From assembly GCF_003402975.1 (NCBI RefSeq), contig NZ_QURB01000002.1, positions 1 through 64,000 on the forward strand: a stretch of 64,000 nucleotides of DNA, written 5' to 3'. A program made the translations under genes and the position numbers. The notes under the pieces are model-generated. The model was not told the origin of the DNA, searched no databases, and saw only the letters and a list, made by a program, of their open reading frames with translations. Of this stretch, positions 1 through 64,000 are shown one piece after another. Source of the DNA: Brumimicrobium aurantiacum. GTDB taxonomy: Bacteria > Bacteroidota > Bacteroidia > Flavobacteriales_D > Crocinitomicaceae. Each line of letters opens with the position of its first letter. The first letter of the stretch is position 1.

Positions 1-104
1 GGTACAATACAGAAAGATTACATTCATCTCTAGGGTATGTTTCCCCTCTAGAAATGGAAATTAAGTTAAGAGGGAAAATTAATAAAGTGGCTTGATAAAA
101 TTTG

Positions 105-416
105 TCACAAAATTAGTAGGAATTCCAGGTCGTCTGTTTGAAGATCCAGCACTTTTTGCGCGACTTCTGGGTAAGTATTAAAATTATAACCCTCTAATTT
201 TTGCGCGATTTCCGCAGCTAAAGGGTCGGGGTTCCATTGGATAATATTTCCGCTAGGCGTTTGACCGACTGAAGGTATGTTATTCATATTGACAAGAGGC
301 GTATTAAAAAAGGTCTTCGCCTGTTTCAAGAAATACAAAAAAACAATTATCACAATTACAATAATTAAGAGTTTAATAGGGTCGCTTTGTTTCTGGTATA
401 ATTTTTTAAGATCCAT
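105..416 (-). CDS. Small membrane protein of the virion module
   Basis: The 103-residue product has a charged N-terminus (about residues 1-15), one strongly hydrophobic segment at about 16-31 and a soluble C-terminal part with an NPDPLAAEIAQKLEG stretch. It is the last complete gene of the leftward virion module, six bases after a 44-residue membrane protein gene. No known family is recognised. The C-terminus stops with a hydrophobic run (LEFLLIL), while another frame stays open downstream to the window edge, so a frameshift or natural short end cannot be told apart. A role as a virion membrane protein is inferred only from the neighbours. Confidence 0.6.
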   Translation of the reverse strand: MDLKKLYQKQSDPIKLLIIVIVIIVFLYFLKQAKTFFNTPLVNMNNIPSVGQTPSGNIIQWNPDPLAAEIAQKLEGYNFNTYPEVAQKVLDLQTDDLEFLLIL

Positions 417-420
417 TTTA

Positions 421-555
421 TTAGGCTTTTTTGGTTTGGCGCGAAATTAGAATTACAACTAAAGCTGATACAATGATCGCGAGCGATAAATAAATTATAG
501 AACGTGTTGAAATTTCTACGTCAAAATTTAAAGTTGGTAAAGAGTAAGGCTCCAT
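421..555 (-). CDS. 44-residue tail-anchored membrane protein
   Basis: This short frame lies exactly between two accepted genes (one base after the stop of the upstream gene). It starts MEPYSLPTLNFDVE, has a hydrophobic segment at about residues 21-37 (IYLSLAIIVSALVVILI), and ends in a basic tail RQTKKA. The YSLPT motif near the N-terminus also occurs in the 120-residue protein at 1446-1808, so the two may share a localisation or binding signal. A C-terminal anchor and small size are typical of membrane proteins in viruses with an internal lipid layer. Function is unknown. Confidence 0.6.
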   Translation of the reverse strand: MEPYSLPTLNFDVEISTRSIIYLSLAIIVSALVVILISRQTKKA

Positions 556-556
556 A

Positions 557-907
557 TTATTTAAGTTTTGAAATCATAAATACAAACATTATTAATACCA
601 ATACGGCGCCACCTATATACAACCATTCTTTTTTTATTTTAGAATCACCTAAACAAGAAGTACACGGCGTATTTTTTTCTCCAGAAAACGGCGTTACTGT
701 ATTCATATCCGTAGCCTGTGAAGTTTCTACTTCCGAGTTTTTCGTATTGGTATTTGTATTGTGTTTGGTTGTTGTTTGCTCTTCGTTTTTCGTATTAACG
801 GGTTTAATCAATTCTTGATTGACTAAAAAATCATCGTGCTGAACGAATGCGGCGTTATCCTCAATAATTGAAGACGCCACGCTTATTTCTAAATTATTTT
901 CTTCCAT
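557..907 (-). CDS. C-terminally anchored small protein of the virion module
   Basis: The 116-residue product has an acidic N-terminal half, a low-complexity Thr/Asn/Lys-rich middle (about 44-65), a Cys-x-x-Cys near residue 83 and a hydrophobic helix at about 95-111 followed by SKLK. Its start overlaps the stop of the coiled-coil gene upstream by one base, indicating translational coupling. The topology (soluble N-terminus, single C-terminal anchor) matches its neighbours. No family is recognised; a virion membrane or membrane-capsid linker role is inference. Confidence 0.6.
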   Translation of the reverse strand: MEENNLEISVASSIIEDNAAFVQHDDFLVNQELIKPVNTKNEEQTTTKHNTNTNTKNSEVETSQATDMNTVTPFSGEKNTPCTSCLGDSKIKKEWLYIGGAVLVLIMFVFMISKLK

Positions 908-1443
908 TATTTACGTTTTTTTTTCTTGATTTTTGAACGAACGATAAAAAAAGTTATCGTTAACAAAAGCAAAGCGACACCAGCCGCGATTAATAAAGTT
1001 GCTTGGTTTGCTGATTCAACCTTGCTTTTACGGGCTTCGCTTTCTGCTATTTTAACAGCGCTTTCAGCTTCGGCGGTTGCTTCAACAGAATCAGCAGTTA
1101 AACCTTGTTCGGCTAAAATTACATTTTGCTCTGCGTTGGAATCAATAAGGTTTCTAAATGTCTCGATTGAATCATTTAAACTGGAAACCTGACTTTTAAG
1201 GCTGCTTATGTCTTTCTGAACATCTTTATAAAGGTTCATATTCTTATTCCAACCTACTAAAGCTTCCTCACGCTTAGCTTGTGAAGCCATAGCTTTTAAT
1301 CGTTTTTCGTACAGCCGTTTCCAGCCGTCAGCTTGACCTTTATAATATGTGTAGTCTTTTTCTTTTTTCGCGATTTGAGCGTTTAAAGCAGTTATTTCTG
1401 CCTCATGCTCTGCAATTTTTTGGAGTGTGGTTTCAGTTGCCAT
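907..1443 (-). CDS. Coiled-coil protein with C-terminal membrane anchor
   Basis: The 178-residue product is almost entirely helical: a charged coiled coil from about residue 5 to 140 (rich in Glu, Lys, Ala), then one hydrophobic segment at about 149-167 (LIAAGVALLLLTITFFIV) and a very basic tail RSKIKKKKRK. It lies two bases after the 120-residue protein gene in a tightly packed leftward operon. The long coiled coil on a membrane anchor could bridge membrane and capsid, or form a DNA-delivery device, in a tailless virion; this is inference from architecture only. No family is recognised. Confidence 0.6.
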   Translation of the reverse strand: MATETTLQKIAEHEAEITALNAQIAKKEKDYTYYKGQADGWKRLYEKRLKAMASQAKREEALVGWNKNMNLYKDVQKDISSLKSQVSSLNDSIETFRNLIDSNAEQNVILAEQGLTADSVEATAEAESAVKIAESEARKSKVESANQATLLIAAGVALLLLTITFFIVRSKIKKKKRK

Positions 1444-1445
1444 TG

Positions 1446-1808
1446 TTATTTATTTTTAAGTAGGAAAAACATTACAACTACAACAATAAGCGCAATAGCT
1501 ACAATTGCAATTGTTTTTTGATTTGCGGCGCGATCTTCTGCGGTTGCCCCAAAAGTTGGAGCATATTGAGAAAACATATTTTGATTTTGCGCTAAAGCGA
1601 TCTGATCATTACGGTATTTATCCGAAAAAACAGATGCTAATTGTCCAGAATTCTCAACCAATTGACCACCAAAATTAAACACGCTATCCCAATTAAAACC
1701 GCCTGATTGCTCAGTGCTTGGCATAGCGTTTCCACTCGTAGTGTCGACAATTGGAGTTTCAAAATTTGAAATATTGGAAGTCGGTAAACTGTAATTATTT
1801 AAAGACAT
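1446..1808 (-). CDS. C-terminally anchored virion-module protein with Gln/Asn-rich body
   Basis: The 120-residue product starts MSLNNYSLPTSNIS, carries a polar body with a helical Gln/Ala-rich stretch (about 75-95), and ends in a hydrophobic helix (about 101-117) with the tail LKNK. The N-terminal YSLPT motif is shared with the 44-residue protein at 421-555. It is the first gene after the terminator that follows the capsid gene, so it heads a sub-operon of four or five small membrane proteins. Function is unknown; virion membrane protein is the best guess. Confidence 0.6.
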   Translation of the reverse strand: MSLNNYSLPTSNISNFETPIVDTTSGNAMPSTEQSGGFNWDSVFNFGGQLVENSGQLASVFSDKYRNDQIALAQNQNMFSQYAPTFGATAEDRAANQKTIAIVAIALIVVVVMFFLLKNK

Positions 1809-1823
1809 AATTTTTTTTTTGAT

Positions 1824-1864
1824 AAAAAAAAGCGCCTCTAGTAAAGGCTAGGGCGCTTTTTTAA
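1824..1864 (-). terminator. Terminator downstream of the capsid gene
   Basis: An A-tract and AGCGCC arm at about 1824-1836 faces GGGCGCTTTTTT at about 1851-1862, so both RNA strands give a GC-rich stem with a U-tract. It lies between the candidate capsid gene and the next leftward gene, allowing the capsid message to be made separately and abundantly. Confidence 0.7.
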
Positions 1865-1897
1865 GGTGAATAAAAAACGGTTTAAAAAAAACTCTTC

Positions 1898-2608
1898 TTA
1901 TTTCGTTTGAAGCCTTTGACCAGCCGCTAAAATATGAGCGTTAGCAATAGCACCACGACGGCGAAGAATATGAGACGCAGAGAAACCTACACCAATATCC
2001 CAATTGATTTGCATTGCTGAATTTGCTTTCAATTTGAATAGGATCACCACGTCAGACGCTAAAGTCAAAACTTTTCCTTTTGCTAAAAGTGGAATCTCCA
2101 CTCTGTCGTTTTGAAATTGTCCCGCCGTTACGTAGTCACGTAAGTTAATAGACATTGCGCCGTTTGATCTCTCAAATGGAGAGATTACAGACTGCTCGAT
2201 CACAGTAGAAAACTGTTCTTTTTGATTTGATTGCAAGTTCATACGAACTACTCTCGTAGGGTTTGATGCTACGTAATTCATCATGTATTCAATCGGTGAC
2301 GCAGAGTTCATCGACGAAGACGTTAAAACTCCAGAGGTTCCCCCGTCTGGATCTGCTAATCCTGTGATTGCTGTACCCTCATCAGATTCGATAGCGCCAT
2401 CTTTGGTTATGAAACCATCGATTCCCGCAACCTTACCTTTTAAAGCCGACGTTGTCATCCCTAACATTAACGCTGGCGAAAATGCTACTACTTTGTCTAC
2501 TGCTGACGTGTTTTTCAATTCCATTCCGAAATCTTTACCCGTCTGGTGCTCGCCCTTAAAAGATCTAGCGCCTTTAAAGTCGAAAATATCTCCTTCTCCT
2601 GTATACAT
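1898..2608 (-). CDS. Candidate major capsid protein
   Basis: The 236-residue product has no signal peptide or membrane segment and alternates short predicted strands with Gly/Ser/Thr loops, as jelly-roll capsid proteins do. There is a loop rich in Asp, Gly and Ser at about 75-100 and a basic patch HILRRRG near residues 213-219. It is the largest soluble protein of the virion module, sits alone between terminators at 3022-3058 and 1824-1864, and neighbours the packaging ATPase and small membrane proteins, all of which fits an abundantly made capsid protein. Its length is close to the minimal double jelly-roll proteins (PM2 type). I cannot show homology by eye; a structural search would decide. 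Confidence 0.5.
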   Translation of the reverse strand: MYTGEGDIFDFKGARSFKGEHQTGKDFGMELKNTSAVDKVVAFSPALMLGMTTSALKGKVAGIDGFITKDGAIESDEGTAITGLADPDGGTSGVLTSSSMNSASPIEYMMNYVASNPTRVVRMNLQSNQKEQFSTVIEQSVISPFERSNGAMSINLRDYVTAGQFQNDRVEIPLLAKGKVLTLASDVVILFKLKANSAMQINWDIGVGFSASHILRRRGAIANAHILAAGQRLQTK

Positions 2609-2649
2609 TTTTTCTTTTTTTTTTAATTCTTAAATAATTTAACTTTTGC

Positions 2650-2898
2650 CTAACCTACAACAGGATCGTTGTTTACTTCTGTTGTTTCTGTGTTTTCTTG
2701 CGCTTCTGGAACTGGCGCTGGTGCCTTTGCTGGTGCTGGACTAGATGAGCCGCCGCCTAAACGTTTTAATTTTCCGTTCTCCAGTTTAGCTGGGTAGAAT
2801 AATTGAACCGCTAAAACTGCAACGAGCAGTAAAACAACTGCGATCATTAACACGTTTTTCGGCTTTTTTCTTGTGATTTTTTTTGTGGGTGTAGCCAT
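2650..2898 (-). CDS. Small membrane protein with Pro/Ala-rich tail
   Basis: The 82-residue product has a very basic N-terminus (TKKITRKKPK), one hydrophobic helix at about 14-33, and a flexible Pro/Ala/Glu-rich C-terminus. By the positive-inside rule the N-terminus would be cytoplasmic (or inside the virion). It precedes the candidate capsid gene by 41 bases in the same direction and follows the terminator at 3022-3058. A virion membrane protein is a plausible role; no family is recognised. Confidence 0.6.
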   Translation of the reverse strand: MATPTKKITRKKPKNVLMIAVVLLLVAVLAVQLFYPAKLENGKLKRLGGGSSSPAPAKAPAPVPEAQENTETTEVNNDPVVG

Positions 2899-3021
2899 TA
2901 CAATTTCTTTAATTATTTTTTTGCTTTCGGCTTCAAATATTGGAAGGAGTTAAAGAACGGTTTGCGGTTTTGTGGATTAGGTTGTTAAAGCTTGGTTTTA
3001 ACTGTCTTTAAAGGTGTTAAC

Positions 3022-3058
3022 AAAAAAAAGCCCGTACAAAATGCACGGACTTTTTTTT
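3022..3058 (-). terminator. Terminator after the candidate spanin gene
   Basis: In the leftward RNA, AAGUCCGUGC pairs with GUACGGGCUU (including G-U pairs) around a short loop and is followed by a U-tract. It lies in the 187-base gap between the genes at 3086-3550 and 2650-2898 and separates the packaging/lysis part from the capsid part of the module. Confidence 0.65.
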
Positions 3059-3085
3059 AAAAATTCATGTCTTGTTTTGATTATG

Positions 3086-3550
3086 TCACGGAGGTTTATA
3101 AATTCTATTAAGTAAAAATACTATTAAAGCCAATAAGAAAAATGCAATGAAATATACATTAAATAGCTTTTTAAGACCTTGAAATTTTGGAGGTTCTTTG
3201 GTTTGGAATTTCGGAACCTCTCTAATAATATCATTTTCAATGTAAACAGTATCTCCAACGCATTCACCGTCTAAATAAATAATACTGTCTTTATATAGCA
3301 ACTTGACTTTTAACCTGTCTTTCGTTAAATACATGGTATCCTTAGTTATTCTAAAAATTGTATCATGTTTTATTGTTGGTACATAGACAGTATCAAAATA
3401 TGTAAACGTGTCAACAACTTTAATCGATTCGAATAAATAAGGGTGTCTTTTCTCAAAGCGTTCAAGGCGTTTCATCGGTGAACACGAAAACAAAAACGCT
3501 AATACGAATAAAAAAACAATTTTATTTTTAATATTTTTCATAAAGTTCAA
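3086..3550 (-). CDS. Candidate unimolecular spanin (lipoprotein with C-terminal membrane anchor)
   Basis: The 154-residue product starts with a basic region and hydrophobic segment ending in the lipobox LFSC (Cys at residue 23), so the mature N-terminus would be lipid-anchored, presumably in the outer membrane. A beta-rich periplasmic part (repeated DT.Y/DTVY motifs, about 45-110) is followed by a hydrophobic helix at about 129-147 and the tail NRIYKPP. An outer-membrane lipid anchor plus an inner-membrane C-terminal helix is the defining layout of u-spanins (phage T1 gp11 is the model), which fuse the two membranes at lysis. No endolysin is seen in the window. An alternative is a virion membrane protein. 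Confidence 0.5.
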   Translation of the reverse strand: MNFMKNIKNKIVFLFVLAFLFSCSPMKRLERFEKRHPYLFESIKVVDTFTYFDTVYVPTIKHDTIFRITKDTMYLTKDRLKVKLLYKDSIIYLDGECVGDTVYIENDIIREVPKFQTKEPPKFQGLKKLFNVYFIAFFLLALIVFLLNRIYKPP

Positions 3551-3671
3551 TCGAGTTTAATTCGTGTTTTTTACACGCTGGAAAAATCAAATTTTTAGAA
3601 ACTTCTGGATCTGCAGGACGGTTGCAAAAATCACATTTAATAAAGGGCTTTTTTTTCGGTGGTTTTTTCAT
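3528..3671 (-). CDS. 47-residue zinc-finger-like microprotein
   Basis: This short frame begins two bases after the stop of the upstream 69-residue gene and ends 22 bases inside the candidate spanin gene, so it fills the only gap in the operon. It encodes a Lys/Pro-rich N-terminus (MKKPPKKKP), then CDFC at residues 13-16 and CKKH at 33-36, a C-x2-C...C-x2-H set that could bind zinc. The overlap with the spanin start suggests coupled translation. No family is recognised. A DNA- or protein-binding role is inference. Confidence 0.55.
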   Translation of the reverse strand: MKKPPKKKPFIKCDFCNRPADPEVSKNLIFPACKKHELNSIELYEKY

Positions 3672-3673
3672 GT

Positions 3674-3883
3674 TTAAGCGTTTAAAGGTTCGCCCCAAAA
3701 CTCTTGGAATTTTCTATAAACAACGTTCGGCACAAGTTTACAGCGTTTTTTATAACCTAAAGGCTTCAACTCTTCATATAAATGAACATTTAAAATTTTT
3801 CGAAGCGTTTCGCCCGAAAATTCATATAAATCACAAATTTCCGCTTTTGTTATTGTTCCCCTTGTTTTATGTGATGCTTCCAT
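3674..3883 (-). CDS. Small helical, possibly DNA-binding protein
   Basis: The 69-residue product begins MEASHKTRGTITKAEICDLYEFSGETLRKILN, which reads like a helix-turn-helix (helices at about 12-18 and 24-32), and continues with a basic helical part. The gene lies seven bases after the packaging ATPase gene and two bases before the zinc-finger-like microprotein. Possible roles are a late regulator or a packaging accessory protein; I do not recognise the family. Confidence 0.55.
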   Translation of the reverse strand: MEASHKTRGTITKAEICDLYEFSGETLRKILNVHLYEELKPLGYKKRCKLVPNVVYRKFQEFWGEPLNA

Positions 3884-3889
3884 GGTTAA

Positions 3890-4474
3890 TTAATTAATAA
3901 AAGCGGTTTGCTTATAATATTGATCTGTATTTTTTTTAACCTGTTCGTATAATTCCAGAATATTATCGTCTTCGTATTTACTCATTATTCGCTTTGGCTT
4001 GTCTGCGGTATGAAATAAAGTAAGTAGATCAGAACCATCGACAATTTCGGCGTTTGCTTTTCTTAATGAGTGAAAAACATAAACGGCGTCAACGTTTTTT
4101 TGCTTCGTGTCGTAAAGAATAGCTTTATCTTCATTGGTTAATTTAGTTGCAAAATATTTTGTTGCATCTTCAAAGATCAAAAGTGTATTTGTTACATATT
4201 TTGAAATTTGCGATTTCATATAATCGAAGTCACTAGAATAAATTCTATATATTCCAGATTTCCAATATTTCAATTTTTCAAAAGGAATTACAGGAATAGG
4301 AATATTTTCCCATTCTGGATTTTTATAAGTTTCCATTGTGTGCCAGCGTGAATTATCGTAAGTGTCAACAATTAACACTTTTGGCAAATTGGTTTGTTTA
4401 ACCAATTCTTTTAAAAAATCTGTCTTTCCTGTTCCTCGATTTCCGCAAACGGTTGTAACTAAATTGTCACGCAT
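3890..4474 (-). CDS. Virion DNA-packaging ATPase, A32/FtsK-HerA type
   Basis: The 194-residue product is a single P-loop domain. Walker A GNRGTGKT is at residues 11-18, Walker B TLLIFED at about 97-103, and a conserved post-Walker strand DAVYVFHSL at about 129-137, ending in a polar residue as the sensor motif of this class does. Zot-like inovirus proteins share the fold but usually carry a membrane segment, absent here. In membrane-containing icosahedral viruses this ATPase drives the genome into a preformed capsid. Gene order (ATPase, small proteins, capsid protein) supports the role. The Zot-like alternative is less likely given the context. Confidence 0.75.
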   Translation of the reverse strand: MRDNLVTTVCGNRGTGKTDFLKELVKQTNLPKVLIVDTYDNSRWHTMETYKNPEWENIPIPVIPFEKLKYWKSGIYRIYSSDFDYMKSQISKYVTNTLLIFEDATKYFATKLTNEDKAILYDTKQKNVDAVYVFHSLRKANAEIVDGSDLLTLFHTADKPKRIMSKYEDDNILELYEQVKKNTDQYYKQTAFIN

Positions 4475-4478
4475 AATT

Positions 4479-5066
4479 TTAAATCATTACAATGTTAATT
4501 AATCGACCAGAAAGAACTTTAACCAATCCAGCGCCGATTGCTAAATTTTCGTGAACGTCTATACCTTTTTTAGCGCAATACTTTACTGTCGACGGCTTTA
4601 GCGCTGCTACGTCAATCTCAGAAAAGGGTATTTCTTCGCGAATTTCGCGTAATTTAGAATCAAAAACTTCATACTGCATAGCTTCGGCGTTTTCTTCTTC
4701 GGTCATTTCTTCGCCGTTGGTTTTTTTGATAAACGAAGCTTTTAATTTATTTAATCGCTCTTTACCTCCGAATCGTTTCTGTAATTTAATGAAAGATACA
4801 GGCATAAAAATACCCTGTTGAATAACGTCTAAAATGTCGATAGCGCTTTCGGCGCTTTCTTCGGCGTCAAACTCGTCATCATCCTCTTCCTCTTCAAATT
4901 CGTCATCTTCGTAAACTTGGTTTAAGGGCGCTGTAAAATCATCGTTAGGGAGTTCCTGTTGCTCTTCTTGGTCGAAATTTGTTTTTTGATCCGTGTTTTC
5001 TGGTCGTGTTTTAGTGGGTGCGCTTAGTACGTCCGTTAAAACAACCTTTTCTAATAGATTATCCAT
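4479..5066 (-). CDS. Virion-module protein with acidic N-terminal half
   Basis: The 195-residue product has a highly acidic, disordered N-terminal region (Asp/Glu runs at about 50-75), then a helical domain with a basic stretch (KLQKRFGGKERLNKLKASF near 98-116) and a C-terminal Gly/Val/Ile-rich segment LAIGAGLVKVLSGRLINIVMI that may be a short membrane or amphipathic helix. It lies four bases upstream of the packaging ATPase gene and overlaps the gene before it by eight bases. No family is recognised. A minor structural or packaging accessory role is inferred from position. Confidence 0.55.
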   Translation of the reverse strand: MDNLLEKVVLTDVLSAPTKTRPENTDQKTNFDQEEQQELPNDDFTAPLNQVYEDDEFEEEEDDDEFDAEESAESAIDILDVIQQGIFMPVSFIKLQKRFGGKERLNKLKASFIKKTNGEEMTEEENAEAMQYEVFDSKLREIREEIPFSEIDVAALKPSTVKYCAKKGIDVHENLAIGAGLVKVLSGRLINIVMI

Positions 5067-5406
5067 TGTTTTCTGTTTCTGCCTGTATTTCTGCGATTAA
5101 ATTTTCATGTTTCATAAGAAGCGGCTCAAACTGAGATAAAAAAGAAAAACGTTCTTCAAGCGCTGAAGAATTAAACATCATGGAACTAACAATGTCTGAT
5201 AATGTTCCCATTACTTTCTTTTGTTTGGCGCGCTTGGCTTTTTTGATTTCTTTTTCTGTTGCGTTTGGATCCACCTTTAAATCTTTAGGTTCTAAATTGA
5301 GTGAAGCCAGCATTTTTAAAATAACGCGGGTAATATCTTTTAGATCTTCGTCACGATCTTTCAGTAATTTAATTAACTCTGTTTTTTCTAAATTTTCGTA
5401 GTTCAT
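5059..5406 (-). CDS. Helical protein of unknown function (virion module)
   Basis: The 115-residue product is charged and helical, with a basic Lys-rich stretch at about 52-64 (KEIKKAKRAKQKK) flanked by acidic helices. The gene shares one base with the stop of the upstream gene start (5406) and overlaps the next gene by eight bases, so it is an integral operon member. I recognise no domain. The basic patch could contact DNA or RNA, which is inference. Confidence 0.5.
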   Translation of the reverse strand: MNYENLEKTELIKLLKDRDEDLKDITRVILKMLASLNLEPKDLKVDPNATEKEIKKAKRAKQKKVMGTLSDIVSSMMFNSSALEERFSFLSQFEPLLMKHENLIAEIQAETENNG

Positions 5407-5669
5407 TACATTGATCTTTTACGTTTCATGAATGCTTCTCCAGTTTCTCCTGCATTACGCATAGAACCTGTGTGTTTTGTTCTTTCTGTTGTCTTGGCTT
5501 TATGGGATGGGATATTGTCAGCTTCAGGAAACTCACCTTTTGTAAAAGTTTTACCTTCTTTTGGTAATTGACCTGATAATATCTTGGCTGCTCTAGCAAC
5601 TGCATCCTCCCATTTTTCTCCCTCCTTGCGAATTTCCTTCGCATAGGTCATAACATTTGGTTTTGACAT
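5406..5669 (-). CDS. Small basic protein of the virion module
   Basis: The 87-residue product starts with a helix containing YAKEIRKEGEKWEDAVARAA, a layout seen in short proteins of several small viruses, then a basic unstructured tail (HKAKTTERTKHTGSMRN, ending MKRKRSM). It is translationally coupled to the gene downstream through a one-base overlap. Small basic proteins in this position may condense DNA or sit under the capsid. That is inference; no domain is assigned. Confidence 0.55.
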   Translation of the reverse strand: MSKPNVMTYAKEIRKEGEKWEDAVARAAKILSGQLPKEGKTFTKGEFPEADNIPSHKAKTTERTKHTGSMRNAGETGEAFMKRKRSM

Positions 5670-5697
5670 CTTATTGTTATTTATAATTGATTACTAT

Positions 5698-6306
5698 TTA
5701 TTTAACCCCTGTGTACCAACCACCGTTGAATGAAATTAAGTTTCCAGAATCAAAAAAGCAGTTTTTGAACATTTCAGTTAATGTTTCAGGTTCTTCTTTT
5801 TGTTTTTTGAATTCAACAGATCTATTTGATCTTACCAATTCTGCCATTTCCAATTCATCGGATGACAATTCAAATTTGATTTCATTTGAATTTGATTCTA
5901 CTGGATCAGCTTCAGTTTCTTTTTCTGTTTTGTTTTTTTCGCTTTCATCATGTCGAAGACGTTCGGCCAGTAAATCATTCAACTGTCTTTCTGAAGCTTC
6001 CAATTTTTGAGCTGTTTCCAAACTGTTTTCACTTTGGTTTCGAACTGATTCCAGTTCGTTTTCAAGTGATTTTACTTTGGTTTCAGCTGTAATCAAATTG
6101 TTTTCAGCTGTTTCCAAATCGGTTTCAAGTGATTTTACTTTGGTTTCAAGTGATTTCAATTCTTGTAAAATGCCGAAAACAACATGGTTTCCATTTGAAA
6201 ACGTTGTTTCTAACTTCTCCTGGAGCTGATCAGAAACTTCTTGAAGTTGGTTCCTTTCAAAATCTGAAAGTTTAACTGCTAATTGTTTTTTTGGTATTTG
6301 ATACAT
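5698..6306 (-). CDS. Coiled-coil repeat protein
   Basis: The 202-residue product is a nearly continuous coiled coil from about residue 10 to 115, built from repeats around the core KVKSLE (LETKVKSLETDLE, AETKVKSLENELE), also visible as imperfect direct DNA repeats at 6030-6160. A charged linker follows (about 120-160), then a small C-terminal region containing NLISFNGGWYTGVK. It heads the tight part of the virion operon. A rod-like spike or tethering protein is possible, but nothing in the sequence proves it. Repeat number is likely to vary between relatives. Confidence 0.55.
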   Translation of the reverse strand: MYQIPKKQLAVKLSDFERNQLQEVSDQLQEKLETTFSNGNHVVFGILQELKSLETKVKSLETDLETAENNLITAETKVKSLENELESVRNQSENSLETAQKLEASERQLNDLLAERLRHDESEKNKTEKETEADPVESNSNEIKFELSSDELEMAELVRSNRSVEFKKQKEEPETLTEMFKNCFFDSGNLISFNGGWYTGVK

Positions 6307-6338
6307 TTTGTTTGTTTATTTAAAGTTTATTATCTTTG
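6307..6338 (+). promoter_or_regulatory. Candidate rightward Bacteroidota promoter
   Basis: TTTG at 6307-6310 and TATCTTTG at 6331-6338 are 20 bases apart, matching the TTTG / TAnnTTTG consensus. It points right, against the flanking leftward genes, toward a hairpin with a T-tract 40 bases on. Confidence 0.5.
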
Positions 6339-6342
6339 TCTT

Positions 6343-6410
6343 AAAGGCCAAGGGATATGTACGACGTGTAAGCTATAAAAAGCCATTGCGGTAATCCTGA
6401 GGCTTTTTTT
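6343..6410 (+). ncRNA. Candidate small RNA of about 68 nt
   Basis: A consensus promoter (6307-6338) predicts a start near 6342-6345. The only thing downstream before a GCC...GGC hairpin with a run of seven T (6377-6410) is about 40 bases without an open frame. The transcript would be antisense to the last residues and stop of the gene at 6373-6801, so it could act on that message or as a free regulator. This is inference from signal spacing only; no known RNA family is recognised. Confidence 0.35.
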
Positions 6411-6801
6411 GTTCTATTACCGCATGATCATAGTACATTTCTCCTGAGTTGGTAGATCGAATAAATGTTATTACATACATATTCTCATTATCTATACTTA
6501 CTTCTGTTAAAAATTTAATTACGAATAAAACTCCTTTAGACTTGCTTCTTTCAATGGAATACATTTTTCCATGTCGTAATATTTGATCTATTTTAGATAC
6601 GCATAATACTTTATTGAAGCCCGCTCCTCTAGCAAACAAGGCGTGTTTTGCTCCTTTTTTGCTAAGTTTTATTATTGCTCCTGAATTAGAATTAATTACT
6701 TTCTTCCCTTTTAACTTGGTGTCAAATATTTCTAGACACTTATTTTTAAGATCGTTAATCGATAAGTCCTTGTAATATTTAGGATATTTAATTTTTACCA
6801 T
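6373..6801 (-). CDS. Unknown protein, possibly a phage BECR-fold nuclease-like domain
   Basis: The 142-residue product has no membrane segment. It is a basic alpha/beta protein: an N-terminal helix, then GAIIKLSKKGAKHALF with a conserved-looking His (about residue 54), VLCVSKIDQILRHGKMY, two beta strands and a final MYYDHAVIE. The order helix-His-strand...YYDHAV resembles the C-terminal nuclease-like domains attached to phage head proteins (barnase-EndoU-ColicinE5-RelE type), but I recall the pattern only loosely. It is first in the leftward virion module next to the non-coding repeat region. It could be an RNase, a DNA-processing enzyme or a structural protein. Confidence 0.45.
   Translation of the reverse strand: MVKIKYPKYYKDLSINDLKNKCLEIFDTKLKGKKVINSNSGAIIKLSKKGAKHALFARGAGFNKVLCVSKIDQILRHGKMYSIERSKSKGVLFVIKFLTEVSIDNENMYVITFIRSTNSGEMYYDHAVIEQKKPQDYRNGFL
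6377..6410. terminator. Bidirectional terminator
   Basis: AAAAAGCC (6377-6384) faces GGCTTTTTTT (6401-6410) across a 16-base loop, giving a U-tract on both strands. On the minus strand it lies inside the last codons of the gene at 6373-6801. Confidence 0.55.
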
Positions 6802-7487
6802 ACTCCTTTGTTTACTGCTGTTACCAGATGTTATCAGAATGAAATCAATTTGATTTCGTTTGATACCATTTTGATATCATTTTGCTTTCATTCTGATACA
6901 AATGTGATTACACTTTGATTTTTAAACAAGGGTTTTTGGAAACCGTACCATAACTAACAACTATTAGTAGTGGGATATGGTACTAGTAGTAGTTAGAAAT
7001 GGTACTCATCGTACCAAATTCTGATACTCGAGATGTAAAAATGAAATAGGAGAGAGGTATAAAAAGTTGATTCATAAAAACTCGAAATATGTCCTACTAC
7101 AGCTACTACTTACTACAAAAAGCGCTATAAGCCTTATAAACATTGTGTAGTAGCTTCTATATAACCATAAAACAATCCTACTACACCAGTATTTATAATG
7201 GTTTTGATAGTGTTCTATTTTTTTGTAGTAACTTGTAGTAAGATTGAAAAATAAATCCTACTACACTCAAACCCCTTATAAATACAATACCTATAGAATT
7301 TTGTAGTAAGTAGTAGGATTAAATGTTGTTTTTTTTTGTTTTAGTGTTAAAAAACCTTTTTTTTTATTAGATTTACCTATCAAGTTTTATTTAAATCTTA
7401 CTACATGATCAGGAAAACCACTAACATAATATCGTCTAATATAAAACTATTCAATTACAGATAATTTAACTCAAAAAATCAATAGGA
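6802..7487. other. Repeat-rich non-coding region; candidate replication origin or recombination site
   Basis: No credible gene is present on either strand. The left part (about 6840-6930) has T-rich near-repeats built on TTTGAT and CATTTTG. The right part (7092-7406) has at least seven copies of a TACTACA-type motif in both orientations. It separates the divergent virion module (left) and cargo genes (right), the usual place for an origin in small viruses. No consensus TAnnTTTG promoter for the virion module was found in it by eye. Confidence 0.5.
7092..7406. repeat. Array of AATCYTACTACA motifs in both orientations
   Basis: Copies read by eye: TCCTACTACA at 7092-7101, ACTTACTACA near 7108-7117, TGTAGTAG at 7146-7153, TCCTACTACA at 7176-7185, TTGTAGTAA at 7223-7231, TTGTAGTAAGATT at 7233-7245, AATCCTACTACA at 7254-7265, TTGTAGTAAGTAGTAGGATT at 7301-7320 (two copies back to back), and AATCTTACTACA near 7395-7405. 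Spacing is irregular, so it is not a CRISPR array. Initiator-binding iterons or recombinase arms are the likely meanings. Confidence 0.6.
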
Positions 7488-8075
7488 ATGATTATAAAAC
7501 TACTTTGGAAATTTAAAATAGTAATTATTTTTTTACTCTTTGTTTCATGTGCCTCTTCTTCTAAGATCAATAGTCTAGAAACAAAAATTATACAAATTGA
7601 GAATGAAGAACTGAAGCTATTCTCTAAAGCAGATACAAATTCTTTAATTGCTAACACAATTAAAAAAGGTACTATCTTGTTTCTAAGTTCAGAAGAGAAT
7701 GATTACCAAGAAGTATATACTCGAAACCCAAAATACATTTCACAAGGAGAGTATGAAAAATACAGATATTATCTTCATAAATCAAAATATAAATCTATTA
7801 CATCAAATTATTATAGCTTAAATGCTAAGCTCATTGAATTACCATTTGACCCTAAAAAAGTATATTTAAAAGGTTCGCGAGGTGGCTGTTATTATATTAA
7901 TTCAAATAACAATAAACAGTATGTTAATCGGAATTACTGTGACGGTAAAATCACACCTCAAATATCCAAACCGAAGAAATCAAAAAGTTATTCTTCAACC
8001 TGTGGTGCAAGAACACAATCAGGTGGGTACTGTAAAAGAAAAGTAAGCGGAGGCGGAAGATGTTATCAACACTAA
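7488..8075 (+). CDS. Lipoprotein with C-terminal DUF5763-like Cys/His motif (cargo)
   Basis: The 195-residue product has a signal peptide with lipobox VSCA (Cys at about residue 21). A Lys/Tyr-rich body follows, and it ends with the pattern CGARTQSGGYCKRKVSGGGRC-YQH (C..T..G..C...V..GG.C..H). That short C-x(8-9)-C...C-x2-H pattern is common at the ends of small Bacteroidota proteins and looks like a metal-binding knuckle. The gene is rightward, 12 bases before a TPR protein that also ends in a Cys/His motif, and lies between viral modules, so it is likely cargo rather than a virion gene. Function unknown. Confidence 0.55.
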   Translation: MIIKLLWKFKIVIIFLLFVSCASSSKINSLETKIIQIENEELKLFSKADTNSLIANTIKKGTILFLSSEENDYQEVYTRNPKYISQGEYEKYRYYLHKSKYKSITSNYYSLNAKLIELPFDPKKVYLKGSRGGCYYINSNNNKQYVNRNYCDGKITPQISKPKKSKSYSSTCGARTQSGGYCKRKVSGGGRCYQH

Positions 8076-8087
8076 ACTTAATCACTC

Positions 8088-8933
8088 ATGAAACAAAAAG
8101 TAACCTACAAAAATTTTAAACCTAAATGGTGGATGACTATCTCCAAAATTGGATTTTTCATCTTTTTATATATCTCTCTCACTTATTTTTATGATCGGTT
8201 TTGGACTGGTTTCTTTTACTTACTAATAGCTTTACTTTTGTTTCCAAGAACGCATTTTTTTATTTATAAAAAGATGAATGATAAATTTAATTGGATATTT
8301 AAGTCTGCTCTTGTATTGGTACTATTTATTGGATCAGGTATTTCAACTTACAATTATGATCAAATTGAACAGGCTGAAACATTAAGAATACGTCTGGAAA
8401 ATGATAAGGAACGGAAAGAAGCTAAAAGAATAGAAAATCAGAGAATTGATAGTTTGACCTTTTATTATAATGAAGGATTAAACTATTTTAAGAATGAAAA
8501 ATATGAAGAATCAATAGAGCAAATAAATATTTCATTAGGTTTTGCCAAAGGTGAGAAAGATTCTATTCTAGCAAGAAGAACAGACATTTATTTTAAATCG
8601 AAGAACTATCCAGAAGCTATTAATTACTATACCACATTAATCTCTTCTGAGATAAATGCTACTGAAAACTTATACAATAGAGCAGTTTGTTATATAAAAA
8701 TGAATGAAATAGCTGAAGCTGTTTCAGATTTAAAAGAAGCTATCAAAATTGGGAATGAAAAAGCTGAAGAACTACACGACAAAATAAATCCCTTAAAAAG
8801 AAAAGTTTCCCATTATGTGACAAGATGTTGTGACGGTTCAACATCTAGTGCCAGAGGGAGGGGAGCTTGTTCTCATCATGGAGGCGTTTGTAACTGGAAT
8901 GACCCAGTTTACACAACGTATAGAGAGTATTAA
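8088..8933 (+). CDS. Membrane TPR protein with C-terminal DUF3761-like motif (cargo)
   Basis: The 281-residue product has two or three hydrophobic segments in the first 90 residues, a charged coiled linker (about 95-125), tetratricopeptide-like helix pairs (about 125-235) and the ending CCDGSTSSARGRGACSHHGGV, which matches the short Cys/His DUF3761 pattern. It follows the lipoprotein gene by 12 bases, so the two are probably one transcript. A cell-envelope role is inferred from topology. Location in a cargo position of the viral element suggests a host-benefit or defence function, which is speculation. Confidence 0.6.
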   Translation: MKQKVTYKNFKPKWWMTISKIGFFIFLYISLTYFYDRFWTGFFYLLIALLLFPRTHFFIYKKMNDKFNWIFKSALVLVLFIGSGISTYNYDQIEQAETLRIRLENDKERKEAKRIENQRIDSLTFYYNEGLNYFKNEKYEESIEQINISLGFAKGEKDSILARRTDIYFKSKNYPEAINYYTTLISSEINATENLYNRAVCYIKMNEIAEAVSDLKEAIKIGNEKAEELHDKINPLKRKVSHYVTRCCDGSTSSARGRGACSHHGGVCNWNDPVYTTYREY

Positions 8934-9009
8934 AGAAGTTAAATTGTTATTTAAGCTGTCCCTTTTTGACAACAAGCGTTAATTTTTAGTTTTAATATGA
9001 ATTGTTACT

Positions 9010-9017
9010 TATATTTG
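9010..9017 (+). promoter_or_regulatory. Candidate -7 box close to the toxin-antitoxin start
   Basis: TATATTTG fits the TAnnTTTG box and ends four bases before the ATG at 9022. If used, the message would have almost no leader. I see no good TTG at the usual distance upstream. Confidence 0.35.
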
Positions 9018-9021
9018 TAAT

Positions 9022-9783
9022 ATGGTTACTACAAAAGCTCCAATAGGTGAAGTAATAAATTTTCTTTATAAAAACGATGGTTTGTATAAAGACGAACCTT
9101 TATTGAGAAAAATAAGAAATCTAGTAGATTTAATTATTTTGAGAACTGAAAAAGATGGAGTAGAAAAAACTCTTGGTTCTTTAGAAGATGATTTATTTAA
9201 ATTAAGATTAGATATTATAAATGAATCTCAATTGTTACAAGACATTACTAAAAACATTAATGATACAATTCAAGATAGGGTGATAGGTCAGTTTGATAAA
9301 ACTACAAATCAAAAGAAATTAGAGTTAGCATTTGTGAAATCATTAAAAATTTATGGTGAAATCACTGAAAATATTTTAGATAAGATTCCTAATAACTCGT
9401 TCTCTTCAATTAAGAATTTTCCCCAACTCAACTATAAAAGTTTCATTGATTTATTACAGAGCTTACCTGGAAAGGAGTCACAATTTATTATATCTTATCT
9501 TAAATCCTCAATAACTTTGGATTTTGCTCTAATTGTGGCAGAATTAATATTCGATAATAAATTAAAGCTTAAAAAATCAGAGGTTGAAAATTTAGTATTG
9601 ACTTTAAAAAATTCTATTGAGGAATATGCTGTGTTTTCAAATAAATTTGGTTTATGGAATCCATCAGATGATGATGAGTCACAATGGATAAGAAATATTA
9701 AAATTAGAATTAGTTTATTTGAATCTAAAAACAATTCTGATAATCTAAGTTCAGACGAAATAAGCAAAATATTAGTAGCCTAA
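9022..9783 (+). CDS. Large helical partner of a YoeB-type toxin (possible antitoxin)
   Basis: The 253-residue product is highly helical and charged with no membrane segment. No known antitoxin domain (YefM/Phd, RelB, HTH) is visible; the N-terminal 40 residues resemble no family I know. Its stop overlaps the ATG of the YoeB-type gene by one base, the standard arrangement for an antitoxin upstream of its toxin. At 253 residues it is about three times the usual antitoxin length. It could be a new antitoxin type, a sensor fused to an antitoxin, or an unrelated coupled gene. The acidic C-terminus might be the toxin-wrapping part; this is inference. Confidence 0.55.
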   Translation: MVTTKAPIGEVINFLYKNDGLYKDEPLLRKIRNLVDLIILRTEKDGVEKTLGSLEDDLFKLRLDIINESQLLQDITKNINDTIQDRVIGQFDKTTNQKKLELAFVKSLKIYGEITENILDKIPNNSFSSIKNFPQLNYKSFIDLLQSLPGKESQFIISYLKSSITLDFALIVAELIFDNKLKLKKSEVENLVLTLKNSIEEYAVFSNKFGLWNPSDDDESQWIRNIKIRISLFESKNNSDNLSSDEISKILVA

Positions 9784-10058
9784 TGAGTTTTGGATTTACT
9801 AGTCAGTTTAAAAAAGATTTTAAAAAGCTTAAAAGTGAGAATTCAAAACTTTCTTCTAAAGTTATGGAGCTCCTTTTTTCTATAGAAGACTGTCTAAACA
9901 GACCGCTTGAAGGAATTGGTCAACCTGAATTGTTAAAAGGAAATCTTGCCAGATGTTATTCAAGAAGGATTAATCAGAAGCATAGGCTCATTTATACATA
10001 TTCCTCAAAAGATAAAATAGAACTTATCTCGTGTTATGGTCATTATAGTGATAAATAA
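9783..10058 (+). CDS. YoeB/RelE-family mRNA interferase toxin
   Basis: The 91-residue product matches YoeB over its length. It has an N-terminal basic helix pair, then NRPLEGIGQPELLKGNL (Glu at about 43), the arginine pair in CYSRRINQKHRLIY (60-71), and the C-terminal SCYGHYSD with the His-Tyr pair at 87-88. In E. coli YoeB, Glu46, Arg65, His83 and Tyr84 cleave mRNA at the ribosome. Here these positions are conserved, so the toxin is likely active. It is translationally coupled to the 253-residue gene and followed by a strong terminator. The Tyr and His being intact argues for a working toxin-antitoxin module that stabilises the element. Confidence 0.85.
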   Translation: MSFGFTSQFKKDFKKLKSENSKLSSKVMELLFSIEDCLNRPLEGIGQPELLKGNLARCYSRRINQKHRLIYTYSSKDKIELISCYGHYSDK

Positions 10059-10061
10059 AAA

Positions 10062-10110
10062 ATAACGACCGAATAAAAGCCATTAAAACAGGTTTCTATT
10101 CGGTCGTTAT
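10062..10110. terminator. Bidirectional terminator between convergent genes
   Basis: ATAACGACCGAAT (10062-10074) and ATTCGGTCGTTAT (10098-10110) are perfect 13-base arms. The hairpin separates the rightward toxin gene from the leftward helicase gene. Confidence 0.7.
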
Positions 10111-10120
10111 ATAACGTAGA

Positions 10121-11308
10121 TCACTTCTCCTTTATATAATACCCCTTAATTGGATAATCCTTTTCATCTGTGCGTTGTGATGCCTGTTCGTAACCTAAAA
10201 TTTTCAGCGCTACACCAACTTTTCGAATAGTAATTCTATTGGATAGTGTTTTCTGATCCAAAATAACCTTCACTTCAGTTGTGGTTTTGAAACAATATTG
10301 TTTATCGATTGGAAAACTAGGCAAGTGAAAATACTGCTGGATCAATTCCTGCTCAATTGAACGTTGCATAAACTCAACATTTCTTTCTTCGTTTTCCAAT
10401 ATTTCTTCCCTGGTTAATTGATGCTGAAAACCGCCTTTAAATAAATAATAAGCTTGCGCCCAAATTCGATTGATATCAATATCCTTGTTGTAATCAAAAT
10501 TTATTTTCCCATCCAATTTAAAAGCTATCCAACGAACGTTACCAGTATGATCACTTAAGAACTCCGTTTCGTTGGTAGAAGCAACAAAATTAGCTCTTCT
10601 AATCAATCGTGTAGCACGAGCCGAATAAGGTAAACGAGCTTTTACGGCATCTTTTGACATTACAGATTTAATCGCGTTAATGTCATGTTTGGATAATTTA
10701 GATAATTCGTCCAGGTTAATAATGAAGTTTGTACACAAAGCAATTAAACTGTCTTTGTCAAACAAAATATCTTCAGCAATATAACTTTCTAATTCAGGAG
10801 GACAAAACCACCTCAATAAAGTCGTTTTACCATTGTGTTGACCCGATTGTACGAAAACAAAACAATGCTTGTTTAATTGAACACCTAGAGAACATGCAAC
10901 CGATCTAACAAACATTTTCTTTAATTGCGTTTTAAACGCCAATTCATTTCCTTTTTCTACAGGTAAATAATTCGTAAGTTTTTCAATATAGTCAGGTTCG
11001 TTTACAGGATCATACTCATCTAAAGAATTGAAATAGTTCGTAAATGGATTATATTCTTCAACAAAATCACTGGCCAACATTGCTTTTAAATCATTAATAG
11101 AGAACTTGATATTTCTCTTCTTCAAATCTCTATAAATACTGTATTCGTTAAGTTCATTAATTTTTTTATTATCATCTTCTTTATCAATAAACTCAATTGT
11201 ATTGGCCACAATGTTTCTTTTAATCTCAAACCTTTCTCTCATATAGTTTTCAACTAATTCCCATTGCGTAGGTGGCTGATTACTTTTGTTTTCGTTTTCG
11301 TTAGACAT
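10121..11308 (-). CDS. VapE-type P-loop helicase/ATPase
   Basis: The 395-residue product has an N-terminal region (about 1-120) with no known domain and a C-terminal P-loop core: Walker A SGQHNGKTT (about 155-163), Walker B-like FIINLDEL (about 195-202), a sensor VASTNE (242-247), and an arginine-rich helix RATRLIRR. This order is that of the virulence-associated E (PF05272) family, found in phages and satellite islands, where the protein acts in replication as a superfamily 3-like helicase. No primase motif is present, so it would depend on host or another primase. It lies last in the leftward early operon, overlapping the upstream gene by eight bases. Confidence 0.75.
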   Translation of the reverse strand: MSNENENKSNQPPTQWELVENYMRERFEIKRNIVANTIEFIDKEDDNKKINELNEYSIYRDLKKRNIKFSINDLKAMLASDFVEEYNPFTNYFNSLDEYDPVNEPDYIEKLTNYLPVEKGNELAFKTQLKKMFVRSVACSLGVQLNKHCFVFVQSGQHNGKTTLLRWFCPPELESYIAEDILFDKDSLIALCTNFIINLDELSKLSKHDINAIKSVMSKDAVKARLPYSARATRLIRRANFVASTNETEFLSDHTGNVRWIAFKLDGKINFDYNKDIDINRIWAQAYYLFKGGFQHQLTREEILENEERNVEFMQRSIEQELIQQYFHLPSFPIDKQYCFKTTTEVKVILDQKTLSNRITIRKVGVALKILGYEQASQRTDEKDYPIKGYYIKEK

Positions 11309-11603
11309 TGTATAAAGCTTTTGTAGGTTTTTGTAATATTCGAGTTTGTTTTATATCCACTTTTTTCATTTCAAAAAGATTGTAGACTTTAACCAGGGAA
11401 ATTCTTTTTTTATCAATGTAGTTTTGAAATTTGAGCAACTGGTTAATTGCTTCAATGATCTCTTTTCTTAAAAAATCTTTCTTTTCAATATCTTCAACTT
11501 CTACTGTTAATTGTAAAAGGGCAAGGTTTAAGTCTTGCACTTTATAATTGATATCAAATATTAATTGCTCCGAATGGAGCGCTATCTTGTTAATTTCTTG
11601 CAT
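11301..11603 (-). CDS. Unknown helical protein of the early operon
   Basis: The 100-residue product is helical, with Leu/Ile/Glu heptads at about 18-75 and a basic end, and no membrane segment. It overlaps the helicase gene by eight bases. No domain is recognised. It may be a helicase partner or loader, inferred from coupling only. Confidence 0.5.
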   Translation of the reverse strand: MQEINKIALHSEQLIFDINYKVQDLNLALLQLTVEVEDIEKKDFLRKEIIEAINQLLKFQNYIDKKRISLVKVYNLFEMKKVDIKQTRILQKPTKALYNV

Positions 11604-11614
11604 GATCTTGTATT

Positions 11615-12019
11615 TTAAAAGATGGTGAGTTGGTTGTTTAAAATGTCTTTGACATCTTTGAAATAGATTATTCTATAATAGCCCTCTTCAGGAAAGTAGG
11701 CTTTCATTTCTTCCCAGGAACTAAAACCATCATTTATAGCAAATTTTTCTAATGCGGCTTTTTGTAATCCATAGCTAGATCCACCAATTAAAACAATGTT
11801 CCTTTTTGAATGAATATAAACTTCCAACACCATTTTTGCTTTACCTTTTGCAAATTGATGTGGGGTAGGGTTGGACTCCTTCTTTCCTGGATCACCTAAC
11901 CAAAAATGAATATCCATCCCTTCATTCCAAGCCTTCTTTGAATCCTTTCTTATGGTGTGAATTTTTGATCCCTGGAGTATTTTGTATTTAAAGTCTAATT
12001 TGTTAAATGATAGCATCAT
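11615..12019 (-). CDS. ASCH/PUA-like phage protein
   Basis: The 134-residue product begins MMLSFNKLDFKYKILQGSKIHTIRKD, the type of start seen in ASCH-domain proteins (a strand, then a Gly-x-Lys-x-His/Thr-x-Arg turn). It continues with WNEGMDIHFWLGD and beta strands, then a helical end (EKFAINDGFSSWEEMKAYF). ASCH proteins are RNA-binding PUA-like folds; in Bacteroidota prophages they are common early genes of unknown role. The family link is by pattern, not search. It sits between two uncharacterised early genes. Confidence 0.6.
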   Translation of the reverse strand: MMLSFNKLDFKYKILQGSKIHTIRKDSKKAWNEGMDIHFWLGDPGKKESNPTPHQFAKGKAKMVLEVYIHSKRNIVLIGGSSYGLQKAALEKFAINDGFSSWEEMKAYFPEEGYYRIIYFKDVKDILNNQLTIF

Positions 12020-12034
12020 GGTTTTAATTTTGGA

Positions 12035-12328
12035 TTAGTAGTTGCGTTTCATTTCGTGGAGTTCTAAACCTCTATTTTTTTCAAGGACTTCAAATAAATA
12101 ACGAATGAATGCGGTATAATCAACTGTTGAAATCGTTCTGAATATTAATCCTTGTTCTTTTTTCTCTAGCTTTAAGCTGAATAGTTTTCTTTTAAAATAA
12201 ACACTAAGTTTTTCCTCTTTTTTTACTGCGCCTTTTTTAAATTCCTTCGAATTGTTCAATTCAAAAACCCAACCTTCGCAAAGCCGTTCTTCAGTAATTT
12301 CTTGTTTTATTTCGTCTATATTATTCAT
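12035..12328 (-). CDS. Unknown small early-operon protein
   Basis: The 97-residue product is charged and Lys/Glu-rich with no membrane segment; a beta-rich middle (SVYFKRKLFSLKLEKKEQGLIF) follows an acidic helix. It overlaps the upstream HTH gene by four bases (ATGA type), so translation is coupled. No family is recognised. Confidence 0.5.
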   Translation of the reverse strand: MNNIDEIKQEITEERLCEGWVFELNNSKEFKKGAVKKEEKLSVYFKRKLFSLKLEKKEQGLIFRTISTVDYTAFIRYLFEVLEKNRGLELHEMKRNY

Positions 12329-12597
12329 TGGTCTAGTGTTTTAAATTCTTCCCTTAAATCTCTATGTTGATTTTCGTCTTTATAGATCAGATCGTCTACC
12401 GTACATTCAAAAAATGATGAGATCACCATTAATTGTTCTGGTCGTACCTCTCTAGGATCACCAACTTTTATGTACTTCCAAGATTTCCATGTGGAATAAG
12501 AAATATTTAAAGCTTCAGGGATAAATTGATCTGCCTTTTTATATTCTTTCAAAGGCATCTGTAGCATTAACAGAAGAAAGTTATATTTATACATCAT
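12325..12597 (-). CDS. Cro/CI-type helix-turn-helix regulator
   Basis: The 90-residue product contains a helical region with FIPEALNISYSTWKSWKY (about 26-43), consistent with a helix-turn-helix, followed by VRPEQLMVISSFFECTVDDLIY. That ending is a typical C-terminal helix set of XRE-family proteins. It is encoded within the leftward early operon opposite the rightward repressor, so a Cro-like role in the switch is plausible. The N-terminal residues are hydrophobic rather than basic, so the exact start may be the second Met. Confidence 0.55.
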   Translation of the reverse strand: MMYKYNFLLLMLQMPLKEYKKADQFIPEALNISYSTWKSWKYIKVGDPREVRPEQLMVISSFFECTVDDLIYKDENQHRDLREEFKTLDQ

Positions 12598-12992
12598 TAT
12601 AAGTATTGTTTAGATTCATAAGTATTCATAGATTGCTTCAATTGTTGGTGTGCAAATTCCAATTGAGAAGCTCTTAACCGTGCAAACAATTCATTTTCCT
12701 GAACATCAATAGTGCTTTTTTTACGCTCTATTTCTTTGGATAAAAGATGAGCCAAGTGTATATAAGTACTTCTTATACCTTCAGTAGAAGTTGAATTTGT
12801 GTTTTCTTCTAAGGACTGAAGAAGCTCTTTTATTTTAGAGTACTCTTTTTTCGCAATTGTCTCTTTTTGCTTTATCTCGTCTTTCTTTTCTATTGAGAAG
12901 AATGCACCAAAAAGACCTGTAAAACTTAAGGAAATTAGTTTTTTAGCAATTTCTTCTTCTTTATGTTTTAAGTATTGTTTAATTTCTTTCAT
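12597..12992 (-). CDS. Helical protein of unknown function (early operon)
   Basis: The 131-residue product is a charged helical protein with Lys/Glu-rich segments at about 40-70 and no membrane segment, though a short FTGLFGAFF stretch at about 24-32 is hydrophobic. It shares one base with the next gene and follows the excisionase-like gene by five bases. No domain is recognised. Confidence 0.5.
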   Translation of the reverse strand: MKEIKQYLKHKEEEIAKKLISLSFTGLFGAFFSIEKKDEIKQKETIAKKEYSKIKELLQSLEENTNSTSTEGIRSTYIHLAHLLSKEIERKKSTIDVQENELFARLRASQLEFAHQQLKQSMNTYESKQYL

Positions 12993-12997
12993 GGTTC

Positions 12998-13192
12998 TTA
13001 ATCTTCAATAGTGAATAATTTCTCTAACTCTTCTTTTTTATAGAAAACTCTTTGGCCACCATTAATGCGGTATTTATTGAGTTTACCATCTTCAGCGGCA
13101 CGATCTACCGTTCTTCTAGAAACGCCTAAGTATTCAGCCGCTTCTGTAGGTGTAAGCACCTCTTTAAATCTTTCGATCTTCTTTTTTATCAT
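12998..13192 (-). CDS. Excisionase-like HTH_17 (MerR-type) DNA-binding protein
   Basis: The 64-residue product reads LTPTEAAEYLGVSRRTVDRA (about 13-32), then GKLNKYRINGGQRVFYKKEELEKLF: the winged helix-turn-helix pattern of the HTH_17 excisionase family. Such proteins act as recombination directionality factors or as transcription regulators. It is the first gene of the leftward early operon and lies next to operator-like repeats at 13322-13362, opposite the rightward repressor. Excision role versus regulator cannot be separated, particularly because no integrase is visible. Confidence 0.75.
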   Translation of the reverse strand: MIKKKIERFKEVLTPTEAAEYLGVSRRTVDRAAEDGKLNKYRINGGQRVFYKKEELEKLFTIED

Positions 13193-13296
13193 ATAACTAT
13201 TCTTTATTGGTTACAAATTTTCTTTCGCTCAATGCCGTATACAGCTCTTAATGGCGCTATTCTTGCATTATTTTGACAGTCTTGAACAACTTTAGA

Positions 13297-13362
13297 CAAA
13301 TGTAAAGGAAAACTTTCGATAATCGCAAATAAAAACTGCTTAAATCGCAAATTAAACTGCGA
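13297..13362. promoter_or_regulatory. Early leftward promoter overlapped by operator repeats
   Basis: On the minus strand the box TACATTTG (plus-strand CAAATGTA, 13297-13304) and TTTG (CAAA, 13326-13329) are 21 bases apart, a good Bacteroidota promoter for the early operon. Two near-identical repeats begin ATCGCAAAT and end CTGC (13322-13339 and 13344-13360); the second lies in an imperfect palindrome TCGCA-N8-TGCGA (13345-13362). The first repeat covers the -33 element, so binding by the repressor encoded at 13407 would block this promoter. Confidence 0.6.
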
Positions 13363-13406
13363 AAATAGAATATGGAATTGAAAATCAACACATTAACTTT
13401 AATCAC

Positions 13407-13715
13407 ATGGACGTAGTAAAAAATATAATCGAAATTAGGAAACAAAAAGGTGTTAATCAGGAACTTATCGCTGATGTTCTTAATCTAGATATCTCTACTA
13501 TTAGTAAAATAGAGAAAGGAACTCGAAAGTTGAAAGTAGATGAACTTGCAAAAATCGCAGAATGTTTGCGAGTAAGTGTTATCGATTTATTCACTTATCC
13601 AAAAGTTTTTGTTGATAAGGAAAGTATTGAAGATGCGGATCGTATTTCAGTTACGTTCGAAGTAAGTCCTGATAAAAAGGATTATCTGTTGAGATTAGTA
13701 ACTAATGAAAAATAG
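13407..13715 (+). CDS. XRE-family repressor
   Basis: The 102-residue product has a full XRE helix-turn-helix (RKQKGVNQELIADVLNLD then STISKIEKGTRKLKVDELAKIAE, about 11-50) and a C-terminal tail with VTFEVSPDKKDYLLRL. It is transcribed away from the excisionase-like gene across a 214-base regulatory gap that holds the operator repeats, so it is the natural candidate for the lysogeny repressor. There is no LexA-like cleavage domain, so derepression would need another signal. The start ATG is preceded by a region without a clear Shine-Dalgarno, as usual in this phylum. Confidence 0.8.
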   Translation: MDVVKNIIEIRKQKGVNQELIADVLNLDISTISKIEKGTRKLKVDELAKIAECLRVSVIDLFTYPKVFVDKESIEDADRISVTFEVSPDKKDYLLRLVTNEK

Positions 13716-13717
13716 AT

Positions 13718-13917
13718 ATGCAATCAAAAATAAGACATTACACTTCAATTGCTGAAGAATTAAGGATTTCCACCCTGATTTAACAGAGTTTGAAAGACTG
13801 TCATTAGCAGTTGGAATAGAACGAAACATGATTATTGAAAACGGTTTAAATGTTAGCAGAAATGATCAATACCCTGCTTCTTTAGAAGCTATTGCAATTG
13901 CTTTAGGGTATAAATAA
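13718..13917 (+). pseudogene. Frameshifted small protein gene downstream of the repressor
   Basis: An ATG two bases after the repressor stop opens MQSKIRHYTSIAEEL, then hits a stop in-frame after seven more codons. In another frame, the sequence continues as KDFHPDLTEFERLSLAVGI and on through NGLNVSRNDQYPASLEAIAIALGYK to a stop at 13917. One extra A in the GAATTAAGG stretch (near 13763) would restore a single frame of about 66 residues. So it looks like a one-base deletion, or a sequencing error, in an otherwise intact small gene. The coding pattern downstream is convincing; function is unknown. Confidence 0.55.
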
Positions 13918-13931
13918 TAATACATAAATAT

Positions 13932-14147
13932 ATGAAAGTAGAACTTGAAAACATTGATTTAATGCTTCCAACAGAAGAAGAAGCTGTAAATAGGACATTT
14001 ACAATTGAGGATGATGGAGAAATTTTACAAATATCCTTTTTAGGTGAAGATGATGATCAGAATGGCCTTATCTCTTTGACAAAGGATAATGCTTCCATAT
14101 TAAGAGATGTTTTAACAACATTTCTTAATAATAGATTAAAAGATTAA
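13932..14147 (+). CDS. Small acidic protein at the right end of the element
   Basis: The 71-residue product is acidic, with Glu/Asp clusters (LPTEEEAVNR, EDDGEI, GEDDDQNG) around a beta-strand-like middle and a C-terminal helix. It lies 14 bases after the frameshifted gene, in the same direction as the repressor. It is the last gene before the element's right boundary. Acidic small proteins next to repressors are sometimes antirepressors or anti-defence proteins, but nothing here proves that. Not recognised. Confidence 0.5.
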   Translation: MKVELENIDLMLPTEEEAVNRTFTIEDDGEILQISFLGEDDDQNGLISLTKDNASILRDVLTTFLNNRLKD

Positions 14148-14237
14148 ATACCATATTTCGTGATACCCTGTGATACGAATCATCTAGAAGTACTGCCAAA
14201 AACGAATTTTTCAAAACCTTTCGGGCTCACTAAGAAT

Positions 14238-14265
14238 AAAAGCCTTCACGATAGTGAAGGCTTTT
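14238..14265. terminator. Perfect 12-base hairpin terminator at the element's right edge
   Basis: AAAAGCCTTCAC (14238-14249), loop GATA, then GTGAAGGCTTTT (14254-14265), followed by more T. It can act in both directions and would insulate the element from the chromosome. Confidence 0.75.
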
Positions 14266-14289
14266 TTCATTTTATAAAAGTCTGAGCAT

Positions 14290-14477
14290 TTCAAAGAAAT
14301 GTTCAAGGTTTTATAAAATGAACCGTAGCGAAGCAAGCTCATGAAGACCGTATTTTTTTATATGACTGAATAAAAAGGACTAGAGTTCTGAAAGAACTCA
14401 AAGCTTTTATTCGGAATTAGGAGCTGTTTAGGATATTTAATCCTTTCGAAATAAATTCAAAGAAATGTTCAAGGTTT
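14290..14477. repeat. 22-base direct repeat flanking a hairpin
   Basis: The same 22 bases, beginning TTCAAAGAAATG, lie at 14290-14311 and 14456-14477. Between them is a hairpin: GAATAAAA/TTTTATTC outer arms at 14368 and 14405, GAGTTCT/AGAACTC inner arms at 14383 and 14393. It resembles a small interspersed structured repeat, not a gene. Other copies would be expected elsewhere in the genome. Confidence 0.5.
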
Positions 14478-14577
14478 AAGAAGATCTCAATTTTATAATA
14501 GTTTCAAATATTAAAAATCCCGTCTTAAAGCAAGAATTCTATCAAAATTCATTCACTTTGTTTTAACGAACAATTTC

Positions 14578-16551
14578 TTAATCTACTTTAACACCAGTTT
14601 TTATCCTCTGATTTCCGAATTGATCCATCACCTTAAAGATGTAATAACCGTTTTCGTATGCAGATAAATCAATGACTGTAGATGAATTAAATTGTTCTTC
14701 GATTAGTAACTTACCTTGAGTGGAATAAACTTTTACTGAATTAAGATCACTATTTTTCATTGAAAGTTTGAAAATTCCTCCTGAAGGATTAGGATAGAGA
14801 TTTAAATTAATAATTTCACTTTCGTTATTTAAGGAAACATAATTTTCATCTTCTTGGATTGTCCCTAATCGATTTACAATCCAATTATTTGGATCAATAA
14901 CTACATTGATGACGTTTCCACCTATATTTGAGAGCGTAAAATGATCATCATTACTTGAAATATCTAATCGAATTGTTGTATCTGGCATTCCTGTTCGGTC
15001 TAAACGAACTTCAAGTGGTGTAGTAAAAGTAGGTGTTGAGCTCGATGTTGTATGACTTATATTCAATGCTAAATCATTTCCAATGTTATTAAAAACTGCA
15101 TTATAGGTTGGAAATCCTTCTCCGAAATACCATTGTTCGAATGCAGCATCGAAATTAACATTAGTAGCAGCATTTAATTGATCTCTAACATCAAGTCCGA
15201 TCGCAACACTGTCTTTAAAGTCATCCTGAAACTCACTTAATGTTTGAAAAAATAATGAATCATCATTGAACATAAATCTTAGTGTATGAACAAAAGCAGC
15301 TCCTTTATCATAAGAAAGGCGTCCGCTAAAAATTGATGCAGGATTTAAGCTGTCTGAAACCCAAATACTCCCACCAGGAGCTGACATAACATTATTGTGG
15401 ATATTTATCATGTTACTTGCAGTTTGACCAGGATATAAATTTTCATACATCAAATGGCTACAATAAGTAGCAAAACCTTCATTTACCCAAATGTCAGACC
15501 AAGAAGCACAAGTTACATTGTTTCCCCACCATTGATGACCTAATTCGTGCGCTGTTAAACTATTACTATAAAATCCAATTTGAGTTGTCATGGTTTGATG
15601 TTCCATTCCTCCACCAATTGGAGCCATACAATGTCCATATTTTTCATCATCAAAAGGATAAGGCCCAAAGAGGTTAGCAAATAGTTCAATGAAATCTACT
15701 GTCACGTTGATATCATTTTCATAGTTTTGATAGTTAGGACTATCATAAACAAAATTTTGAATTAATACAGGTTGAGACGCTCCAACAGGATTAGCATAAA
15801 CATTATATTCCTCATAATCAGCTATGGCTACAGAAATTAAATAATATGCGATTGGATGTCTGTGAAACCATTCATATCTTGTTGTGCCATTTCCTAAATC
15901 AACTGAATTTTCAAGTAAACCATTCGAGCCAGCCATACAGATATCTGGTACAGTAATTTTTACAGAAACACTATCTGCTTTATCTCTTAAATCTTGTTTA
16001 CATGGCCACCATTCATAAGCAGAAAATGGTTCTGAGAGTGACCAAGTGACTTGATTTCCGTATGTACTAGATGTCTGATTCGATAACCCTGAACCTCCAA
16101 ATGGAGTAGAGGAAGCATCAGGAGCTGTTCCATCGTAACTTATTTCCAATATAAAATCCTCCCCTTGATTTAAATTTACTGGTACTGCAACTACCGAATT
16201 ATGTCGATTAAAGGAAACAGTATTATTATATAATTTTATCTCCGGAATATTGAAACCAGAATGCAATTCAAAGATTACAGAATCCAACGACTCCAACGTT
16301 TTCCCATGAATCTCAACTATTCCGTCGATATCCTTAGATAAATGATCCATCTCTAAATCAAGAGCATAAAAATGAACATCATATTTCTTTGCTTTAGCAA
16401 TATATTGCAAAGACAAATTTGGACTTTTCGTTAAGTGTTGAGTAAAAGCATCTCTTTTTGAACAGTTTAAATGCTCTTCTTGCGCATAACTAAAGTCATT
16501 TGATAAAAAATTAAACCCTATTAAGATTAATAAATAATAAATCTGTTTCAT
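14578..16551 (-). CDS. Secreted M1-family metallo-aminopeptidase with type IX (type A) sorting tail
   Basis: The 657-residue product has a signal peptide (about 1-24), an N-terminal beta domain, and the M1 motifs: GGGMEHQ (about 313-319, the exopeptidase motif), HELGH (335-339) and NEGFA (about 358), the zinc-binding set. A beta region follows, then a C-terminal NLYPNPSGGIFKLSM...GYYIFKV stretch (about 585-650), the type A T9SS sorting signal. It would be exported through the outer membrane and hydrolyse peptides. It is the first chromosomal gene right of the element, preceded by a 430-base repeat-bearing gap. Function is firm at family level. Confidence 0.92.
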   Translation of the reverse strand: MKQIYYLLILIGFNFLSNDFSYAQEEHLNCSKRDAFTQHLTKSPNLSLQYIAKAKKYDVHFYALDLEMDHLSKDIDGIVEIHGKTLESLDSVIFELHSGFNIPEIKLYNNTVSFNRHNSVVAVPVNLNQGEDFILEISYDGTAPDASSTPFGGSGLSNQTSSTYGNQVTWSLSEPFSAYEWWPCKQDLRDKADSVSVKITVPDICMAGSNGLLENSVDLGNGTTRYEWFHRHPIAYYLISVAIADYEEYNVYANPVGASQPVLIQNFVYDSPNYQNYENDINVTVDFIELFANLFGPYPFDDEKYGHCMAPIGGGMEHQTMTTQIGFYSNSLTAHELGHQWWGNNVTCASWSDIWVNEGFATYCSHLMYENLYPGQTASNMINIHNNVMSAPGGSIWVSDSLNPASIFSGRLSYDKGAAFVHTLRFMFNDDSLFFQTLSEFQDDFKDSVAIGLDVRDQLNAATNVNFDAAFEQWYFGEGFPTYNAVFNNIGNDLALNISHTTSSSTPTFTTPLEVRLDRTGMPDTTIRLDISSNDDHFTLSNIGGNVINVVIDPNNWIVNRLGTIQEDENYVSLNNESEIINLNLYPNPSGGIFKLSMKNSDLNSVKVYSTQGKLLIEEQFNSSTVIDLSAYENGYYIFKVMDQFGNQRIKTGVKVD

Positions 16552-16728
16552 ATATTTCCTGTATTTAAATAGTGAATATCATTGAATACTTCATTTAAAA
16601 ATAGATATAAATGAAAGGGATTCGTTATAAAATGTAAAGTATTGATTATACGCTGTTTTTGATTGATTTAACGCTTGATTTCCCATCAACTATTTGATTA
16701 TTTTCGATCCTCTTTGGATTTAAAGTTA

Positions 16729-17889
16729 CTACTGTTCCTCATCATTATCATTTGTAAACAGGCCTTTAAACTTTTCCCAAAATGTTTTTTCATCTTGCTC
16801 ATTGGCAATGTCTTTCAAGCTAATTGTATTATCTACCTTAACTTTGTAGGCTTCAACAAATGCATTTCTAAATATATTTACAATCGTTGTTCCTAATTCG
16901 ACATCAGGATTATCAATATTTCCTGAAATAGGAATTTTTGTCCCCGTCTTATCTTTAGGTATATTTTTTGTGATGTTGAATACAAGTCCTACAACCGCTT
17001 GCCAAAAAGTATTTAAGACAGGAACATCTTCTTTAATATTCAAGACTTTGACATCTTGTAAAATGGGTTTAACATATCCTTTAACTTCACCATTGAGCAT
17101 TGCAAATTCTGTGGCTAAACCGAAATTACCCTTTTCAAAATCAAAATTGGCATATGCTTGAGTAAATTCATTTAATTCAGTTAAGTCTACATCTTTTACA
17201 TCTAGGTTCAAATCCATATCTGGTAAATCCTTCAATATGTTTAATCCTCCATTCACATGTAAATTTCCTTTATTCAAAACTTTCGAGGTCAATTCTAGAC
17301 TTGAAGGTAATTTTTCTTCTAAATCAGTAGAATTAGTAAGGTTTTCTACTTTTAGTTGAAGTTCAGTTAGTTTGAGGTTCACAGGAGGTTCAGCGACCAT
17401 GTTTTCAAATTCAATCTGTCCATTGTTAATGACAAACCTATTTATTTTTAAAGGAATAAAATCGATAATTGGCTCAACCCAAGATGTCCCTCCAGTTTGT
17501 TCCTCGTCTTCTGATTTACCATCGGCAAAATACAACTCTAATTGTTCAAGAATTACCTCACTTACAATTGAACCGTGAAATATTGCATTCCATTCTATTG
17601 AGATATCCGCATTTTTACAATAGACAAAGGGTTTTGTTACTGAATTTTCTGTAACTTTAATTTCAAATTCTTGCAATACCATTGCTCCGCGTATAATTGA
17701 TAAGTCTAAGTCGCCCAATGTACATTCATAACCTTCAACTTCATTTACAGCAGCTACTAATTTATCTTTGAGTAAAAAAGGAAGATAAATTCTAAAAGCG
17801 ACTAATATTAATATTATAGAATATAGAACAATTCGAAGTGTTCTTCTTTTACGATTGGTAGGAAGTAGTAAATTTTTTATTCGGCTCAT
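16729..17889 (-). CDS. AsmA/DUF748-like envelope protein
   Basis: The 386-residue product has a basic N-terminus, one membrane anchor (about 20-37) and a long beta-rich periplasmic part with repeated amphipathic strands such as VILEQLELYFADG and FVINNGQIEFENM. That is the pattern of DUF748/AsmA-like proteins, thought to act in lipid transport or envelope integrity. The size is small compared with AsmA. It is monocistronic, with no obvious operon partner; about 400 bases upstream are non-coding. Substrate unknown; the call is by pattern. Confidence 0.7.
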   Translation of the reverse strand: MSRIKNLLLPTNRKRRTLRIVLYSIILILVAFRIYLPFLLKDKLVAAVNEVEGYECTLGDLDLSIIRGAMVLQEFEIKVTENSVTKPFVYCKNADISIEWNAIFHGSIVSEVILEQLELYFADGKSEDEEQTGGTSWVEPIIDFIPLKINRFVINNGQIEFENMVAEPPVNLKLTELQLKVENLTNSTDLEEKLPSSLELTSKVLNKGNLHVNGGLNILKDLPDMDLNLDVKDVDLTELNEFTQAYANFDFEKGNFGLATEFAMLNGEVKGYVKPILQDVKVLNIKEDVPVLNTFWQAVVGLVFNITKNIPKDKTGTKIPISGNIDNPDVELGTTIVNIFRNAFVEAYKVKVDNTISLKDIANEQDEKTFWEKFKGLFTNDNDEEQ

Positions 17890-18237
17890 ATTGGAATTTT
17901 GTTTTTAGTAATTTTGCAGAAAAGTGACAGGCTTTCTTATGTCCCATATAAGTTAATATTATTATTTAAATTTCGGCGTAGTATTCAGCGAAGTAAAGTG
18001 AGAATAATTTGTAATTATTATTGCAGATAAAGATCACTAAATAGTATTCATGATATAATTGCATCCTTGATTTATAGTGGTTTGCACTTCCTTTTGACCT
18101 TGTTTATAAATTAGATTTTATTGTTATTTCTGAGTAATTGTATTTAACACTTTTTATACCTTATTGGCATATAAAACACCTGTAAATAATTCCTTTTTTC
18201 ATTCAAACTGATAAAGTAGACGATTTCCTTTTATTGG
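17890..18237. other. Non-coding gap between divergent genes
   Basis: A 348-base gap. I see no RNA gene or strong hairpin. Near 17911 there is a TAATTTTG box on the plus strand without a partner at good distance. Nothing else can be supported. Confidence 0.4.
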
Positions 18238-18269
18238 TTGGTTTAGATAGATTGGTTTCTCTATATTTG
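18238..18269 (+). promoter_or_regulatory. Promoter of the DUF2911 gene
   Basis: TTG at 18238-18240 and TATATTTG at 18262-18269 are 21 bases apart. This places transcription start near 18273, between the two candidate ATGs and before 18288, and rules out the upstream start at 18234. Confidence 0.65.
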
Positions 18270-18287
18270 TTTAAAATATTAAATATT

Positions 18288-19133
18288 ATGAAGAAAACTT
18301 TATTTTTATTAAGTGGTTTGTTTATTGGATTTGGTTCAATGGCACAAGTAAAAACTCCACAATTAAGTCCAAGAGTTGAGATCGAACAAACTGTAGGATT
18401 AACAGAAATCGAAATTGATTATTCACGTCCTTCTTTACGCGGAAGAGATTTACACAAAGAAATTATTCCAGTAGGAAAAAAATGGCGTTTTGGTGCAAAC
18501 AAAAACACTACAATTTCATTTGAAACTCCAGTTAAATTTGGTGGGAAAGATGTAAAAGAAGGTGAATATGCAATGTATGCTGTTCCTGGTGAAAAAGAAT
18601 GGAAGATTACCCTTTACAGTGATGTAGAAAATTGGGGAATTCCAAAAAAATGGGAGAATGAAAAGGTTGTTGCCGAATTAATGGTTCCTGTTACTAAATT
18701 GAAAAAATCAGTTGAAACATTTACAATTTCATTTGACAACCTAACGATTAATGATTTTGATTTGAATGCATCTTGGGGGAACTCAATGTTATCAATCAAG
18801 GTTGAATTGCCAACAAATGAATTAACAGTTGCTTCTATTAAAGAAACAATGAACGGAACTCCAACAGAGCGTGATTATTATAGTGCATCTACTTATTACC
18901 TAAATTCAGGTACAGAGTTGGAAAAGTCCTTAGAATACATCAACAAAGCTATTGAGTTAAAAGGTGACGCACCTTTTTATTACGTACGAAAGAAAGCTAT
19001 AATCTTAAATAAACTAGGGCGTAATGAAGAAGCAATAGAAGCAGCAAAGGTTTCATTGAAAAAAGCTACTGATGCAGGAAATGCTGATTACATTAGAATG
19101 AATCAAAAATCAATAGAAGAGTGGAGTAAATAA
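18288..19133 (+). CDS. DUF2911 protein with TPR-like C-terminus
   Basis: The 281-residue product (start chosen at 18288 because the promoter lies downstream of an earlier ATG) has a signal peptide (MKKTLFLLSGLFIGFGSMAQ), then a beta domain with the conserved DYSRPSLRGR and WRFGANKNTTISF motifs of DUF2911 (about 45-160). It ends with two tetratricopeptide-like helix pairs (about 190-275). DUF2911 proteins are secreted or periplasmic in Bacteroidota with no known function. The terminator at 19153-19188 follows immediately. The family call is confident; the role is not. Confidence 0.88.
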   Translation: MKKTLFLLSGLFIGFGSMAQVKTPQLSPRVEIEQTVGLTEIEIDYSRPSLRGRDLHKEIIPVGKKWRFGANKNTTISFETPVKFGGKDVKEGEYAMYAVPGEKEWKITLYSDVENWGIPKKWENEKVVAELMVPVTKLKKSVETFTISFDNLTINDFDLNASWGNSMLSIKVELPTNELTVASIKETMNGTPTERDYYSASTYYLNSGTELEKSLEYINKAIELKGDAPFYYVRKKAIILNKLGRNEEAIEAAKVSLKKATDAGNADYIRMNQKSIEEWSK

Positions 19134-19152
19134 TTTTCTGCTTATTCTCAAT

Positions 19153-19188
19153 AAAAAGGGGCATTTCTTATAGTGATGCCCCTTTTTA
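19153..19188. terminator. Bidirectional terminator
   Basis: AAAAAGGGGCAT faces ATGCCCCTTTTT across an 11-base loop. It ends both the DUF2911 gene (rightward) and the MltF gene (leftward). Confidence 0.8.
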
Positions 19189-19202
19189 TTACTCTTTTCT
19201 GT

Positions 19203-20663
19203 CTATATTTCTGTTGGAAATGCTGTTTTATATTCTGTGTATCGAATAAATATAGAACGAACATAATTGTATGTTTCAGAACCTCTCATATATCCATAGT
19301 AACATACTGGATCATGATAGTATTTTGGATTTGAAAGATTCTTAATATAAATCTCAACATTGTCATCCCATACTAATGGATCTTTTCCATATTTTTTTGC
19401 CAATCGCTGTGCGTCTAGGACGTGTCCAATTCCAGCATTGTACGTTGCAAAAGTAAACTTTACACGTTGAATGGAATCTGGAATACTTTCCCATTCGTTA
19501 TAGTTTTTTACAATTTTTCTAATTCCGCCATCAATTTGTACCGTAGGAGGAGAGTCTGGATACACTCCGAAGGTTGGACCAACCGTCGGCATAAATTGCA
19601 TTAATCCATAAGCTCCTGCCCAAGACTGTAAACCTAACTTAAACTTCGATTCCTGATAAATTAAAGCAGCAATCAATCTCCAATCCCAATTGTATTTTCC
19701 AGCGATGACTTTTATGGTTTGGTCATAAGGTGAAATCTTTGTTCCACTGATGGAAGAATAATCACTCTTCGATTTTGATACATTTGATGAATTGTTAAGG
19801 TATTTATATTTAATATAGTTGAAAGTTGAAGTTTTCATAAAGTCTTCCAACCAAGCATTTAGTTTTTTGCGCAATAGGGGACTTTGTTTCCTTACTCCAA
19901 ATGCAATTCTTTGTTTTACGCTTAATTCTAAATCAACATCTATATTTTGAAAATATCGTTTATTGATCGAAGCAACATTTTCATCTGTAACAGTAAAGTC
20001 GATGAAACCTTCAGAAACCATTTCAATAACATCTTCTGGAATAACGTTTCCGTCCAATGGTTCTATAATAATGGTATCTCCTAATTCGTCCTGTAGATTG
20101 ACTAATCGATCATAGTAACTCGAGTTTTTCCATACATGAATCGTTTTTCTCGAAAGTTCTGCAGGGTCTTGTATCACATCTTTCTTCCAATCACTTTTAC
20201 GTCTTGTTCTCCAATCTTCTGGTTTTCGTTGAACTAATACTTGAGAGGTTCTCATAATCGGAATTGTAAAATCAATTTTACTTTTCCTTTCTTTGGTAAC
20301 GGTATAATTACATGCGATAATATCTCCTTCGCCGTCATTTAAATTCTCAATGATGTTATCTAAGTCCTTAACAACTTTAATCTCTAATTTTACACCAAGT
20401 TCTTTTGCGAATTCATTTAGAATCTCATATTCAAGTCCCATTTTATGCCCTCTATATATAAAATAACTTGTTGCACTGTTCTCTGCTAGTACAGTTAGCT
20501 TGTTGTTTTTTAGAATTTCACCAAGATCACCCTGTTTTTCGATTGTAGCCTTACCAATTACCTTTTCCTTATTAGATTGGTTGTTTTGGCAGCTAAATGC
20601 AATTACAGTAAGTAGTGCAAGACAGATTAAAACGACATAATGTAAATTTCTTCTTTCGACCAA
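19203..20663 (-). CDS. mltF: MltF-type lytic murein transglycosylase
   Basis: The 486-residue lipoprotein (lipobox AFSC, Cys at about 25) joins a solute-binding-like domain (about 50-285, with YFIYRGHKMGLEYEILNEFA) to a C-terminal lytic transglycosylase domain. The catalytic-type YQESKF (Glu near 337), GLMQFMP and YNAGIGHV motifs are all present. MltF cuts peptidoglycan glycan strands at the outer membrane. This two-domain order and length match the family. The gene stands alone, with the terminator on its 3' side shared with the DUF2911 gene. No upstream promoter was clearly assigned. Confidence 0.92.
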   Translation of the reverse strand: MVERRNLHYVVLICLALLTVIAFSCQNNQSNKEKVIGKATIEKQGDLGEILKNNKLTVLAENSATSYFIYRGHKMGLEYEILNEFAKELGVKLEIKVVKDLDNIIENLNDGEGDIIACNYTVTKERKSKIDFTIPIMRTSQVLVQRKPEDWRTRRKSDWKKDVIQDPAELSRKTIHVWKNSSYYDRLVNLQDELGDTIIIEPLDGNVIPEDVIEMVSEGFIDFTVTDENVASINKRYFQNIDVDLELSVKQRIAFGVRKQSPLLRKKLNAWLEDFMKTSTFNYIKYKYLNNSSNVSKSKSDYSSISGTKISPYDQTIKVIAGKYNWDWRLIAALIYQESKFKLGLQSWAGAYGLMQFMPTVGPTFGVYPDSPPTVQIDGGIRKIVKNYNEWESIPDSIQRVKFTFATYNAGIGHVLDAQRLAKKYGKDPLVWDDNVEIYIKNLSNPKYYHDPVCYYGYMRGSETYNYVRSIFIRYTEYKTAFPTEI

Positions 20664-20778
20664 AATTTAGTTTTTAGATTACTTAAATATAAGAAAAAAA
20701 ATGAATAAACTTAAATTTTCTTAATTCAACAATTCTGATTTGTTTATCAAACAGTTACGATAAAGGATTGTTTGAGTT

Positions 20779-21369
20779 CTATTTAAAATGATTTATAGCG
20801 TCCTCCATGAATTGATAGAATACGGTGGTGATTTCTTTCTCGTTACTTACGAATACTTCAGTGGCTTCATTTAAATTATTTTCAAATGAAATTCTTTTTG
20901 ATAAACCTGTTGATGCCATTGTTAATCCTTCAAGGTATTTATACCGTTTTAAAAAATTATGCTCAACCATTGTTTTGATTAAAGTCTGAAAATGCTCTGG
21001 ATAAACAAAGTCTTCCCCTGAAAACACCAAGTTTTCATATTGAAGTGCATAGAATGTAAAACCATCAATAAAGTCATTCAATTGATGGGAACTGAATTTA
21101 CTCCAGTTTTTAGCCAAAAGATGATCAAAATATAAGTCGATTGCAATTCCTGCAATTTTTGGTAATGACTTATAAAGTTTTAATCGAAGTTGAGTGACCA
21201 ATGGATGATGATCGATGTAATCATCAATTTGTCGGTGGAGTAGGACCCCTTTCTGAACAATTAAAGGTAAGTAAGTATAATCTTTTCCTTTAATAAAGTC
21301 GCCAAATAAATTGGCGACCATTAATTCATGATTTTCCTTTGAAAAATAAAGATGTCCTAAATAATTCAA
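20779..21369 (-). CDS. acpH: Acyl carrier protein phosphodiesterase (AcpH/DUF479 family)
   Basis: The 196-residue product starts MNYLGHLYFS and continues with the HD-like pattern of the DUF479/AcpH family (GDFIKG, VLLHRQIDDYIDHHPLV, DLYFDHLLAKNW). AcpH removes the phosphopantetheine arm from ACP, using metal-binding His/Asp residues that are present here. It is three bases from the upstream PorP/SprF gene and possibly co-transcribed with it, though the functional link is unclear. Family assignment is firm; the precise substrate is by analogy with E. coli. Confidence 0.85.
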   Translation of the reverse strand: MNYLGHLYFSKENHELMVANLFGDFIKGKDYTYLPLIVQKGVLLHRQIDDYIDHHPLVTQLRLKLYKSLPKIAGIAIDLYFDHLLAKNWSKFSSHQLNDFIDGFTFYALQYENLVFSGEDFVYPEHFQTLIKTMVEHNFLKRYKYLEGLTMASTGLSKRISFENNLNEATEVFVSNEKEITTVFYQFMEDAINHFK

Positions 21370-21372
21370 ATA

Positions 21373-22374
21373 CTAATAGATATATTTTCCAGCTCTATTT
21401 ACTGTAATGTCATAGATCAAAGCAACCTCAAATCCTCCAATACTTTGAGAAGATGGTAACATTGAATTGATGTTTGAATCATATGAAGCTGCAATCGTTA
21501 ATCCTTTGAAAGAAAATTGAGCATTAACTACAATAGCATCTCTCAAACGGTGATAAAGACCAAATGAGAATACTGTTGGAGTATAAAAACCAGTTCTTTT
21601 CGATGCGTCTTGAAGGTAATAATCGAAGTTTGTACCAAAAATTATGTTTTGATTTGGTCCTTGAAATACTGCAAGCGCTTGCGGTGAAATACCAAAGTAG
21701 CTATTGTAAAATCTGTGACTCATTCCAAATTGACCAACATATCTGATATACAGATTATCTTGAATATTATAACCAATTCTTGGCTCTAAAACATGATTGG
21801 CTGAGAATCCGAAATATACCTTATTTGATTTAGATGTTTGATGTTTATAGAAAATACCTGCACCTAAATCAAAATTAGCAACGGAGATGTTTGGAATTCC
21901 TTCTGGATTTATACTTTGGTCGAACTCATAACCATTCCATTGGTTTTCCCAGTTTAACACACCGTTTCCTACACTACGTTGATATACTCCAGGTGAAACA
22001 CCAAGAGAAATAGAGTTTTCATCATTAAAATAAATGTGGTAAGAAATCGGAACTTTAAAGTTGTTAACTGCATAGCGTCCATCTCCACTCACATCATTGA
22101 TGAAAGTAGCACCAAGTCCAAAGTGATTTTTCTTTCTTTTTGACTCAAAAACTTTTCCTTCAACAGATGCTGATATCGTTCTAAACGGTGAGTCTGTAAC
22201 ACTAAAGTACTGGTTTCTAAAATTTGTAAAGACCCTTAGATCATTGTCGTTTGTTCCTACTGCAGCTGCATTGTGTTGCATGTTGTTTTTAAACCACATA
22301 CTAAAGTTAGTACCTTGTTGTGCTGTAGCAAAAAGCACGGTAGTTAAAGCGACTGTTATTAAAGTAAATTTCAT
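21373..22374 (-). CDS. PorP/SprF-family type IX secretion outer membrane protein
   Basis: The 333-residue product has a signal peptide (about 1-18) and then the beta-barrel pattern of the PorP/SprF family: NQYFSVTDSPFRTISASVEG near the N-terminus, KKNHFGLGATFINDVSG, then repeated amphipathic strands ending in an aromatic-rich end. PorP/SprF proteins pair with CHU_C-type (type B) cell-surface adhesins and are needed to attach or secrete them. The large adhesin gene lies nine bases upstream, so they form one unit. Confidence 0.9.
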   Translation of the reverse strand: MKFTLITVALTTVLFATAQQGTNFSMWFKNNMQHNAAAVGTNDNDLRVFTNFRNQYFSVTDSPFRTISASVEGKVFESKRKKNHFGLGATFINDVSGDGRYAVNNFKVPISYHIYFNDENSISLGVSPGVYQRSVGNGVLNWENQWNGYEFDQSINPEGIPNISVANFDLGAGIFYKHQTSKSNKVYFGFSANHVLEPRIGYNIQDNLYIRYVGQFGMSHRFYNSYFGISPQALAVFQGPNQNIIFGTNFDYYLQDASKRTGFYTPTVFSFGLYHRLRDAIVVNAQFSFKGLTIAASYDSNINSMLPSSQSIGGFEVALIYDITVNRAGKYIY

Positions 22375-22383
22375 TATTATAAA

Positions 22384-24072
22384 TTATTTTACAAGTTTAA
22401 CATTACCCGATATCTTACTCTTTGTTCCATCAATAAGGGTATAACTTAGTGTATATACAAAAACTCCTTGGTTAAGTTGTTTTCCATCCATTGTTCCGTC
22501 CCAACCTTCATCTAGGTCATTTGTTGAGAAAACCATTTGACCGTATCTGTTATAGATTTTAAAGTCAATAGATTCGATACCAATACCAAGAACATTTAAT
22601 CTGTCGTTTTCTCCATCTCCATTTGGCGAGAATGCACTAGGTACGGCAACGATTTCTTCAAATGCAAGGTAAACTGTAACAGTATCATAACCTACACAAC
22701 CATTCATATCCGTAACAGATGGATAGTATGTAGTAGTAATTACCGGATTAGCAACAACTAATTCACATGAATCACAGTCAACACTTTCGCTTGGTTCCCA
22801 GAAAACTGAACCAGGTTGGTCTGGTACAACGAATAATTCTGCAGCACCACCGATGTCAATTAAAGTATCTCCAAATGCAGTTAATGTCGGAAGTGGTAAA
22901 ACCTCAACTGGAATTGTAATTTGATCTACACCTGTACTATTTGTAACTGTTAAAGTAACTTGGTAGGTTCCATCTGTGTCAAAACAAGCAATTGGATTCT
23001 GTTCTGTAGAGAATGGGGGAGTAGCACCTCCAAAATCCCAATTCCATGTCTCTGGATCATTTTCAGATAAATCCGTAAATTGGATACATTCACCAGCACA
23101 AACCACTAAAGTATCTGCAGTGAAATCTGCAACTGGTGGATTACTACAATCTTGAACTGTAACTTGGTAAGTAACATCGTCTGTTCCGTTGTCGTCTGTA
23201 ACAGTTAAAGTTACGTTGTAAGTTCCTGCAGTAGTCCAACAAATATTTGTTGGGTTTTGATTATTCGAAGTAGCAGTATTTGCTCCATTAAATGACCAAT
23301 CCCATGCGTTAATATTTGTTCCTGTAGAAGCGTCTGTAAAGTCAACACAATCGTTTTCACAAATGGTTAATGCAGTTGCTGTAAAATCAGCAGTTGGTCC
23401 ACCTGTAGGACCTGCATTACTTGTTAATGATAAATTGTCAGTCGCAAAAGATATCGTTTGTGTACCATTTAGGTTATTATCATTTTGCCAGTTGAAGGCA
23501 AATCTCAAATCTGCTTGATTTTCAGTAGCTACTGGTAGATTTACCGTCTCTTGTCCCCATTGTCCTTCTCCAGTTGGACATGTTGGTCCAGGTGTTTGTG
23601 TCCATATTGTTGTCCATGAAGCACCACCATCAATACTGTATTGTAATTCAGCAAAATCAACACCAGCTTCACCAACTCCTAACCAATCGAATTCAAGTTC
23701 TAATTGAGTTTCTCCTACTGTTGAAATAGGTGTGGTTAATGCTGCTTGTATATTCGTAACTCCTGGTTGTCCACCCATTCCGTTATCTCCAGGATAGTAA
23801 TTTGCCCCTGGATTTAATGGTGCACATGCTGCTCCTTGACATCCTACATAAAGTGTTTTGTTTCCATTTGTATTAACACCACAACCTGGAGGTGCAACAC
23901 CACCTTCCTCATCACTGATATACCAAGTATTGGCATTTGCATCGTTTTGACCGGTTTGAATTGTTAAGTTCCAATTTCCAGCTGTTGCTTCAAAATCATC
24001 ACTCCAAATTTGGGTTTGACTCATTCCGGAGAAGTAAGTCATTGATAGTAAACAAAGTAGTATATATCTCAT
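22384..24072 (-). CDS. PKD-domain surface protein with type B (CHU_C) sorting tail
   Basis: The start is placed at the second ATG (24072), where a signal peptide begins (MRYILLCLLSMTYFSG). The 562-residue product holds a beta-sandwich domain (about 20-220), two PKD domains (PTADFTA... and PVADFTA..., about 225-390, each with WDWSF/WNWDF strands) and the C-terminal PSAFSPNGDGENDRL...YNRYGQMVF...LNQGVFVYTLSY signature of type B T9SS proteins. Such proteins are exported by the T9SS and anchored with a SprF partner. Adhesion or gliding is possible; direct evidence is only the domain plan. The neighbour gene is the matching PorP/SprF. Confidence 0.88.
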   Translation of the reverse strand: MRYILLCLLSMTYFSGMSQTQIWSDDFEATAGNWNLTIQTGQNDANANTWYISDEEGGVAPPGCGVNTNGNKTLYVGCQGAACAPLNPGANYYPGDNGMGGQPGVTNIQAALTTPISTVGETQLELEFDWLGVGEAGVDFAELQYSIDGGASWTTIWTQTPGPTCPTGEGQWGQETVNLPVATENQADLRFAFNWQNDNNLNGTQTISFATDNLSLTSNAGPTGGPTADFTATALTICENDCVDFTDASTGTNINAWDWSFNGANTATSNNQNPTNICWTTAGTYNVTLTVTDDNGTDDVTYQVTVQDCSNPPVADFTADTLVVCAGECIQFTDLSENDPETWNWDFGGATPPFSTEQNPIACFDTDGTYQVTLTVTNSTGVDQITIPVEVLPLPTLTAFGDTLIDIGGAAELFVVPDQPGSVFWEPSESVDCDSCELVVANPVITTTYYPSVTDMNGCVGYDTVTVYLAFEEIVAVPSAFSPNGDGENDRLNVLGIGIESIDFKIYNRYGQMVFSTNDLDEGWDGTMDGKQLNQGVFVYTLSYTLIDGTKSKISGNVKLVK

Positions 24073-24227
24073 TGCTTTAATCACTTTTGTTGATTTAAAA
24101 ATAAGTACCAAATGTAAATAAAATATTGTTACAATAAAATAGTAGAAGCTATTCTTAGCTAAAAAGTTTAGTTATTTCCATTTATTTTGAAAGTAATCTA
24201 TTTTAAGTATAGAAAATCAAAAAAATA

Positions 24228-24257
24228 TTGCACTTTGATTTACAAAATCTATTTTTG
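24228..24257 (+). promoter_or_regulatory. Promoter of miaE
   Basis: TTG at 24228-24230 and TATTTTTG at 24250-24257 are 19 bases apart, matching the Bacteroidota consensus. It is 24 bases before the ATG at 24282. Confidence 0.6.
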
Positions 24258-24281
24258 TACACATAAATTAAAAATAAATCT

Positions 24282-24863
24282 ATGCTTGGTTTAAAACTTC
24301 CAACCGATCCTCGATGGGTAAATATCGTCGAAAAAAACATTGAAGAAATTCTTACTGATCATGCTTATTGCGAACAAAAAGCTGCAACAAATGCAATAAC
24401 AGTAATTGTCAAATTTCCTATGTATCCTGATGTTGTTGAAGCAATGGGGGAATTGGTGAAAGAGGAAATGGAACATTTTCAAATGGTGCATAGAGAATTG
24501 CTTAAACGTGGCTTTAAATTAGGTTACGAAAGAAAGGATGAATACATTCATGACTTGTTAGCTTTTCAAAAGAAGGGAGGTTCAAAAGAGCAGCAATTTG
24601 TAGAAAAGATGTTGTTTGGAGCCATGATAGAAGCCCGAAGCTGTGAAAGGTTCCGATTGTTATCAGAGCATATTAATGATGCTGATTTAAGGGTTTTTTA
24701 TCGTGAATTAATGGAAAGTGAAGCTAGACATTATACGATGTTTTTGAATTTTGCGAAAAAACATGCTACAACTATTGATGTTGATCAACGTTGGAAGGAG
24801 TTTCTTGAATACGAAGGAAAACTCATGCTGAAATACGGGAAAAAGGAAACAATCCACGGATAA
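24282..24863 (+). CDS. miaE: tRNA-(ms2io6A)-hydroxylase
   Basis: The 193-residue product matches MiaE: LPTDPRWVNIVEKNIEEILTDHAYCEQKAA near the N-terminus and two EH/ExxH metal-ligand helices (VKEEMEHFQMVH and ESEARHYTMF) forming a diiron-type four-helix site. MiaE hydroxylates the isopentenyl group of modified adenosine 37 in some tRNAs. It is a single gene with its own promoter and no operon partner within reach. Key Glu/His residues are intact. Confidence 0.92.
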   Translation: MLGLKLPTDPRWVNIVEKNIEEILTDHAYCEQKAATNAITVIVKFPMYPDVVEAMGELVKEEMEHFQMVHRELLKRGFKLGYERKDEYIHDLLAFQKKGGSKEQQFVEKMLFGAMIEARSCERFRLLSEHINDADLRVFYRELMESEARHYTMFLNFAKKHATTIDVDQRWKEFLEYEGKLMLKYGKKETIHG

Positions 24864-24942
24864 TATTAAACATGCCTTTACGGCTTAAGTCACTACTTTA
24901 TTTATATTTACGATTTATACAACTGAGGTAAATTTTTAAACT

Positions 24943-27903
24943 ATGAGAAAAATTAATTTTCAAGAACTTTTCAAGAAAAACTGGATTCACCTGCTAGCAA
25001 TAGCATTGTTTATTCTAACAACCATAATTTATTTTCAACCTCAGTTTAATGGCTACGGATTGAAACAACATGATATTGAACAGTTCAAAGGAATGTCTAA
25101 TGAAATAAATCATTTTAGAGATGTTGAAGGAACGGAGCCTTTGTGGACCAATTCTATGTTTGGAGGAATGCCAACATATCAAATCTCAACAAAGTATGAA
25201 GGGAATTTGCTTGTTCATGTCTATAAAGGATTTAAATTATGGATGGCCTCACCAGCAGGTATGTTCTTTGCCTATTTGTTAGGATTTTACATTATGCTTT
25301 TATGCATGAAGGTAAATCCAAAAGTGGCTATTTTTGGAGCTTTTGCTTTTGCTTTTTCTTCCTATTATATTATCATTTTACAAGCTGGACATAATACAAA
25401 AGCTGCTTCAATAGCGTTAGCTCCACCTGTAATTGGTGCGTTTTACATGGCTTACCGACATAATCTCAAGTGGGGAATTATTCTGTCTGCCCTTTTTATG
25501 AGTATTCATATTATTGCGAATCATGTTCAAATTACTTACTACCTTGGAATGTTACTTGTTTTTATGGGGGTTGCAGAATTTATTCGTAATGTTAAAAACA
25601 AAGAATTAGGACGTTTCTTTAAAGCTACTGCTGGTTTATTGCTGGTTTATGTATTTGCTTTGGGTATCAATTATGGAAACCTTTCATTAACAAACGACTA
25701 TTCTAAATATACAATCCGTGGTGGAAATGATATTTCAATCAATGTTGATGGTAGCGCAAATAATGAAAACACAACTTCTGGTTTAGATAAGGATTATATT
25801 ACGCAATGGAGTTATGGAGTAAAAGAATCCATGACACTTCTTTCTCCTTATGTATATGGTGGAAGTAGTGCGGCAATAGCCAATAGTCAATTTTCAGATG
25901 AGCTGCGAACACCAGAAATGCGTTCAAAGGCTAGTTTAATTGCTGAAAATAATGTGTATTGGGGTGATCAACCATTTACTTCTGGACCAGTATATTTAGG
26001 GATAATTGTTCTCTTTTTGGCTGTTCTAGCGATGGTGTATTTAAAAGGCGCTATGAAATGGGCCCTTTTTGGAATGACTATTTTGGCATTAATGCTTTCT
26101 TGGGGAAAGAATTTTATGGGTTTAACTGACTTTTTCTTGGATAATGTACCATTCTATAACAAGTTTAGAGCTGTAACCATTATTCTGGCAATTGTAGAAC
26201 TAACTATTCCTTTATTAGCGGTATTGTTCGTAAATAAATTATTTATGAAAAAAGACGAGATTTTAGCGAATATCAAACCTTTCTATATCGCTTCAGGTGC
26301 TATGTTAGGTTTAATGATTGTCTTGACATTCACAGGTTTAGGAAATGGTTATTTATCTAATCAAGAAAGTGAATATTGGTACTCATATGGGGATCAAGTT
26401 AGAGCACAAATTGCCAATGAAGATCCTGCCAAATTGCGAGAAAATGGAATTGATGTTAATAATGCAAATCAAGTTCAACAAGTTGTTGACCAACAAACGC
26501 AAAGGGTAGATGCACAGTTTAACGCACTCACAGAGTTCAGAAAAGGAATTTATCAATCAAGTATGCTGACTTCTATTTTCTTTTTAATCATTGGAATAGG
26601 ACTGATTACGGTATACTTAAAATCAAATGTCAAAAAAGAATATATCTTAATTGGTTTAGGTTTGTTTGTTGTAATTGACTTAGTGATGGTTGATTTGAAT
26701 TACCTGAACAATAAAAAATCAAATGGTAGAAATTATGACCATTGGTCCAAAATAGAAGATGTTAAATTTCCTGTGACTCCAACACAGGCTGACAAACAAG
26801 TGTTGCAACAAGAAATTGAAAGTAATCCTGAATTAAAAACTTTAGTCAATAATGTTTCTGTTAAAGGCGAAGGAAGTAGAGGTCGTGTTAACCAAAATGA
26901 GTTGTGGATGAAAAAACTACAAACTCTGGGTATGGCAACAAATTATAGGGTTTATGAGCCGTCACTTGGATTCAATAGTTCAAGAGCTTCGTACTTTCAT
27001 AAATCGATTAATGGGTATCATGGAGCAAAACTGAGAAGAATTCAAAATGTAAAAGACTTTCATATTAATTACAACAATATGGATGTGTTGAACATGTTGA
27101 ATGTGAAATATTTCTTACAACAAGGTCAAGCAAGAAGAAATCCTGGTGCCTTAGGAAGTGCTTGGCTCGTAAAGGAGCTTAATGTTCAAGCAAATCCAAA
27201 TAAAGAGTTACTTGCCTTAGGAAATATGTATTTGTTGAACAATAAATCAAATGCTAAGCTTTTAGTCAATGGTAATGAGAAACAAAGAGACACCATTGCT
27301 GGAAGAGAAAACGTGGTTTTACTTCAAAATGATTCTGTAAAAGTTGATTTAACAAATGTTGTGAGAGCAGGTGTAAGTTCTAGTTTTGTTCAAGATGCAA
27401 ATGGGAATGTAAACTGGATTCCAACAGTTGAGTTAAAGAAAGATACTTTAAATAGTTTTGAAACATTATTAACGATTGAGATGATTCATGATTTCGATCC
27501 GAAAAATGAAGCAATCGTAGGTAGTGAAGTAGCAAATAGTGTTTCTTCATTAACTTACAGTGGTCAAGGAAGTATTGAGATGAAGTCGTATTTACCAAAT
27601 CACATGGTTTATGCCGTAGATGTGACTGAAAAGCAATTTGCAGTCTTCTCGGAAATGTACTATCCAGATGGATGGAATGCCTACATCAATGGTGAAAAAG
27701 TTGATATCCATAGAGTCGATTATTTAATGCGTGGAATTGAACTTCCAGCAGGTGAATATGATTTAGAAATGAAATTTGAAGTACCAAAATTTGATACCGC
27801 AAATAATATTGCTTTTGCAGGTTCTTTACTATTGTTCTTTGTTATTGGAGGGTTTTTCTTTAAAGACTTCTTGATGAAAAGAAAGGACAAGGAAGAAGCT
27901 TAA
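24943..27903 (+). CDS. YfhO-family membrane protein
   Basis: The 986-residue product has about a dozen membrane segments in the first 560 residues (an N-terminal anchor at about 14-32, clusters to about 470, another at about 555), followed by a large non-membrane region and a final anchor near 965. The N-terminal SxFGGMPTYQIS and GHNTKAASIALAP motifs match the YfhO/GT-C-like family, which in Firmicutes moves sugars onto teichoic acid and in Bacteroidota is unassigned. Its substrate here is unknown. The next gene lies 11 bases downstream. Confidence 0.85.
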   Translation: MRKINFQELFKKNWIHLLAIALFILTTIIYFQPQFNGYGLKQHDIEQFKGMSNEINHFRDVEGTEPLWTNSMFGGMPTYQISTKYEGNLLVHVYKGFKLWMASPAGMFFAYLLGFYIMLLCMKVNPKVAIFGAFAFAFSSYYIIILQAGHNTKAASIALAPPVIGAFYMAYRHNLKWGIILSALFMSIHIIANHVQITYYLGMLLVFMGVAEFIRNVKNKELGRFFKATAGLLLVYVFALGINYGNLSLTNDYSKYTIRGGNDISINVDGSANNENTTSGLDKDYITQWSYGVKESMTLLSPYVYGGSSAAIANSQFSDELRTPEMRSKASLIAENNVYWGDQPFTSGPVYLGIIVLFLAVLAMVYLKGAMKWALFGMTILALMLSWGKNFMGLTDFFLDNVPFYNKFRAVTIILAIVELTIPLLAVLFVNKLFMKKDEILANIKPFYIASGAMLGLMIVLTFTGLGNGYLSNQESEYWYSYGDQVRAQIANEDPAKLRENGIDVNNANQVQQVVDQQTQRVDAQFNALTEFRKGIYQSSMLTSIFFLIIGIGLITVYLKSNVKKEYILIGLGLFVVIDLVMVDLNYLNNKKSNGRNYDHWSKIEDVKFPVTPTQADKQVLQQEIESNPELKTLVNNVSVKGEGSRGRVNQNELWMKKLQTLGMATNYRVYEPSLGFNSSRASYFHKSINGYHGAKLRRIQNVKDFHINYNNMDVLNMLNVKYFLQQGQARRNPGALGSAWLVKELNVQANPNKELLALGNMYLLNNKSNAKLLVNGNEKQRDTIAGRENVVLLQNDSVKVDLTNVVRAGVSSSFVQDANGNVNWIPTVELKKDTLNSFETLLTIEMIHDFDPKNEAIVGSEVANSVSSLTYSGQGSIEMKSYLPNHMVYAVDVTEKQFAVFSEMYYPDGWNAYINGEKVDIHRVDYLMRGIELPAGEYDLEMKFEVPKFDTANNIAFAGSLLLFFVIGGFFFKDFLMKRKDKEEA

Positions 27904-27914
27904 TAAATTGATGA

Positions 27915-28460
27915 ATGCCAAAATCAAGTAGAGTAGGACGAGTATTTAAACTATTGTCTTTGATAAGTCTTTTAGTGCTTATTGTTTATGCTCTTTTACT
28001 TGTTTTTGGCGTTTTAAATCCAATACTTCACCTCAAATACCTTTTACTTGTTTGTTCCTTTACTTTTACGTTAATTCCTATCGGATTAATTTCTTCAATG
28101 TGTAAAATCAATAATTTACTCCGTGTGATTGGATATTTTATTCTGAGTTTTCCTTTTCTAATTATTGCCTTTGGAACCTTTTCATATACTGTATTGATTG
28201 AAAATGTTTATCCTTTTCTAGGTGGGAGTATTTTTCAAATTGGCACAACTGTGTGCTTAATAAATGGAAGTTCAAACAATAATGGTAAAAGCGTGTTATA
28301 TCGTATAGCAAACGTTTTTAACTTCTCTTTATTTGTCGCTGTAGCATTAATTGCTTTCTTCGAGATTGAATTAATTTTAAATTCAATAATCCTGTTTTTC
28401 CTTGCCTTGTTGATAAGCGTTTTGAGTCTTGTAGGATTATTCAATAAGAAGGCTCAATAA
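27915..28460 (+). CDS. Hypothetical integral membrane protein
   Basis: The 181-residue product has six hydrophobic segments (about 13-33, 45-65, 70-92, 100-120, 130-150, 155-178) and almost no polar loops. The gene follows the YfhO-family gene by 11 bases and probably shares its transcript. No family is recognised. Since the neighbouring gene runs convergent at 28472, no terminator could be assigned. Confidence 0.6.
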   Translation: MPKSSRVGRVFKLLSLISLLVLIVYALLLVFGVLNPILHLKYLLLVCSFTFTLIPIGLISSMCKINNLLRVIGYFILSFPFLIIAFGTFSYTVLIENVYPFLGGSIFQIGTTVCLINGSSNNNGKSVLYRIANVFNFSLFVAVALIAFFEIELILNSIILFFLALLISVLSLVGLFNKKAQ

Positions 28461-28471
28461 TTGATCTATAA

Positions 28472-29392
28472 CTAATCTTCAAAATAAGTTCCAAAACCAG
28501 CTATTCTCTTTTTCCAATATGAAGATTGGTAAATATCAACAATTGAAATTCCTACACTTGTACTAGCGTGAATCATTTGAATACTGTTGTTGTTTGTTGA
28601 ATACACAACACCTACATGAGAAATTCCAGAACCATTGTCAAAAAAGACAAAATCACCTGGCTTAACATTCTTTCTTTTAACCTTTGTGGCTGCCTTGTAT
28701 TGGTCTTCTGCTCTTCGGTTTAAGGTGATTCCCATTTCTTTATTGGCTAAGTAGCAAGTAAATCCACTACAATCAAATCCTTTTGGAGTGTTGCCAGCCC
28801 ATTTATAAGGAACGCCTAATAGATCATTTGAAAGTGCCAAGGTTTTTTTTCGAACATCAGAAATAGCGACAGTTTCTTTTACAATAACTTTTTCTTTTTC
28901 TTCAATCTCTTCAGGAGTCACAATGTCTTCTTCCATTTGCTCAACTTCTGGAACCTCTTCAAAAACGGTATTCACAATTTCTTCTACCATGTCAAAAGTT
29001 TTTTGATCTCCGTCTCTTTTTAACTCATACATCCATTGTTTTAAATCACTTTTCAATACACTTAATTCATAAGCGTGAGCACGAATAAGTTCTTTACCTT
29101 CTAATGATTGTTTAAGTTCTTTAAAGGTCTCTAAAGCATCAGTAACTGCATATTGATTTCGTTTATACCATCTTTCATTTTGAGCCAGTTGAAGTTGTGA
29201 AAGCGTTAAATAATAGCGCGGAAGAAAGGAAAAATCATAATCTGGCTTATCCAATAGTCTTTTTGCTTTGCGGTAAACAGCTTTATATTGTTTCTGATCA
29301 TATCTCATCTCCAGTTGGTCGAATTCAAGAATTTGGCCAGTGGAAGTAAAGCCAATTAGCAATGGAAGTAGAAATATAATTAGTTTGCGCAT
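28472..29392 (-). CDS. NlpC/P60-family cell-wall peptidase
   Basis: The 306-residue product has a signal peptide (about 1-19), an N-terminal helical region with TPR-like features (about 25-115), an acidic linker with a Glu/Val-rich stretch (about 140-170) and a C-terminal NlpC/P60 domain. The domain has GFDCSGFTCYL (Cys near 210), SHVGVVY (His near 260) and IHASTSVG (His near 275), a Cys-His-His triad. Such enzymes cut between D-Glu and diaminopimelate in peptidoglycan. It stands alone, convergent with the membrane protein gene. Confidence 0.88.
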   Translation of the reverse strand: MRKLIIFLLPLLIGFTSTGQILEFDQLEMRYDQKQYKAVYRKAKRLLDKPDYDFSFLPRYYLTLSQLQLAQNERWYKRNQYAVTDALETFKELKQSLEGKELIRAHAYELSVLKSDLKQWMYELKRDGDQKTFDMVEEIVNTVFEEVPEVEQMEEDIVTPEEIEEKEKVIVKETVAISDVRKKTLALSNDLLGVPYKWAGNTPKGFDCSGFTCYLANKEMGITLNRRAEDQYKAATKVKRKNVKPGDFVFFDNGSGISHVGVVYSTNNNSIQMIHASTSVGISIVDIYQSSYWKKRIAGFGTYFED

Positions 29393-29580
29393 GATTCAAT
29401 ATTATTCGTCTTTACAAATTTAACTTAAAGTGTTGTTCTGAAATTGTAATGGTATTGATAAGATTAACATTTTTATGTTTAAAAAGTAAAACAAATGTTT
29501 AAATTACGTGTTTTAAAATACCAAACTGTTAAATTTGGTGTCATATTTGATTAGCAATCTTAGAATCTAAAATACAAACC

Positions 29581-31167
29581 ATGAATAGAATATTTTTAAC
29601 CTTATTGACCTTTTTACTAACCATTTCTGTTTGGTCTCAAGATGATGATCCCAACATGATGAGACTTTATGAAGTTTATACCTATATCGATAGGATGTAT
29701 GTAGATGATGTACCAAACAAGAAGATTTCTGAAGCAGCAATTGTTTCAATGCTGGAGGAGTTAGATCCACATTCAACCTATATTCCTGCTTCTGACGTAG
29801 AGCAAGCCAATGAAAGACTAAACGGTAGTTTTGTAGGTGTAGGAATCCGATTTAATATTCTTAAAGATACTTTGTTGGTTGTAAATCCAATTCCAGGTGG
29901 GCCTTCCGAAAAATTAGGTATACGTTCAGGTGATCAAATTATTAAAGTTAATGGTGAATTAATTGCAGGAACTGGACTTAAAAATTCTGAAGTAAGAGAG
30001 CTTTTACTAGGAGAGAAGGGGAGTGTTGTAAAGGTAGAAATTAAAAGAGGAAACAAAGATTTAATTGAATACTCTATTACAAGAGATAAGATTCCTGTTA
30101 ATTCAGTAGTGAGTGCCTATATGGTTGATGAAGAAGTTGGTTATATCAAATTAACAAACTTTTCTAGAACGACAGAAGAAGAGGTTGATATAGCAATTAA
30201 AACCTTGAAAAAGGAAGGAATGAAAGACCTTATTTTTGACCTTCAAGGAAACGGAGGAGGATTGCTATACGCTGCAAAATATGTTGCAGATGAATTTTTA
30301 TCTGATGATAAGTTAATCGTTTATTCAGAAGGAAGAAAACAGCCCAGAAGCGTTTTAAAAGCGGATAAAAAAGGAGATTTTGAGAAAGGACGTTTGGTTG
30401 TTTTAATTGACGAAAGTTCAGCTTCTGCCAGTGAAATTTTATCTGGAGCTATTCAAGATTGGGACAGAGGTTTAGTTGTAGGTCGTCGTTCTTTTGGAAA
30501 AGGTTTGGTGCAAAGGCCAATTGAACTTTCTGATGGAAGTCAGTTGCGTTTAACAATTGCAAGATACTACACTCCTAGTGGGAGATTTATTCAAAAACCA
30601 TACGAAGACATTGCAGCATATAGAAATGATTATATGGAGCGATATTTACATGGAGAAATGATGCATAGAGACAGTATCGATTTACCTGATTCTTTAGTAC
30701 ATAAAACACTTATTAAAGAACGAAATGTTTATGGAGGTGGCGGAATAATGCCAGATGTATTTGTTCCTTTAGATACTTTAGAATACTCAGATTACTATAA
30801 AGATTTAAGTCGATCTGGTGTAATCAATACATTTGCTTTAGAATACGCCAATGCAAATAGAAGTTCAATTAAAAGCAAATATGAATCCTTTGAAGCGTTT
30901 AAAGCAGGATTCGATATTGATCAAACTTTTTTAGATGAATTTTTTGAATATGCAGTAGCAGAAGATACAAGTTTGACCTTTGTAGAGGAGGACTTTAAAA
31001 CTAGTGAAGATCTTCTAAAAACAAGGTTGAAAGCTATGGTTGCTCAAAATTTATGGGATTATGAAGCCTTCTATCAAATTATTAATGTGAAAAATGAGAT
31101 TTTCATGGAAGGTTTAAAAGCTTTAAAAAATGATACATATGATAATTTAGAGTTAATTGAAAAATAA
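29581..31167 (+). CDS. S41-family C-terminal processing protease (CtpA type)
   Basis: The 528-residue product has a signal peptide (about 1-19), a PDZ domain (about 85-165, GVGIRF...GSPSEKLGIRSGDQIIKVNG pattern) and the S41 catalytic part with DESSASASEILSGAIQDW (Ser near 281) and RSFGKGLVQ (Lys near 306), the Ser-Lys dyad. CtpA-like proteases trim periplasmic proteins. It is monocistronic; the next gene has its own promoter. Confidence 0.9.
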   Translation: MNRIFLTLLTFLLTISVWSQDDDPNMMRLYEVYTYIDRMYVDDVPNKKISEAAIVSMLEELDPHSTYIPASDVEQANERLNGSFVGVGIRFNILKDTLLVVNPIPGGPSEKLGIRSGDQIIKVNGELIAGTGLKNSEVRELLLGEKGSVVKVEIKRGNKDLIEYSITRDKIPVNSVVSAYMVDEEVGYIKLTNFSRTTEEEVDIAIKTLKKEGMKDLIFDLQGNGGGLLYAAKYVADEFLSDDKLIVYSEGRKQPRSVLKADKKGDFEKGRLVVLIDESSASASEILSGAIQDWDRGLVVGRRSFGKGLVQRPIELSDGSQLRLTIARYYTPSGRFIQKPYEDIAAYRNDYMERYLHGEMMHRDSIDLPDSLVHKTLIKERNVYGGGGIMPDVFVPLDTLEYSDYYKDLSRSGVINTFALEYANANRSSIKSKYESFEAFKAGFDIDQTFLDEFFEYAVAEDTSLTFVEEDFKTSEDLLKTRLKAMVAQNLWDYEAFYQIINVKNEIFMEGLKALKNDTYDNLELIEK

Positions 31168-31231
31168 AACCCACTGAATTGCAACACATGTTAAATTGGG
31201 CAGGTTCAACGGTAAATCTAAATTTCATTTA

Positions 31232-31239
31232 TATATTTG
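31232..31239 (+). promoter_or_regulatory. Candidate -7 box of the DUF1573 gene
   Basis: TATATTTG, 29 bases before the ATG at 31269. No clear TTG at the proper distance, only TTCAAC. Confidence 0.45.
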
Positions 31240-31268
31240 TAACACCAATAACACAAGAATAAATTATT

Positions 31269-31793
31269 ATGAAAAAAATTATTTGGGTATTCTCTTTTGC
31301 ACTTTTGACATTTTCATGTGCGAATGATACGAAAACAGATGCGAGTATTGAAGTTAAAGAAGGTGAGAAAAGATCTCGTCTTTCATCAGGTTCTCAATCA
31401 GCCGAAGAATTGAAAAAAGCTGCAGCAGAAAGAGAAGAAGCACAAAGAAAAAGAGAGGAAGAAAGATTGGCAAATCAAACAACTATGGAAGTAACTCCAA
31501 GTGTTTATGATTTCGGAAGTATTCCAAAAGAAACACCAGTATCAACAGTTTTCAAAATCAAAAATACTGGAGATAAGCCTTTGATCATTAATGATGCTAA
31601 AGCTTCTTGTGGTTGTACAGTTCCACGTAAGCCAGAAGAGCCGATTTTACCAGGTGAGGTAGGAGAATTAGAAGTAACTTACAAATCTAATCCTGGTCAA
31701 GCTGGTGCGCCAATGAATAAATCAGTAACGATCTCTGGAAATATCCCAGGTGCTCAAAAAATCGTAACGATTAAAGGACAAGTTCAAAGTTAA
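31269..31793 (+). CDS. DUF1573 lipoprotein
   Basis: The 174-residue product has a lipobox TFSC (Cys near 17), a Lys/Glu-rich coiled linker (about 35-70), and a beta-sandwich with the DUF1573 core: VYDFGSIPKETPVSTVFKIKNTGDKPL and the conserved ASCGCTVP (Cys-Gly-Cys-Thr). DUF1573 is very common in Bacteroidota and resembles Ig-like domains; function unknown. The gene stands alone, with a 287-base gap before the convergent FKBP gene. Confidence 0.85.
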   Translation: MKKIIWVFSFALLTFSCANDTKTDASIEVKEGEKRSRLSSGSQSAEELKKAAAEREEAQRKREEERLANQTTMEVTPSVYDFGSIPKETPVSTVFKIKNTGDKPLIINDAKASCGCTVPRKPEEPILPGEVGELEVTYKSNPGQAGAPMNKSVTISGNIPGAQKIVTIKGQVQS

Positions 31794-32034
31794 TATTTGA
31801 ATGATTAAAATATACATTTGAAAATTTGGGTAGAATACTCATATATTTTCAAATAGAGGATTAAAGGAAATGGTTGTTAAACTGTTTCCTTTTTTTTTAT
31901 GGTTAATCTTTCTTGTTTTAAACCTTGTTTGCAATATGAGGGTCAGGAGGAGTGGGCATTTTTAGCTTAAACAAAAGTTGGTAAGGTAGATTTAGAATCA
32001 ACTTTTATATGGTTATAAAATTTAAGCAAAAAAA

Positions 32035-32056
32035 AGGCGAGAAATAAATCTCGCCT
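32035..32056 (-). terminator. Terminator of the FKBP gene
   Basis: AAGGCGAG (32035-32042) and CTCGCCTT (32049-32056) form an 8-base stem with a 6-base loop; an A-tract (U-tract in the leftward RNA) lies at 32028-32034. Confidence 0.7.
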
Positions 32057-32080
32057 TCAAAATATAATAAGTTGTAAGAA

Positions 32081-32509
32081 TTAGTTAATTCCTACTACTT
32101 CGATATCAAATGTAAGTTCTTGACCAGCTAAAGGGTGGTTACCATCAACGATAATCGCATCTTCTTTAACTTCTTTTACTACTAATTGGATTTCGTTTCC
32201 GTCTGGTGTTTTTGAAACTAGACCCATTCCAACTTCTGGCTTGATTTCTTGTGGTAAACGATCTTTAGGTACTTCTTGGATTAATTCCTGACGTGGCTCA
32301 CCATATGCTTCAGCAGATGGAATTACGATTGTTTTTTTCTCATTAACCTTCATGTCAATTACACCATTTTCAAATCCAGGGATAAGTTGACCTGTACCAA
32401 CTTCAAATTCCATTGGTTCGCGATCTACTGAACTATCGAAAACTTCTCCGTTAGCTAGTTTACCTGTGTAGTGTACTTTTACCTTGTCATTCTGTTTAAC
32501 TTGACTCAT
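32081..32509 (-). CDS. FKBP-type peptidyl-prolyl isomerase (SlyD-like)
   Basis: The 142-residue product begins with the FKBP strand set VHYTGKLANGEVFDSS and has the SlyD-type inserted domain and ending (IPGFENGVIDMKVNEKKTIVIPSAEAYG, HPLAGQELTFDIEV). These proteins isomerise proline peptide bonds and often bind folding intermediates. No signal peptide is visible, so it is cytoplasmic. The C-terminal His-rich metal tail of E. coli SlyD is absent, as in most Bacteroidota. Length fits. Confidence 0.92.
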   Translation of the reverse strand: MSQVKQNDKVKVHYTGKLANGEVFDSSVDREPMEFEVGTGQLIPGFENGVIDMKVNEKKTIVIPSAEAYGEPRQELIQEVPKDRLPQEIKPEVGMGLVSKTPDGNEIQLVVKEVKEDAIIVDGNHPLAGQELTFDIEVVGIN

Positions 32510-32691
32510 AAAATTTGTCTTTGTATATTAATATTGATTAAAGTCTAATTACTCTAATCTTCTGCAAAGGTATGGCTTATGTGATGATGTCCAAAATTTA
32601 TGGCTCCTTTTTCTTAAAATAAGTTCAATTTCATTGGTAATTTATGTTAAAACATTGAAAAATGTAGATTCAAAGCTGTTTTTAGACAAAA

Positions 32692-32724
32692 AAAATCCGA
32701 ATTACTTAGAAGAAATCCGGATTA
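32692..32724 (-). terminator. Terminator of the DUF1328 gene
   Basis: AATCCG (from 32692) and CGGATT (to 32724) form the stem; the flanking A-tract gives a U-tract in the leftward RNA. Confidence 0.6.
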
Positions 32725-32748
32725 TATTATTAGAAATAAACCTTTTAG

Positions 32749-32913
32749 TTATTTTTTTCTGAATCCTCCAAAAATAAGGCTAAGCACGAGAAGTGCTACA
32801 GCAATAAAAAACACGATTTTTGCAGCATAAGCCGCTCCAGCAGCAATTCCTCCAAATCCAAAAATAGCAGCAATAATAGCAACTACAATTAACCCAATTG
32901 ATAATCTAAGCAT
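32749..32913 (-). CDS. DUF1328/YtjA-family small membrane protein
   Basis: A 54-residue frame starting at 32913 reads MLRLSIGLIVVAIIAAIFGFGG and continues as a second hydrophobic helix (KIVFFIAVALLVLSLIFGGF) with the tail RKK. This is the DUF1328 pattern: two short helices around a Gly/Ala-rich turn with FGFGGIA. The family is small, membrane-bound and stress-associated in some bacteria, function unknown. It ends right before a terminator, which supports a real gene too short for most gene finders. Confidence 0.85.
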   Translation of the reverse strand: MLRLSIGLIVVAIIAAIFGFGGIAAGAAYAAKIVFFIAVALLVLSLIFGGFRKK

Positions 32914-33045
32914 AATAAATAGTTTTAAGTGTGAATAATTATCTACGTTTATCTTATTAAAAAGTAGATGTTTTTATTTTCCATACAAACTACATAAAAA
33001 TTGTGATTCAATTTGTTTAACCTGAGGCGATTATCTTATTTTATG

Positions 33046-34005
33046 TTAATCTGTTAAAACACGCTTTTCTCTCGTCCCATCAGAATAGATATATATTAAA
33101 ATAGAATTTGGCATAGGTTTCACCTCTCTACCAGTCATATCAATTACTTTTAATAGTTCTTTAGGCTCTTCCTTCTTCCACAAGTCAACAGAAGTTGTTG
33201 TTGTGTCTCCCCAAATTAAATTTGCATAATCAGGATGGTCAATAAATGGATTTCTATTGTTTTGAAAATCGTAGTAAATTACGTCATTTCTATTTCTTTC
33301 CCAATCATTTACTGGGTCTTCGTTATGCCATGCCAACAAATCAGATAATAATGCATGTACCGGATCTGTCGTGCTATTATTTGAAGGTAAATAATCAATC
33401 ACCTCTAAATCTGGTTCACCATTTTGTCCTTCGTATCGCGTAGCCATATAAAATATCATTCTAGCAATATCTCCTTTAACTTCATCTCTTGGTTTCCAAA
33501 GATGTAGACTGTTGTTGTAGAAGTTTCCAGTTGCAGAACCATTATAAGTATGAGGTGTTGAACAGTTTCCAAACCATTTATTTCCTCTATCTCCGTTCAC
33601 TTGAATGTTACTCGGTCTAAGGTGGTGAGCATCGGTTCCTGGACCTTGACTATTTCCAAAATCCCCATGAGATTTAGCCCATACATGTTCTCTGTTCCAT
33701 CCATTTCCATTGTTGTATTCTTGATCTCCGTTTACTGAAGCACCAGTGTAGATCAGAATTACATTGTTTGGGTTTGAAGGGTCTTTATCCGTTTCTTTAA
33801 GCATATCCCAAACGTCAGTTCCTCCACTAGAATAGGGGAAGGTAGTATGTCCTTTTATGATGTTGTTTAAGGCAGATTTTAATGCTGTTCCCGTGAGTCC
33901 ATTAGCTGTATCGTAATATCCAGTTGGAATTTGTGCAAATAATGTTTGAATACTCATGGTCAATACTGTTGCCATCAGCAATCTTGTGTAAATTCGTTTT
34001 TTCAT
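33046..34005 (-). CDS. Secreted endonuclease I family nuclease
   Basis: The 319-residue product has a signal peptide (about 1-24) and the endonuclease I (PF04231) motifs: WNREHVWAKSH (His near 106), DAHHLRPSN, and NGDRGNKWFGNC with the conserved Arg and Gly. It cuts DNA non-specifically outside the cell, for feeding or biofilm DNA. The C-terminal stretch LLKVIDMTGREVK...NSILIYIYSDG resembles a short type A sorting domain, so export by T9SS is possible. It stands alone; the bamD gene is divergent. Confidence 0.85.
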   Translation of the reverse strand: MKKRIYTRLLMATVLTMSIQTLFAQIPTGYYDTANGLTGTALKSALNNIIKGHTTFPYSSGGTDVWDMLKETDKDPSNPNNVILIYTGASVNGDQEYNNGNGWNREHVWAKSHGDFGNSQGPGTDAHHLRPSNIQVNGDRGNKWFGNCSTPHTYNGSATGNFYNNSLHLWKPRDEVKGDIARMIFYMATRYEGQNGEPDLEVIDYLPSNNSTTDPVHALLSDLLAWHNEDPVNDWERNRNDVIYYDFQNNRNPFIDHPDYANLIWGDTTTTSVDLWKKEEPKELLKVIDMTGREVKPMPNSILIYIYSDGTREKRVLTD

Positions 34006-34170
34006 ATTGCGAAATTATTTGTTTTTTTGATGATAATGAAATTTATAGTTATTCAATTGAAATAATGGTTTTACATTACAATTTAATATGTGGACTAACG
34101 TTTGATGAATTGACAATAATGTTAGGAGGTTAATGAAATCAAGATTGAATTCGTTAAACTCTATTAAAAA

Positions 34171-34202
34171 TTGCAATTAAAGTCATAAAAATTATACTTT
34201 TG
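34171..34202 (+). promoter_or_regulatory. Promoter of the bamD-recN operon
   Basis: TTG at 34171-34173 and TACTTTTG at 34195-34202 are 21 bases apart. The box ends five bases before the bamD ATG at 34208, predicting a very short leader. Confidence 0.55.
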
Positions 34203-34207
34203 CGAAG

Positions 34208-35200
34208 ATGAAAATGATTTTAAGGTTTCTAACAGTAATTCTATTTCTAGGCGTTTTTTCAGCGTGTAGTGAATATCAGAAAATAGTTAAAGGAGACAAC
34301 TACGAAGAGAAGTTTGCACATGCGAACCGTATGTACGACAAAGGTTCATATACCAAAGCTTTAACTTTATACGAGCAAATTTATCAACGTTATCCAAAAA
34401 CGGATAAAGGAGAAGTTGCTTATTATAGAATTGGTAAATCTTATTTTGCGTTGGAGGATTATTACATGGCTGGATATTACTTCAATCAGTTTACTCAACG
34501 TTATCCTGTAAGTGAAAATGCTGAAGAAGCATTGTTTATGACTGCAATTTGCTCTGTGAAAAATAGTCCAAAACCTTCACTTGATCAAGAGGAAACAGAT
34601 TTAGCTTTGAATGATTTACAACTTTTTGTTCAACGTTATCCTGATAGTGATTTGATTGATTCTTGTAATAGAACAATGGATAGGTTGAGATTTAAATTGG
34701 AAACAAAAAAGTTTGAATCTGTTGAATTGTATGATAGAATGGAGAATAATAGAGCAGCGGTAGCCGCTTCAAAATCTTTTTTAGAAGATTATCCTCGTTC
34801 AGAATATATTGAAGAAGCAGCCTATATTCAATTTAGAAATTCATACGTTTTGGCAATGAATAGTGTGCTGAGTAAAAAGAAAGAACGAGTTGAAAATGCG
34901 ATGGAAACTTATGCGAAGTATAGCTATTTGTTTGAAGACGAGTCTTACGCTAAGAGGACAAAAAGATATAATGAAGAGTTATCTGACGAATTGATTTCAG
35001 TTGCGGAACAATATTCATTTAGAGAAATAGGGGAAGCGTATGAGTTGTCAAGAACAACTTCAGAGAAGAAAAAAGTTTATTATCTTGAGGAAACATTGAA
35101 AAGATTTGATAACTTTGCAAAAAAATACCCTGAATCGGAATTATTAGATAAGGCAAAGGCAATTCATAAGAGAGCCGAAAAAGAATTAGTCAATAGTTAA
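34208..35200 (+). CDS. bamD: Outer membrane assembly lipoprotein BamD
   Basis: The 330-residue product has the lipobox FSAC (Cys near 20) and the tetratricopeptide-type helix pairs of BamD/YfiO (NRMYDKGSYTKALTLYEQIYQRYP, AYYRIGKSYFALEDYYMAGYYFNQF, YPDSDLIDSC). BamD is an essential part of the Bam complex that inserts outer membrane beta-barrels. It is the first gene of a conserved flavobacterial run (bamD, omega subunit, coaBC, DUF4835, recN); the next gene lies 15 bases away. Confidence 0.93.
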   Translation: MKMILRFLTVILFLGVFSACSEYQKIVKGDNYEEKFAHANRMYDKGSYTKALTLYEQIYQRYPKTDKGEVAYYRIGKSYFALEDYYMAGYYFNQFTQRYPVSENAEEALFMTAICSVKNSPKPSLDQEETDLALNDLQLFVQRYPDSDLIDSCNRTMDRLRFKLETKKFESVELYDRMENNRAAVAASKSFLEDYPRSEYIEEAAYIQFRNSYVLAMNSVLSKKKERVENAMETYAKYSYLFEDESYAKRTKRYNEELSDELISVAEQYSFREIGEAYELSRTTSEKKKVYYLEETLKRFDNFAKKYPESELLDKAKAIHKRAEKELVNS

Positions 35201-35215
35201 TATAATTATATAAAT

Positions 35216-35533
35216 ATGAGCTTCAAAAATAGTAAAGCAGAACGTTCTACAATTACTAGAGATACAGTAGATTTAGAAAAAGGTACAAATAATATCTATG
35301 AATCTATTGTTATGCTTTCAAAGCGTGCAAACCAAATTAATGTTGATTTAAAAGAGGAGTTGACGCAAAAGCTTCAAGAGTTTGCATCTTCTACAGATAA
35401 CTTAGAAGAAATTTTTGAAAATAGAGAGCAAATAGAAATCTCTCGTTTTTATGAACGTTTGCCAAAGCCAACTGCTATGGCAATCGATGAATTTGAAAAC
35501 GATGAGCTTTCAAAAAGAGCACTTGAAGAATAA
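35216..35533 (+). CDS. rpoZ: DNA-directed RNA polymerase subunit omega (Bacteroidota type)
   Basis: The 105-residue product matches the divergent omega subunit of this phylum: the early TRDTVDLEKGTNNIYESIVMLSKRANQI (about 14-40) and the late KPTAMAIDEFEND. The central helical part binds and stabilises the beta prime subunit. The short gene lies between bamD and coaBC, its conserved place in Flavobacteriales. Omega is often missed in annotation because it is so divergent. Confidence 0.88.
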   Translation: MSFKNSKAERSTITRDTVDLEKGTNNIYESIVMLSKRANQINVDLKEELTQKLQEFASSTDNLEEIFENREQIEISRFYERLPKPTAMAIDEFENDELSKRALEE

Positions 35534-35543
35534 ATAGCTTCAA

Positions 35544-36743
35544 ATGTTAAAAGGAAAACGCGTTGTAATTGGTATCTCTGGAGGTATTGCAGCTTATAAA
35601 ATTGCGTTTTTAATAAGAATATTAAAGCAAAAAGGGGCAGAAGTTAAATGTGTTTTAACTCCTGCCTCTTCTGATTTTATAACCCCTTTAACTGTTTCGA
35701 CACTTTCACAGAACCCCGCACACATTGACTTTTGGAATAAAGACAATGGTGAGTGGACAAATCATGTTGATCTCGGAGCGTGGGGAGACGTTATGCTTCT
35801 TGCGCCGTTAACTGCGAATACACTTGCGAAAATTGCAAACGGTTTTTGTGATAATCTTCTTACTGCAACTTACCTTTCTGCAAAATGTCCTGTCTTTATT
35901 GCCCCTGCAATGGATTTGGATATGTATGCCCATGATACAACAAATGAAAATTTAAGTAAAGTTGAGGCCCATGGAGTTCATATAATTCCTGCTGAAGATG
36001 GATTTCTAGCAAGTGGATTAATTGGAAAAGGTCGTATGGCAGAACCTGAAACAATTGTTGAACATCTTGAAACATTTTTTGAATTAAATCAATCAATGAA
36101 AGGTCAGAAAGTACTTGTGACTGCCGGACCAACCTATGAGGCAATAGATCCAGTACGTTTTATTGGGAATCATTCAACAGGTAAAATGGGATTTGCCTTG
36201 GTCGATAATCTTTTGAAAAGAGGAGCCGAGGTGATTTTAATTACAGGTCCAACAAAATGTAAGCTTCATCATAAAAACTTAACCAGAATAGAAATCAAAA
36301 CGGCAAATGAAATGCTTGAAGCTGCAGAGAAGTACTTTCCTGAATGTAATGGAGGTATATTTTCAGCAGCAGTTTCAGATTATCGTCCAAAAAATATTGC
36401 TACGCAAAAAATAAAAAAATCTTCTAATGAAATGAACATCGAAATGGTGAAAAATCCTGATGTTTTGAAAACAATTGGAGGAATCAAAAAAAAACATCAA
36501 TTTCTTGTTGGATTTGCTTTGGAAACCAATAACGCATTAGAATATGGTGCGGAAAAACTCAAGAAAAAGAATTTAGATTTAATTGTAATCAATTCTCTTG
36601 AAGATGAAGGCGCTGGATTTGGACATGATACAAATAAAATAAGCTTGTTGGACTTCAACAATAAAACCACTACATTTGAGTTATCATCTAAGAAAGTTGT
36701 AGCCAAAAATATTTTGGATTACTTAATGAAATTAACGAAATGA
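35544..36743 (+). CDS. coaBC: Bifunctional phosphopantothenoylcysteine decarboxylase / phosphopantothenate-cysteine ligase
   Basis: The 399-residue product joins CoaC (about 1-180: GISGGIAAYKIAFLIR, HVDLGAWGD with the catalytic His, PAMDLDMY) to CoaB (about 185-399: VTAGPTYEAIDPVRFIGNHSTGKMG, AAVSDYRP). It makes phosphopantothenoyl-cysteine and decarboxylates it in coenzyme A synthesis, acting in the cytoplasm. Its end overlaps the next gene's start by four bases (ATGA), so translation is coupled. Length and both catalytic regions are intact. Confidence 0.95.
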   Translation: MLKGKRVVIGISGGIAAYKIAFLIRILKQKGAEVKCVLTPASSDFITPLTVSTLSQNPAHIDFWNKDNGEWTNHVDLGAWGDVMLLAPLTANTLAKIANGFCDNLLTATYLSAKCPVFIAPAMDLDMYAHDTTNENLSKVEAHGVHIIPAEDGFLASGLIGKGRMAEPETIVEHLETFFELNQSMKGQKVLVTAGPTYEAIDPVRFIGNHSTGKMGFALVDNLLKRGAEVILITGPTKCKLHHKNLTRIEIKTANEMLEAAEKYFPECNGGIFSAAVSDYRPKNIATQKIKKSSNEMNIEMVKNPDVLKTIGGIKKKHQFLVGFALETNNALEYGAEKLKKKNLDLIVINSLEDEGAGFGHDTNKISLLDFNNKTTTFELSSKKVVAKNILDYLMKLTK

Positions 36744-37642
36744 AATATATAATTCTCTTTTTTTTACTTGGTATTGCTTCAGTTGCTTTGTCACAAGAGC
36801 TTAATTGCCAGGTGAATGTTGTAGCGAATCCTGCACTAGATGTAACAACTACTGAAAAGGAAATCTTCGAAGAACTTGAACAAAAGGTCTTTGATTTGAT
36901 GAATAATACCACTTGGACCAAAGATAATTTTGAAGTAGAGGAGCGTATAAATTGTGTTTTTCAAATTTCAATAACTAAAATAATAGGAACAGGTGCTTAT
37001 GAAGCTTCCTTGCAAGTGCAAGCGACAAGACCTGTATACAATTCAACGTATAACACGACCTTGTTTAACTTTTTAGATGAAGATTTAAGCTTCTCTTTTC
37101 AACGAAATGCCCAATTGCTTTTTACAGAAAACCAGTTCAGTTCAAATTTAGTCTCTGTTTTATCTTTCTATGCTTATTATATCATAGGATTAGATGCAGA
37201 TTCTTTTTTGTTGAATGGTGGAGACCCTCATTTTGATAAAGCACAAAATGTTGTTTCTTTGGCCCAAAGTGGAGGTGGATCTGGATGGAGAGCAAACGAA
37301 AAAGGAAGAAAAAACCGCTATTGGTTAATCGAAAATACATTGCAAGAATTGTTTTCACCATTCAGGGAAGGGTATTATGATTACCATAGAAAAGGGGTTG
37401 ATAATTTATATGAGGATCAGGCTTTGGCAAGAACAGAGATATTAAAAGCTACAAAAAAACTATTGAAAGTTACAAGTTCCAGACCCGGATCAGTAAACAT
37501 ATTAAACTTCGCCTATTCTAAAAGAGAAGAAATCAAGAAGATTTTTAAAGATGGAGATAGAAAGCAGAAGGTTGAGATCGTGAACACTTTGAAAAGACTC
37601 GACCCAGCAAATTCTTCTAAATATCAAGAAATTCTCGAATAA
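36740..37642 (+). CDS. DUF4835 family secreted protein
   Basis: The 300-residue product has a signal peptide (about 1-18) and a beta-rich body with QVQATRPVYNSTYNTTLFNFLDED and FYAYYIIGLDADSF..GGDPHFDKA, the DUF4835 signature. DUF4835 is always found next to recN and coaBC in Flavobacteriales but has no assigned function. Coupled overlaps on both sides (four bases before, one base after) imply co-expression with CoA synthesis and DNA repair genes. Export suggests an envelope role. Confidence 0.85.
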   Translation: MKYIILFFLLGIASVALSQELNCQVNVVANPALDVTTTEKEIFEELEQKVFDLMNNTTWTKDNFEVEERINCVFQISITKIIGTGAYEASLQVQATRPVYNSTYNTTLFNFLDEDLSFSFQRNAQLLFTENQFSSNLVSVLSFYAYYIIGLDADSFLLNGGDPHFDKAQNVVSLAQSGGGSGWRANEKGRKNRYWLIENTLQELFSPFREGYYDYHRKGVDNLYEDQALARTEILKATKKLLKVTSSRPGSVNILNFAYSKREEIKKIFKDGDRKQKVEIVNTLKRLDPANSSKYQEILE

Positions 37643-39285
37643 TGCTCAAACGGTTATCAGTTAAGAACTTTGCATTAATTGAAAATGCACAGCTTGAACT
37701 CAATAAAGGATTCACTGTAATAACAGGTGAAACAGGTTCTGGTAAATCTATATTACTCGGTGCTCTTAAATTAATTTTAGGTGAAAGAGCAGACTATACT
37801 GTAATAAGAGACGAGACGAAAAAAACAATTGTAGAGGCTATTTTTGTTATTGATGACAAACTTTATGCTGATTTCTTTAAGACCAATGATTTGGATGTTG
37901 AATCTGAAACCATTATCCGTAGAGAAATTAATGCTAAAGGGAAATCACGTGCATTTATTAATGACACGCCTGTTCAACTTAACGTTTTAAAATCTTTAGC
38001 AAGTAGGTTAATTCATATACACTCTCAACATCATACCTTGTCTTTGAAAGATACACAATTTCAAATGTCAATTTTAGATGTTTTAGGGGATAATCAAAAA
38101 TCCTTAAAATCATTAAAGAGCGTTTTTAACGAACGAAAAGCCTTGATAAAGGAAATTAAAAGGTTAGAAGAAAATAAATCTAAAATTGAATTAGAGCATG
38201 ATTTCAATTCTTTTCAACTCGAGGAGCTTTCTAAATTAAATCTTACAAGTGTCGATTATGAAAAGATTGAACAAGAGGTTGAAAGAGGTGAACAGTTTGA
38301 AGAAATAAAATCAGCCTATCAATCTATTTCTCATCTTGTAAACAACGATGACGAAGGTGTAATATCAATTTTGAATCGACTTGTAAAAAGTGCCAACGTA
38401 AATGACACTAAAGTTCAAAGTTTGATTGAACGTATTCAATCTGTAAAACTTGAACTAGATGATATTGCTGCCAATGCTGAAGATGATTTGTCAGAAATGA
38501 CTTTAGCGCCGGAGACCTTGAATGAATACATTCACCAAATGGATGCATTTAACTCAGCGTTAAGAAAGCATAATTTAAATACTCAATCGGAGCTATTAGA
38601 ACTTTACGAAAGTTTATCAAAAGAAGTTGAAGATTCAGGTCAAATAGACGAACGCATTATAGAACTGAATCAAGAGCTTACGGAAGTCAATAAAAAAGCA
38701 CTTCAATTTGCTGATAAATTATCAACCTCACGTAAAAAGGTTGCTAAGAAATTAGAAAAAGAGGTTGCGGAATTATTGAATCAATTAAAATTAGAAGGAG
38801 CAACAATTCGTTTTGATTTGAATACAGTTGAATTAAACGAACTAGGTACAGATAGTGTTGCACTCTATTTTGCGCCAAATAAAGGAATGACGCCAAAAGT
38901 GATTGAAAAATCAGCCTCAGGAGGTGAATTGTCTCGATTAATGTTGGTCATTCAATATTTACTTTCTGAAAAACAACAGTTGCCAACAGTGATATTTGAT
39001 GAAATAGATACTGGGGTATCAGGAGAAGTTGCACAAAAGATTGGAGATCATTTAAAACGAATGGGAGAGAGAATGCAATTGTTAGCAATTACACACTTAC
39101 CACAAGTTGCTAGTAAGGGTTCAGACCATATTTTGGTGGAGAAAAATGATGAACACGGAATAACAAAAACATATTTACGTCGATTAACAGAGGAAGATAG
39201 AGTGGAAGAGATTGCTAAATTGATGAGTGGAAGTAAAATTAATGAAGCAGCTTTAATGAATGCAAAGAATTTAATGAATGAGTGA
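37642..39285 (+). CDS. recN: DNA repair protein RecN
   Basis: The 547-residue product is an SMC-like ATPase. It has Walker A TGETGSGKSILLGA (about 28-41), long coiled arms (about 150-370), the signature SASGGELSRLMLV (about 424-436), and Walker B TVIFDEIDTGVSG. RecN gathers DNA ends for double-strand break repair. It is the last core gene of the bamD operon; the DUF423 gene overlaps it by eight bases. Confidence 0.95.
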   Translation: MLKRLSVKNFALIENAQLELNKGFTVITGETGSGKSILLGALKLILGERADYTVIRDETKKTIVEAIFVIDDKLYADFFKTNDLDVESETIIRREINAKGKSRAFINDTPVQLNVLKSLASRLIHIHSQHHTLSLKDTQFQMSILDVLGDNQKSLKSLKSVFNERKALIKEIKRLEENKSKIELEHDFNSFQLEELSKLNLTSVDYEKIEQEVERGEQFEEIKSAYQSISHLVNNDDEGVISILNRLVKSANVNDTKVQSLIERIQSVKLELDDIAANAEDDLSEMTLAPETLNEYIHQMDAFNSALRKHNLNTQSELLELYESLSKEVEDSGQIDERIIELNQELTEVNKKALQFADKLSTSRKKVAKKLEKEVAELLNQLKLEGATIRFDLNTVELNELGTDSVALYFAPNKGMTPKVIEKSASGGELSRLMLVIQYLLSEKQQLPTVIFDEIDTGVSGEVAQKIGDHLKRMGERMQLLAITHLPQVASKGSDHILVEKNDEHGITKTYLRRLTEEDRVEEIAKLMSGSKINEAALMNAKNLMNE

Positions 39286-39676
39286 TAGAAAGTTTATATT
39301 GATTGGATTGATCTTCATCGTTCTAGGAATTATTCTAGGAGCAATGGGAGCGCATTATTTAGAGACCATAGGCATTGATAAAGAGAAGATAGATAGTTTT
39401 GCCACAGGAACGAGTTATCTATTGTACAACGGAATCGCTTCGCTCGCAGTAGCTGGAATTGCACATAAGTTTGATTTCGAATTGCGCATGCAATTTGGAG
39501 CTATTTTGTGGGGAACAGTAATGTTCTCCGGATCTATTTTTGCATTGGTATTGTTACCAACTGCTGGAATAGAGATGAATAAATTTATCGGACCAATTAC
39601 TCCTATTGGAGGGTTGTTGTTGATATTTGGTTGGTTAACTTTGCTTATTAAGTATATAAGAACTTATAAATCATAG
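39278..39676 (+). CDS. DUF423 family membrane protein
   Basis: The 132-residue product has four hydrophobic segments (about 7-27, 46-66, 75-95, 100-126) and the DUF423 motifs GAMGAHYLE near the start and GSIFALVLL. It overlaps recN by eight bases. Function unknown; the family is a small membrane protein seen across bacteria. Confidence 0.82.
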   Translation: MSDRKFILIGLIFIVLGIILGAMGAHYLETIGIDKEKIDSFATGTSYLLYNGIASLAVAGIAHKFDFELRMQFGAILWGTVMFSGSIFALVLLPTAGIEMNKFIGPITPIGGLLLIFGWLTLLIKYIRTYKS

Positions 39677-39787
39677 TTTTTCAACATTTAAAAGTACATT
39701 GTGAATAAAATACAGAATATATTAAGTAGTTGCGATTAATATCGTTTAAATTTGTAAAATATAAAGCCCAACGTAAAAAATAAAATC

Positions 39788-41404
39788 ATGAATGAATTTG
39801 GTAAAAGAGGTTCGAATACCAATTTAAAGTCGGACATAGGTTTGGACAACCTTGGAAGTATTTTTTGGAACATGAGTCCAGCAGAATTAGTTGAAGATAC
39901 AGTTCTTCTAGGAGAAGGAGTATTGACTGACTCAGGTGCAATTGCTGTTAATACAGGAACTTTCACAGGTAGATCTCCAGAGGATCGTTTCATCGTTTGT
40001 GATGAAAAAACAGAAAACTCTGTTTGGTGGGGAAAGATTAACAAAAAGTTTGACGCTGAAAAGTTTGATGCACTTTACGACAGAATGAAAGCATACCTTA
40101 CAGGTAAGGATGTTTATGTAAGAGATGCTTATGCATGTGCAGATGAAGATTATAGAATGAATATTCGTGTGGTAACTGAGTTACCATGGTCAAATATGTT
40201 CGCACACAATATGTTTTTACGTCCAACGGATGAAGAGATTCAAAACTTTACTCCTGAGTGGCATGTTGTATGTGCACCTAATTTCATGGCAGATCCAGAA
40301 ATTGATGGAACAAGACAATCAAATTATGCAGTAATTAACTTCACTAAGAAGATGATTATTATTGGAGGTACTGGATATACTGGTGAAATCAAAAAAGGTA
40401 TTTTCTCAGTATTGAACTACGTTCTTCCATTTGAGAAAAATGTTCTTTCTATGCACTGTTCAGCAAATGTTGGAGAGGATGGAGATACAGCAGTATTCTT
40501 TGGTTTATCAGGAACAGGAAAAACAACTTTATCTTCTGATCCATTACGTCGTTTAATCGGTGATGATGAGCATGGATGGGCTGATAACGGAAGCGTATTT
40601 AACTTCGAAGGAGGTTGTTACGCAAAAACGATTAACCTTTCTAAAGAAAAAGAACCTCAAATCTACGATGCTATTAAATTTGGAGCAATCTTAGAAAACA
40701 TAGGTTTTGAAGGAGAGTCTTCAACTCCAGATTACGATTGTGATAAAATCACGCAAAATACACGTGTTTCATATCCTATTCACCACATTGACAATATTAT
40801 GGTTCCTTCAAAAGGAACTGCTCCAAAAAATATTTTCTTTTTAACATGTGATGCATTTGGTGTTTTACCTCCAATCTCTAAGTTAGATTCAGGTCAAGCA
40901 ATGTACCACTTTATTTCAGGTTATACTGCAAAAGTTGCTGGAACAGAGGCAGGTATTACTGAGCCACAAACTGTATTTTCAGCATGTTTCGGTGCACCAT
41001 TCTTGCCTTTACACCCAACAAAATATGCAGAAATGCTAGGTGAAAAAATCGAGAATAATGATGTAAACGTTTGGTTAGTAAACACTGGATGGTCTGGTGG
41101 TGCTTATGGAACTGGTTCTAGAATGAAATTGAGTTACACAAGATCAATGATTACTGCTGCATTAACTGGGAAACTTGACAATGTAGAATACATCAAAGAT
41201 GATATTTTTGGATTGAATATGCCAACAGAGTGTGAGGATGTTCCAACTGAAATCTTAAACCCTGTAAATACATGGGAAGATAAGGCTGCATTTGAAAAGA
41301 AAGCCAATGAGTTAGCACAAGCTTTTGTGAAGAACTTTGAGATTTTCGAAAGTGATGCTTCAGAGGAAATTATCAACGCTGCACCTAAGGTGATGGTGAA
41401 GTAA
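39788..41404 (+). CDS. pckA: Phosphoenolpyruvate carboxykinase (ATP)
   Basis: The 538-residue product holds the P-loop GLSGTGKTTLSSDP (about 238-251), the metal-binding GDDEHGW, FTGRSPEDRFIV near the start, and the C-terminal MKLSYTRSMITAALTGKL. It converts oxaloacetate and ATP to phosphoenolpyruvate, the first step of gluconeogenesis. All catalytic motifs are intact. A TAAATTTG box lies 33 bases upstream (39747-39754), and a terminator follows. Monocistronic. Confidence 0.96.
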   Translation: MNEFGKRGSNTNLKSDIGLDNLGSIFWNMSPAELVEDTVLLGEGVLTDSGAIAVNTGTFTGRSPEDRFIVCDEKTENSVWWGKINKKFDAEKFDALYDRMKAYLTGKDVYVRDAYACADEDYRMNIRVVTELPWSNMFAHNMFLRPTDEEIQNFTPEWHVVCAPNFMADPEIDGTRQSNYAVINFTKKMIIIGGTGYTGEIKKGIFSVLNYVLPFEKNVLSMHCSANVGEDGDTAVFFGLSGTGKTTLSSDPLRRLIGDDEHGWADNGSVFNFEGGCYAKTINLSKEKEPQIYDAIKFGAILENIGFEGESSTPDYDCDKITQNTRVSYPIHHIDNIMVPSKGTAPKNIFFLTCDAFGVLPPISKLDSGQAMYHFISGYTAKVAGTEAGITEPQTVFSACFGAPFLPLHPTKYAEMLGEKIENNDVNVWLVNTGWSGGAYGTGSRMKLSYTRSMITAALTGKLDNVEYIKDDIFGLNMPTECEDVPTEILNPVNTWEDKAAFEKKANELAQAFVKNFEIFESDASEEIINAAPKVMVK

Positions 41405-41422
41405 TTCAAATCAAAATAATTG

Positions 41423-41458
41423 AAGAGCCTCAGCGTTATCGTTGAGGCTTTTTTTTGG
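41423..41458 (+). terminator. Terminator of pckA
   Basis: GAGCCTCA and TGAGGCTTTTTTTT face each other across a short loop with a long T-tract. It contains the ATG at 41442, which rules out that start for the next gene. Confidence 0.8.
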
Positions 41459-41501
41459 TATAATTTTTGAATCATGTAACAACAAATTTAAAATCAAGAC
41501 T

Positions 41502-42938
41502 ATGAAATATTTTACAATTGTTTTTTTTCAAATACTGGCTTTTAGCTTATGGGCAAAGGTTGAAAATCAAGACGTTCCTTATGAAAGAAGAGATTCTGAT
41601 CATTTAAAAGAAGTTTTTACTGCTTGGGATGAAATTAAAGGCGAATATCTTTATGAAAGTATGGCTGCAATGGTAATGCGTGAACAACAACCAAAAAGAC
41701 CTTCAAACTTAAGTCAAACTCCATATGAATTAATGCAGTCAATGGACGATTATCGTGTCAAAAGGATTAGTCGAATAGCCTCCTCAGAATTGGATAATGA
41801 AAGAAACACAAGTAGAAATGATCAATACTATTGGGAAGAATGGTTAAATTATCTAAACTCTTCACAATGTGATATGAATAGCAATGGTAGTTCTAATGGT
41901 GATCCTCACATACGTACCTTTGATGGTGAAAGATACGATTTTCAAAATGCAGGAGATTATTTGTTGAGTGCATCAGATGATAATACCTTTATGATTCAAA
42001 CGCAGCAAGTAAGAAGTTCACCTAGTATTGCTATTAACGGAGCCGTAGCTATGAATATTAATGGTGATTTACTTACTTTCACTTCGGTAGGAAAAGACAG
42101 TGAGAAAAAAATGATTCACGTAAATGATCAAGAAATTCAAAATGAAAAATCTAACTTGGTTTTGCCACAAGGTGGAGTAGTTGAATATAAGAAAAATCAA
42201 TACTTAGTGAAGTGGCCAACAGGTGAACAATTAAGTATTTCAAAAAGAGATTTTAGTGATCAACAGCTATTTGATTTAAAACTATACATTCCTGAATGTA
42301 AAGAAAACTATTACGGATTATTAGGGAATAATGACGATGAAAAGAATGATATTGTTGCTTACGATCAAGAGACTGGAAAGGAATTGACCCGTGAAAAAGC
42401 ATCGAGAGAAAAAGTAGATGTTTTTGGAAGCAACAGAACAAACCCAGAAATATTGTCAGAAGCTTCAGCGGAATTGTTTTTTATCACACGTACATTTGGA
42501 AGTCAATTCCAATTAGATTCTACAAACTCTTTAATGAGGAATCAAATGACCAATATTCCAGACAGTATTCGTTATCCTAAAGAGGTTTTGACTTTGGCAC
42601 AGCTAGAAGATGATGAAATTGAAGAGGGATTGAGAAAGGCTAAAGAAGCAGGAGTAGCGGAAGAAGATTTGTTTGGAGCTGTTTACGATTATGGTCATCT
42701 TGGATTAGAACCTGTTGCTTTAAAAGATGTTTACGAAGCGCCAAAAACAACAGATAAAGGAACAGAGCCAAAGATAGATAATGAAAGAGAAGCCAAGGAT
42801 AAAAAAGGAAATTCTGAAATTAGAATTAACCCATCAGTTTTCATTGGTGTTGGAGGAAAAGTAAGTCCACCAAAAAGACGTCGTCCACCTTCAACTCCAA
42901 GACCTGGAGGAGTAAGAGGGGTTCCTGGTAAACGATAG
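41502..42938 (+). CDS. Secreted protein with VWD-like domain
   Basis: The start is placed at 41502, after the pckA terminator, where a signal peptide begins (MKYFTIVFFQILAFSLWA). The 478-residue product has a VWD-type domain (GDPHIRTFDGERYDFQNAGDYLLSA, about 127-151, then a beta region to about 265). It also has a helical charged region (about 330-400) and a basic Pro/Arg-rich C-terminus (PPKRRRPPSTPRPGG). VWD domains in bacteria occur in surface-binding proteins. No T9SS tail is recognised. Cell localisation is inferred. Confidence 0.7.
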   Translation: MKYFTIVFFQILAFSLWAKVENQDVPYERRDSDHLKEVFTAWDEIKGEYLYESMAAMVMREQQPKRPSNLSQTPYELMQSMDDYRVKRISRIASSELDNERNTSRNDQYYWEEWLNYLNSSQCDMNSNGSSNGDPHIRTFDGERYDFQNAGDYLLSASDDNTFMIQTQQVRSSPSIAINGAVAMNINGDLLTFTSVGKDSEKKMIHVNDQEIQNEKSNLVLPQGGVVEYKKNQYLVKWPTGEQLSISKRDFSDQQLFDLKLYIPECKENYYGLLGNNDDEKNDIVAYDQETGKELTREKASREKVDVFGSNRTNPEILSEASAELFFITRTFGSQFQLDSTNSLMRNQMTNIPDSIRYPKEVLTLAQLEDDEIEEGLRKAKEAGVAEEDLFGAVYDYGHLGLEPVALKDVYEAPKTTDKGTEPKIDNEREAKDKKGNSEIRINPSVFIGVGGKVSPPKRRRPPSTPRPGGVRGVPGKR

Positions 42939-42961
42939 TTAAATGAATAATTAATTTATAT

Positions 42962-43002
42962 TTGGACCCTAAAAGCTGAGGATTTGGCTTTTGGGGTTTT
43001 TT
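42962..43002 (+). terminator. Terminator after the VWD gene
   Basis: ACCCTAAAAGC faces GCTTTTGGGGTTTTTT, with G-U and mismatch tolerance, then a T-tract. It isolates the pigment cluster from the chromosome genes to the left. Confidence 0.65.
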
Positions 43003-43020
43003 ACTTTCAAGGACTTGTAT

Positions 43021-43575
43021 ATGGAGCATAAAATTCAATCAATTTCCACAGCAAATGGAAGGATTTATTTTTGGTTTGATGAAAATCTCATAAATTCTAA
43101 AAAGTATAAAGAGTTCAAGCAGAATGCAGAGCGAAAAGCTGTTTCCGAAATGTTGAAGGAGTTATATCCAGAGACGGAACTTTATCGCATAGAAAATGGA
43201 GCACCAGTGATAAAGAACTCTAGGTATGCTCATATATCAATTTCACATTATAAAGGATGGTTCTCTATTTTTCTGTCGAATGAATGTTGTGGAGTTGATA
43301 TCCAAGTTTTCAAACCTTCATTAGAAAAAGGGAAGCATTATTTTTTAAATTCTAATGAAGAAAATATGGATTTTTCCTTAGAAGAACTTCAATTGATTTG
43401 GTGTGCAAAAGAGGCGTTTTATAAGTTTAAACGAGGTGCAATAGAAGATCTGAAAAATGAAGTGTCTATTTTTAAAATAGACCATTTTGAGCATGAAATA
43501 TTCTTAAATCATACTGGAATTATTTACCGATTAAATTACCAACAAAATGAAAAACTTTTTCTTGTTTGGATTTAG
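43021..43575 (+). CDS. 4'-phosphopantetheinyl transferase (Sfp/AcpT superfamily)
   Basis: The start is 43021 (MEHKIQSIS) rather than 42991, which lies inside the terminator. The 184-residue product has the two conserved motifs: GVDIQVF (about 91-97, metal-binding Asp) and WCAKEAFYK (about 127-135). It loads the phosphopantetheine arm onto an acyl carrier protein, here most likely the ACP encoded at 52312. It is the first gene of the pigment cluster region. Confidence 0.88.
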   Translation: MEHKIQSISTANGRIYFWFDENLINSKKYKEFKQNAERKAVSEMLKELYPETELYRIENGAPVIKNSRYAHISISHYKGWFSIFLSNECCGVDIQVFKPSLEKGKHYFLNSNEENMDFSLEELQLIWCAKEAFYKFKRGAIEDLKNEVSIFKIDHFEHEIFLNHTGIIYRLNYQQNEKLFLVWI

Positions 43576-43599
43576 TTGAAGATATGAAAGCATAATAAA

Positions 43600-43628
43600 T
43601 TTGTAAGTCTAAAATTATTATATTTTTG
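43600..43628 (+). promoter_or_regulatory. Promoter of the darA-darB operon
   Basis: TTTG at 43600-43603 and TATTTTTG at 43621-43628 are 17 bases apart. It is 45 bases before the GTG start at 43674 and is the best promoter in the pigment cluster. Confidence 0.65.
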
Positions 43629-43673
43629 TGATTAAACATAAATGCCTGACTATTTATTAATTGATATTACTTC

Positions 43674-44582
43674 GTGAAAAAAAACATTTTAGTCATATAT
43701 TACTCTCAAACTGGACAGTTAAAAGATATTGTTTATAATTTGTTACAACCATTTGAAAGAGAGGATGATTTTAATGTAGATTACTATAATATTTGTCCTG
43801 AAAAACCATATGAATTTCCATGGAGTAATTCCGCTTTTTTTGATGTCTTTCCAGAATCCTTTCAACAAATTCCAACAGCTATTAAAGCACCGAATCAAGA
43901 TTTTTTAAGACAAGAATATGACTTAGTAATTTTAGCTTATCAAATCTGGTTTTTAACTCCATCAATTCCCATTAATTCATTTTTGAAAAGTGAGTATGCT
44001 TCACAAATTTTGAATGGAAGGAAAGTTGTAACTGTTATTGGGTGTAGAAATATGTGGGCTAAATCTCAGGAGAAAATGAGAAAGTTGATTGCTGAAGCTA
44101 AAGGGGAACTCGTTGGAAATGTTGCTTTTGTTGATCGTCACCTAAACCATATTAGTGTAATAACAATTGTGCATTGGATGATGGGAGGTAAGAAGAACCG
44201 TAAATTTGGAGTTTTTCCCAAACCAGGTGTTTCAGATGAAGACATAGATAATGCTTCACAATTTGGTGAGCTAATATTGTCATCCAGTAAATCCAATGAC
44301 TATACCACTTTACAAAAATCAATTATTGAAAAAGGAGGTGTGAATATCAAGTCATTTGTTATTTTAATGGATGAAAAAGCCAATAAAATGTTTAATATTT
44401 GGTCTAAGTTTGTTTTAAAGAATAAACAAAGTCGAAGGCTTAAGTTAAAATTTTTTAAAGTGTATTTAATCATTGCTATTTGGGTGTTGTCACCGATAGT
44501 CTATGTATTATTTCTAGTTACTTACTTATTTAGAATAAAGAGAATAAACGAGAAAAAAGTTTATTACTCAAAAGCAAATTAG
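43674..44582 (+). CDS. darA: DarA, flavodoxin-fold enzyme of dialkylresorcinol formation
   Basis: The 302-residue product starts at GTG and has an N-terminal flavodoxin-like pattern (ILVIYYSQTGQLKDIV, the FMN phosphate loop), then VVTVIGCRNMWAKSQEKMRKL and a C-terminal pair of hydrophobic helices (about 262-290). DarA works with DarB to make dialkylresorcinols; DarB forms a cyclohexanedione and DarA aromatises it. The gene lies 10 bases before darB, as in other flexirubin clusters. The C-terminal anchor suggests a membrane-associated enzyme. Confidence 0.8.
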   Translation: MKKNILVIYYSQTGQLKDIVYNLLQPFEREDDFNVDYYNICPEKPYEFPWSNSAFFDVFPESFQQIPTAIKAPNQDFLRQEYDLVILAYQIWFLTPSIPINSFLKSEYASQILNGRKVVTVIGCRNMWAKSQEKMRKLIAEAKGELVGNVAFVDRHLNHISVITIVHWMMGGKKNRKFGVFPKPGVSDEDIDNASQFGELILSSSKSNDYTTLQKSIIEKGGVNIKSFVILMDEKANKMFNIWSKFVLKNKQSRRLKLKFFKVYLIIAIWVLSPIVYVLFLVTYLFRIKRINEKKVYYSKAN

Positions 44583-44592
44583 CAAAATTAAT

Positions 44593-45732
44593 ATGAGCGA
44601 AGTATATATAACTAAAGCCTCTAAATATTTGCCTAACTCCCCAATATCCAATGATGAAATGGGAGAAGTTTTAGGTTTCTTTAATGGTTCGGAACGTGTT
44701 AAGAACATTGTTTTACGAAATAATGGAATACTTAATCGTTACTATGCAATTGATAAGAGTAAGAATATAACACATTCTAATGCGGAATTAACATACAAAG
44801 CAATTAAAGGGCTTTTAGATTCCGAATTTAAAATTGAAGATATTGAATTACTGTCTGTAGGAACTTCAACACCAGATCAACAGTTGCCTTCACATGCTGC
44901 CATGGTGCACGGTTTGATGAAAGGAAGTAATAGACTTGAAATTAACTCTGCTTCTGGTATTTGTACTTCTGGAATGAATGCTTTGAAATATGCATTCATG
45001 GCTATTAAATCTGGAATGGTGAATAATGCGGTTGCAGGTGGGAGTGAAAGGGTTTCTCCAATGCTATCATTGGGAAATTTTAATTATGAAATGGATACCG
45101 CTGCAAAAATTGAAGAAAACCCCGTTTTGGCTTTTGAAAAGGAGTTTCTTAGATGGATGCTATCTGATGGTTCGGGAACATTTTTATTGCAAAATAAACC
45201 CGATCCTCGCAATGAAGTTAACCTGAAAATAGAATGGATGGACGGACAATCATTTGCATCGGAGTTAGAAACATGTATGTATTCAGGAGCGGAAAAAGCT
45301 GAGAATGGTGATTTGATTTCATGGATGAACTTTTCATCGTCTGAATGGGCAGAACGTTCTATTTTTTCAATACGTCAAGATATTAAACTATTGGACGAAC
45401 AAATTATCAAGAACGGTGTTGAGAGCTTAAAGAATGTGCTGAATCGTCATGAATTTGAAGCTAGTGAAATAGATTATTTTCTACCTCATATTTCTTCTTT
45501 TTTCTTTAAAGAAAAATTAATGGAAGGTATAAGAGCAGAAGGATTAGATATTCCAGATGATAAATTATTTATTAACTTGGATCAAATTGGAAATGTTGGT
45601 TCAGCTTCAATTTATTTAATGTTGGAGGAATTAATGTATAGTAAACGTCTTGTAAAAGGAGATAAAATACTATTGTCTGTGCCAGAAAGCGGTCGATTCA
45701 ATTATGCGTATGCATTAATTTCTGTAGAGTAA
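44593..45732 (+). CDS. darB: DarB, ketosynthase of dialkylresorcinol formation (KAS III-like)
   Basis: The 379-residue product has the KAS III-type triad: Cys in INSASGICTSGMNAL (Cys near 124), His in FLPHISSFF (near 299) and Asn in QIGNVGSAS (near 334). DarB condenses two acyl precursors to a 1,3-cyclohexanedione that DarA turns into the resorcinol ring of flexirubins. It follows darA directly and starts a run of acyl-chain genes. All three catalytic residues are present. Confidence 0.85.
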   Translation: MSEVYITKASKYLPNSPISNDEMGEVLGFFNGSERVKNIVLRNNGILNRYYAIDKSKNITHSNAELTYKAIKGLLDSEFKIEDIELLSVGTSTPDQQLPSHAAMVHGLMKGSNRLEINSASGICTSGMNALKYAFMAIKSGMVNNAVAGGSERVSPMLSLGNFNYEMDTAAKIEENPVLAFEKEFLRWMLSDGSGTFLLQNKPDPRNEVNLKIEWMDGQSFASELETCMYSGAEKAENGDLISWMNFSSSEWAERSIFSIRQDIKLLDEQIIKNGVESLKNVLNRHEFEASEIDYFLPHISSFFFKEKLMEGIRAEGLDIPDDKLFINLDQIGNVGSASIYLMLEELMYSKRLVKGDKILLSVPESGRFNYAYALISVE

Positions 45733-45746
45733 AACTAAATATCGTT

Positions 45747-46175
45747 ATGGAATCTATTATATCAGAACATGAAATTCAAAATTTATTACCTCAAAAAGCT
45801 CCCTTTACTATGGTGAGTCATTTGTTGAGTTTTGATAGTGAGTCGATTAAAACTGGGTTAAACATTGAGGATCACAATATTTTTATTGAAGAAGGTTGTT
45901 TTAATGAATCTGGTATGATTGAGAATATTGCTCAATCTATAGCTTTACATATTGGTTATAGATATCAACTTTTAAATATTGAAGCTCCGCTTGGTTATAT
46001 TGGTGCAGTGAATAAAGTTCAGTTGTTTAAACGACCAAAAGTAAACTCAGAAATTGTAACTGTCGTAAATGTAATAAAGGAGTTTATGGGAGTAACTTTA
46101 GTTGAAGGGAAGGTGTTGTGTAATGATGAAATTATGTTGACAGCTTCAATGAAGACGGTATTGTCTGAAACCTAA
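45747..46175 (+). CDS. FabZ-like hotdog protein lacking the catalytic His
   Basis: The 142-residue product follows the FabZ/FabA fold (LPQKAPFTMVSHL, then SGMIENIAQSIALHIGY with the Glu, and IGAVNKVQLFKRPK). In active FabZ the first motif reads LPHRxPF; here the His is replaced by Gln, so this copy is probably not an active dehydratase by itself. A second FabZ-like gene with the His is 35 bases downstream. A heteromeric dehydratase pair is the likely meaning, as described for aryl polyene enzymes (ApeI:ApeP). Confidence 0.7.
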   Translation: MESIISEHEIQNLLPQKAPFTMVSHLLSFDSESIKTGLNIEDHNIFIEEGCFNESGMIENIAQSIALHIGYRYQLLNIEAPLGYIGAVNKVQLFKRPKVNSEIVTVVNVIKEFMGVTLVEGKVLCNDEIMLTASMKTVLSET

Positions 46176-46210
46176 AGCTACACAATTAGATATTTAATTA
46201 TCTTTGTAAG

Positions 46211-46651
46211 ATGAAACTACCTATGAGTATAAGAGAGTACCTTCCTCATCGTGAACCAATGTTAATGGTTGACACTATAGTTCGACTGGATTCTCAATTC
46301 ATAGAAACAACTTTTCAGATTAAGGATAGTAATATTTTTTTGGAGAATGAATATTTAAATGAGATCGGGATTATTGAAAATGCCGCACAAACTTCATCAG
46401 GAATTGTAGGCTGTCCTCATTTTGAATCAAATAAACATAAGGAAGGATATAAAATTCAGGGTTATATTTCAACAATAAAAAGTGTCAAAATACACAGTTT
46501 ACCACCTAAAAATTCAATTTTACAAACCAAAGGAGAGCTTTTAGGTATACATTCAATTGATGACATTTATAATTGTAATATGAAAAGTGAAACTTTCATT
46601 GATGATGAATTAGTCGCTCAATGTTTTTTCAATTTGATAATTAAAGCTTAA
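46211..46651 (+). CDS. FabZ-like 3-hydroxyacyl-ACP dehydratase
   Basis: The 146-residue product has the intact FabZ pair: His in YLPHREPMLMVD (about 10-21) and Glu in EIGIIENAAQTSSG. It should remove water from 3-hydroxyacyl-ACP during polyene chain extension. It is the active partner of the hotdog gene just upstream. The -7-like box TATCTTTG ends four bases before the ATG, as in bamD. Confidence 0.78.
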   Translation: MKLPMSIREYLPHREPMLMVDTIVRLDSQFIETTFQIKDSNIFLENEYLNEIGIIENAAQTSSGIVGCPHFESNKHKEGYKIQGYISTIKSVKIHSLPPKNSILQTKGELLGIHSIDDIYNCNMKSETFIDDELVAQCFFNLIIKA

Positions 46652-46702
46652 CTTTAGTATAACTACTTAAAGAGTTGTATAATTTAGACTAAATTATTTT
46701 TA

Positions 46703-47104
46703 ATGAGAAAAGATGATATTCCGCAAGATGACAGTAAGCTCTCTGATAAAAACATGAAAGAGTTGTGTTATGCTGTTGATAAAAATGGTAATTATACAAC
46801 TGGATTAAGTACAGGGTGGGAGGCAAAATCAATTGCTTTAGATTTAACGATAAAAAATTTAGACCAACAAATCGAAGAAGCCAAAAACGAAGTGCTTAAG
46901 GGTCAAAAAAGTCCAATTTACTATTTCATGATTCGTGAAAAAATGGATATTGGAATATTAGCTGGATATATGAGCAGACCAAAATGGATTATTAAAAGAC
47001 ATTTTAAGCCTCATGTTTTTGAAAAATTAAAAATATCTACCGTTAAAAAGTATGCAGATATCTTTTCGGTTGATGAAACTAAACTGACAAAATTTAATGA
47101 GTAA
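46703..47104 (+). CDS. Unknown protein, possible HTH, in the pigment cluster
   Basis: The 133-residue product is soluble and helical. Its C-terminal half (KMDIGILAGYMSRPKWIIKRH... KKYADIFSVDETKL) has the spacing of an XRE-like helix-turn-helix, but the N-terminal half has no known domain. It overlaps the BtrH-like gene by eight bases. A regulator of the cluster, or a scaffold for the neighbouring enzyme, is possible. Recognised only as a conserved-looking member of the cluster. Confidence 0.45.
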   Translation: MRKDDIPQDDSKLSDKNMKELCYAVDKNGNYTTGLSTGWEAKSIALDLTIKNLDQQIEEAKNEVLKGQKSPIYYFMIREKMDIGILAGYMSRPKWIIKRHFKPHVFEKLKISTVKKYADIFSVDETKLTKFNE

Positions 47105-48095
47105 TATTGATTTTTACCATCACCAATCAGCTCATTGTGAGAATGGTGTTGCTTCTAACATCTTTAAATTTAATGGCTTTGACCTTTCTGAACCGATGGT
47201 TTTCGGAATAGGATCAGGACTTTTTTATATTTACATTCCATTTTTAAAGGTAAATCAAGCGCCTGCAATTAGTTACCGTCCAATGCCAGGATTTATATTT
47301 TCAAGGGCCTCAAAACAATTAAATGTAAAAATAAAACGTGAACGATTTTCAAATGTCGATAAATCATTTGATGCTTTGGATCGTAATTTAGACAATGGAA
47401 TTGCCAGTGGTTTGCAAGTAGGTGTTTATCATTTACCTTATTTTCCAGATGAGTATAGATTTCATTTTAACGCCCATAATTTAGTTGTTTTCGGTAAACA
47501 GGGGAATGAGTATCTCATTAGTGATCCTGTTATGGAGACAACAACTACCTTAACGCGCAGTGAATTAGAAAAAGTTCGTTTTGCCAAAGGTGTATTTGCT
47601 CCAAAAGGTCATATGTATTACCCAGTTCAGTTTCCTAAAGAAATGGAGTTGGAATCAGCAATAATTAATGGGTTAAAGAAGACCTGTAAAGATATGCTTG
47701 CACCCGTTCCTTTTGTAGGTGCGAACGGTATAAAATATGTTGCAAAAAAAATACCCTATTGGGCCAATAAAGTAGGTACTAAAAAAACCAATCATTATTT
47801 GGCTCAAATTATTAGAATGCAAGAGGAAATAGGAACAGGAGGAGGAGGATTTAGATTTGTTTTCGCTGCTTTTCTTCAAGAAATAGCATCAATAATGAAT
47901 CGGTCTGAATGGCTTGAATTATCTCATAGAATGACGGCAATTGGCGATGACTGGAGAGATTTTGCATTAAAAGCTTCACGGATTTGTAAATCAAGAGATA
48001 ATGATGAAAATGCATATCAAAATATTTCTTCATTAATGCTAGAAATTTCAAAAAGTGAAAAGCAGTTTTTTAAGGATTTAAAAAAATCGATATAG
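47097..48095 (+). CDS. BtrH-like acyltransferase candidate
   Basis: The 332-residue product starts with the BtrH N-terminal pattern (SAHCENGVASNIF; Cys near 14) and has a possible His in NAHNLVVFG (about 127) and Asp in ISDPV (about 143), suggesting a Cys-His-Asp site. The C-terminal half (about 175-330) is helical. BtrH moves an acyl group from a carrier protein to an alcohol or amine in butirosin synthesis. In a flexirubin cluster it could esterify the aryl polyene from ACP to the dialkylresorcinol. That job is inference; the fold call is by pattern. Confidence 0.6.
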   Translation: MSNIDFYHHQSAHCENGVASNIFKFNGFDLSEPMVFGIGSGLFYIYIPFLKVNQAPAISYRPMPGFIFSRASKQLNVKIKRERFSNVDKSFDALDRNLDNGIASGLQVGVYHLPYFPDEYRFHFNAHNLVVFGKQGNEYLISDPVMETTTTLTRSELEKVRFAKGVFAPKGHMYYPVQFPKEMELESAIINGLKKTCKDMLAPVPFVGANGIKYVAKKIPYWANKVGTKKTNHYLAQIIRMQEEIGTGGGGFRFVFAAFLQEIASIMNRSEWLELSHRMTAIGDDWRDFALKASRICKSRDNDENAYQNISSLMLEISKSEKQFFKDLKKSI

Positions 48096-48099
48096 TTGA

Positions 48100-48840
48100 A
48101 TGAGTTATAGTATTGAGATAGATCAGCTAAGTTTAAGTTATAAAAACACCGATTTTAAGGCAATTAATAATTTAAGTTTAAAGGTAAAAAGAAATGAAGT
48201 GTTAGGTTTATTAGGGCCTAATGGAGCTGGAAAAACCACTTTAATTTCAATGCTAACAGGTTTACAAAGACCGGATAAAGGAAAAATTTTCATTGAAGGT
48301 TTGGAGACTTCAGCAAACATTCATGAGATTCAAAAAATTTTAGGAGTAGTACCCCAAGAATATGCATTGTATCCTAAATTAACAGCCAAAGAAAACCTTC
48401 AGTTCTTTGGAAGTATGTATGGTGTTGATAGGAAAATATTAAAGAAAAGAATCGATGAGGGAATCGAAAAGATGGGGCTCTCAAAGTTTTCCAACAAAAG
48501 AATTGATACTTTTTCTGGGGGAATGAAGAGAAGAATTAATTTGCTGGCGGGTGTATTACATGAACCGAAGTTAATTTTTCTTGATGAACCGACAGTAGGA
48601 GTGGATGTCCAATCTAAGCACGTAATTATTGAATTTTTAACTTCCTTGAATCAGGCTGGTACAACGATTGTTTACAGCTCACATTTGCTGCATGAAGCTC
48701 AGTCATTTTGTTCGCGAGTTGCAATTATAGACCATGGAGAAATTCAAGTAGAAGGAGCAACAAAAGATATTTTAGTAAGTGAAGGTAGGGTGAAGTCTTT
48801 GGAGGAGATATTTATTGAGAACACAAGTAATTCAAAGTAG
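48100..48840 (+). CDS. ABC transporter ATP-binding protein
   Basis: The 246-residue product has Walker A GPNGAGKTTL (about 39-48), signature FSGGMKRRINLLAG (about 139-152), Walker B LIFLDEPTVGVD (about 157-168) and the His-loop SSHLLHEA. It energises the permease encoded four bases downstream (ABC-2 type). In this cluster the pair probably moves pigment precursors or lipid across the inner membrane. Confidence 0.9.
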   Translation: MSYSIEIDQLSLSYKNTDFKAINNLSLKVKRNEVLGLLGPNGAGKTTLISMLTGLQRPDKGKIFIEGLETSANIHEIQKILGVVPQEYALYPKLTAKENLQFFGSMYGVDRKILKKRIDEGIEKMGLSKFSNKRIDTFSGGMKRRINLLAGVLHEPKLIFLDEPTVGVDVQSKHVIIEFLTSLNQAGTTIVYSSHLLHEAQSFCSRVAIIDHGEIQVEGATKDILVSEGRVKSLEEIFIENTSNSK

Positions 48841-48843
48841 GAA

Positions 48844-50124
48844 ATGAGTAAAGTTTTTAATGCTATTATAAAAGAATTGCGATTATTGCGTAAGGATCTC
48901 CTTGGTTTTGCAATTATTTTTCTAATGCCGGTAGTGCTAATAATTACCATTACATTTATTCAAAATAGTGTAGAAAATAATTCGAACAATGTCAAGTTGC
49001 CTATATTAATTGTAAATAATGATGAAGGTGAATTATCAAAAAAAATCATCAATAAACTTGTAGATGAGAACAATCTTAAACTTGTTACAGAATATAAAGG
49101 CAAAGCTTTAACCGAAGATACTGGAAGAAATTTAATAAAGTCAGGAGTTCAAAAGATATTAATTGTTATACCCAGTGACTTTTCTAATTATATTCATCAG
49201 CAAACAGATTATCATGTGAGTCAATTGTTGGCCGAAGTGATGCCTAATCCTTCCCAGTCTTCTCAAGTAGAAAAATCAACATCATCATTAAAAGAAGTTC
49301 AAATTCACTTTGATCCTGCGATAAGCAATAGCATTAAGTTGGATATTAAAAGAGCGATGGAAGGAATGGTGTCAGACCTTGAAGCAAAAGCACTTTATGA
49401 TACATTTGAAGAAGAATTTGAGGCGGATTTAAGTTTTTTAACCGAACAACAGTTAATTTCTTTTAAAGAAATTTCAGTTTCTATTCTTGATAAAAACTTG
49501 ACTCCAACACCTGTTCAGCACAATCTTCCTGCTTGGACTTTATTTGCCATATTTTTTATTATTCTTCCTTTGTCTATCAATATCGTAAAGGAGAAAAATC
49601 AAGGTACATTTATTCGATTACAGGCTTTACCAGTTTCGTCATTAACATTAATGACGAGTAAAATTATCGTTTACTTATTGGTTTGTATGGTTCAGTTTTA
49701 TCTTATGCTTTTGGTGAGTATTTTCCTCTTTCCAGTTTTAGGATTGCCAGCATTGATCGTTGAAGGTAAATTGATAGGATTAACTGTAATGGCCTTATTT
49801 TCGAGTTTAGCAGCAATCGGATATGGAGTTTTAATTGGAACTTTTGCCAAAACCCATGAACAAGCTGCACCATTTGGAGCAACTTCAGTTGTAATCTTAG
49901 CGGCCATTGGAGGACTTTGGTTTCCTGTTTTTGCAATGCCAGAAACAATGCGGATGATTGCTAAGGTTTCACCAATGAACTGGGGATTAGAGGGGTTTTA
50001 TAACGTTTTACTTCGTGATGCAAATTTTATTTCCCTTGCACCATACTTGTCGCTACTATTGGTATTCTTTATAATTAACATTACTATTGCAGTTATATAT
50101 GAGAAAAAGATCAACCAATTATAA
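48844..50124 (+). CDS. ABC-2 type transporter permease
   Basis: The 426-residue product has one N-terminal membrane segment (about 21-41), a large soluble region (about 45-225), then five C-terminal segments (about 230-250, 270-300, 310-330, 345-365, 400-420), the ABC2-type arrangement. The soluble domain is typical of the YhgE/ABC-2 N-terminal region. It overlaps the thioesterase gene start by 38 bases, depending on the start chosen. Confidence 0.85.
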   Translation: MSKVFNAIIKELRLLRKDLLGFAIIFLMPVVLIITITFIQNSVENNSNNVKLPILIVNNDEGELSKKIINKLVDENNLKLVTEYKGKALTEDTGRNLIKSGVQKILIVIPSDFSNYIHQQTDYHVSQLLAEVMPNPSQSSQVEKSTSSLKEVQIHFDPAISNSIKLDIKRAMEGMVSDLEAKALYDTFEEEFEADLSFLTEQQLISFKEISVSILDKNLTPTPVQHNLPAWTLFAIFFIILPLSINIVKEKNQGTFIRLQALPVSSLTLMTSKIIVYLLVCMVQFYLMLLVSIFLFPVLGLPALIVEGKLIGLTVMALFSSLAAIGYGVLIGTFAKTHEQAAPFGATSVVILAAIGGLWFPVFAMPETMRMIAKVSPMNWGLEGFYNVLLRDANFISLAPYLSLLLVFFIINITIAVIYEKKINQL

Positions 50125-50548
50125 AAAAATAGATCATTTAACAACAACGTTTTCTGCTCGTGTAAAGTTTAATGAAGCTGATCCTCTGGGAATCGTATGG
50201 CATGGAAATTATGTTTCCTATTTTGAAGAAGGAAGAGAGGCCTTTGGAAGAGAACATGGAATCACCTATTTAGATATCAATAATCATGGCTTTAGTATTC
50301 CTATCGTTAGAATGGAGTGCGATAATAAGTTTCCTTTGAAATATGGCGATACTTATACCATCAAAACACATGTGCTAGATTGTCCAGCTGCAAAAATTAT
50401 TCATACTTATGAAATTTATAATCAAGATGGCGTGCTCGCATGTGAAGGGAAAACAATACAAGTTTTTGTAAATAAAGAAGGAGCCTTGTCATTGACATTG
50501 CCTAAGTTTTACGAAGAGTGGAAAAATAAAGTTAATTTTAAATCATGA
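50087..50548 (+). CDS. 4HBT-family acyl thioesterase
   Basis: The product (153 residues from the first ATG; a start at 50099 is equally possible) has the hotdog thioesterase motif FNEADPLGIVWHGNYVSYFEEGREAFGR, with the catalytic Asp and the HGNYVSYFE block, then PLKYGDTYTI. It would release or edit acyl chains on ACP or CoA in the pigment pathway. Both starts lie inside the upstream permease gene. Confidence 0.78.
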   Translation: MQLYMRKRSTNYKKIDHLTTTFSARVKFNEADPLGIVWHGNYVSYFEEGREAFGREHGITYLDINNHGFSIPIVRMECDNKFPLKYGDTYTIKTHVLDCPAAKIIHTYEIYNQDGVLACEGKTIQVFVNKEGALSLTLPKFYEEWKNKVNFKS

Positions 50549-51711
50549 GTGCTTCGTCAAATAAGATATCTGTTTATGTATCGAGAGGTAATTGTTTAAG
50601 CCCTATGGGTATTGATGTTACTGAAAATATGAACGGTTTAATACAAGGAGAAATTGGAATTTCAAAAATCGTTGATCAAAAGCTGCAAGAGGATTCTTTT
50701 TATGGTGCAATTGTAGATAAAAATAGACTCCATACTTCATTTCAAGAACTCAATTACGTAGGAGAGTATAGTGATCTTGAAAAAATGATGCTCATCACAG
50801 TAGATAAAATAAAATCAGAATTTAAAGTACTTTTTAAAGATGATTGTGGACTCATTATTTCGACCACAAAAGGCAATATAGATGAATTATCATCAGAAGT
50901 TGATGAAGAAAATTATGCATTATATGGTTTAGCCAACAAGATAAAAAATACAATAGGTATAGCAACAGAACCTATTGTATTGTCAAACGCTTGTGTTTCT
51001 GGGGTTATGGCTATATCGGTTGCTAAAAGATTAATTCAATCTGGGAGCTACAAACATTTCGTAATTATTGGAGCTGATGTGTTTTCTAAATTTGTGTTTA
51101 GTGGTTTTCAATCATTTCAAGCGATAAGTAATCAACCTTGTAAGCCCTACGATAAGAGTAGAGATGGAATAACATTAGGAGAGGCAGCTGCAGCAATTTT
51201 TGTTACAAAAAATAAAAGTTTGATCGATAACCAACCTTTTTATGAGCTGATCGGTGATAGTTCAATAAATGATGCTAATCACATTTCTGGTCCGTCTAGA
51301 ACAGGTGAAGGGTTGTTTAAAAGTATCTCAAATGCTATTAAGGAAGCGGAGACGGATAAAATTGATATGATATCTTCCCATGGTACAGCTACCAATTATA
51401 ATGACGAAATGGAAGCTCAAGCTTTCAATAGGGCATCACTCCAAGATGTTCCGTTATTCAGTTTGAAATCTTGTTTTGGACATACATTAGGAGCCGCTGG
51501 ATTATTAGAGACTGTGATTGCTTTAAATTTTTCAACACGCAATATGATTCCTCCATCGATAGGGTATGAAGAACACGGTGTTACATTGCCGTTGAACGTT
51601 TCAAAATCCTTTCAACAAAAGGAAATAAATGTGATTTTAAAAACAGCATCTGGCTTTGGAGGAAGTAATACAGCCGTTTTATTTAGAAAAGGAAAATCGA
51701 ATGAAAAATAA
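50545..51711 (+). CDS. Beta-ketoacyl-ACP synthase (KAS II type)
   Basis: The 388-residue product has the active-site Cys in VLSNACVSGVMAI (near 150), His in SSHGTATNYND (near 279) and His in FGHTLGAAG (near 313): a Cys-His-His set, so it is active. It extends acyl chains by two carbons. It is followed by a half-length ketosynthase-like gene, possibly its chain-length partner, and by an ACP. It overlaps that next gene by 11 bases. Confidence 0.85.
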   Translation: MSASSNKISVYVSRGNCLSPMGIDVTENMNGLIQGEIGISKIVDQKLQEDSFYGAIVDKNRLHTSFQELNYVGEYSDLEKMMLITVDKIKSEFKVLFKDDCGLIISTTKGNIDELSSEVDEENYALYGLANKIKNTIGIATEPIVLSNACVSGVMAISVAKRLIQSGSYKHFVIIGADVFSKFVFSGFQSFQAISNQPCKPYDKSRDGITLGEAAAAIFVTKNKSLIDNQPFYELIGDSSINDANHISGPSRTGEGLFKSISNAIKEAETDKIDMISSHGTATNYNDEMEAQAFNRASLQDVPLFSLKSCFGHTLGAAGLLETVIALNFSTRNMIPPSIGYEEHGVTLPLNVSKSFQQKEINVILKTASGFGGSNTAVLFRKGKSNEK

Positions 51712-52303
51712 CATTATTCATTATTGTAATATAAAAGATGGTTCAGTCTCTGTAAATGGAAAATCACTTTATGTAAATACCGTAGAGAAAGATTTTTTGT
51801 CGTTTATCAAAACCGTTTATAAGCAATTTGATTTAGCATATCCAAAGTTTTATAAAATGGATCCTTTGTGTAAGTTATCTATAGTAGCAGCCAGTATTTT
51901 GTTAGAAAATACAGGTTCAGAAATAGATCCAAATATGGCTTTGGTATTGTCCAATAAATCTTCATGTATCGATATAGATAGAAAGCATCAAGAAACAATT
52001 TCTCAAGAAGCGGATAGTTACGCCAGTCCAGCAAATTTCGTTTATACACTACCTAATATAGCGCTTGGTGAAATAAGCATAAAATATAAGCTTCAAAGTG
52101 AGAATTCTTTTTTTATCTTTGAGTACTTTAACCCAAAGTTTTTAATCGATTATACCAATAGTTTGATTGATTTAGGTAAATCAAATCGTGTTTTGTCAGG
52201 ATGGGTCGAAGTAAATGAGAATAATTACAACGCCTTCTTGTTTATAGTGGAAAAATCAGATGGTATTGAATTAACACAAAAGAATCTAATAAAATTGAAA
52301 TAA
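51701..52303 (+). CDS. Half-length ketosynthase-like protein without active Cys
   Basis: The start is placed at 51701 (ATG 11 bases before the upstream stop). The 200-residue product corresponds to the N-terminal half of a ketosynthase (KMDPLCKLSIVAASILLENTG, SPANFVYTLPNIALGEISIKY), but the expected Cys region is replaced by SFFIFEYFNP and the whole C-terminal half is absent. It is intact from start to stop, so it looks like a true short partner rather than decay. It may act as a partner of the preceding ketosynthase. Function is inferred. Confidence 0.6.
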   Translation: MKNNIIHYCNIKDGSVSVNGKSLYVNTVEKDFLSFIKTVYKQFDLAYPKFYKMDPLCKLSIVAASILLENTGSEIDPNMALVLSNKSSCIDIDRKHQETISQEADSYASPANFVYTLPNIALGEISIKYKLQSENSFFIFEYFNPKFLIDYTNSLIDLGKSNRVLSGWVEVNENNYNAFLFIVEKSDGIELTQKNLIKLK

Positions 52304-52311
52304 ATAATAAA

Positions 52312-52569
52312 ATGGAAGATTTAAAGAAGGAATTGAAATTGAAAATTATCGAGGCCCTAAACCTTGAAGATATGTCAGTAGAAGATATTAGTGATGATGA
52401 AATGCTTTTTGAAGAAGGTCTAGGTCTTGATTCAATTGATGCATTAGAGTTGATAATCATCCTTGATAAAGATTACGGAATTAAATTAACGGATTCAAAA
52501 GACGGGAAAAAGATATTTAGGTCAATTGAAACGATGGCCACTTATATTGCTGAACACAGAAGTAAATAA
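52312..52569 (+). CDS. Acyl carrier protein
   Basis: The 85-residue product has the ACP motif LGLDSIDALELI (Ser near 41, the phosphopantetheine attachment), between acidic helices, and the final helix TMATYIAEH. It carries the growing polyene chain; the transferase at 43021 would charge it. It lies 8 bases after the short ketosynthase-like gene and 5 before the next ketosynthase. Confidence 0.9.
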   Translation: MEDLKKELKLKIIEALNLEDMSVEDISDDEMLFEEGLGLDSIDALELIIILDKDYGIKLTDSKDGKKIFRSIETMATYIAEHRSK

Positions 52570-52574
52570 GTAGA

Positions 52575-53768
52575 ATGGATAGAGGTGTTGCCATATCTGG
52601 AATGGGGATTGTTTCTGCAATTGGAATGAATGCCAAAGAAAATTTTGAAGCCCTTAAAAAAGGCCAACATGGAATTTCAGAAGTTGAACTTGTCGATACA
52701 ATTTTAAAGGAAAATATTCTTGTTGGAGAAATAAAGAAGTCAAATCAAGAATTAGAGCAAATTTTAAAACTACCAACTCCAAATAGTTTTTCGCGTTCTT
52801 CTATGTTGGGAATGATAGCCATTAAAGAGGCCTTTCGCGACGCTGAGATTCAAGTAAAAGACAATACATCAATGGCTTTCGTAAATTCAACGACTGTTGG
52901 AGGTATGGATATGGTAGAAAAGTTCTATGATAGTTTTTTAACTGACAAAAAAAATCAACATTATATCAGTGTCAATGATGCGGGAAGTAATACTCATTTA
53001 ATGGCTGATTACTTTAATATTAAAGGATTTGTAACTACAATAAGTACTGCGTGTTCTTCTGCAGCTAATGCAATTATGTTAGGAGCAAGATTGATTAAAA
53101 GCGGTAGAGCAGAAAAGGTGGTTGTTGGCGGAATGGATGGACTTTGTAAGTTTACGCTAAATGGCTTTAATACACTTATGTTGCAATCAAATGGTTTCAA
53201 TAAGCCTTTTGATGATGAAAGAGTTGGTTTAAACTTGGGAGAAGGCGCCGCCTATTTAATATTAGAATCTCAATCATCACTTCAAAAACGAGATAAAACG
53301 CCGTTGGCTTATTTAACAGGGTATGCCAATGCGAATGATGCATATCATCAAACAGCGTCTTCTGAACAAGGTGAAGGAGCATTTTTAGCGATGAAAAAAG
53401 CATTTGAGGTAGCAGGAATTCAACCAGAACAGGTTGATTATATCAATGCGCATGGAACAGCCACTCCAAATAATGACCTTTCTGAAGGTCGTGCCTTATT
53501 GAATTTCTTTGAAAACAAGATACCTGATTTTAGTTCAACAAAACCTTTTACTGGACATACTTTAGCTGCAGCAGCATCTATTGAAGCTGTATTCAGTATT
53601 TTAGCACTGCGAGAAAATATAATTTATCCTAATTTGAATTTTAAAACTAAAATGAAAGAATTTGATTTAACCCCTCAAATTGAAATTAAAAAGAAAGAAG
53701 TGAATACCGTACTTTCGAATTCCTTTGGGTTTGGTGGAAATTGTTCTAGTTTAATTTTCGAGAAATAA
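52575..53768 (+). CDS. Beta-ketoacyl-ACP synthase (ApeO-like)
   Basis: The 397-residue product has Cys in TISTACSSAANAI (near 160), His in NAHGTATPNND (near 293) and His in FTGHTLAAAAS (near 328), so it is an active ketosynthase. With the degenerate gene just downstream (53797) it forms a ketosynthase / chain-length factor pair, as described for aryl polyene clusters (ApeO with ApeC). Its position next to the ACP supports polyene chain extension. Confidence 0.85.
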   Translation: MDRGVAISGMGIVSAIGMNAKENFEALKKGQHGISEVELVDTILKENILVGEIKKSNQELEQILKLPTPNSFSRSSMLGMIAIKEAFRDAEIQVKDNTSMAFVNSTTVGGMDMVEKFYDSFLTDKKNQHYISVNDAGSNTHLMADYFNIKGFVTTISTACSSAANAIMLGARLIKSGRAEKVVVGGMDGLCKFTLNGFNTLMLQSNGFNKPFDDERVGLNLGEGAAYLILESQSSLQKRDKTPLAYLTGYANANDAYHQTASSEQGEGAFLAMKKAFEVAGIQPEQVDYINAHGTATPNNDLSEGRALLNFFENKIPDFSSTKPFTGHTLAAAASIEAVFSILALRENIIYPNLNFKTKMKEFDLTPQIEIKKKEVNTVLSNSFGFGGNCSSLIFEK

Positions 53769-53796
53769 TTTAGTTAATCATTATAATTGCATCAAC

Positions 53797-54864
53797 ATGA
53801 ATAGTTGTTTTATTAATGGAATAGGTTGTGTTTCGGCACAAAATACCTTTGAAAATACATTTTTTGAAGATGCTATTGACATCTCTAATTTGAACATTGT
53901 AAAAGCAATTAAACCCAATTACAAATCTTTTATTCCACCGGCATCAATTCGAAGAATGAGTGCGGGAGTAAAAAATAGTATTGTAGCCTCTTCAGTAGCT
54001 ATAAAAGAAGCTTCTGCTGATCAATTAGATGGAATTATTGTTGGAACAGGATTGGGGTGTATTCAAGATTCTGAAAACTTCTTAAATAAGATGATTGGAT
54101 ACAATGAGGAGTATTTAACCCCAACCGCTTTTATTCAATCGACTCATAATACTGTGAGTGGACAAATTGCTTTAAAGTTAAAATGTAAGGCCTATAACTT
54201 TACTTATGTTAATACTGGAGGTTCCTTTCAATCTGCATTGATTGATGGATTATTAATGTTTGAAGGGGAAGAAGCAAACAATATTTTAATTGGTGGAGTA
54301 GATGAACATGCAGAATACACCAATAAATTGTATCAGGCAATTGGATATTACAGACAAGATGAGGAGGGGAAAAAAAATATTCTTAAACAAAGAAAATCAG
54401 GTGTTATTCCTGGTGAAGGAGCGTCTTATTTTGTTTTAGGAAATGAACAATCAGATTCCACCTATGCTAAAATATTAGATGTTCAGTTGGTAAATAAGCT
54501 TGATCAAATAGATTTACCTTCTTTTATTTTAGATTTCTTATCCAAAAATGAATTGAAGTTAGATGAAATTGATGTGGTCATCTTAGGTAATAATGGAGAT
54601 GATGAATTTGATACATATTATGATGAAGCATCATCTATTTTTGAATCTTCAACTCTACTGTATTACAAACATTTATTCGGTGAGTTTTTAACTTCATCTT
54701 CTGTGGCTACCTATATCGCTGCTAAGATACTTAGAGAACAAGTTATCCCTGAACATTTATTAGGAGAGCAAAAAGTGCGTAAATCTGATAAAATTGGAAA
54801 CATTCTTATCTACAATCAATATAGAGGGAAGGACCATAGTTTAATTTTAATGGAAGATGTCTAA
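53797..54864 (+). CDS. Chain-length-factor-like ketosynthase homologue without catalytic triad
   Basis: The 355-residue product is a full-length ketosynthase fold, but the Cys site reads TYVNTGGSFQSAL (Gly in place of Cys near 141), the HGT motif reads LGNNGDD, and the second His motif reads FGEFLTSSS. So it cannot condense by itself and is likely the partner (CLF) of the active ketosynthase encoded just upstream. It overlaps the deacetylase gene by eight bases. Confidence 0.75.
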   Translation: MNSCFINGIGCVSAQNTFENTFFEDAIDISNLNIVKAIKPNYKSFIPPASIRRMSAGVKNSIVASSVAIKEASADQLDGIIVGTGLGCIQDSENFLNKMIGYNEEYLTPTAFIQSTHNTVSGQIALKLKCKAYNFTYVNTGGSFQSALIDGLLMFEGEEANNILIGGVDEHAEYTNKLYQAIGYYRQDEEGKKNILKQRKSGVIPGEGASYFVLGNEQSDSTYAKILDVQLVNKLDQIDLPSFILDFLSKNELKLDEIDVVILGNNGDDEFDTYYDEASSIFESSTLLYYKHLFGEFLTSSSVATYIAAKILREQVIPEHLLGEQKVRKSDKIGNILIYNQYRGKDHSLILMEDV

Positions 54865-55624
54865 ACATCAAATTGGATATACTATTTTTGGTGTTTTCAC
54901 ACTATTTTATGTTTATGGATACATCGTGAATGGATGGTCTGTCATATATTATGTTAGCTTTTTTGTACTGTGGTTTGTAATGGTGTTGTATGGTTCGTTT
55001 TTCATCCGTTCCAATTATCATTTAAAGGCTATTTCAAGTGTGAAAACAGATGAAAGAGTTGTTTCAATAACCTTTGATGATGGACCAACAGTTCATACAA
55101 ACGCTGTTTTAGATATACTTAAAAAAGGAGGGCATAAAGCAAGCTTCTTTTGTATTGGTCAAAGAATACAGGAAAATCCTTTAATGGCAGAAAGAATTGT
55201 TAAAGAGGGCCATTCTATAGAAAACCATACTTATTCTCATTCTAAACATATAAGTTTTGCAAGCACGAAAAAATTGATTGAAGAGATTGAAAAAACAGAT
55301 GAAATAATAAAAAGACAAACTGGTGTTAAACCTCAATTTTTTCGACCACCGTATGGAGTAACAAATCCCAATTTTATGCGTACGATTAGGCAATCTAAAC
55401 ATGTGGTTATTGGTTGGAATATTAGGTCTTTAGACACTGTTATAGAAAGTGAAGATAAAATATTAAAGCGTATTACTAAATTGGTTAAAAATGGAAGTAT
55501 AATCTTGCTTCATGATACTTCTGAAAAATCTATTATTGTTTTGGAGCGTTTATTGCAATACCTTAACGACAACAATTATCGCAGTGTTACAGTGGATGAA
55601 TTATTAAAATTAAGAAAGAAATGA
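54857..55624 (+). CDS. Polysaccharide deacetylase (NodB-type) with N-terminal membrane segments
   Basis: The 255-residue product has two hydrophobic segments (about 7-27 and 32-52) and then the NodB domain: ITFDDGPT (Asp-Asp, about 72-79), HTYSHSKH (metal His pair, about 124-131), FFRPPYG and ILLHDTSE. It removes acyl groups from sugars or a similar substrate near the membrane. It is coupled to its neighbours by eight- and four-base overlaps. Its substrate in this cluster is unknown. Confidence 0.82.
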   Translation: MSKHQIGYTIFGVFTLFYVYGYIVNGWSVIYYVSFFVLWFVMVLYGSFFIRSNYHLKAISSVKTDERVVSITFDDGPTVHTNAVLDILKKGGHKASFFCIGQRIQENPLMAERIVKEGHSIENHTYSHSKHISFASTKKLIEEIEKTDEIIKRQTGVKPQFFRPPYGVTNPNFMRTIRQSKHVVIGWNIRSLDTVIESEDKILKRITKLVKNGSIILLHDTSEKSIIVLERLLQYLNDNNYRSVTVDELLKLRKK

Positions 55625-56241
55625 AACCAGTATTGCTCTTATTTATTTTTATTAGCCTCAATATTTATGCTCAAGAAGTTCCATTAACAGAAACTGAATT
55701 AAAAGCGTTTACAACACGTATTGAAACGGAAACGAAAAAATTAACTTCCCTTACCACTGACTTTGAGCAACAAAAACATTTGGCTTTTCTATCTAATGAT
55801 ATACAATCTTATGGTAAAATGTTTTTAAGGGCTGATGGTGCTTTGAAATGGTCTTATACAGAACCGAATAAATACAGTGTGATATTTAAGAATAATGCCA
55901 TTTATATTAATGATAATGGTAAAAAAAGCACTGTTAGTGGAGATCAAGATATGTTTAAAAAGATAAACCATCTTATTGCTGGAAGTGTAAGTGGTAAATT
56001 ATTTAATGACAATGATTTTTCTATTCGTTATTTCAAAGTGGATAATGAAATCAAAGTGAAATTGATTCCAGATAATAAAACCTTAAAAAAATATCTAACA
56101 GAAGTACATCTCTATTTTCCACAAAATGAAGCCCTTGTTTCAAAAGTGAAGTTGATTGAACCTTCAGGAGATTATACCTTGATTTTATTTAAAAATAAAA
56201 AGCTAAATGTTAAAATTGATCCAAATATTTTTAAGCATTAG
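55621..56241 (+). CDS. LolA-like periplasmic carrier protein
   Basis: The 206-residue product has a signal peptide (about 1-18) and the LolA pattern: LTSLTTDFEQQKHLAFLSNDIQSYGKMFLRADGALKWSY (about 40-80) and VHLYFPQNEALVSKVKLIEPSGDYT near the end. LolA carries lipoproteins through the periplasm; in pigment clusters such proteins may carry the lipid-like product. It overlaps the downstream lipoprotein gene by 35 bases. Confidence 0.8.
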   Translation: MKPVLLLFIFISLNIYAQEVPLTETELKAFTTRIETETKKLTSLTTDFEQQKHLAFLSNDIQSYGKMFLRADGALKWSYTEPNKYSVIFKNNAIYINDNGKKSTVSGDQDMFKKINHLIAGSVSGKLFNDNDFSIRYFKVDNEIKVKLIPDNKTLKKYLTEVHLYFPQNEALVSKVKLIEPSGDYTLILFKNKKLNVKIDPNIFKH

Positions 56242-56818
56242 TTTATTGATTTTAACCTCCTGCACTCATTATAAGCCAATAGGAGAGAAGGTTGCCAACG
56301 AAAAATCAATTTATTCCTCTCCTTATTTTAATGAGATTGATGGTGAGTTTTTGTTTGATGCTAAAATGCAAGTTTTCGGGAATGATTTGAACGGAATTTT
56401 AGTGATTAAAACAATAGATGAAAACAAGAAAAGATTAGCGCTCATATCTGATTTTGGAAATACCTTACTCGATTTTGAGTTTGTTAACGATGAGGTCAAT
56501 GTGATTTATATTATGGATGATCTAAATAAAAAACTAGTCATCCAAATGCTTGAAAATTACTTTCAACTTATAATACATCCTTCTTTTACCATAAAAAAAA
56601 CATACCTTGCTGAAGAAGGAAAAACTTATATTTCTAAATTACAAGGAAAGCGCATATTTTTGTATGTGAATAAGGAAGATCAGTTGGTGTATTTAAAGCA
56701 GTCTTCTATTTTTAGAGATAAAGTTGGAGTCTATTTTTATGCAAAATCAACCCAAATAGAGACGATACAATTTGAATCATTTGAACTGCCTATCAAAATA
56801 AATCTTATCAAACGTTAA
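56207..56818 (+). CDS. Lipoprotein of the pigment cluster (LolB-like role possible)
   Basis: The 203-residue product has a signal with lipobox LTSC (Cys near 18) and a beta-rich body (DGEFLFDAKMQVFGNDLNGILVI, LLDFEFVNDEVNVIYIMD) resembling LolB-type half-barrels. It overlaps the LolA-like gene by 35 bases, giving a carrier/receptor pair. It likely sits on the outer membrane and receives cargo from the LolA-like protein; inference from the pairing. Confidence 0.6.
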   Translation: MLKLIQIFLSISLLILTSCTHYKPIGEKVANEKSIYSSPYFNEIDGEFLFDAKMQVFGNDLNGILVIKTIDENKKRLALISDFGNTLLDFEFVNDEVNVIYIMDDLNKKLVIQMLENYFQLIIHPSFTIKKTYLAEEGKTYISKLQGKRIFLYVNKEDQLVYLKQSSIFRDKVGVYFYAKSTQIETIQFESFELPIKINLIKR

Positions 56819-56866
56819 TCACTTTCAATGTTCGCTAATTATGTCTAAATGAATGCATTTTAATGC

Positions 56867-56874
56867 TATATTTG
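56867..56874 (+). promoter_or_regulatory. Candidate -7 box of the methyltransferase gene
   Basis: TATATTTG, 39 bases before the ATG at 56914, without a clear TTG at the right distance. Confidence 0.4.
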
Positions 56875-56913
56875 TATAGAAACCTTGCATTATCAATATT
56901 CTACAAATAGAAA

Positions 56914-57996
56914 ATGACAAAACCTATCGAACGTACTACGCTTTTTAATACAGATAATAAAAAAGCAATTGAAGCTCTAAATCTCGCACATTTAATTTCT
57001 TTTGCACCATATGTTTGGGAAGCCTCTAGCTTATTGAAGGAAAAACAAATTTTAGATATTATCGAAAACTCTGATGGCTCTACAATTGAAGAAATCGTTT
57101 CTTTAGTTGATATTTCTCATTATGGAGTGCGTATACTTTTAGAAGCAGGACTTGGAATAGGTTTAGTCTATTTGGATGACGGTAAATACTGCCTAACCAA
57201 AGCGGGATATTTCTTTTTAAATGACAAAACTGTGGTAACAAACTTCAATTTTATGAAAGATGTTTGTTATGAAGGTGCAAATTCTTTAAAAGATAGTATT
57301 GAAAATTCAAATCCTGAAGGATTAAAAGTTTTTGGAGAATGGGAACACATTTACGAAGGACTACCGGTTTTGCCTCCTAAAGCGAAGAAAAGCTGGTTTG
57401 AATTTGATCACTATTATTCTGACATTACCTTTGATGAACTTTTGCCAATTGTCTTTAATCACCAACCAAAAAAAGTTATGGATATTGGTGCAAACACTGG
57501 GAAATGGACTTTGAAGTGTTTGGAATACGATGAGAATGTTGAAGTAGGCTTGGTTGATTTAGGCGTACAATTAAATGTTGCGAAACAAAATATTGATAAA
57601 TCAAATTTTGGAGATAGAGTTTCTTATCATGAGATGGATATTCGCTTATCTGAAAGTAAATTACCGGAAGGTTGTGATATTATTTGGATGAGTCAATTCT
57701 TAGATTGTTTCTCTGACGAACAAATTGTTTCCATTCTTAAGAAATGCCATGAGGTGGCTGATGAAAATACAACTGTATTTATTAATGAAACATTTTGGGA
57801 TTTACAAGATTTCGAAATTTCTGCTTTTGCCTTACAAATGACATCATTATACTTTACAACAATGGCGAATGGGTGTAGTCAAATGTATGACAGTAAGGTA
57901 TTTTTTGAATTAATTGATCAAGCAGGATTCAAAGTAGTTGAACAATACAACATGAAAGGTATTGCACATACATTGATAGGATTAAAAAAGAAATAA
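56914..57996 (+). CDS. SAM-dependent methyltransferase with N-terminal winged helix
   Basis: The 360-residue product has a helical/winged dimerisation region (about 15-110, with HYGVRILLEAGLGIGLVYLDDGKYCLT) and a Rossmann domain with MDIGANTGKWTL (about 189-200) and SFGDRVSYHEMDIR. This is the plan of O- and C-methyltransferases such as those acting on aromatic pigments. In flexirubin, a ring methyl on the aryl part is the likely product. Its stop lies five bases before the convergent ligase gene. Confidence 0.8.
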   Translation: MTKPIERTTLFNTDNKKAIEALNLAHLISFAPYVWEASSLLKEKQILDIIENSDGSTIEEIVSLVDISHYGVRILLEAGLGIGLVYLDDGKYCLTKAGYFFLNDKTVVTNFNFMKDVCYEGANSLKDSIENSNPEGLKVFGEWEHIYEGLPVLPPKAKKSWFEFDHYYSDITFDELLPIVFNHQPKKVMDIGANTGKWTLKCLEYDENVEVGLVDLGVQLNVAKQNIDKSNFGDRVSYHEMDIRLSESKLPEGCDIIWMSQFLDCFSDEQIVSILKKCHEVADENTTVFINETFWDLQDFEISAFALQMTSLYFTTMANGCSQMYDSKVFFELIDQAGFKVVEQYNMKGIAHTLIGLKKK

Positions 57997-58001
57997 AAGC
58001 A

Positions 58002-59291
58002 TTACTTTCTTTTATCAATCACCCATTTTGGTTTTCTTGAATTATTCGATAATACCAATTTGTTTAATTCATCAGAAGCTATTAATTCAATATTTGGAAT
58101 GACCCTAAGTTTTGCTTGGAATTTTTCTTTTAAATTCTGTATTAATTCATTTGAAAATAATTGAGAAACAATCTTTACAGTCACTTCATCTGTTCCAATA
58201 TCATTGGTGTGTAAAATGATGAGATGACTCTCAATTTCCTTAAAAGCATTTAAAATGTCATGTATCGCTGGAGGATATAAAGTGGTCCCTTTAAATTTCA
58301 CCATTTGTTGTGCTCTACCTAAAACAGGACCGACTCTATTGGTGTTTCGACCACATGGACATGACGTGTAGTCAATTTTTACAATATCTCCAGTTTTAAA
58401 TCGAACGAGAGGTAATGCTTTGACCCCGAGTGTGGTAATCGTTAATTCTCCCACTTCTCCAGGTTTAACAGGTTTATTTTCTTCGTCTAACACTTCAGTG
58501 ATGATCAATTCTGGATGAGCATGTCCACCTTGATGAAATTCACATTCAGTGAATGCAGTACTCATTTCTGTAGAGGCATAAGTCGAATACAGTTTAATAT
58601 CCCATTTAGCATTTATTCTTTTAGCTAATTCAGATGGTGAAAAATCTTGATTTCGTAATGGTTCTCCAATGCAAATTGCAGCTTTCACACTACAATTGTT
58701 GATGTCAATATTGTTCTTTTCAGCATAAACTATCATTTTGAGTAAAAATGAAGGAACAGCAATAAGATAGGTGGGTTTATTTAATAGAATGGAATTCCAT
58801 TGTAAAGCGGGTACTCCTGCACCTGTTCTGATTATTCCTGCACCAATTTTTCTAATCCCTAAAAAATAAGCCAGACCAGCCATAAATTGGCGATCCATTG
58901 TTGTCATTAATTGAACTATATCATGTTTTTGAATTCCTGCACAAGAAAATGATTGCGCTTCATTAAAAGCTAGTCGATTAAGGTCTTCTTCAGTTAGTCC
59001 AAAATTTACAGGAGCTCCGGTTGTTCCGGAAGTATTCGAAAAATCAATTATTTCAACTGGGTCTACACAGAAGAAATCCTCATTATTTTCTTGTAGATCA
59101 GTTTTAGTTGTAACAGGAAGTTGAGTTAAATCATCTATTGTTTTTACCGATTGAATATCGATTCCTGCTTTTTTGAAATGATTCTGATAGAAAAGAGAAT
59201 TTGCTTGAACATAGGCCAATTGTATAATTAATTTTTGATTTTGAAAATGCTTTATTTCTTGCGCACTTTGCTTTTCTATTTGAGATATCAT
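58002..59291 (-). CDS. Phenylacetate-CoA ligase-like aryl activating enzyme
   Basis: The 429-residue product is an AMP-forming ligase: P-loop DFSNTSGTTGAPVNF (about 84-98), TYASTEMSTAF (about 237-247) and the RFKTGDIVKIDYTSCPCGR block (about 299-317) with two Cys, as in phenylacetate-CoA ligases. It would activate an aryl acid (such as a coumarate) as CoA or ACP ester to start the aryl polyene. It overlaps the upstream gene by four bases. Confidence 0.82.
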   Translation of the reverse strand: MISQIEKQSAQEIKHFQNQKLIIQLAYVQANSLFYQNHFKKAGIDIQSVKTIDDLTQLPVTTKTDLQENNEDFFCVDPVEIIDFSNTSGTTGAPVNFGLTEEDLNRLAFNEAQSFSCAGIQKHDIVQLMTTMDRQFMAGLAYFLGIRKIGAGIIRTGAGVPALQWNSILLNKPTYLIAVPSFLLKMIVYAEKNNIDINNCSVKAAICIGEPLRNQDFSPSELAKRINAKWDIKLYSTYASTEMSTAFTECEFHQGGHAHPELIITEVLDEENKPVKPGEVGELTITTLGVKALPLVRFKTGDIVKIDYTSCPCGRNTNRVGPVLGRAQQMVKFKGTTLYPPAIHDILNAFKEIESHLIILHTNDIGTDEVTVKIVSQLFSNELIQNLKEKFQAKLRVIPNIELIASDELNKLVLSNNSRKPKWVIDKRK

Positions 59292-60958
59292 TTTAATTTT
59301 TTATTCGTTTTTTTTAGTATTTTTTCAATTTGCTCAACGGCTGGTACTGTCGTTACTTCTTTGCTTAATGCTGTTTCAAAAGCAGATTTTGCTTGCTCAT
59401 ATTTTTCTGCATTATAGTATATTAAACCAGATTTGTAATGTACAATCCATAGCTCTGGATTGAGGGTTCTATAAATATTGAGTTGCATTAAATCAAAACT
59501 TTGGTCTTCTGAAGATATCACCTCGTCAATTTTTCTATCCATCACTCGGTACGCTTCATAATCCTCAAAAGCCTTAGTGTATTGGAAGTCATCTTCGGGT
59601 ATTGTTAAAGAATCTATTAACTGTGATTTATATACATTTTGCTTGTTGTCGTTGAAGATTTCATCTAAATCGTAAGACGTAAACTCACCAAGTTGATAGG
59701 GATTAGATGATATCCAAATCTTTTTCTCAGAAGGTTTGAAAATTACTGCATGATGCGCCAATAGTTGATTTAAGGCTTTCTCATTACCAAAGCCGAGCTT
59801 TTCATCATTTTCTCCATATTTATTTCTTAAAATACTGGCCATTGTTGTAGGATCAACTTTTGGATATTCATCCAATAGCTCATTCATTCTCTCAAATCTA
59901 TATTGTGAGTGACTTTCTTCTATGGCTTTGTTGTTGCGTTTATCATCTTTATAGGCTTCACTTTGAAAGTGATTTGAACATACCAAACGTGAATTTACAA
60001 TCTCATATACACCAAAATTTTTAGGTGACATTTCTATAACTACTGCTTTATTATCATTTGCCGAACCAATCATTAAAGCTTCTGAAACGAAAACCTCACT
60101 ATTTTTTGCGATTGCTATGGCTTCGTCAATGGTGGAAGCATATTGTAAAATCTCTCTAGCTAATATTGAAATAGGTTTCTTTGCTTTTAAGGGAATTTTA
60201 GATTTACCCGCATTCATGGTAATTGTTAAGCCTTCTTTATTCATTCCAGAAATTACTCCTAGCATTCCTGGCCATCCAATGGATACAAAAGGAATACCGT
60301 CATCAGGATCGATAAATAGGATTAATTTTTCTTCAGCAAATTCATCACCAGCATAAAAGTCTAGGTTTCTCCCTATCAACAATTCTCCGTCTTCAGTTTC
60401 ATCATCCCAAAGAGCTGCAGAAGTACATCCAATCATTGCTAAATCAACGAGAGCATGACCGATATCATGTGCTCCATGAAGATATAAACTTCTTATATAT
60501 GGAGGTGCGATGTAGTTGTAAGTATCAGGAACATATCTTGACAATCCATAAATTTCTGCTTTGAATTCGTTCGGGACATGTTTATAAAGTTCTCTATTGT
60601 ACCATTGAAGAAATTTGGTGAGTCGTTTTTGCTTTTTCTTAGAGGGAACGAACTCTTCTATTTTATTAAAAAAGATAGGTTCTTGTTTGGCAAGAAGAGA
60701 ATCCATTAAAGCCCCTGCAAGCAACCCTCTTTCTAACGGGTCCCCTTGAATATATAATTCCCATTGAGCGTATTTATTTTTCGTAAGATAACTCTCACCA
60801 GAGATAAATAAACTATCATGTTGCTTAATAACAACAGGTCTTTCATCATTGAATTGAGTTAAATCTGGACGATGTACCACAGATTTTTTCATTCCACAGG
60901 AAAATGTAAGAAGTGAAAGGAAAACGACTGTATAACTTAACTTATTCATTGATCTCAC
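59288..60958 (-). CDS. C45-family lipoprotein acyltransferase/hydrolase with TPR
   Basis: The 556-residue product has lipobox TFSC (Cys near 21) and the C45/Ntn-hydrolase start MIGCTSAALWDD (Cys near 178, which becomes N-terminal after self-cleavage), then ELLIGRNLDFY and SIGWPGMLGVISGMNKEGLTITMNAG. It ends with a TPR-like repeat (about 510-545). Family members form or cut amide or ester bonds with acyl groups. In this cluster it could form or hydrolyse the aryl polyene-resorcinol ester at the outer membrane or periplasm; this is inference. It overlaps the desaturase gene by 17 bases. Confidence 0.75.
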   Translation of the reverse strand: MRSMNKLSYTVVFLSLLTFSCGMKKSVVHRPDLTQFNDERPVVIKQHDSLFISGESYLTKNKYAQWELYIQGDPLERGLLAGALMDSLLAKQEPIFFNKIEEFVPSKKKQKRLTKFLQWYNRELYKHVPNEFKAEIYGLSRYVPDTYNYIAPPYIRSLYLHGAHDIGHALVDLAMIGCTSAALWDDETEDGELLIGRNLDFYAGDEFAEEKLILFIDPDDGIPFVSIGWPGMLGVISGMNKEGLTITMNAGKSKIPLKAKKPISILAREILQYASTIDEAIAIAKNSEVFVSEALMIGSANDNKAVVIEMSPKNFGVYEIVNSRLVCSNHFQSEAYKDDKRNNKAIEESHSQYRFERMNELLDEYPKVDPTTMASILRNKYGENDEKLGFGNEKALNQLLAHHAVIFKPSEKKIWISSNPYQLGEFTSYDLDEIFNDNKQNVYKSQLIDSLTIPEDDFQYTKAFEDYEAYRVMDRKIDEVISSEDQSFDLMQLNIYRTLNPELWIVHYKSGLIYYNAEKYEQAKSAFETALSKEVTTVPAVEQIEKILKKTNKKLK

Positions 60959-62462
60959 TTTTAATCTTATTTATGAGGTATTCCTTCCCTAAAATTTCCG
61001 AACAGGTTACAACACTACCAATGGTTACACCTAGCATTCCATGCATATTCACACTTTGTCCTGTTAAAAAAAGATTTGGAATTTTGGTTCGTGCAGAAAT
61101 AAATGTTTTCATAGGATTGTCCGCGTCTTTTTCAAAACCGTACATGTTGCCATTTTGTCCACCAATATAATCTCGATAGGAGAGTGGTGTTGAGGCATAA
61201 ACAGAGTGGATACAAGAACGAATGTCGGGAAATTTTTTCTCTAATTCATCAATTAATAAATCAATATGTTTTTGTTTAAACTCTTCATAAGATTTTCCCC
61301 TTTCTTCTTTCGAAGCAACTGTGTTTTTTGTTTCAGCCCATTGCTCTACTTCACTAAAATGCATATATGTCATTACCGACAAACTTTCTGCATATTTTTG
61401 ATTTTCGGAATGTACGCCCATCGAAGCCATATATCCTTCAGGCCACCTTTCTGGAGAGTATTCTGTTGCTTTCCAAATTAGATCTTTACTTTTGAAATGG
61501 TAAATATTATGGTTTAAATAAGGAAAAGATTCCGGTTTAAATGAAATGTAAATGCTAAAGGAGGAAGGTGTCACTTTCAGACGTTCAATTCTTTTTCGAA
61601 AGGATTTTCTAAATCGTTCTTCTCCTACCATTTTTATGGTTGCATTTATATCAATATTAGATATAAATTGTTTGGCTTTAAAATAATCGCCTTTAATGGT
61701 TTTTACCCCAATTAATTGATTGTCTTCGAATTTAAAATCAATTACCTCTTGGTGTTTAAAAATATCTCCTCCATATTTCCTCAGTTGTTTAACCAATAAC
61801 TTGGTAATTTGACTCCCACCGTTGATGCAACGCCAGGCACTTTGCATATATGAATTTACTGATAAGGCATGAACATAGAGTGGTGTTTTTTCACCGTTTC
61901 CTCCGTACAGTGAATTTGTTCCAGCTAATGCAGCTTTTAAGTCTTCATTATCTGTTAATTCGTCAAAATAATCCTTAGCTTTTATGGACAGTAATCCATC
62001 CTTATATGGAGCACCTTGTTCAACATTGTACATCGGAAAAGAATTACAAACATCATTTATATCATTGCAATATTTTTCGATGGTTTTTCGTTCACTTGGA
62101 AAAATGTTAGTCAGTTGTAAAATGAAATTGTCATATCCTTGTGCATGAGGGTACTTAATTGGATCATCATCAAAAGTTACATAATCATAAGCATTTTGAT
62201 CCATTCTTTTTATGCGAAGATCATCGATGATTCCTAAGTACTTAAAATATTGATATAGGTTTTGATCTTTTTCTAAACCACCTATATAATGTACACCTGT
62301 GTCAAAAATAGTTTTATCTCTAACAAAGGTTTGTAGGTTACCTCCATATTGATTGTTCTTTTCTAGAACGCAAACCTTCAAACCTTCTTTGGCAAGAATT
62401 ATAGAAGCAGATAAACCGCCCATTCCACTACCAATTATGACAATATCATATTCTTTTTCCAA
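60942..62462 (-). CDS. Phytoene desaturase-like FAD oxidoreductase
   Basis: The 506-residue product has the FAD site DIVIIGSGMGGLSASIILAKEG (split: GSGMGGLSA near 10-18, then LEKNNQYGGNLQTF) and a C-terminal NLFLTGQSVNMHGMLGVTIG block typical of phytoene desaturase/CrtI relatives. It could introduce double bonds or act on the finished pigment. All key glycines are present. It sits between the fused transporter gene and the C45 gene, two bases from the former. Confidence 0.82.
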   Translation of the reverse strand: MEKEYDIVIIGSGMGGLSASIILAKEGLKVCVLEKNNQYGGNLQTFVRDKTIFDTGVHYIGGLEKDQNLYQYFKYLGIIDDLRIKRMDQNAYDYVTFDDDPIKYPHAQGYDNFILQLTNIFPSERKTIEKYCNDINDVCNSFPMYNVEQGAPYKDGLLSIKAKDYFDELTDNEDLKAALAGTNSLYGGNGEKTPLYVHALSVNSYMQSAWRCINGGSQITKLLVKQLRKYGGDIFKHQEVIDFKFEDNQLIGVKTIKGDYFKAKQFISNIDINATIKMVGEERFRKSFRKRIERLKVTPSSFSIYISFKPESFPYLNHNIYHFKSKDLIWKATEYSPERWPEGYMASMGVHSENQKYAESLSVMTYMHFSEVEQWAETKNTVASKEERGKSYEEFKQKHIDLLIDELEKKFPDIRSCIHSVYASTPLSYRDYIGGQNGNMYGFEKDADNPMKTFISARTKIPNLFLTGQSVNMHGMLGVTIGSVVTCSEILGKEYLINKIKSEINE

Positions 62463-62463
62463 G

Positions 62464-64000
62464 CTATATTTTTTTTAAAATAGAATAATTATTTTCTTCG
62501 ATTTCTAATTGAAAACCAAATTTAAGCAAATCCGTTTGGTAAATTGAAGATGAAACAATAATAACTTGTTCAAACTCATGTTTATTCAATAGTGCTTCAA
62601 TTTTTTCAGAATTCACATTTGTGGTTATCAATAGTGTTTCATATGCTGAATGTGGATCTCTATTATAATTGATTTTTCTTTTGTTTATCAAGTAGTTTTG
62701 TTCGGCAATTTGTTGGTTTTCTATATTTTCAATAAAAGTAAATACTTTTCTTTTGGCTTCTTGAAGCGTGAGCATGATATCCCAAATTCCTAAATCATCT
62801 CCTATACGAAGAATTTTTGCATCCGGTTTTATATGTGGATTGACTTGGTGATATGTTTTTTTGTTGAGTTCAAACTCAAGTTTTGCCTTTTTTACAATTT
62901 CATTTCTTTTATAGAGAAAGCTTAACTTCACTTTTTGTGCAAAATAATCTTCATCTTCTAATTTATAACGGATAGTTTTAAATTTGGATTTAAACTTTTT
63001 ACTGATCGTTTTTGTGAGTTCCCTTAAAGTAAGGTTTTTATATTCTTGATTTACTGAAATTCGTTCTCCAATCTCTATGGTATGTTTACCATCAAAAATG
63101 ATAAAATCTCCTTTCGGAAGTAAGTCAGCATTTCCATGAATATAAAGAGGAACAATGTCTAAGTCATATTTTTGAGCCAAAAGAAATGCACCTTTATGAA
63201 ATCTATTGATATCATTGGTGAGAGATCTAGTACCTTCAGGAAATATAACCAATGAATTTCCTTTACGCACCATTTCAATCAATTCTTCCTCATTTGATTC
63301 TAATCCTTTTGTAATAGGAAAATACCCCGCTAATTGAACCGCTTTACCAAATATTGGAGAGTTATACACCCAATTGTTTACAAAGAAGATAAATGGAGTG
63401 TTTATAAATCCAATGCTCAATGTATCTAAAAAAGAGGTGTGATTAGGAAGGATTATTGCAGGCTTGTCAAACGCTTCGTGATGTGGATTATAAACCATGT
63501 TTTTTAAACCATAATTGGTGTACATTACTGACTTGAGTAATCGCGAAATTTTCTTTCTAAAAAGCCTTTGCTTAAACTCCATATTGAAGGGAAGTAACTT
63601 TATAAAAACAATACCAATTAAAGAAAATAACAATCCTCCCAAACCATAATATAGATGGGATAAAACTGCAGAAATAAAAAGACGCAGAGAAACGGGAGAT
63701 TTACCCTGCTTTGGTCTCGATTCAAATATAAAACTGAATATTATTGGATAAATAGAGAAGGTAATCAACATTGCTGAAATGATTCCGAACAAAGAGATTA
63801 AAGAAATAGATTTTAATGCTGGATGCTTAGCAAAAATGAGTACACCAATCGATAAAACAGTTGTGAGTACCGCCAATAAGATTGAAATTCGGTAGGTTTT
63901 TAAATTATTTTGACCATTGGTATATTTATTTTGTAGACCGGTAGTCATGAATATACTAAAATCAATTCCCAAACCTAAAATTAAGGTGGTAACAATGGTA
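62464..64000 (-). CDS. MMPL exporter / acyltransferase / methyltransferase-like fusion (partial, start beyond window)
   Basis: The frame is open to the window edge, so only the C-terminal 512 residues are seen. They start inside an MMPL/RND transporter membrane block (GLGIDFSIFMTTGLQ, three or four segments), then a PlsC-type acyltransferase (NHTSFLD with His-x4-Asp, and FPEGTRS). At the end is a methyltransferase-like fold whose SAM motif is weak (ILRIGDDLGIWDI). This three-part fusion is known in flexirubin clusters, where it moves and acylates lipid-like products. The last domain may be inactive. Confidence 0.85.
   Translation of the reverse strand, partial: TIVTTLILGLGIDFSIFMTTGLQNKYTNGQNNLKTYRISILLAVLTTVLSIGVLIFAKHPALKSISLISLFGIISAMLITFSIYPIIFSFIFESRPKQGKSPVSLRLFISAVLSHLYYGLGGLLFSLIGIVFIKLLPFNMEFKQRLFRKKISRLLKSVMYTNYGLKNMVYNPHHEAFDKPAIILPNHTSFLDTLSIGFINTPFIFFVNNWVYNSPIFGKAVQLAGYFPITKGLESNEEELIEMVRKGNSLVIFPEGTRSLTNDINRFHKGAFLLAQKYDLDIVPLYIHGNADLLPKGDFIIFDGKHTIEIGERISVNQEYKNLTLRELTKTISKKFKSKFKTIRYKLEDEDYFAQKVKLSFLYKRNEIVKKAKLEFELNKKTYHQVNPHIKPDAKILRIGDDLGIWDIMLTLQEAKRKVFTFIENIENQQIAEQNYLINKRKINYNRDPHSAYETLLITTNVNSEKIEALLNKHEFEQVIIVSSSIYQTDLLKFGFQLEIEENNYSILKKI

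Follow-up and report, generated by a model that had tools for sequence, protein, structure and literature searches.

We found that darH, a gene in the first 64,000 nucleotides of contig NZ_QURB01000002.1 of Brumimicrobium aurantiacum (hereafter the window), is likely to encode the enzyme that forms the flexirubin ester, by transfer of the acyl chain from polyene-ACP through Cys14 to the phenol of the resorcinol. Flexirubin is the orange pigment classically used in the chemotaxonomy of Bacteroidota. A sequence-only reading of the window had already put this gene forward as the best positional candidate for this step. The proposal is unproven, and three independent computational lines support it: an invariant triad together with the fold of carrier-dependent acyltransferases, presence of the gene only where both halves of the pigment are encoded, and the occurrence pattern of a C45-family gene in the same cluster. 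Our search of the open literature (most subscription journals were outside its scope) found no enzyme assay, darH knockout or other experiment on the ester step, and we therefore infer, rather than report, the chemistry of DarH (its acyl-cysteine intermediate, its donor on ACP and its phenolic acceptor), as well as what DarG does. New here are the exclusion of C45, the structural class of DarH and its invariable partner gene, darG. The genome pattern narrows the choice for the ester step to one gene, which can be tested in the genetically tractable Flavobacterium johnsoniae. If the role is confirmed, the class of carrier-dependent cysteine acyltransferases would extend from amide to phenol-ester formation, and such phenol-ester formation by DarH may help to make hybrid polyene esters.

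Gene organization and family assignment

The dar and aryl-polyene genes are held by the window (Table 1) and the next approximately 15 kb, where the remaining polyene genes (FlxA tyrosine ammonia-lyase, FlxB, a ketosynthase and an ACP) were found; the window thus represents a flexirubin cluster. As the sequence-only reading had described, darH lies between the resorcinol genes and the exporter, with DarA and DarB upstream and the ABC ATPase and permease downstream. The open reading frame in the ORF list agreed exactly with the one claimed earlier (ATG start, 332 amino acids), and the three residues that had been named are indeed found at positions 14, 127 and 143 of the protein. The observed gene and its arrangement are confirmed well past chance.

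Table 1. Features of the flexirubin cluster in the window.
Feature	Position	Strand	Basis
DarA, flavodoxin-fold dialkylresorcinol aromatase	43674..44582	+	domain matches; genome set identical to that of DarH
DarB, dialkylresorcinol ketosynthase/cyclase	44593..45732	+	NF053539 resorcinol_DarB, 570 bits (cut-off 550)
Two FabZ-like dehydratase-fold ORFs	45747-46175, 46211-46651	+	weak FabZ matches
DarG, 133-aa partner gene, 8-base overlap with darH start	46703..47104	+	NCBIfam, neighbourhood, model
DarH, BtrH_N + DUF4872 protein, predicted cytosolic Cys14-His127-Asp143 acyltransferase	47097..48095	+	ORF, Pfam, NCBIfam, alignment, model
ABC exporter ATPase, in resorcinol-specific six-gene module	48100-48840	+	Pfam, NCBIfam, gene table
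ABC exporter permease, in resorcinol-specific six-gene module	48844-50124	+	Pfam, NCBIfam, gene table
Polyene (flx) genes: 4HBT thioesterase, ketosynthases, chain-length-factor-like protein, polysaccharide deacetylase, LolA2, LolB2, FlxJ-family methyltransferase	50087..57996	+	Pfam, NCBIfam
FlxY, 4-coumarate:CoA ligase (pathway start)	58002..59291	-	NF053551, 681 bits (cut-off 520)
C45-family autoproteolytic acyltransferase/hydrolase with lipoprotein signal, rival candidate	59288..60958	-	matches, distribution, signals

In Pfam searches, BtrH_N (PF14399) covered residues 13-144 of DarH (E 1.9e-47; 161.3 bits against a gathering score of 29.7) and DUF4872 (PF16169) residues 156-328 (E 7.8e-59; 198.7 bits against 28). 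The NCBIfam model NF053550, "BtrH-related acyltransferase DarH", was matched over positions 1-325 of its 325 with 496.6 bits (cut-off 300). The window gene is an ordinary member of this family, with no difference from it and with the identical operon place after darG, and its nearest named relatives are from Brumimicrobium and Fluviicola. The family assignment therefore existed already, NCBIfam calling DarH an acyltransferase, and for the window's protein this annotation denotes a predicted activity. What we propose is a functional assignment within a named family and thus not a new kind of system.

Catalytic triad and structural class of DarH

Alignment showed that Cys14, His127 and Asp143 are invariant in all 23 DarH and DarH-like sequences (23/23). 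They were also invariant in a set of 12 sequences that spans Streptomyces, Haladaptatus and Acinetobacter proteins and Bacteroidota paralogues and reaches BtrH-like proteins at 24-28% identity. His13, Glu32 and a GTGG..FR motif at 246-253 were conserved to the same degree in both alignments. In the regions inspected, the plasmid BtrH-like genes (Acinetobacter, Haladaptatus, Streptomyces) lay outside pigment clusters; they were used only as triad outgroups.

The AlphaFold2 model of DarH (pLDDT 90.4, pTM 0.88) consists of a papain-like N-terminal domain followed by a helical domain; Cys14 opens a helix, His127 opens a strand and Asp143 comes directly after the next strand. Sequence search of the PDB with the single protein gave no convincing solved relative, and profile searches gave weak partial matches only, some of them to designed helical bundles, so that a fold search was needed. 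The top matches (Foldseek, VIA-align 2) were CtaG (Z 25), AziU3 (Z 24) and CcbD (Z 22), and matches to these three proteins span both domains, about 292-305 residues, at Z 20-25. C39 peptidases, phytochelatin synthase and other papain-like enzymes scored lower (Z about 10-14) and matched mainly the N-terminal domain. The deposited CtaG crystal variants C11A, H128A and D144N fall on Cys14, His127 and Asp143 of DarH. The full-length two-domain fold of the model is that of the carrier-protein-dependent papain-like cysteine acyltransferases (the CtaG/CcbD class). The modelled fold and the triad favour acyl transfer from a carrier protein, and they do not name the substrate.

BtrH, the ACP:aminoglycoside acyltransferase of butirosin biosynthesis, has the BtrH_N domain in common with DarH, which would point to a carrier-protein acyl donor; it acylates an aminoglycoside amine, whereas for DarH the predicted acceptor is a phenol and the predicted acyl group a long aryl polyene. 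CtaG, from the closthioamide pathway, has the same two-domain fold at 12-13% identity, with Cys11, His128 and Asp144 corresponding to the DarH triad, but its proposed reaction is an N-acylation, in which 4-hydroxybenzoyl is moved from one carrier protein to a peptide, tri-beta-alanine, bound to another (PMC6772006). In the lincosamide condensing enzymes CcbD and LmbD, which share the fold at about 10% identity, the catalytic cysteine first takes up a carrier-bound acyl group and then delivers it to the acceptor, in a ping-pong mechanism (PMC12945683). CcbD has been solved with its carrier protein; these enzymes differ from DarH in a triad reported as Cys-His-Glu and in forming an amide with an amino sugar. 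We found no report of phenol acylation by the BtrH/CtaG/CcbD class, in which the characterized relatives form amides and AziU3 other bonds. The chemistry of AziU3, of azinomycin biosynthesis, is aziridine formation, unlike the ester formation predicted for DarH.

A BtrH-like gene is also present in the cluster for arcuflavin, another proposed resorcinol-polyene ester, from Azoarcus sp. BH72. According to its gene-table description, darE of this dar cluster encodes a "BtrH-like peptidase", BtrH-like as DarH is, and has the hypothetical gene darD and a gene for an ABC ATPase as neighbours; in the cluster description of the arcuflavin work, darE carries no role in the ester step (PMC3949708).

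Divergent BtrH-like genes outside pigment clusters were observed at L149 9444-10424, L148 ~6330-7300, L164 9138-10103, L165 9479-10318 and L157 5968-6939. Some of these are on Acinetobacter plasmids, beside two PaaI thioesterases, and the triad is kept in those that were aligned.

Occurrence of DarH, DarA and polyene genes

Of 247 Bacteroidota genomes, 18 contain DarH above cut-off and 19 contain DarB; FlxA passed its cut-off in 20, and 19 have the C45 protein of the window. In a sample of 244 Flavobacteriales genomes, the 59 with DarH above cut-off were exactly the 59 with DarA. FlxA was found in these 59 genomes plus G118 and G364, and C45 in the same 59 minus G395, plus G118, G364 and G266. 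When both samples were merged, 65 genomes had FlxA; DarH was present in 62/62 of those with DarA and in 0/3 of those without (Fisher p 2.3e-5, which ignores relatedness and treats counts that are not independent), and C45 was present in 60/62 and 3/3, respectively. Extensive polyene clusters with C45, and without darA, darG and darH, were found in G118, G238 and G364, while G099 and G395 have darA, darB, darG, darH, the ABC pair and polyene genes and are missing C45. No genome with DarA but without the polyene pathway was found in the Bacteroidota genomes searched. The published gene table of the E. coli aryl polyene (ape) cluster, which is without resorcinol genes, includes lysophospholipid-acyltransferase-like genes and has no BtrH gene (PMC8253772). 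G266, with C45 in a partial polyene cluster on a short contig and neither DarA nor DarH, was excluded from the counts, FlxA not being found in this draft.

When three polyene-only clusters were tabulated gene by gene against eight resorcinol-plus-polyene clusters, six genes exactly separated the two types: darA, darB, darG, darH and the two ABC genes. Several regions in this table were 20 kb slices, and other absences in the resorcinol-plus-polyene group mean little. Elimination among the six genes is the strongest argument for DarH. It has been reported that, in a heterologous host, darA and darB alone suffice for the flexirubin resorcinol (PMC3992019), so that DarH is not needed for the resorcinol half; since DarA and DarB account for the resorcinol and DarH is the only acyl-transfer enzyme among the remaining four genes, it is the candidate for the ester step. 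Co-distribution of DarH and DarA alone would also fit another step needed only with both halves, for example ester export, and cannot separate the two.

In one genome, G300 (L166 3970-6018), darA and darB seem to be split by frameshifts, and darG, darH and the polyene genes look intact. Either the assembly is in error here, or the resorcinol branch was lost recently.

DarG, an invariable partner of DarH

The order darG-darH-ABC ATPase-ABC permease was found in 80/80 named loci, and all loci examined, including those of genomes with a scattered pathway, have darG adjoining darH. For example, nine of the 24 genomes in the family of G017, from 9 genera, have DarH, each with darG ahead of it (9/9). 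The pair was found without darAB or these ABC genes beside it in G017, G471 and G462, and without the ABC genes beside it in G480, so that darG-darH forms a unit independent of the exporter.

The model of DarG (pTM 0.68) combines a hairpin and a helix with a lambda-repressor-like helix-turn-helix domain (residues 70-133), for which fold matches reached Z 10 over about 62 residues. Most probably, DarG assists DarH as an accessory subunit or regulates it; it may also be a docking protein. AziU3, which shares the fold of DarH, was solved with a second protein, AziU2, recalling DarH with DarG and offering a possible parallel. AziU2 was not among the fold matches listed for DarG, although the two may still be related. 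We suggest only tentatively that DarG and DarH form an obligatory two-protein O-acyltransferase, in which a small helix-turn-helix-fold protein and a BtrH-type cysteine enzyme would together esterify a phenol with an ACP-bound polyene.

Proposed mechanism and alternative explanations

In the proposed mechanism, DarH would be a cytosolic, carrier-protein-dependent cysteine O-acyltransferase that links both halves of flexirubin. With His127 and Asp143 activating it, Cys14 would accept the finished aryl-polyene acyl chain from the ACP thioester, the phenolic hydroxyl of the dialkylresorcinol made by DarA and DarB would attack the acyl-enzyme to give the ester pigment, and the pigment would then be exported. 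It appears improbable that the ester is made by another acyl-transfer enzyme, such as C45, a lysophospholipid-acyltransferase-like (LPLAT) cluster protein or FlxW. C45, which the sequence-only reading had named as the alternative, is encoded in the same cluster as darH; a "ligase-like enzyme FlxW" was proposed in 2014, without a test (PMC3992019); and in E. coli, the acyltransferases ApeD and ApeJ have been proposed to join the polyene to a lipid anchor (PMC8253772). However, homologues of C45, LPLAT, the MMPL-acyltransferase, the thioesterase and FlxY all occur in the polyene-only clusters of G118, G238 and G364. Besides, C45 is missing from two DarH-containing flexirubin-type genomes (G099 and G395) and does not appear in the gene-table part of the arcuflavin report (PMC3949708). 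Location also argues against it: wherever a complete N-terminus of a C45 homologue was examined, it had either a lipobox-type signal or one membrane anchor (a lipobox-like LYSCG in L163 was missed by the strict pattern, the match in L166 was partial, and for L137, L145 and L159 the anchor was assigned by eye), whereas DarH has no export signal and begins directly with its catalytic domain. These signals suggest that C45 probably acts outside the cytoplasm, away from the ACP-bound polyene, in a step that is probably common to polyenes with and without resorcinol.

A role of DarH in export, as a peptidase of C39 type or another processing partner for the ABC exporter encoded next to it, would be in line with the classification of BtrH_N near C39 peptidases (PMC10318531), with the constant position of darH ahead of the ABC genes and with the membership of these genes in the same resorcinol-specific module. 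We consider it quite unlikely, since C39 domains match only residues ~5-180 of DarH (Z 14) and the CtaG, AziU3 and CcbD matches extend over the whole protein (Z 22-25), since DarH is free-standing, has its own helical C-terminal domain and is not fused to an ABC exporter as the C39 reading calls for, and since four genomes have the darG-darH pair without such ABC genes beside it. The perfect tracking of DarA by DarH across the 244 Flavobacteriales genomes would also suit a function within the resorcinol branch, such as acyl loading or release for DarB. This is very doubtful in view of the resorcinol obtained from darA and darB alone; only this published heterologous expression excludes it, and orphan darB genes without darH argue in the same direction. 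Finally, papain-like cysteine enzymes can hydrolyse acyl-enzyme intermediates, and DarH could then be a thioesterase that frees the polyene acid, with the ester made elsewhere. That reading is extremely improbable: polyene-only clusters without DarH still keep a 4HBT thioesterase, so that DarH is dispensable for polyene release, and the structural relatives of DarH are transferases or bond-forming enzymes.

G238 and orphan DarB genes

G238, which has FlxA, DarB and C45 and no DarH, was considered as a counterexample and rejected, as it has neither DarA nor DarG. Its darB gene is preceded by a regulator gene, which was placed in the TetR family by eye from its sequence, and groups with plasmid TetR-darB pairs of Bacteroides, Phocaeicola and Prevotella, apart from flexirubin DarB, with support of 100/99. 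A control genome, Bacteroides ihuae, matched FlxA and the broad DarB family and did not match DarH. Both G238 and B. ihuae are best read as non-makers of the resorcinol ester.

The two-gene unit of a TetR-type regulator and a StlD/DarB-like ketosynthase was observed at L131 13425-15150, L132 17355-19125, L134 12764-14489 and L136 9521-11252, that is, on Bacteroides, Prevotella and Phocaeicola plasmids and in G238, with no darA or darH. In addition, contig 12 of G182 (L154 9160 onward) carries a second DarB-like gene, in a genome that also has a full flexirubin cluster, and this second gene groups with Pseudoalteromonas and Streptomyces homologues.
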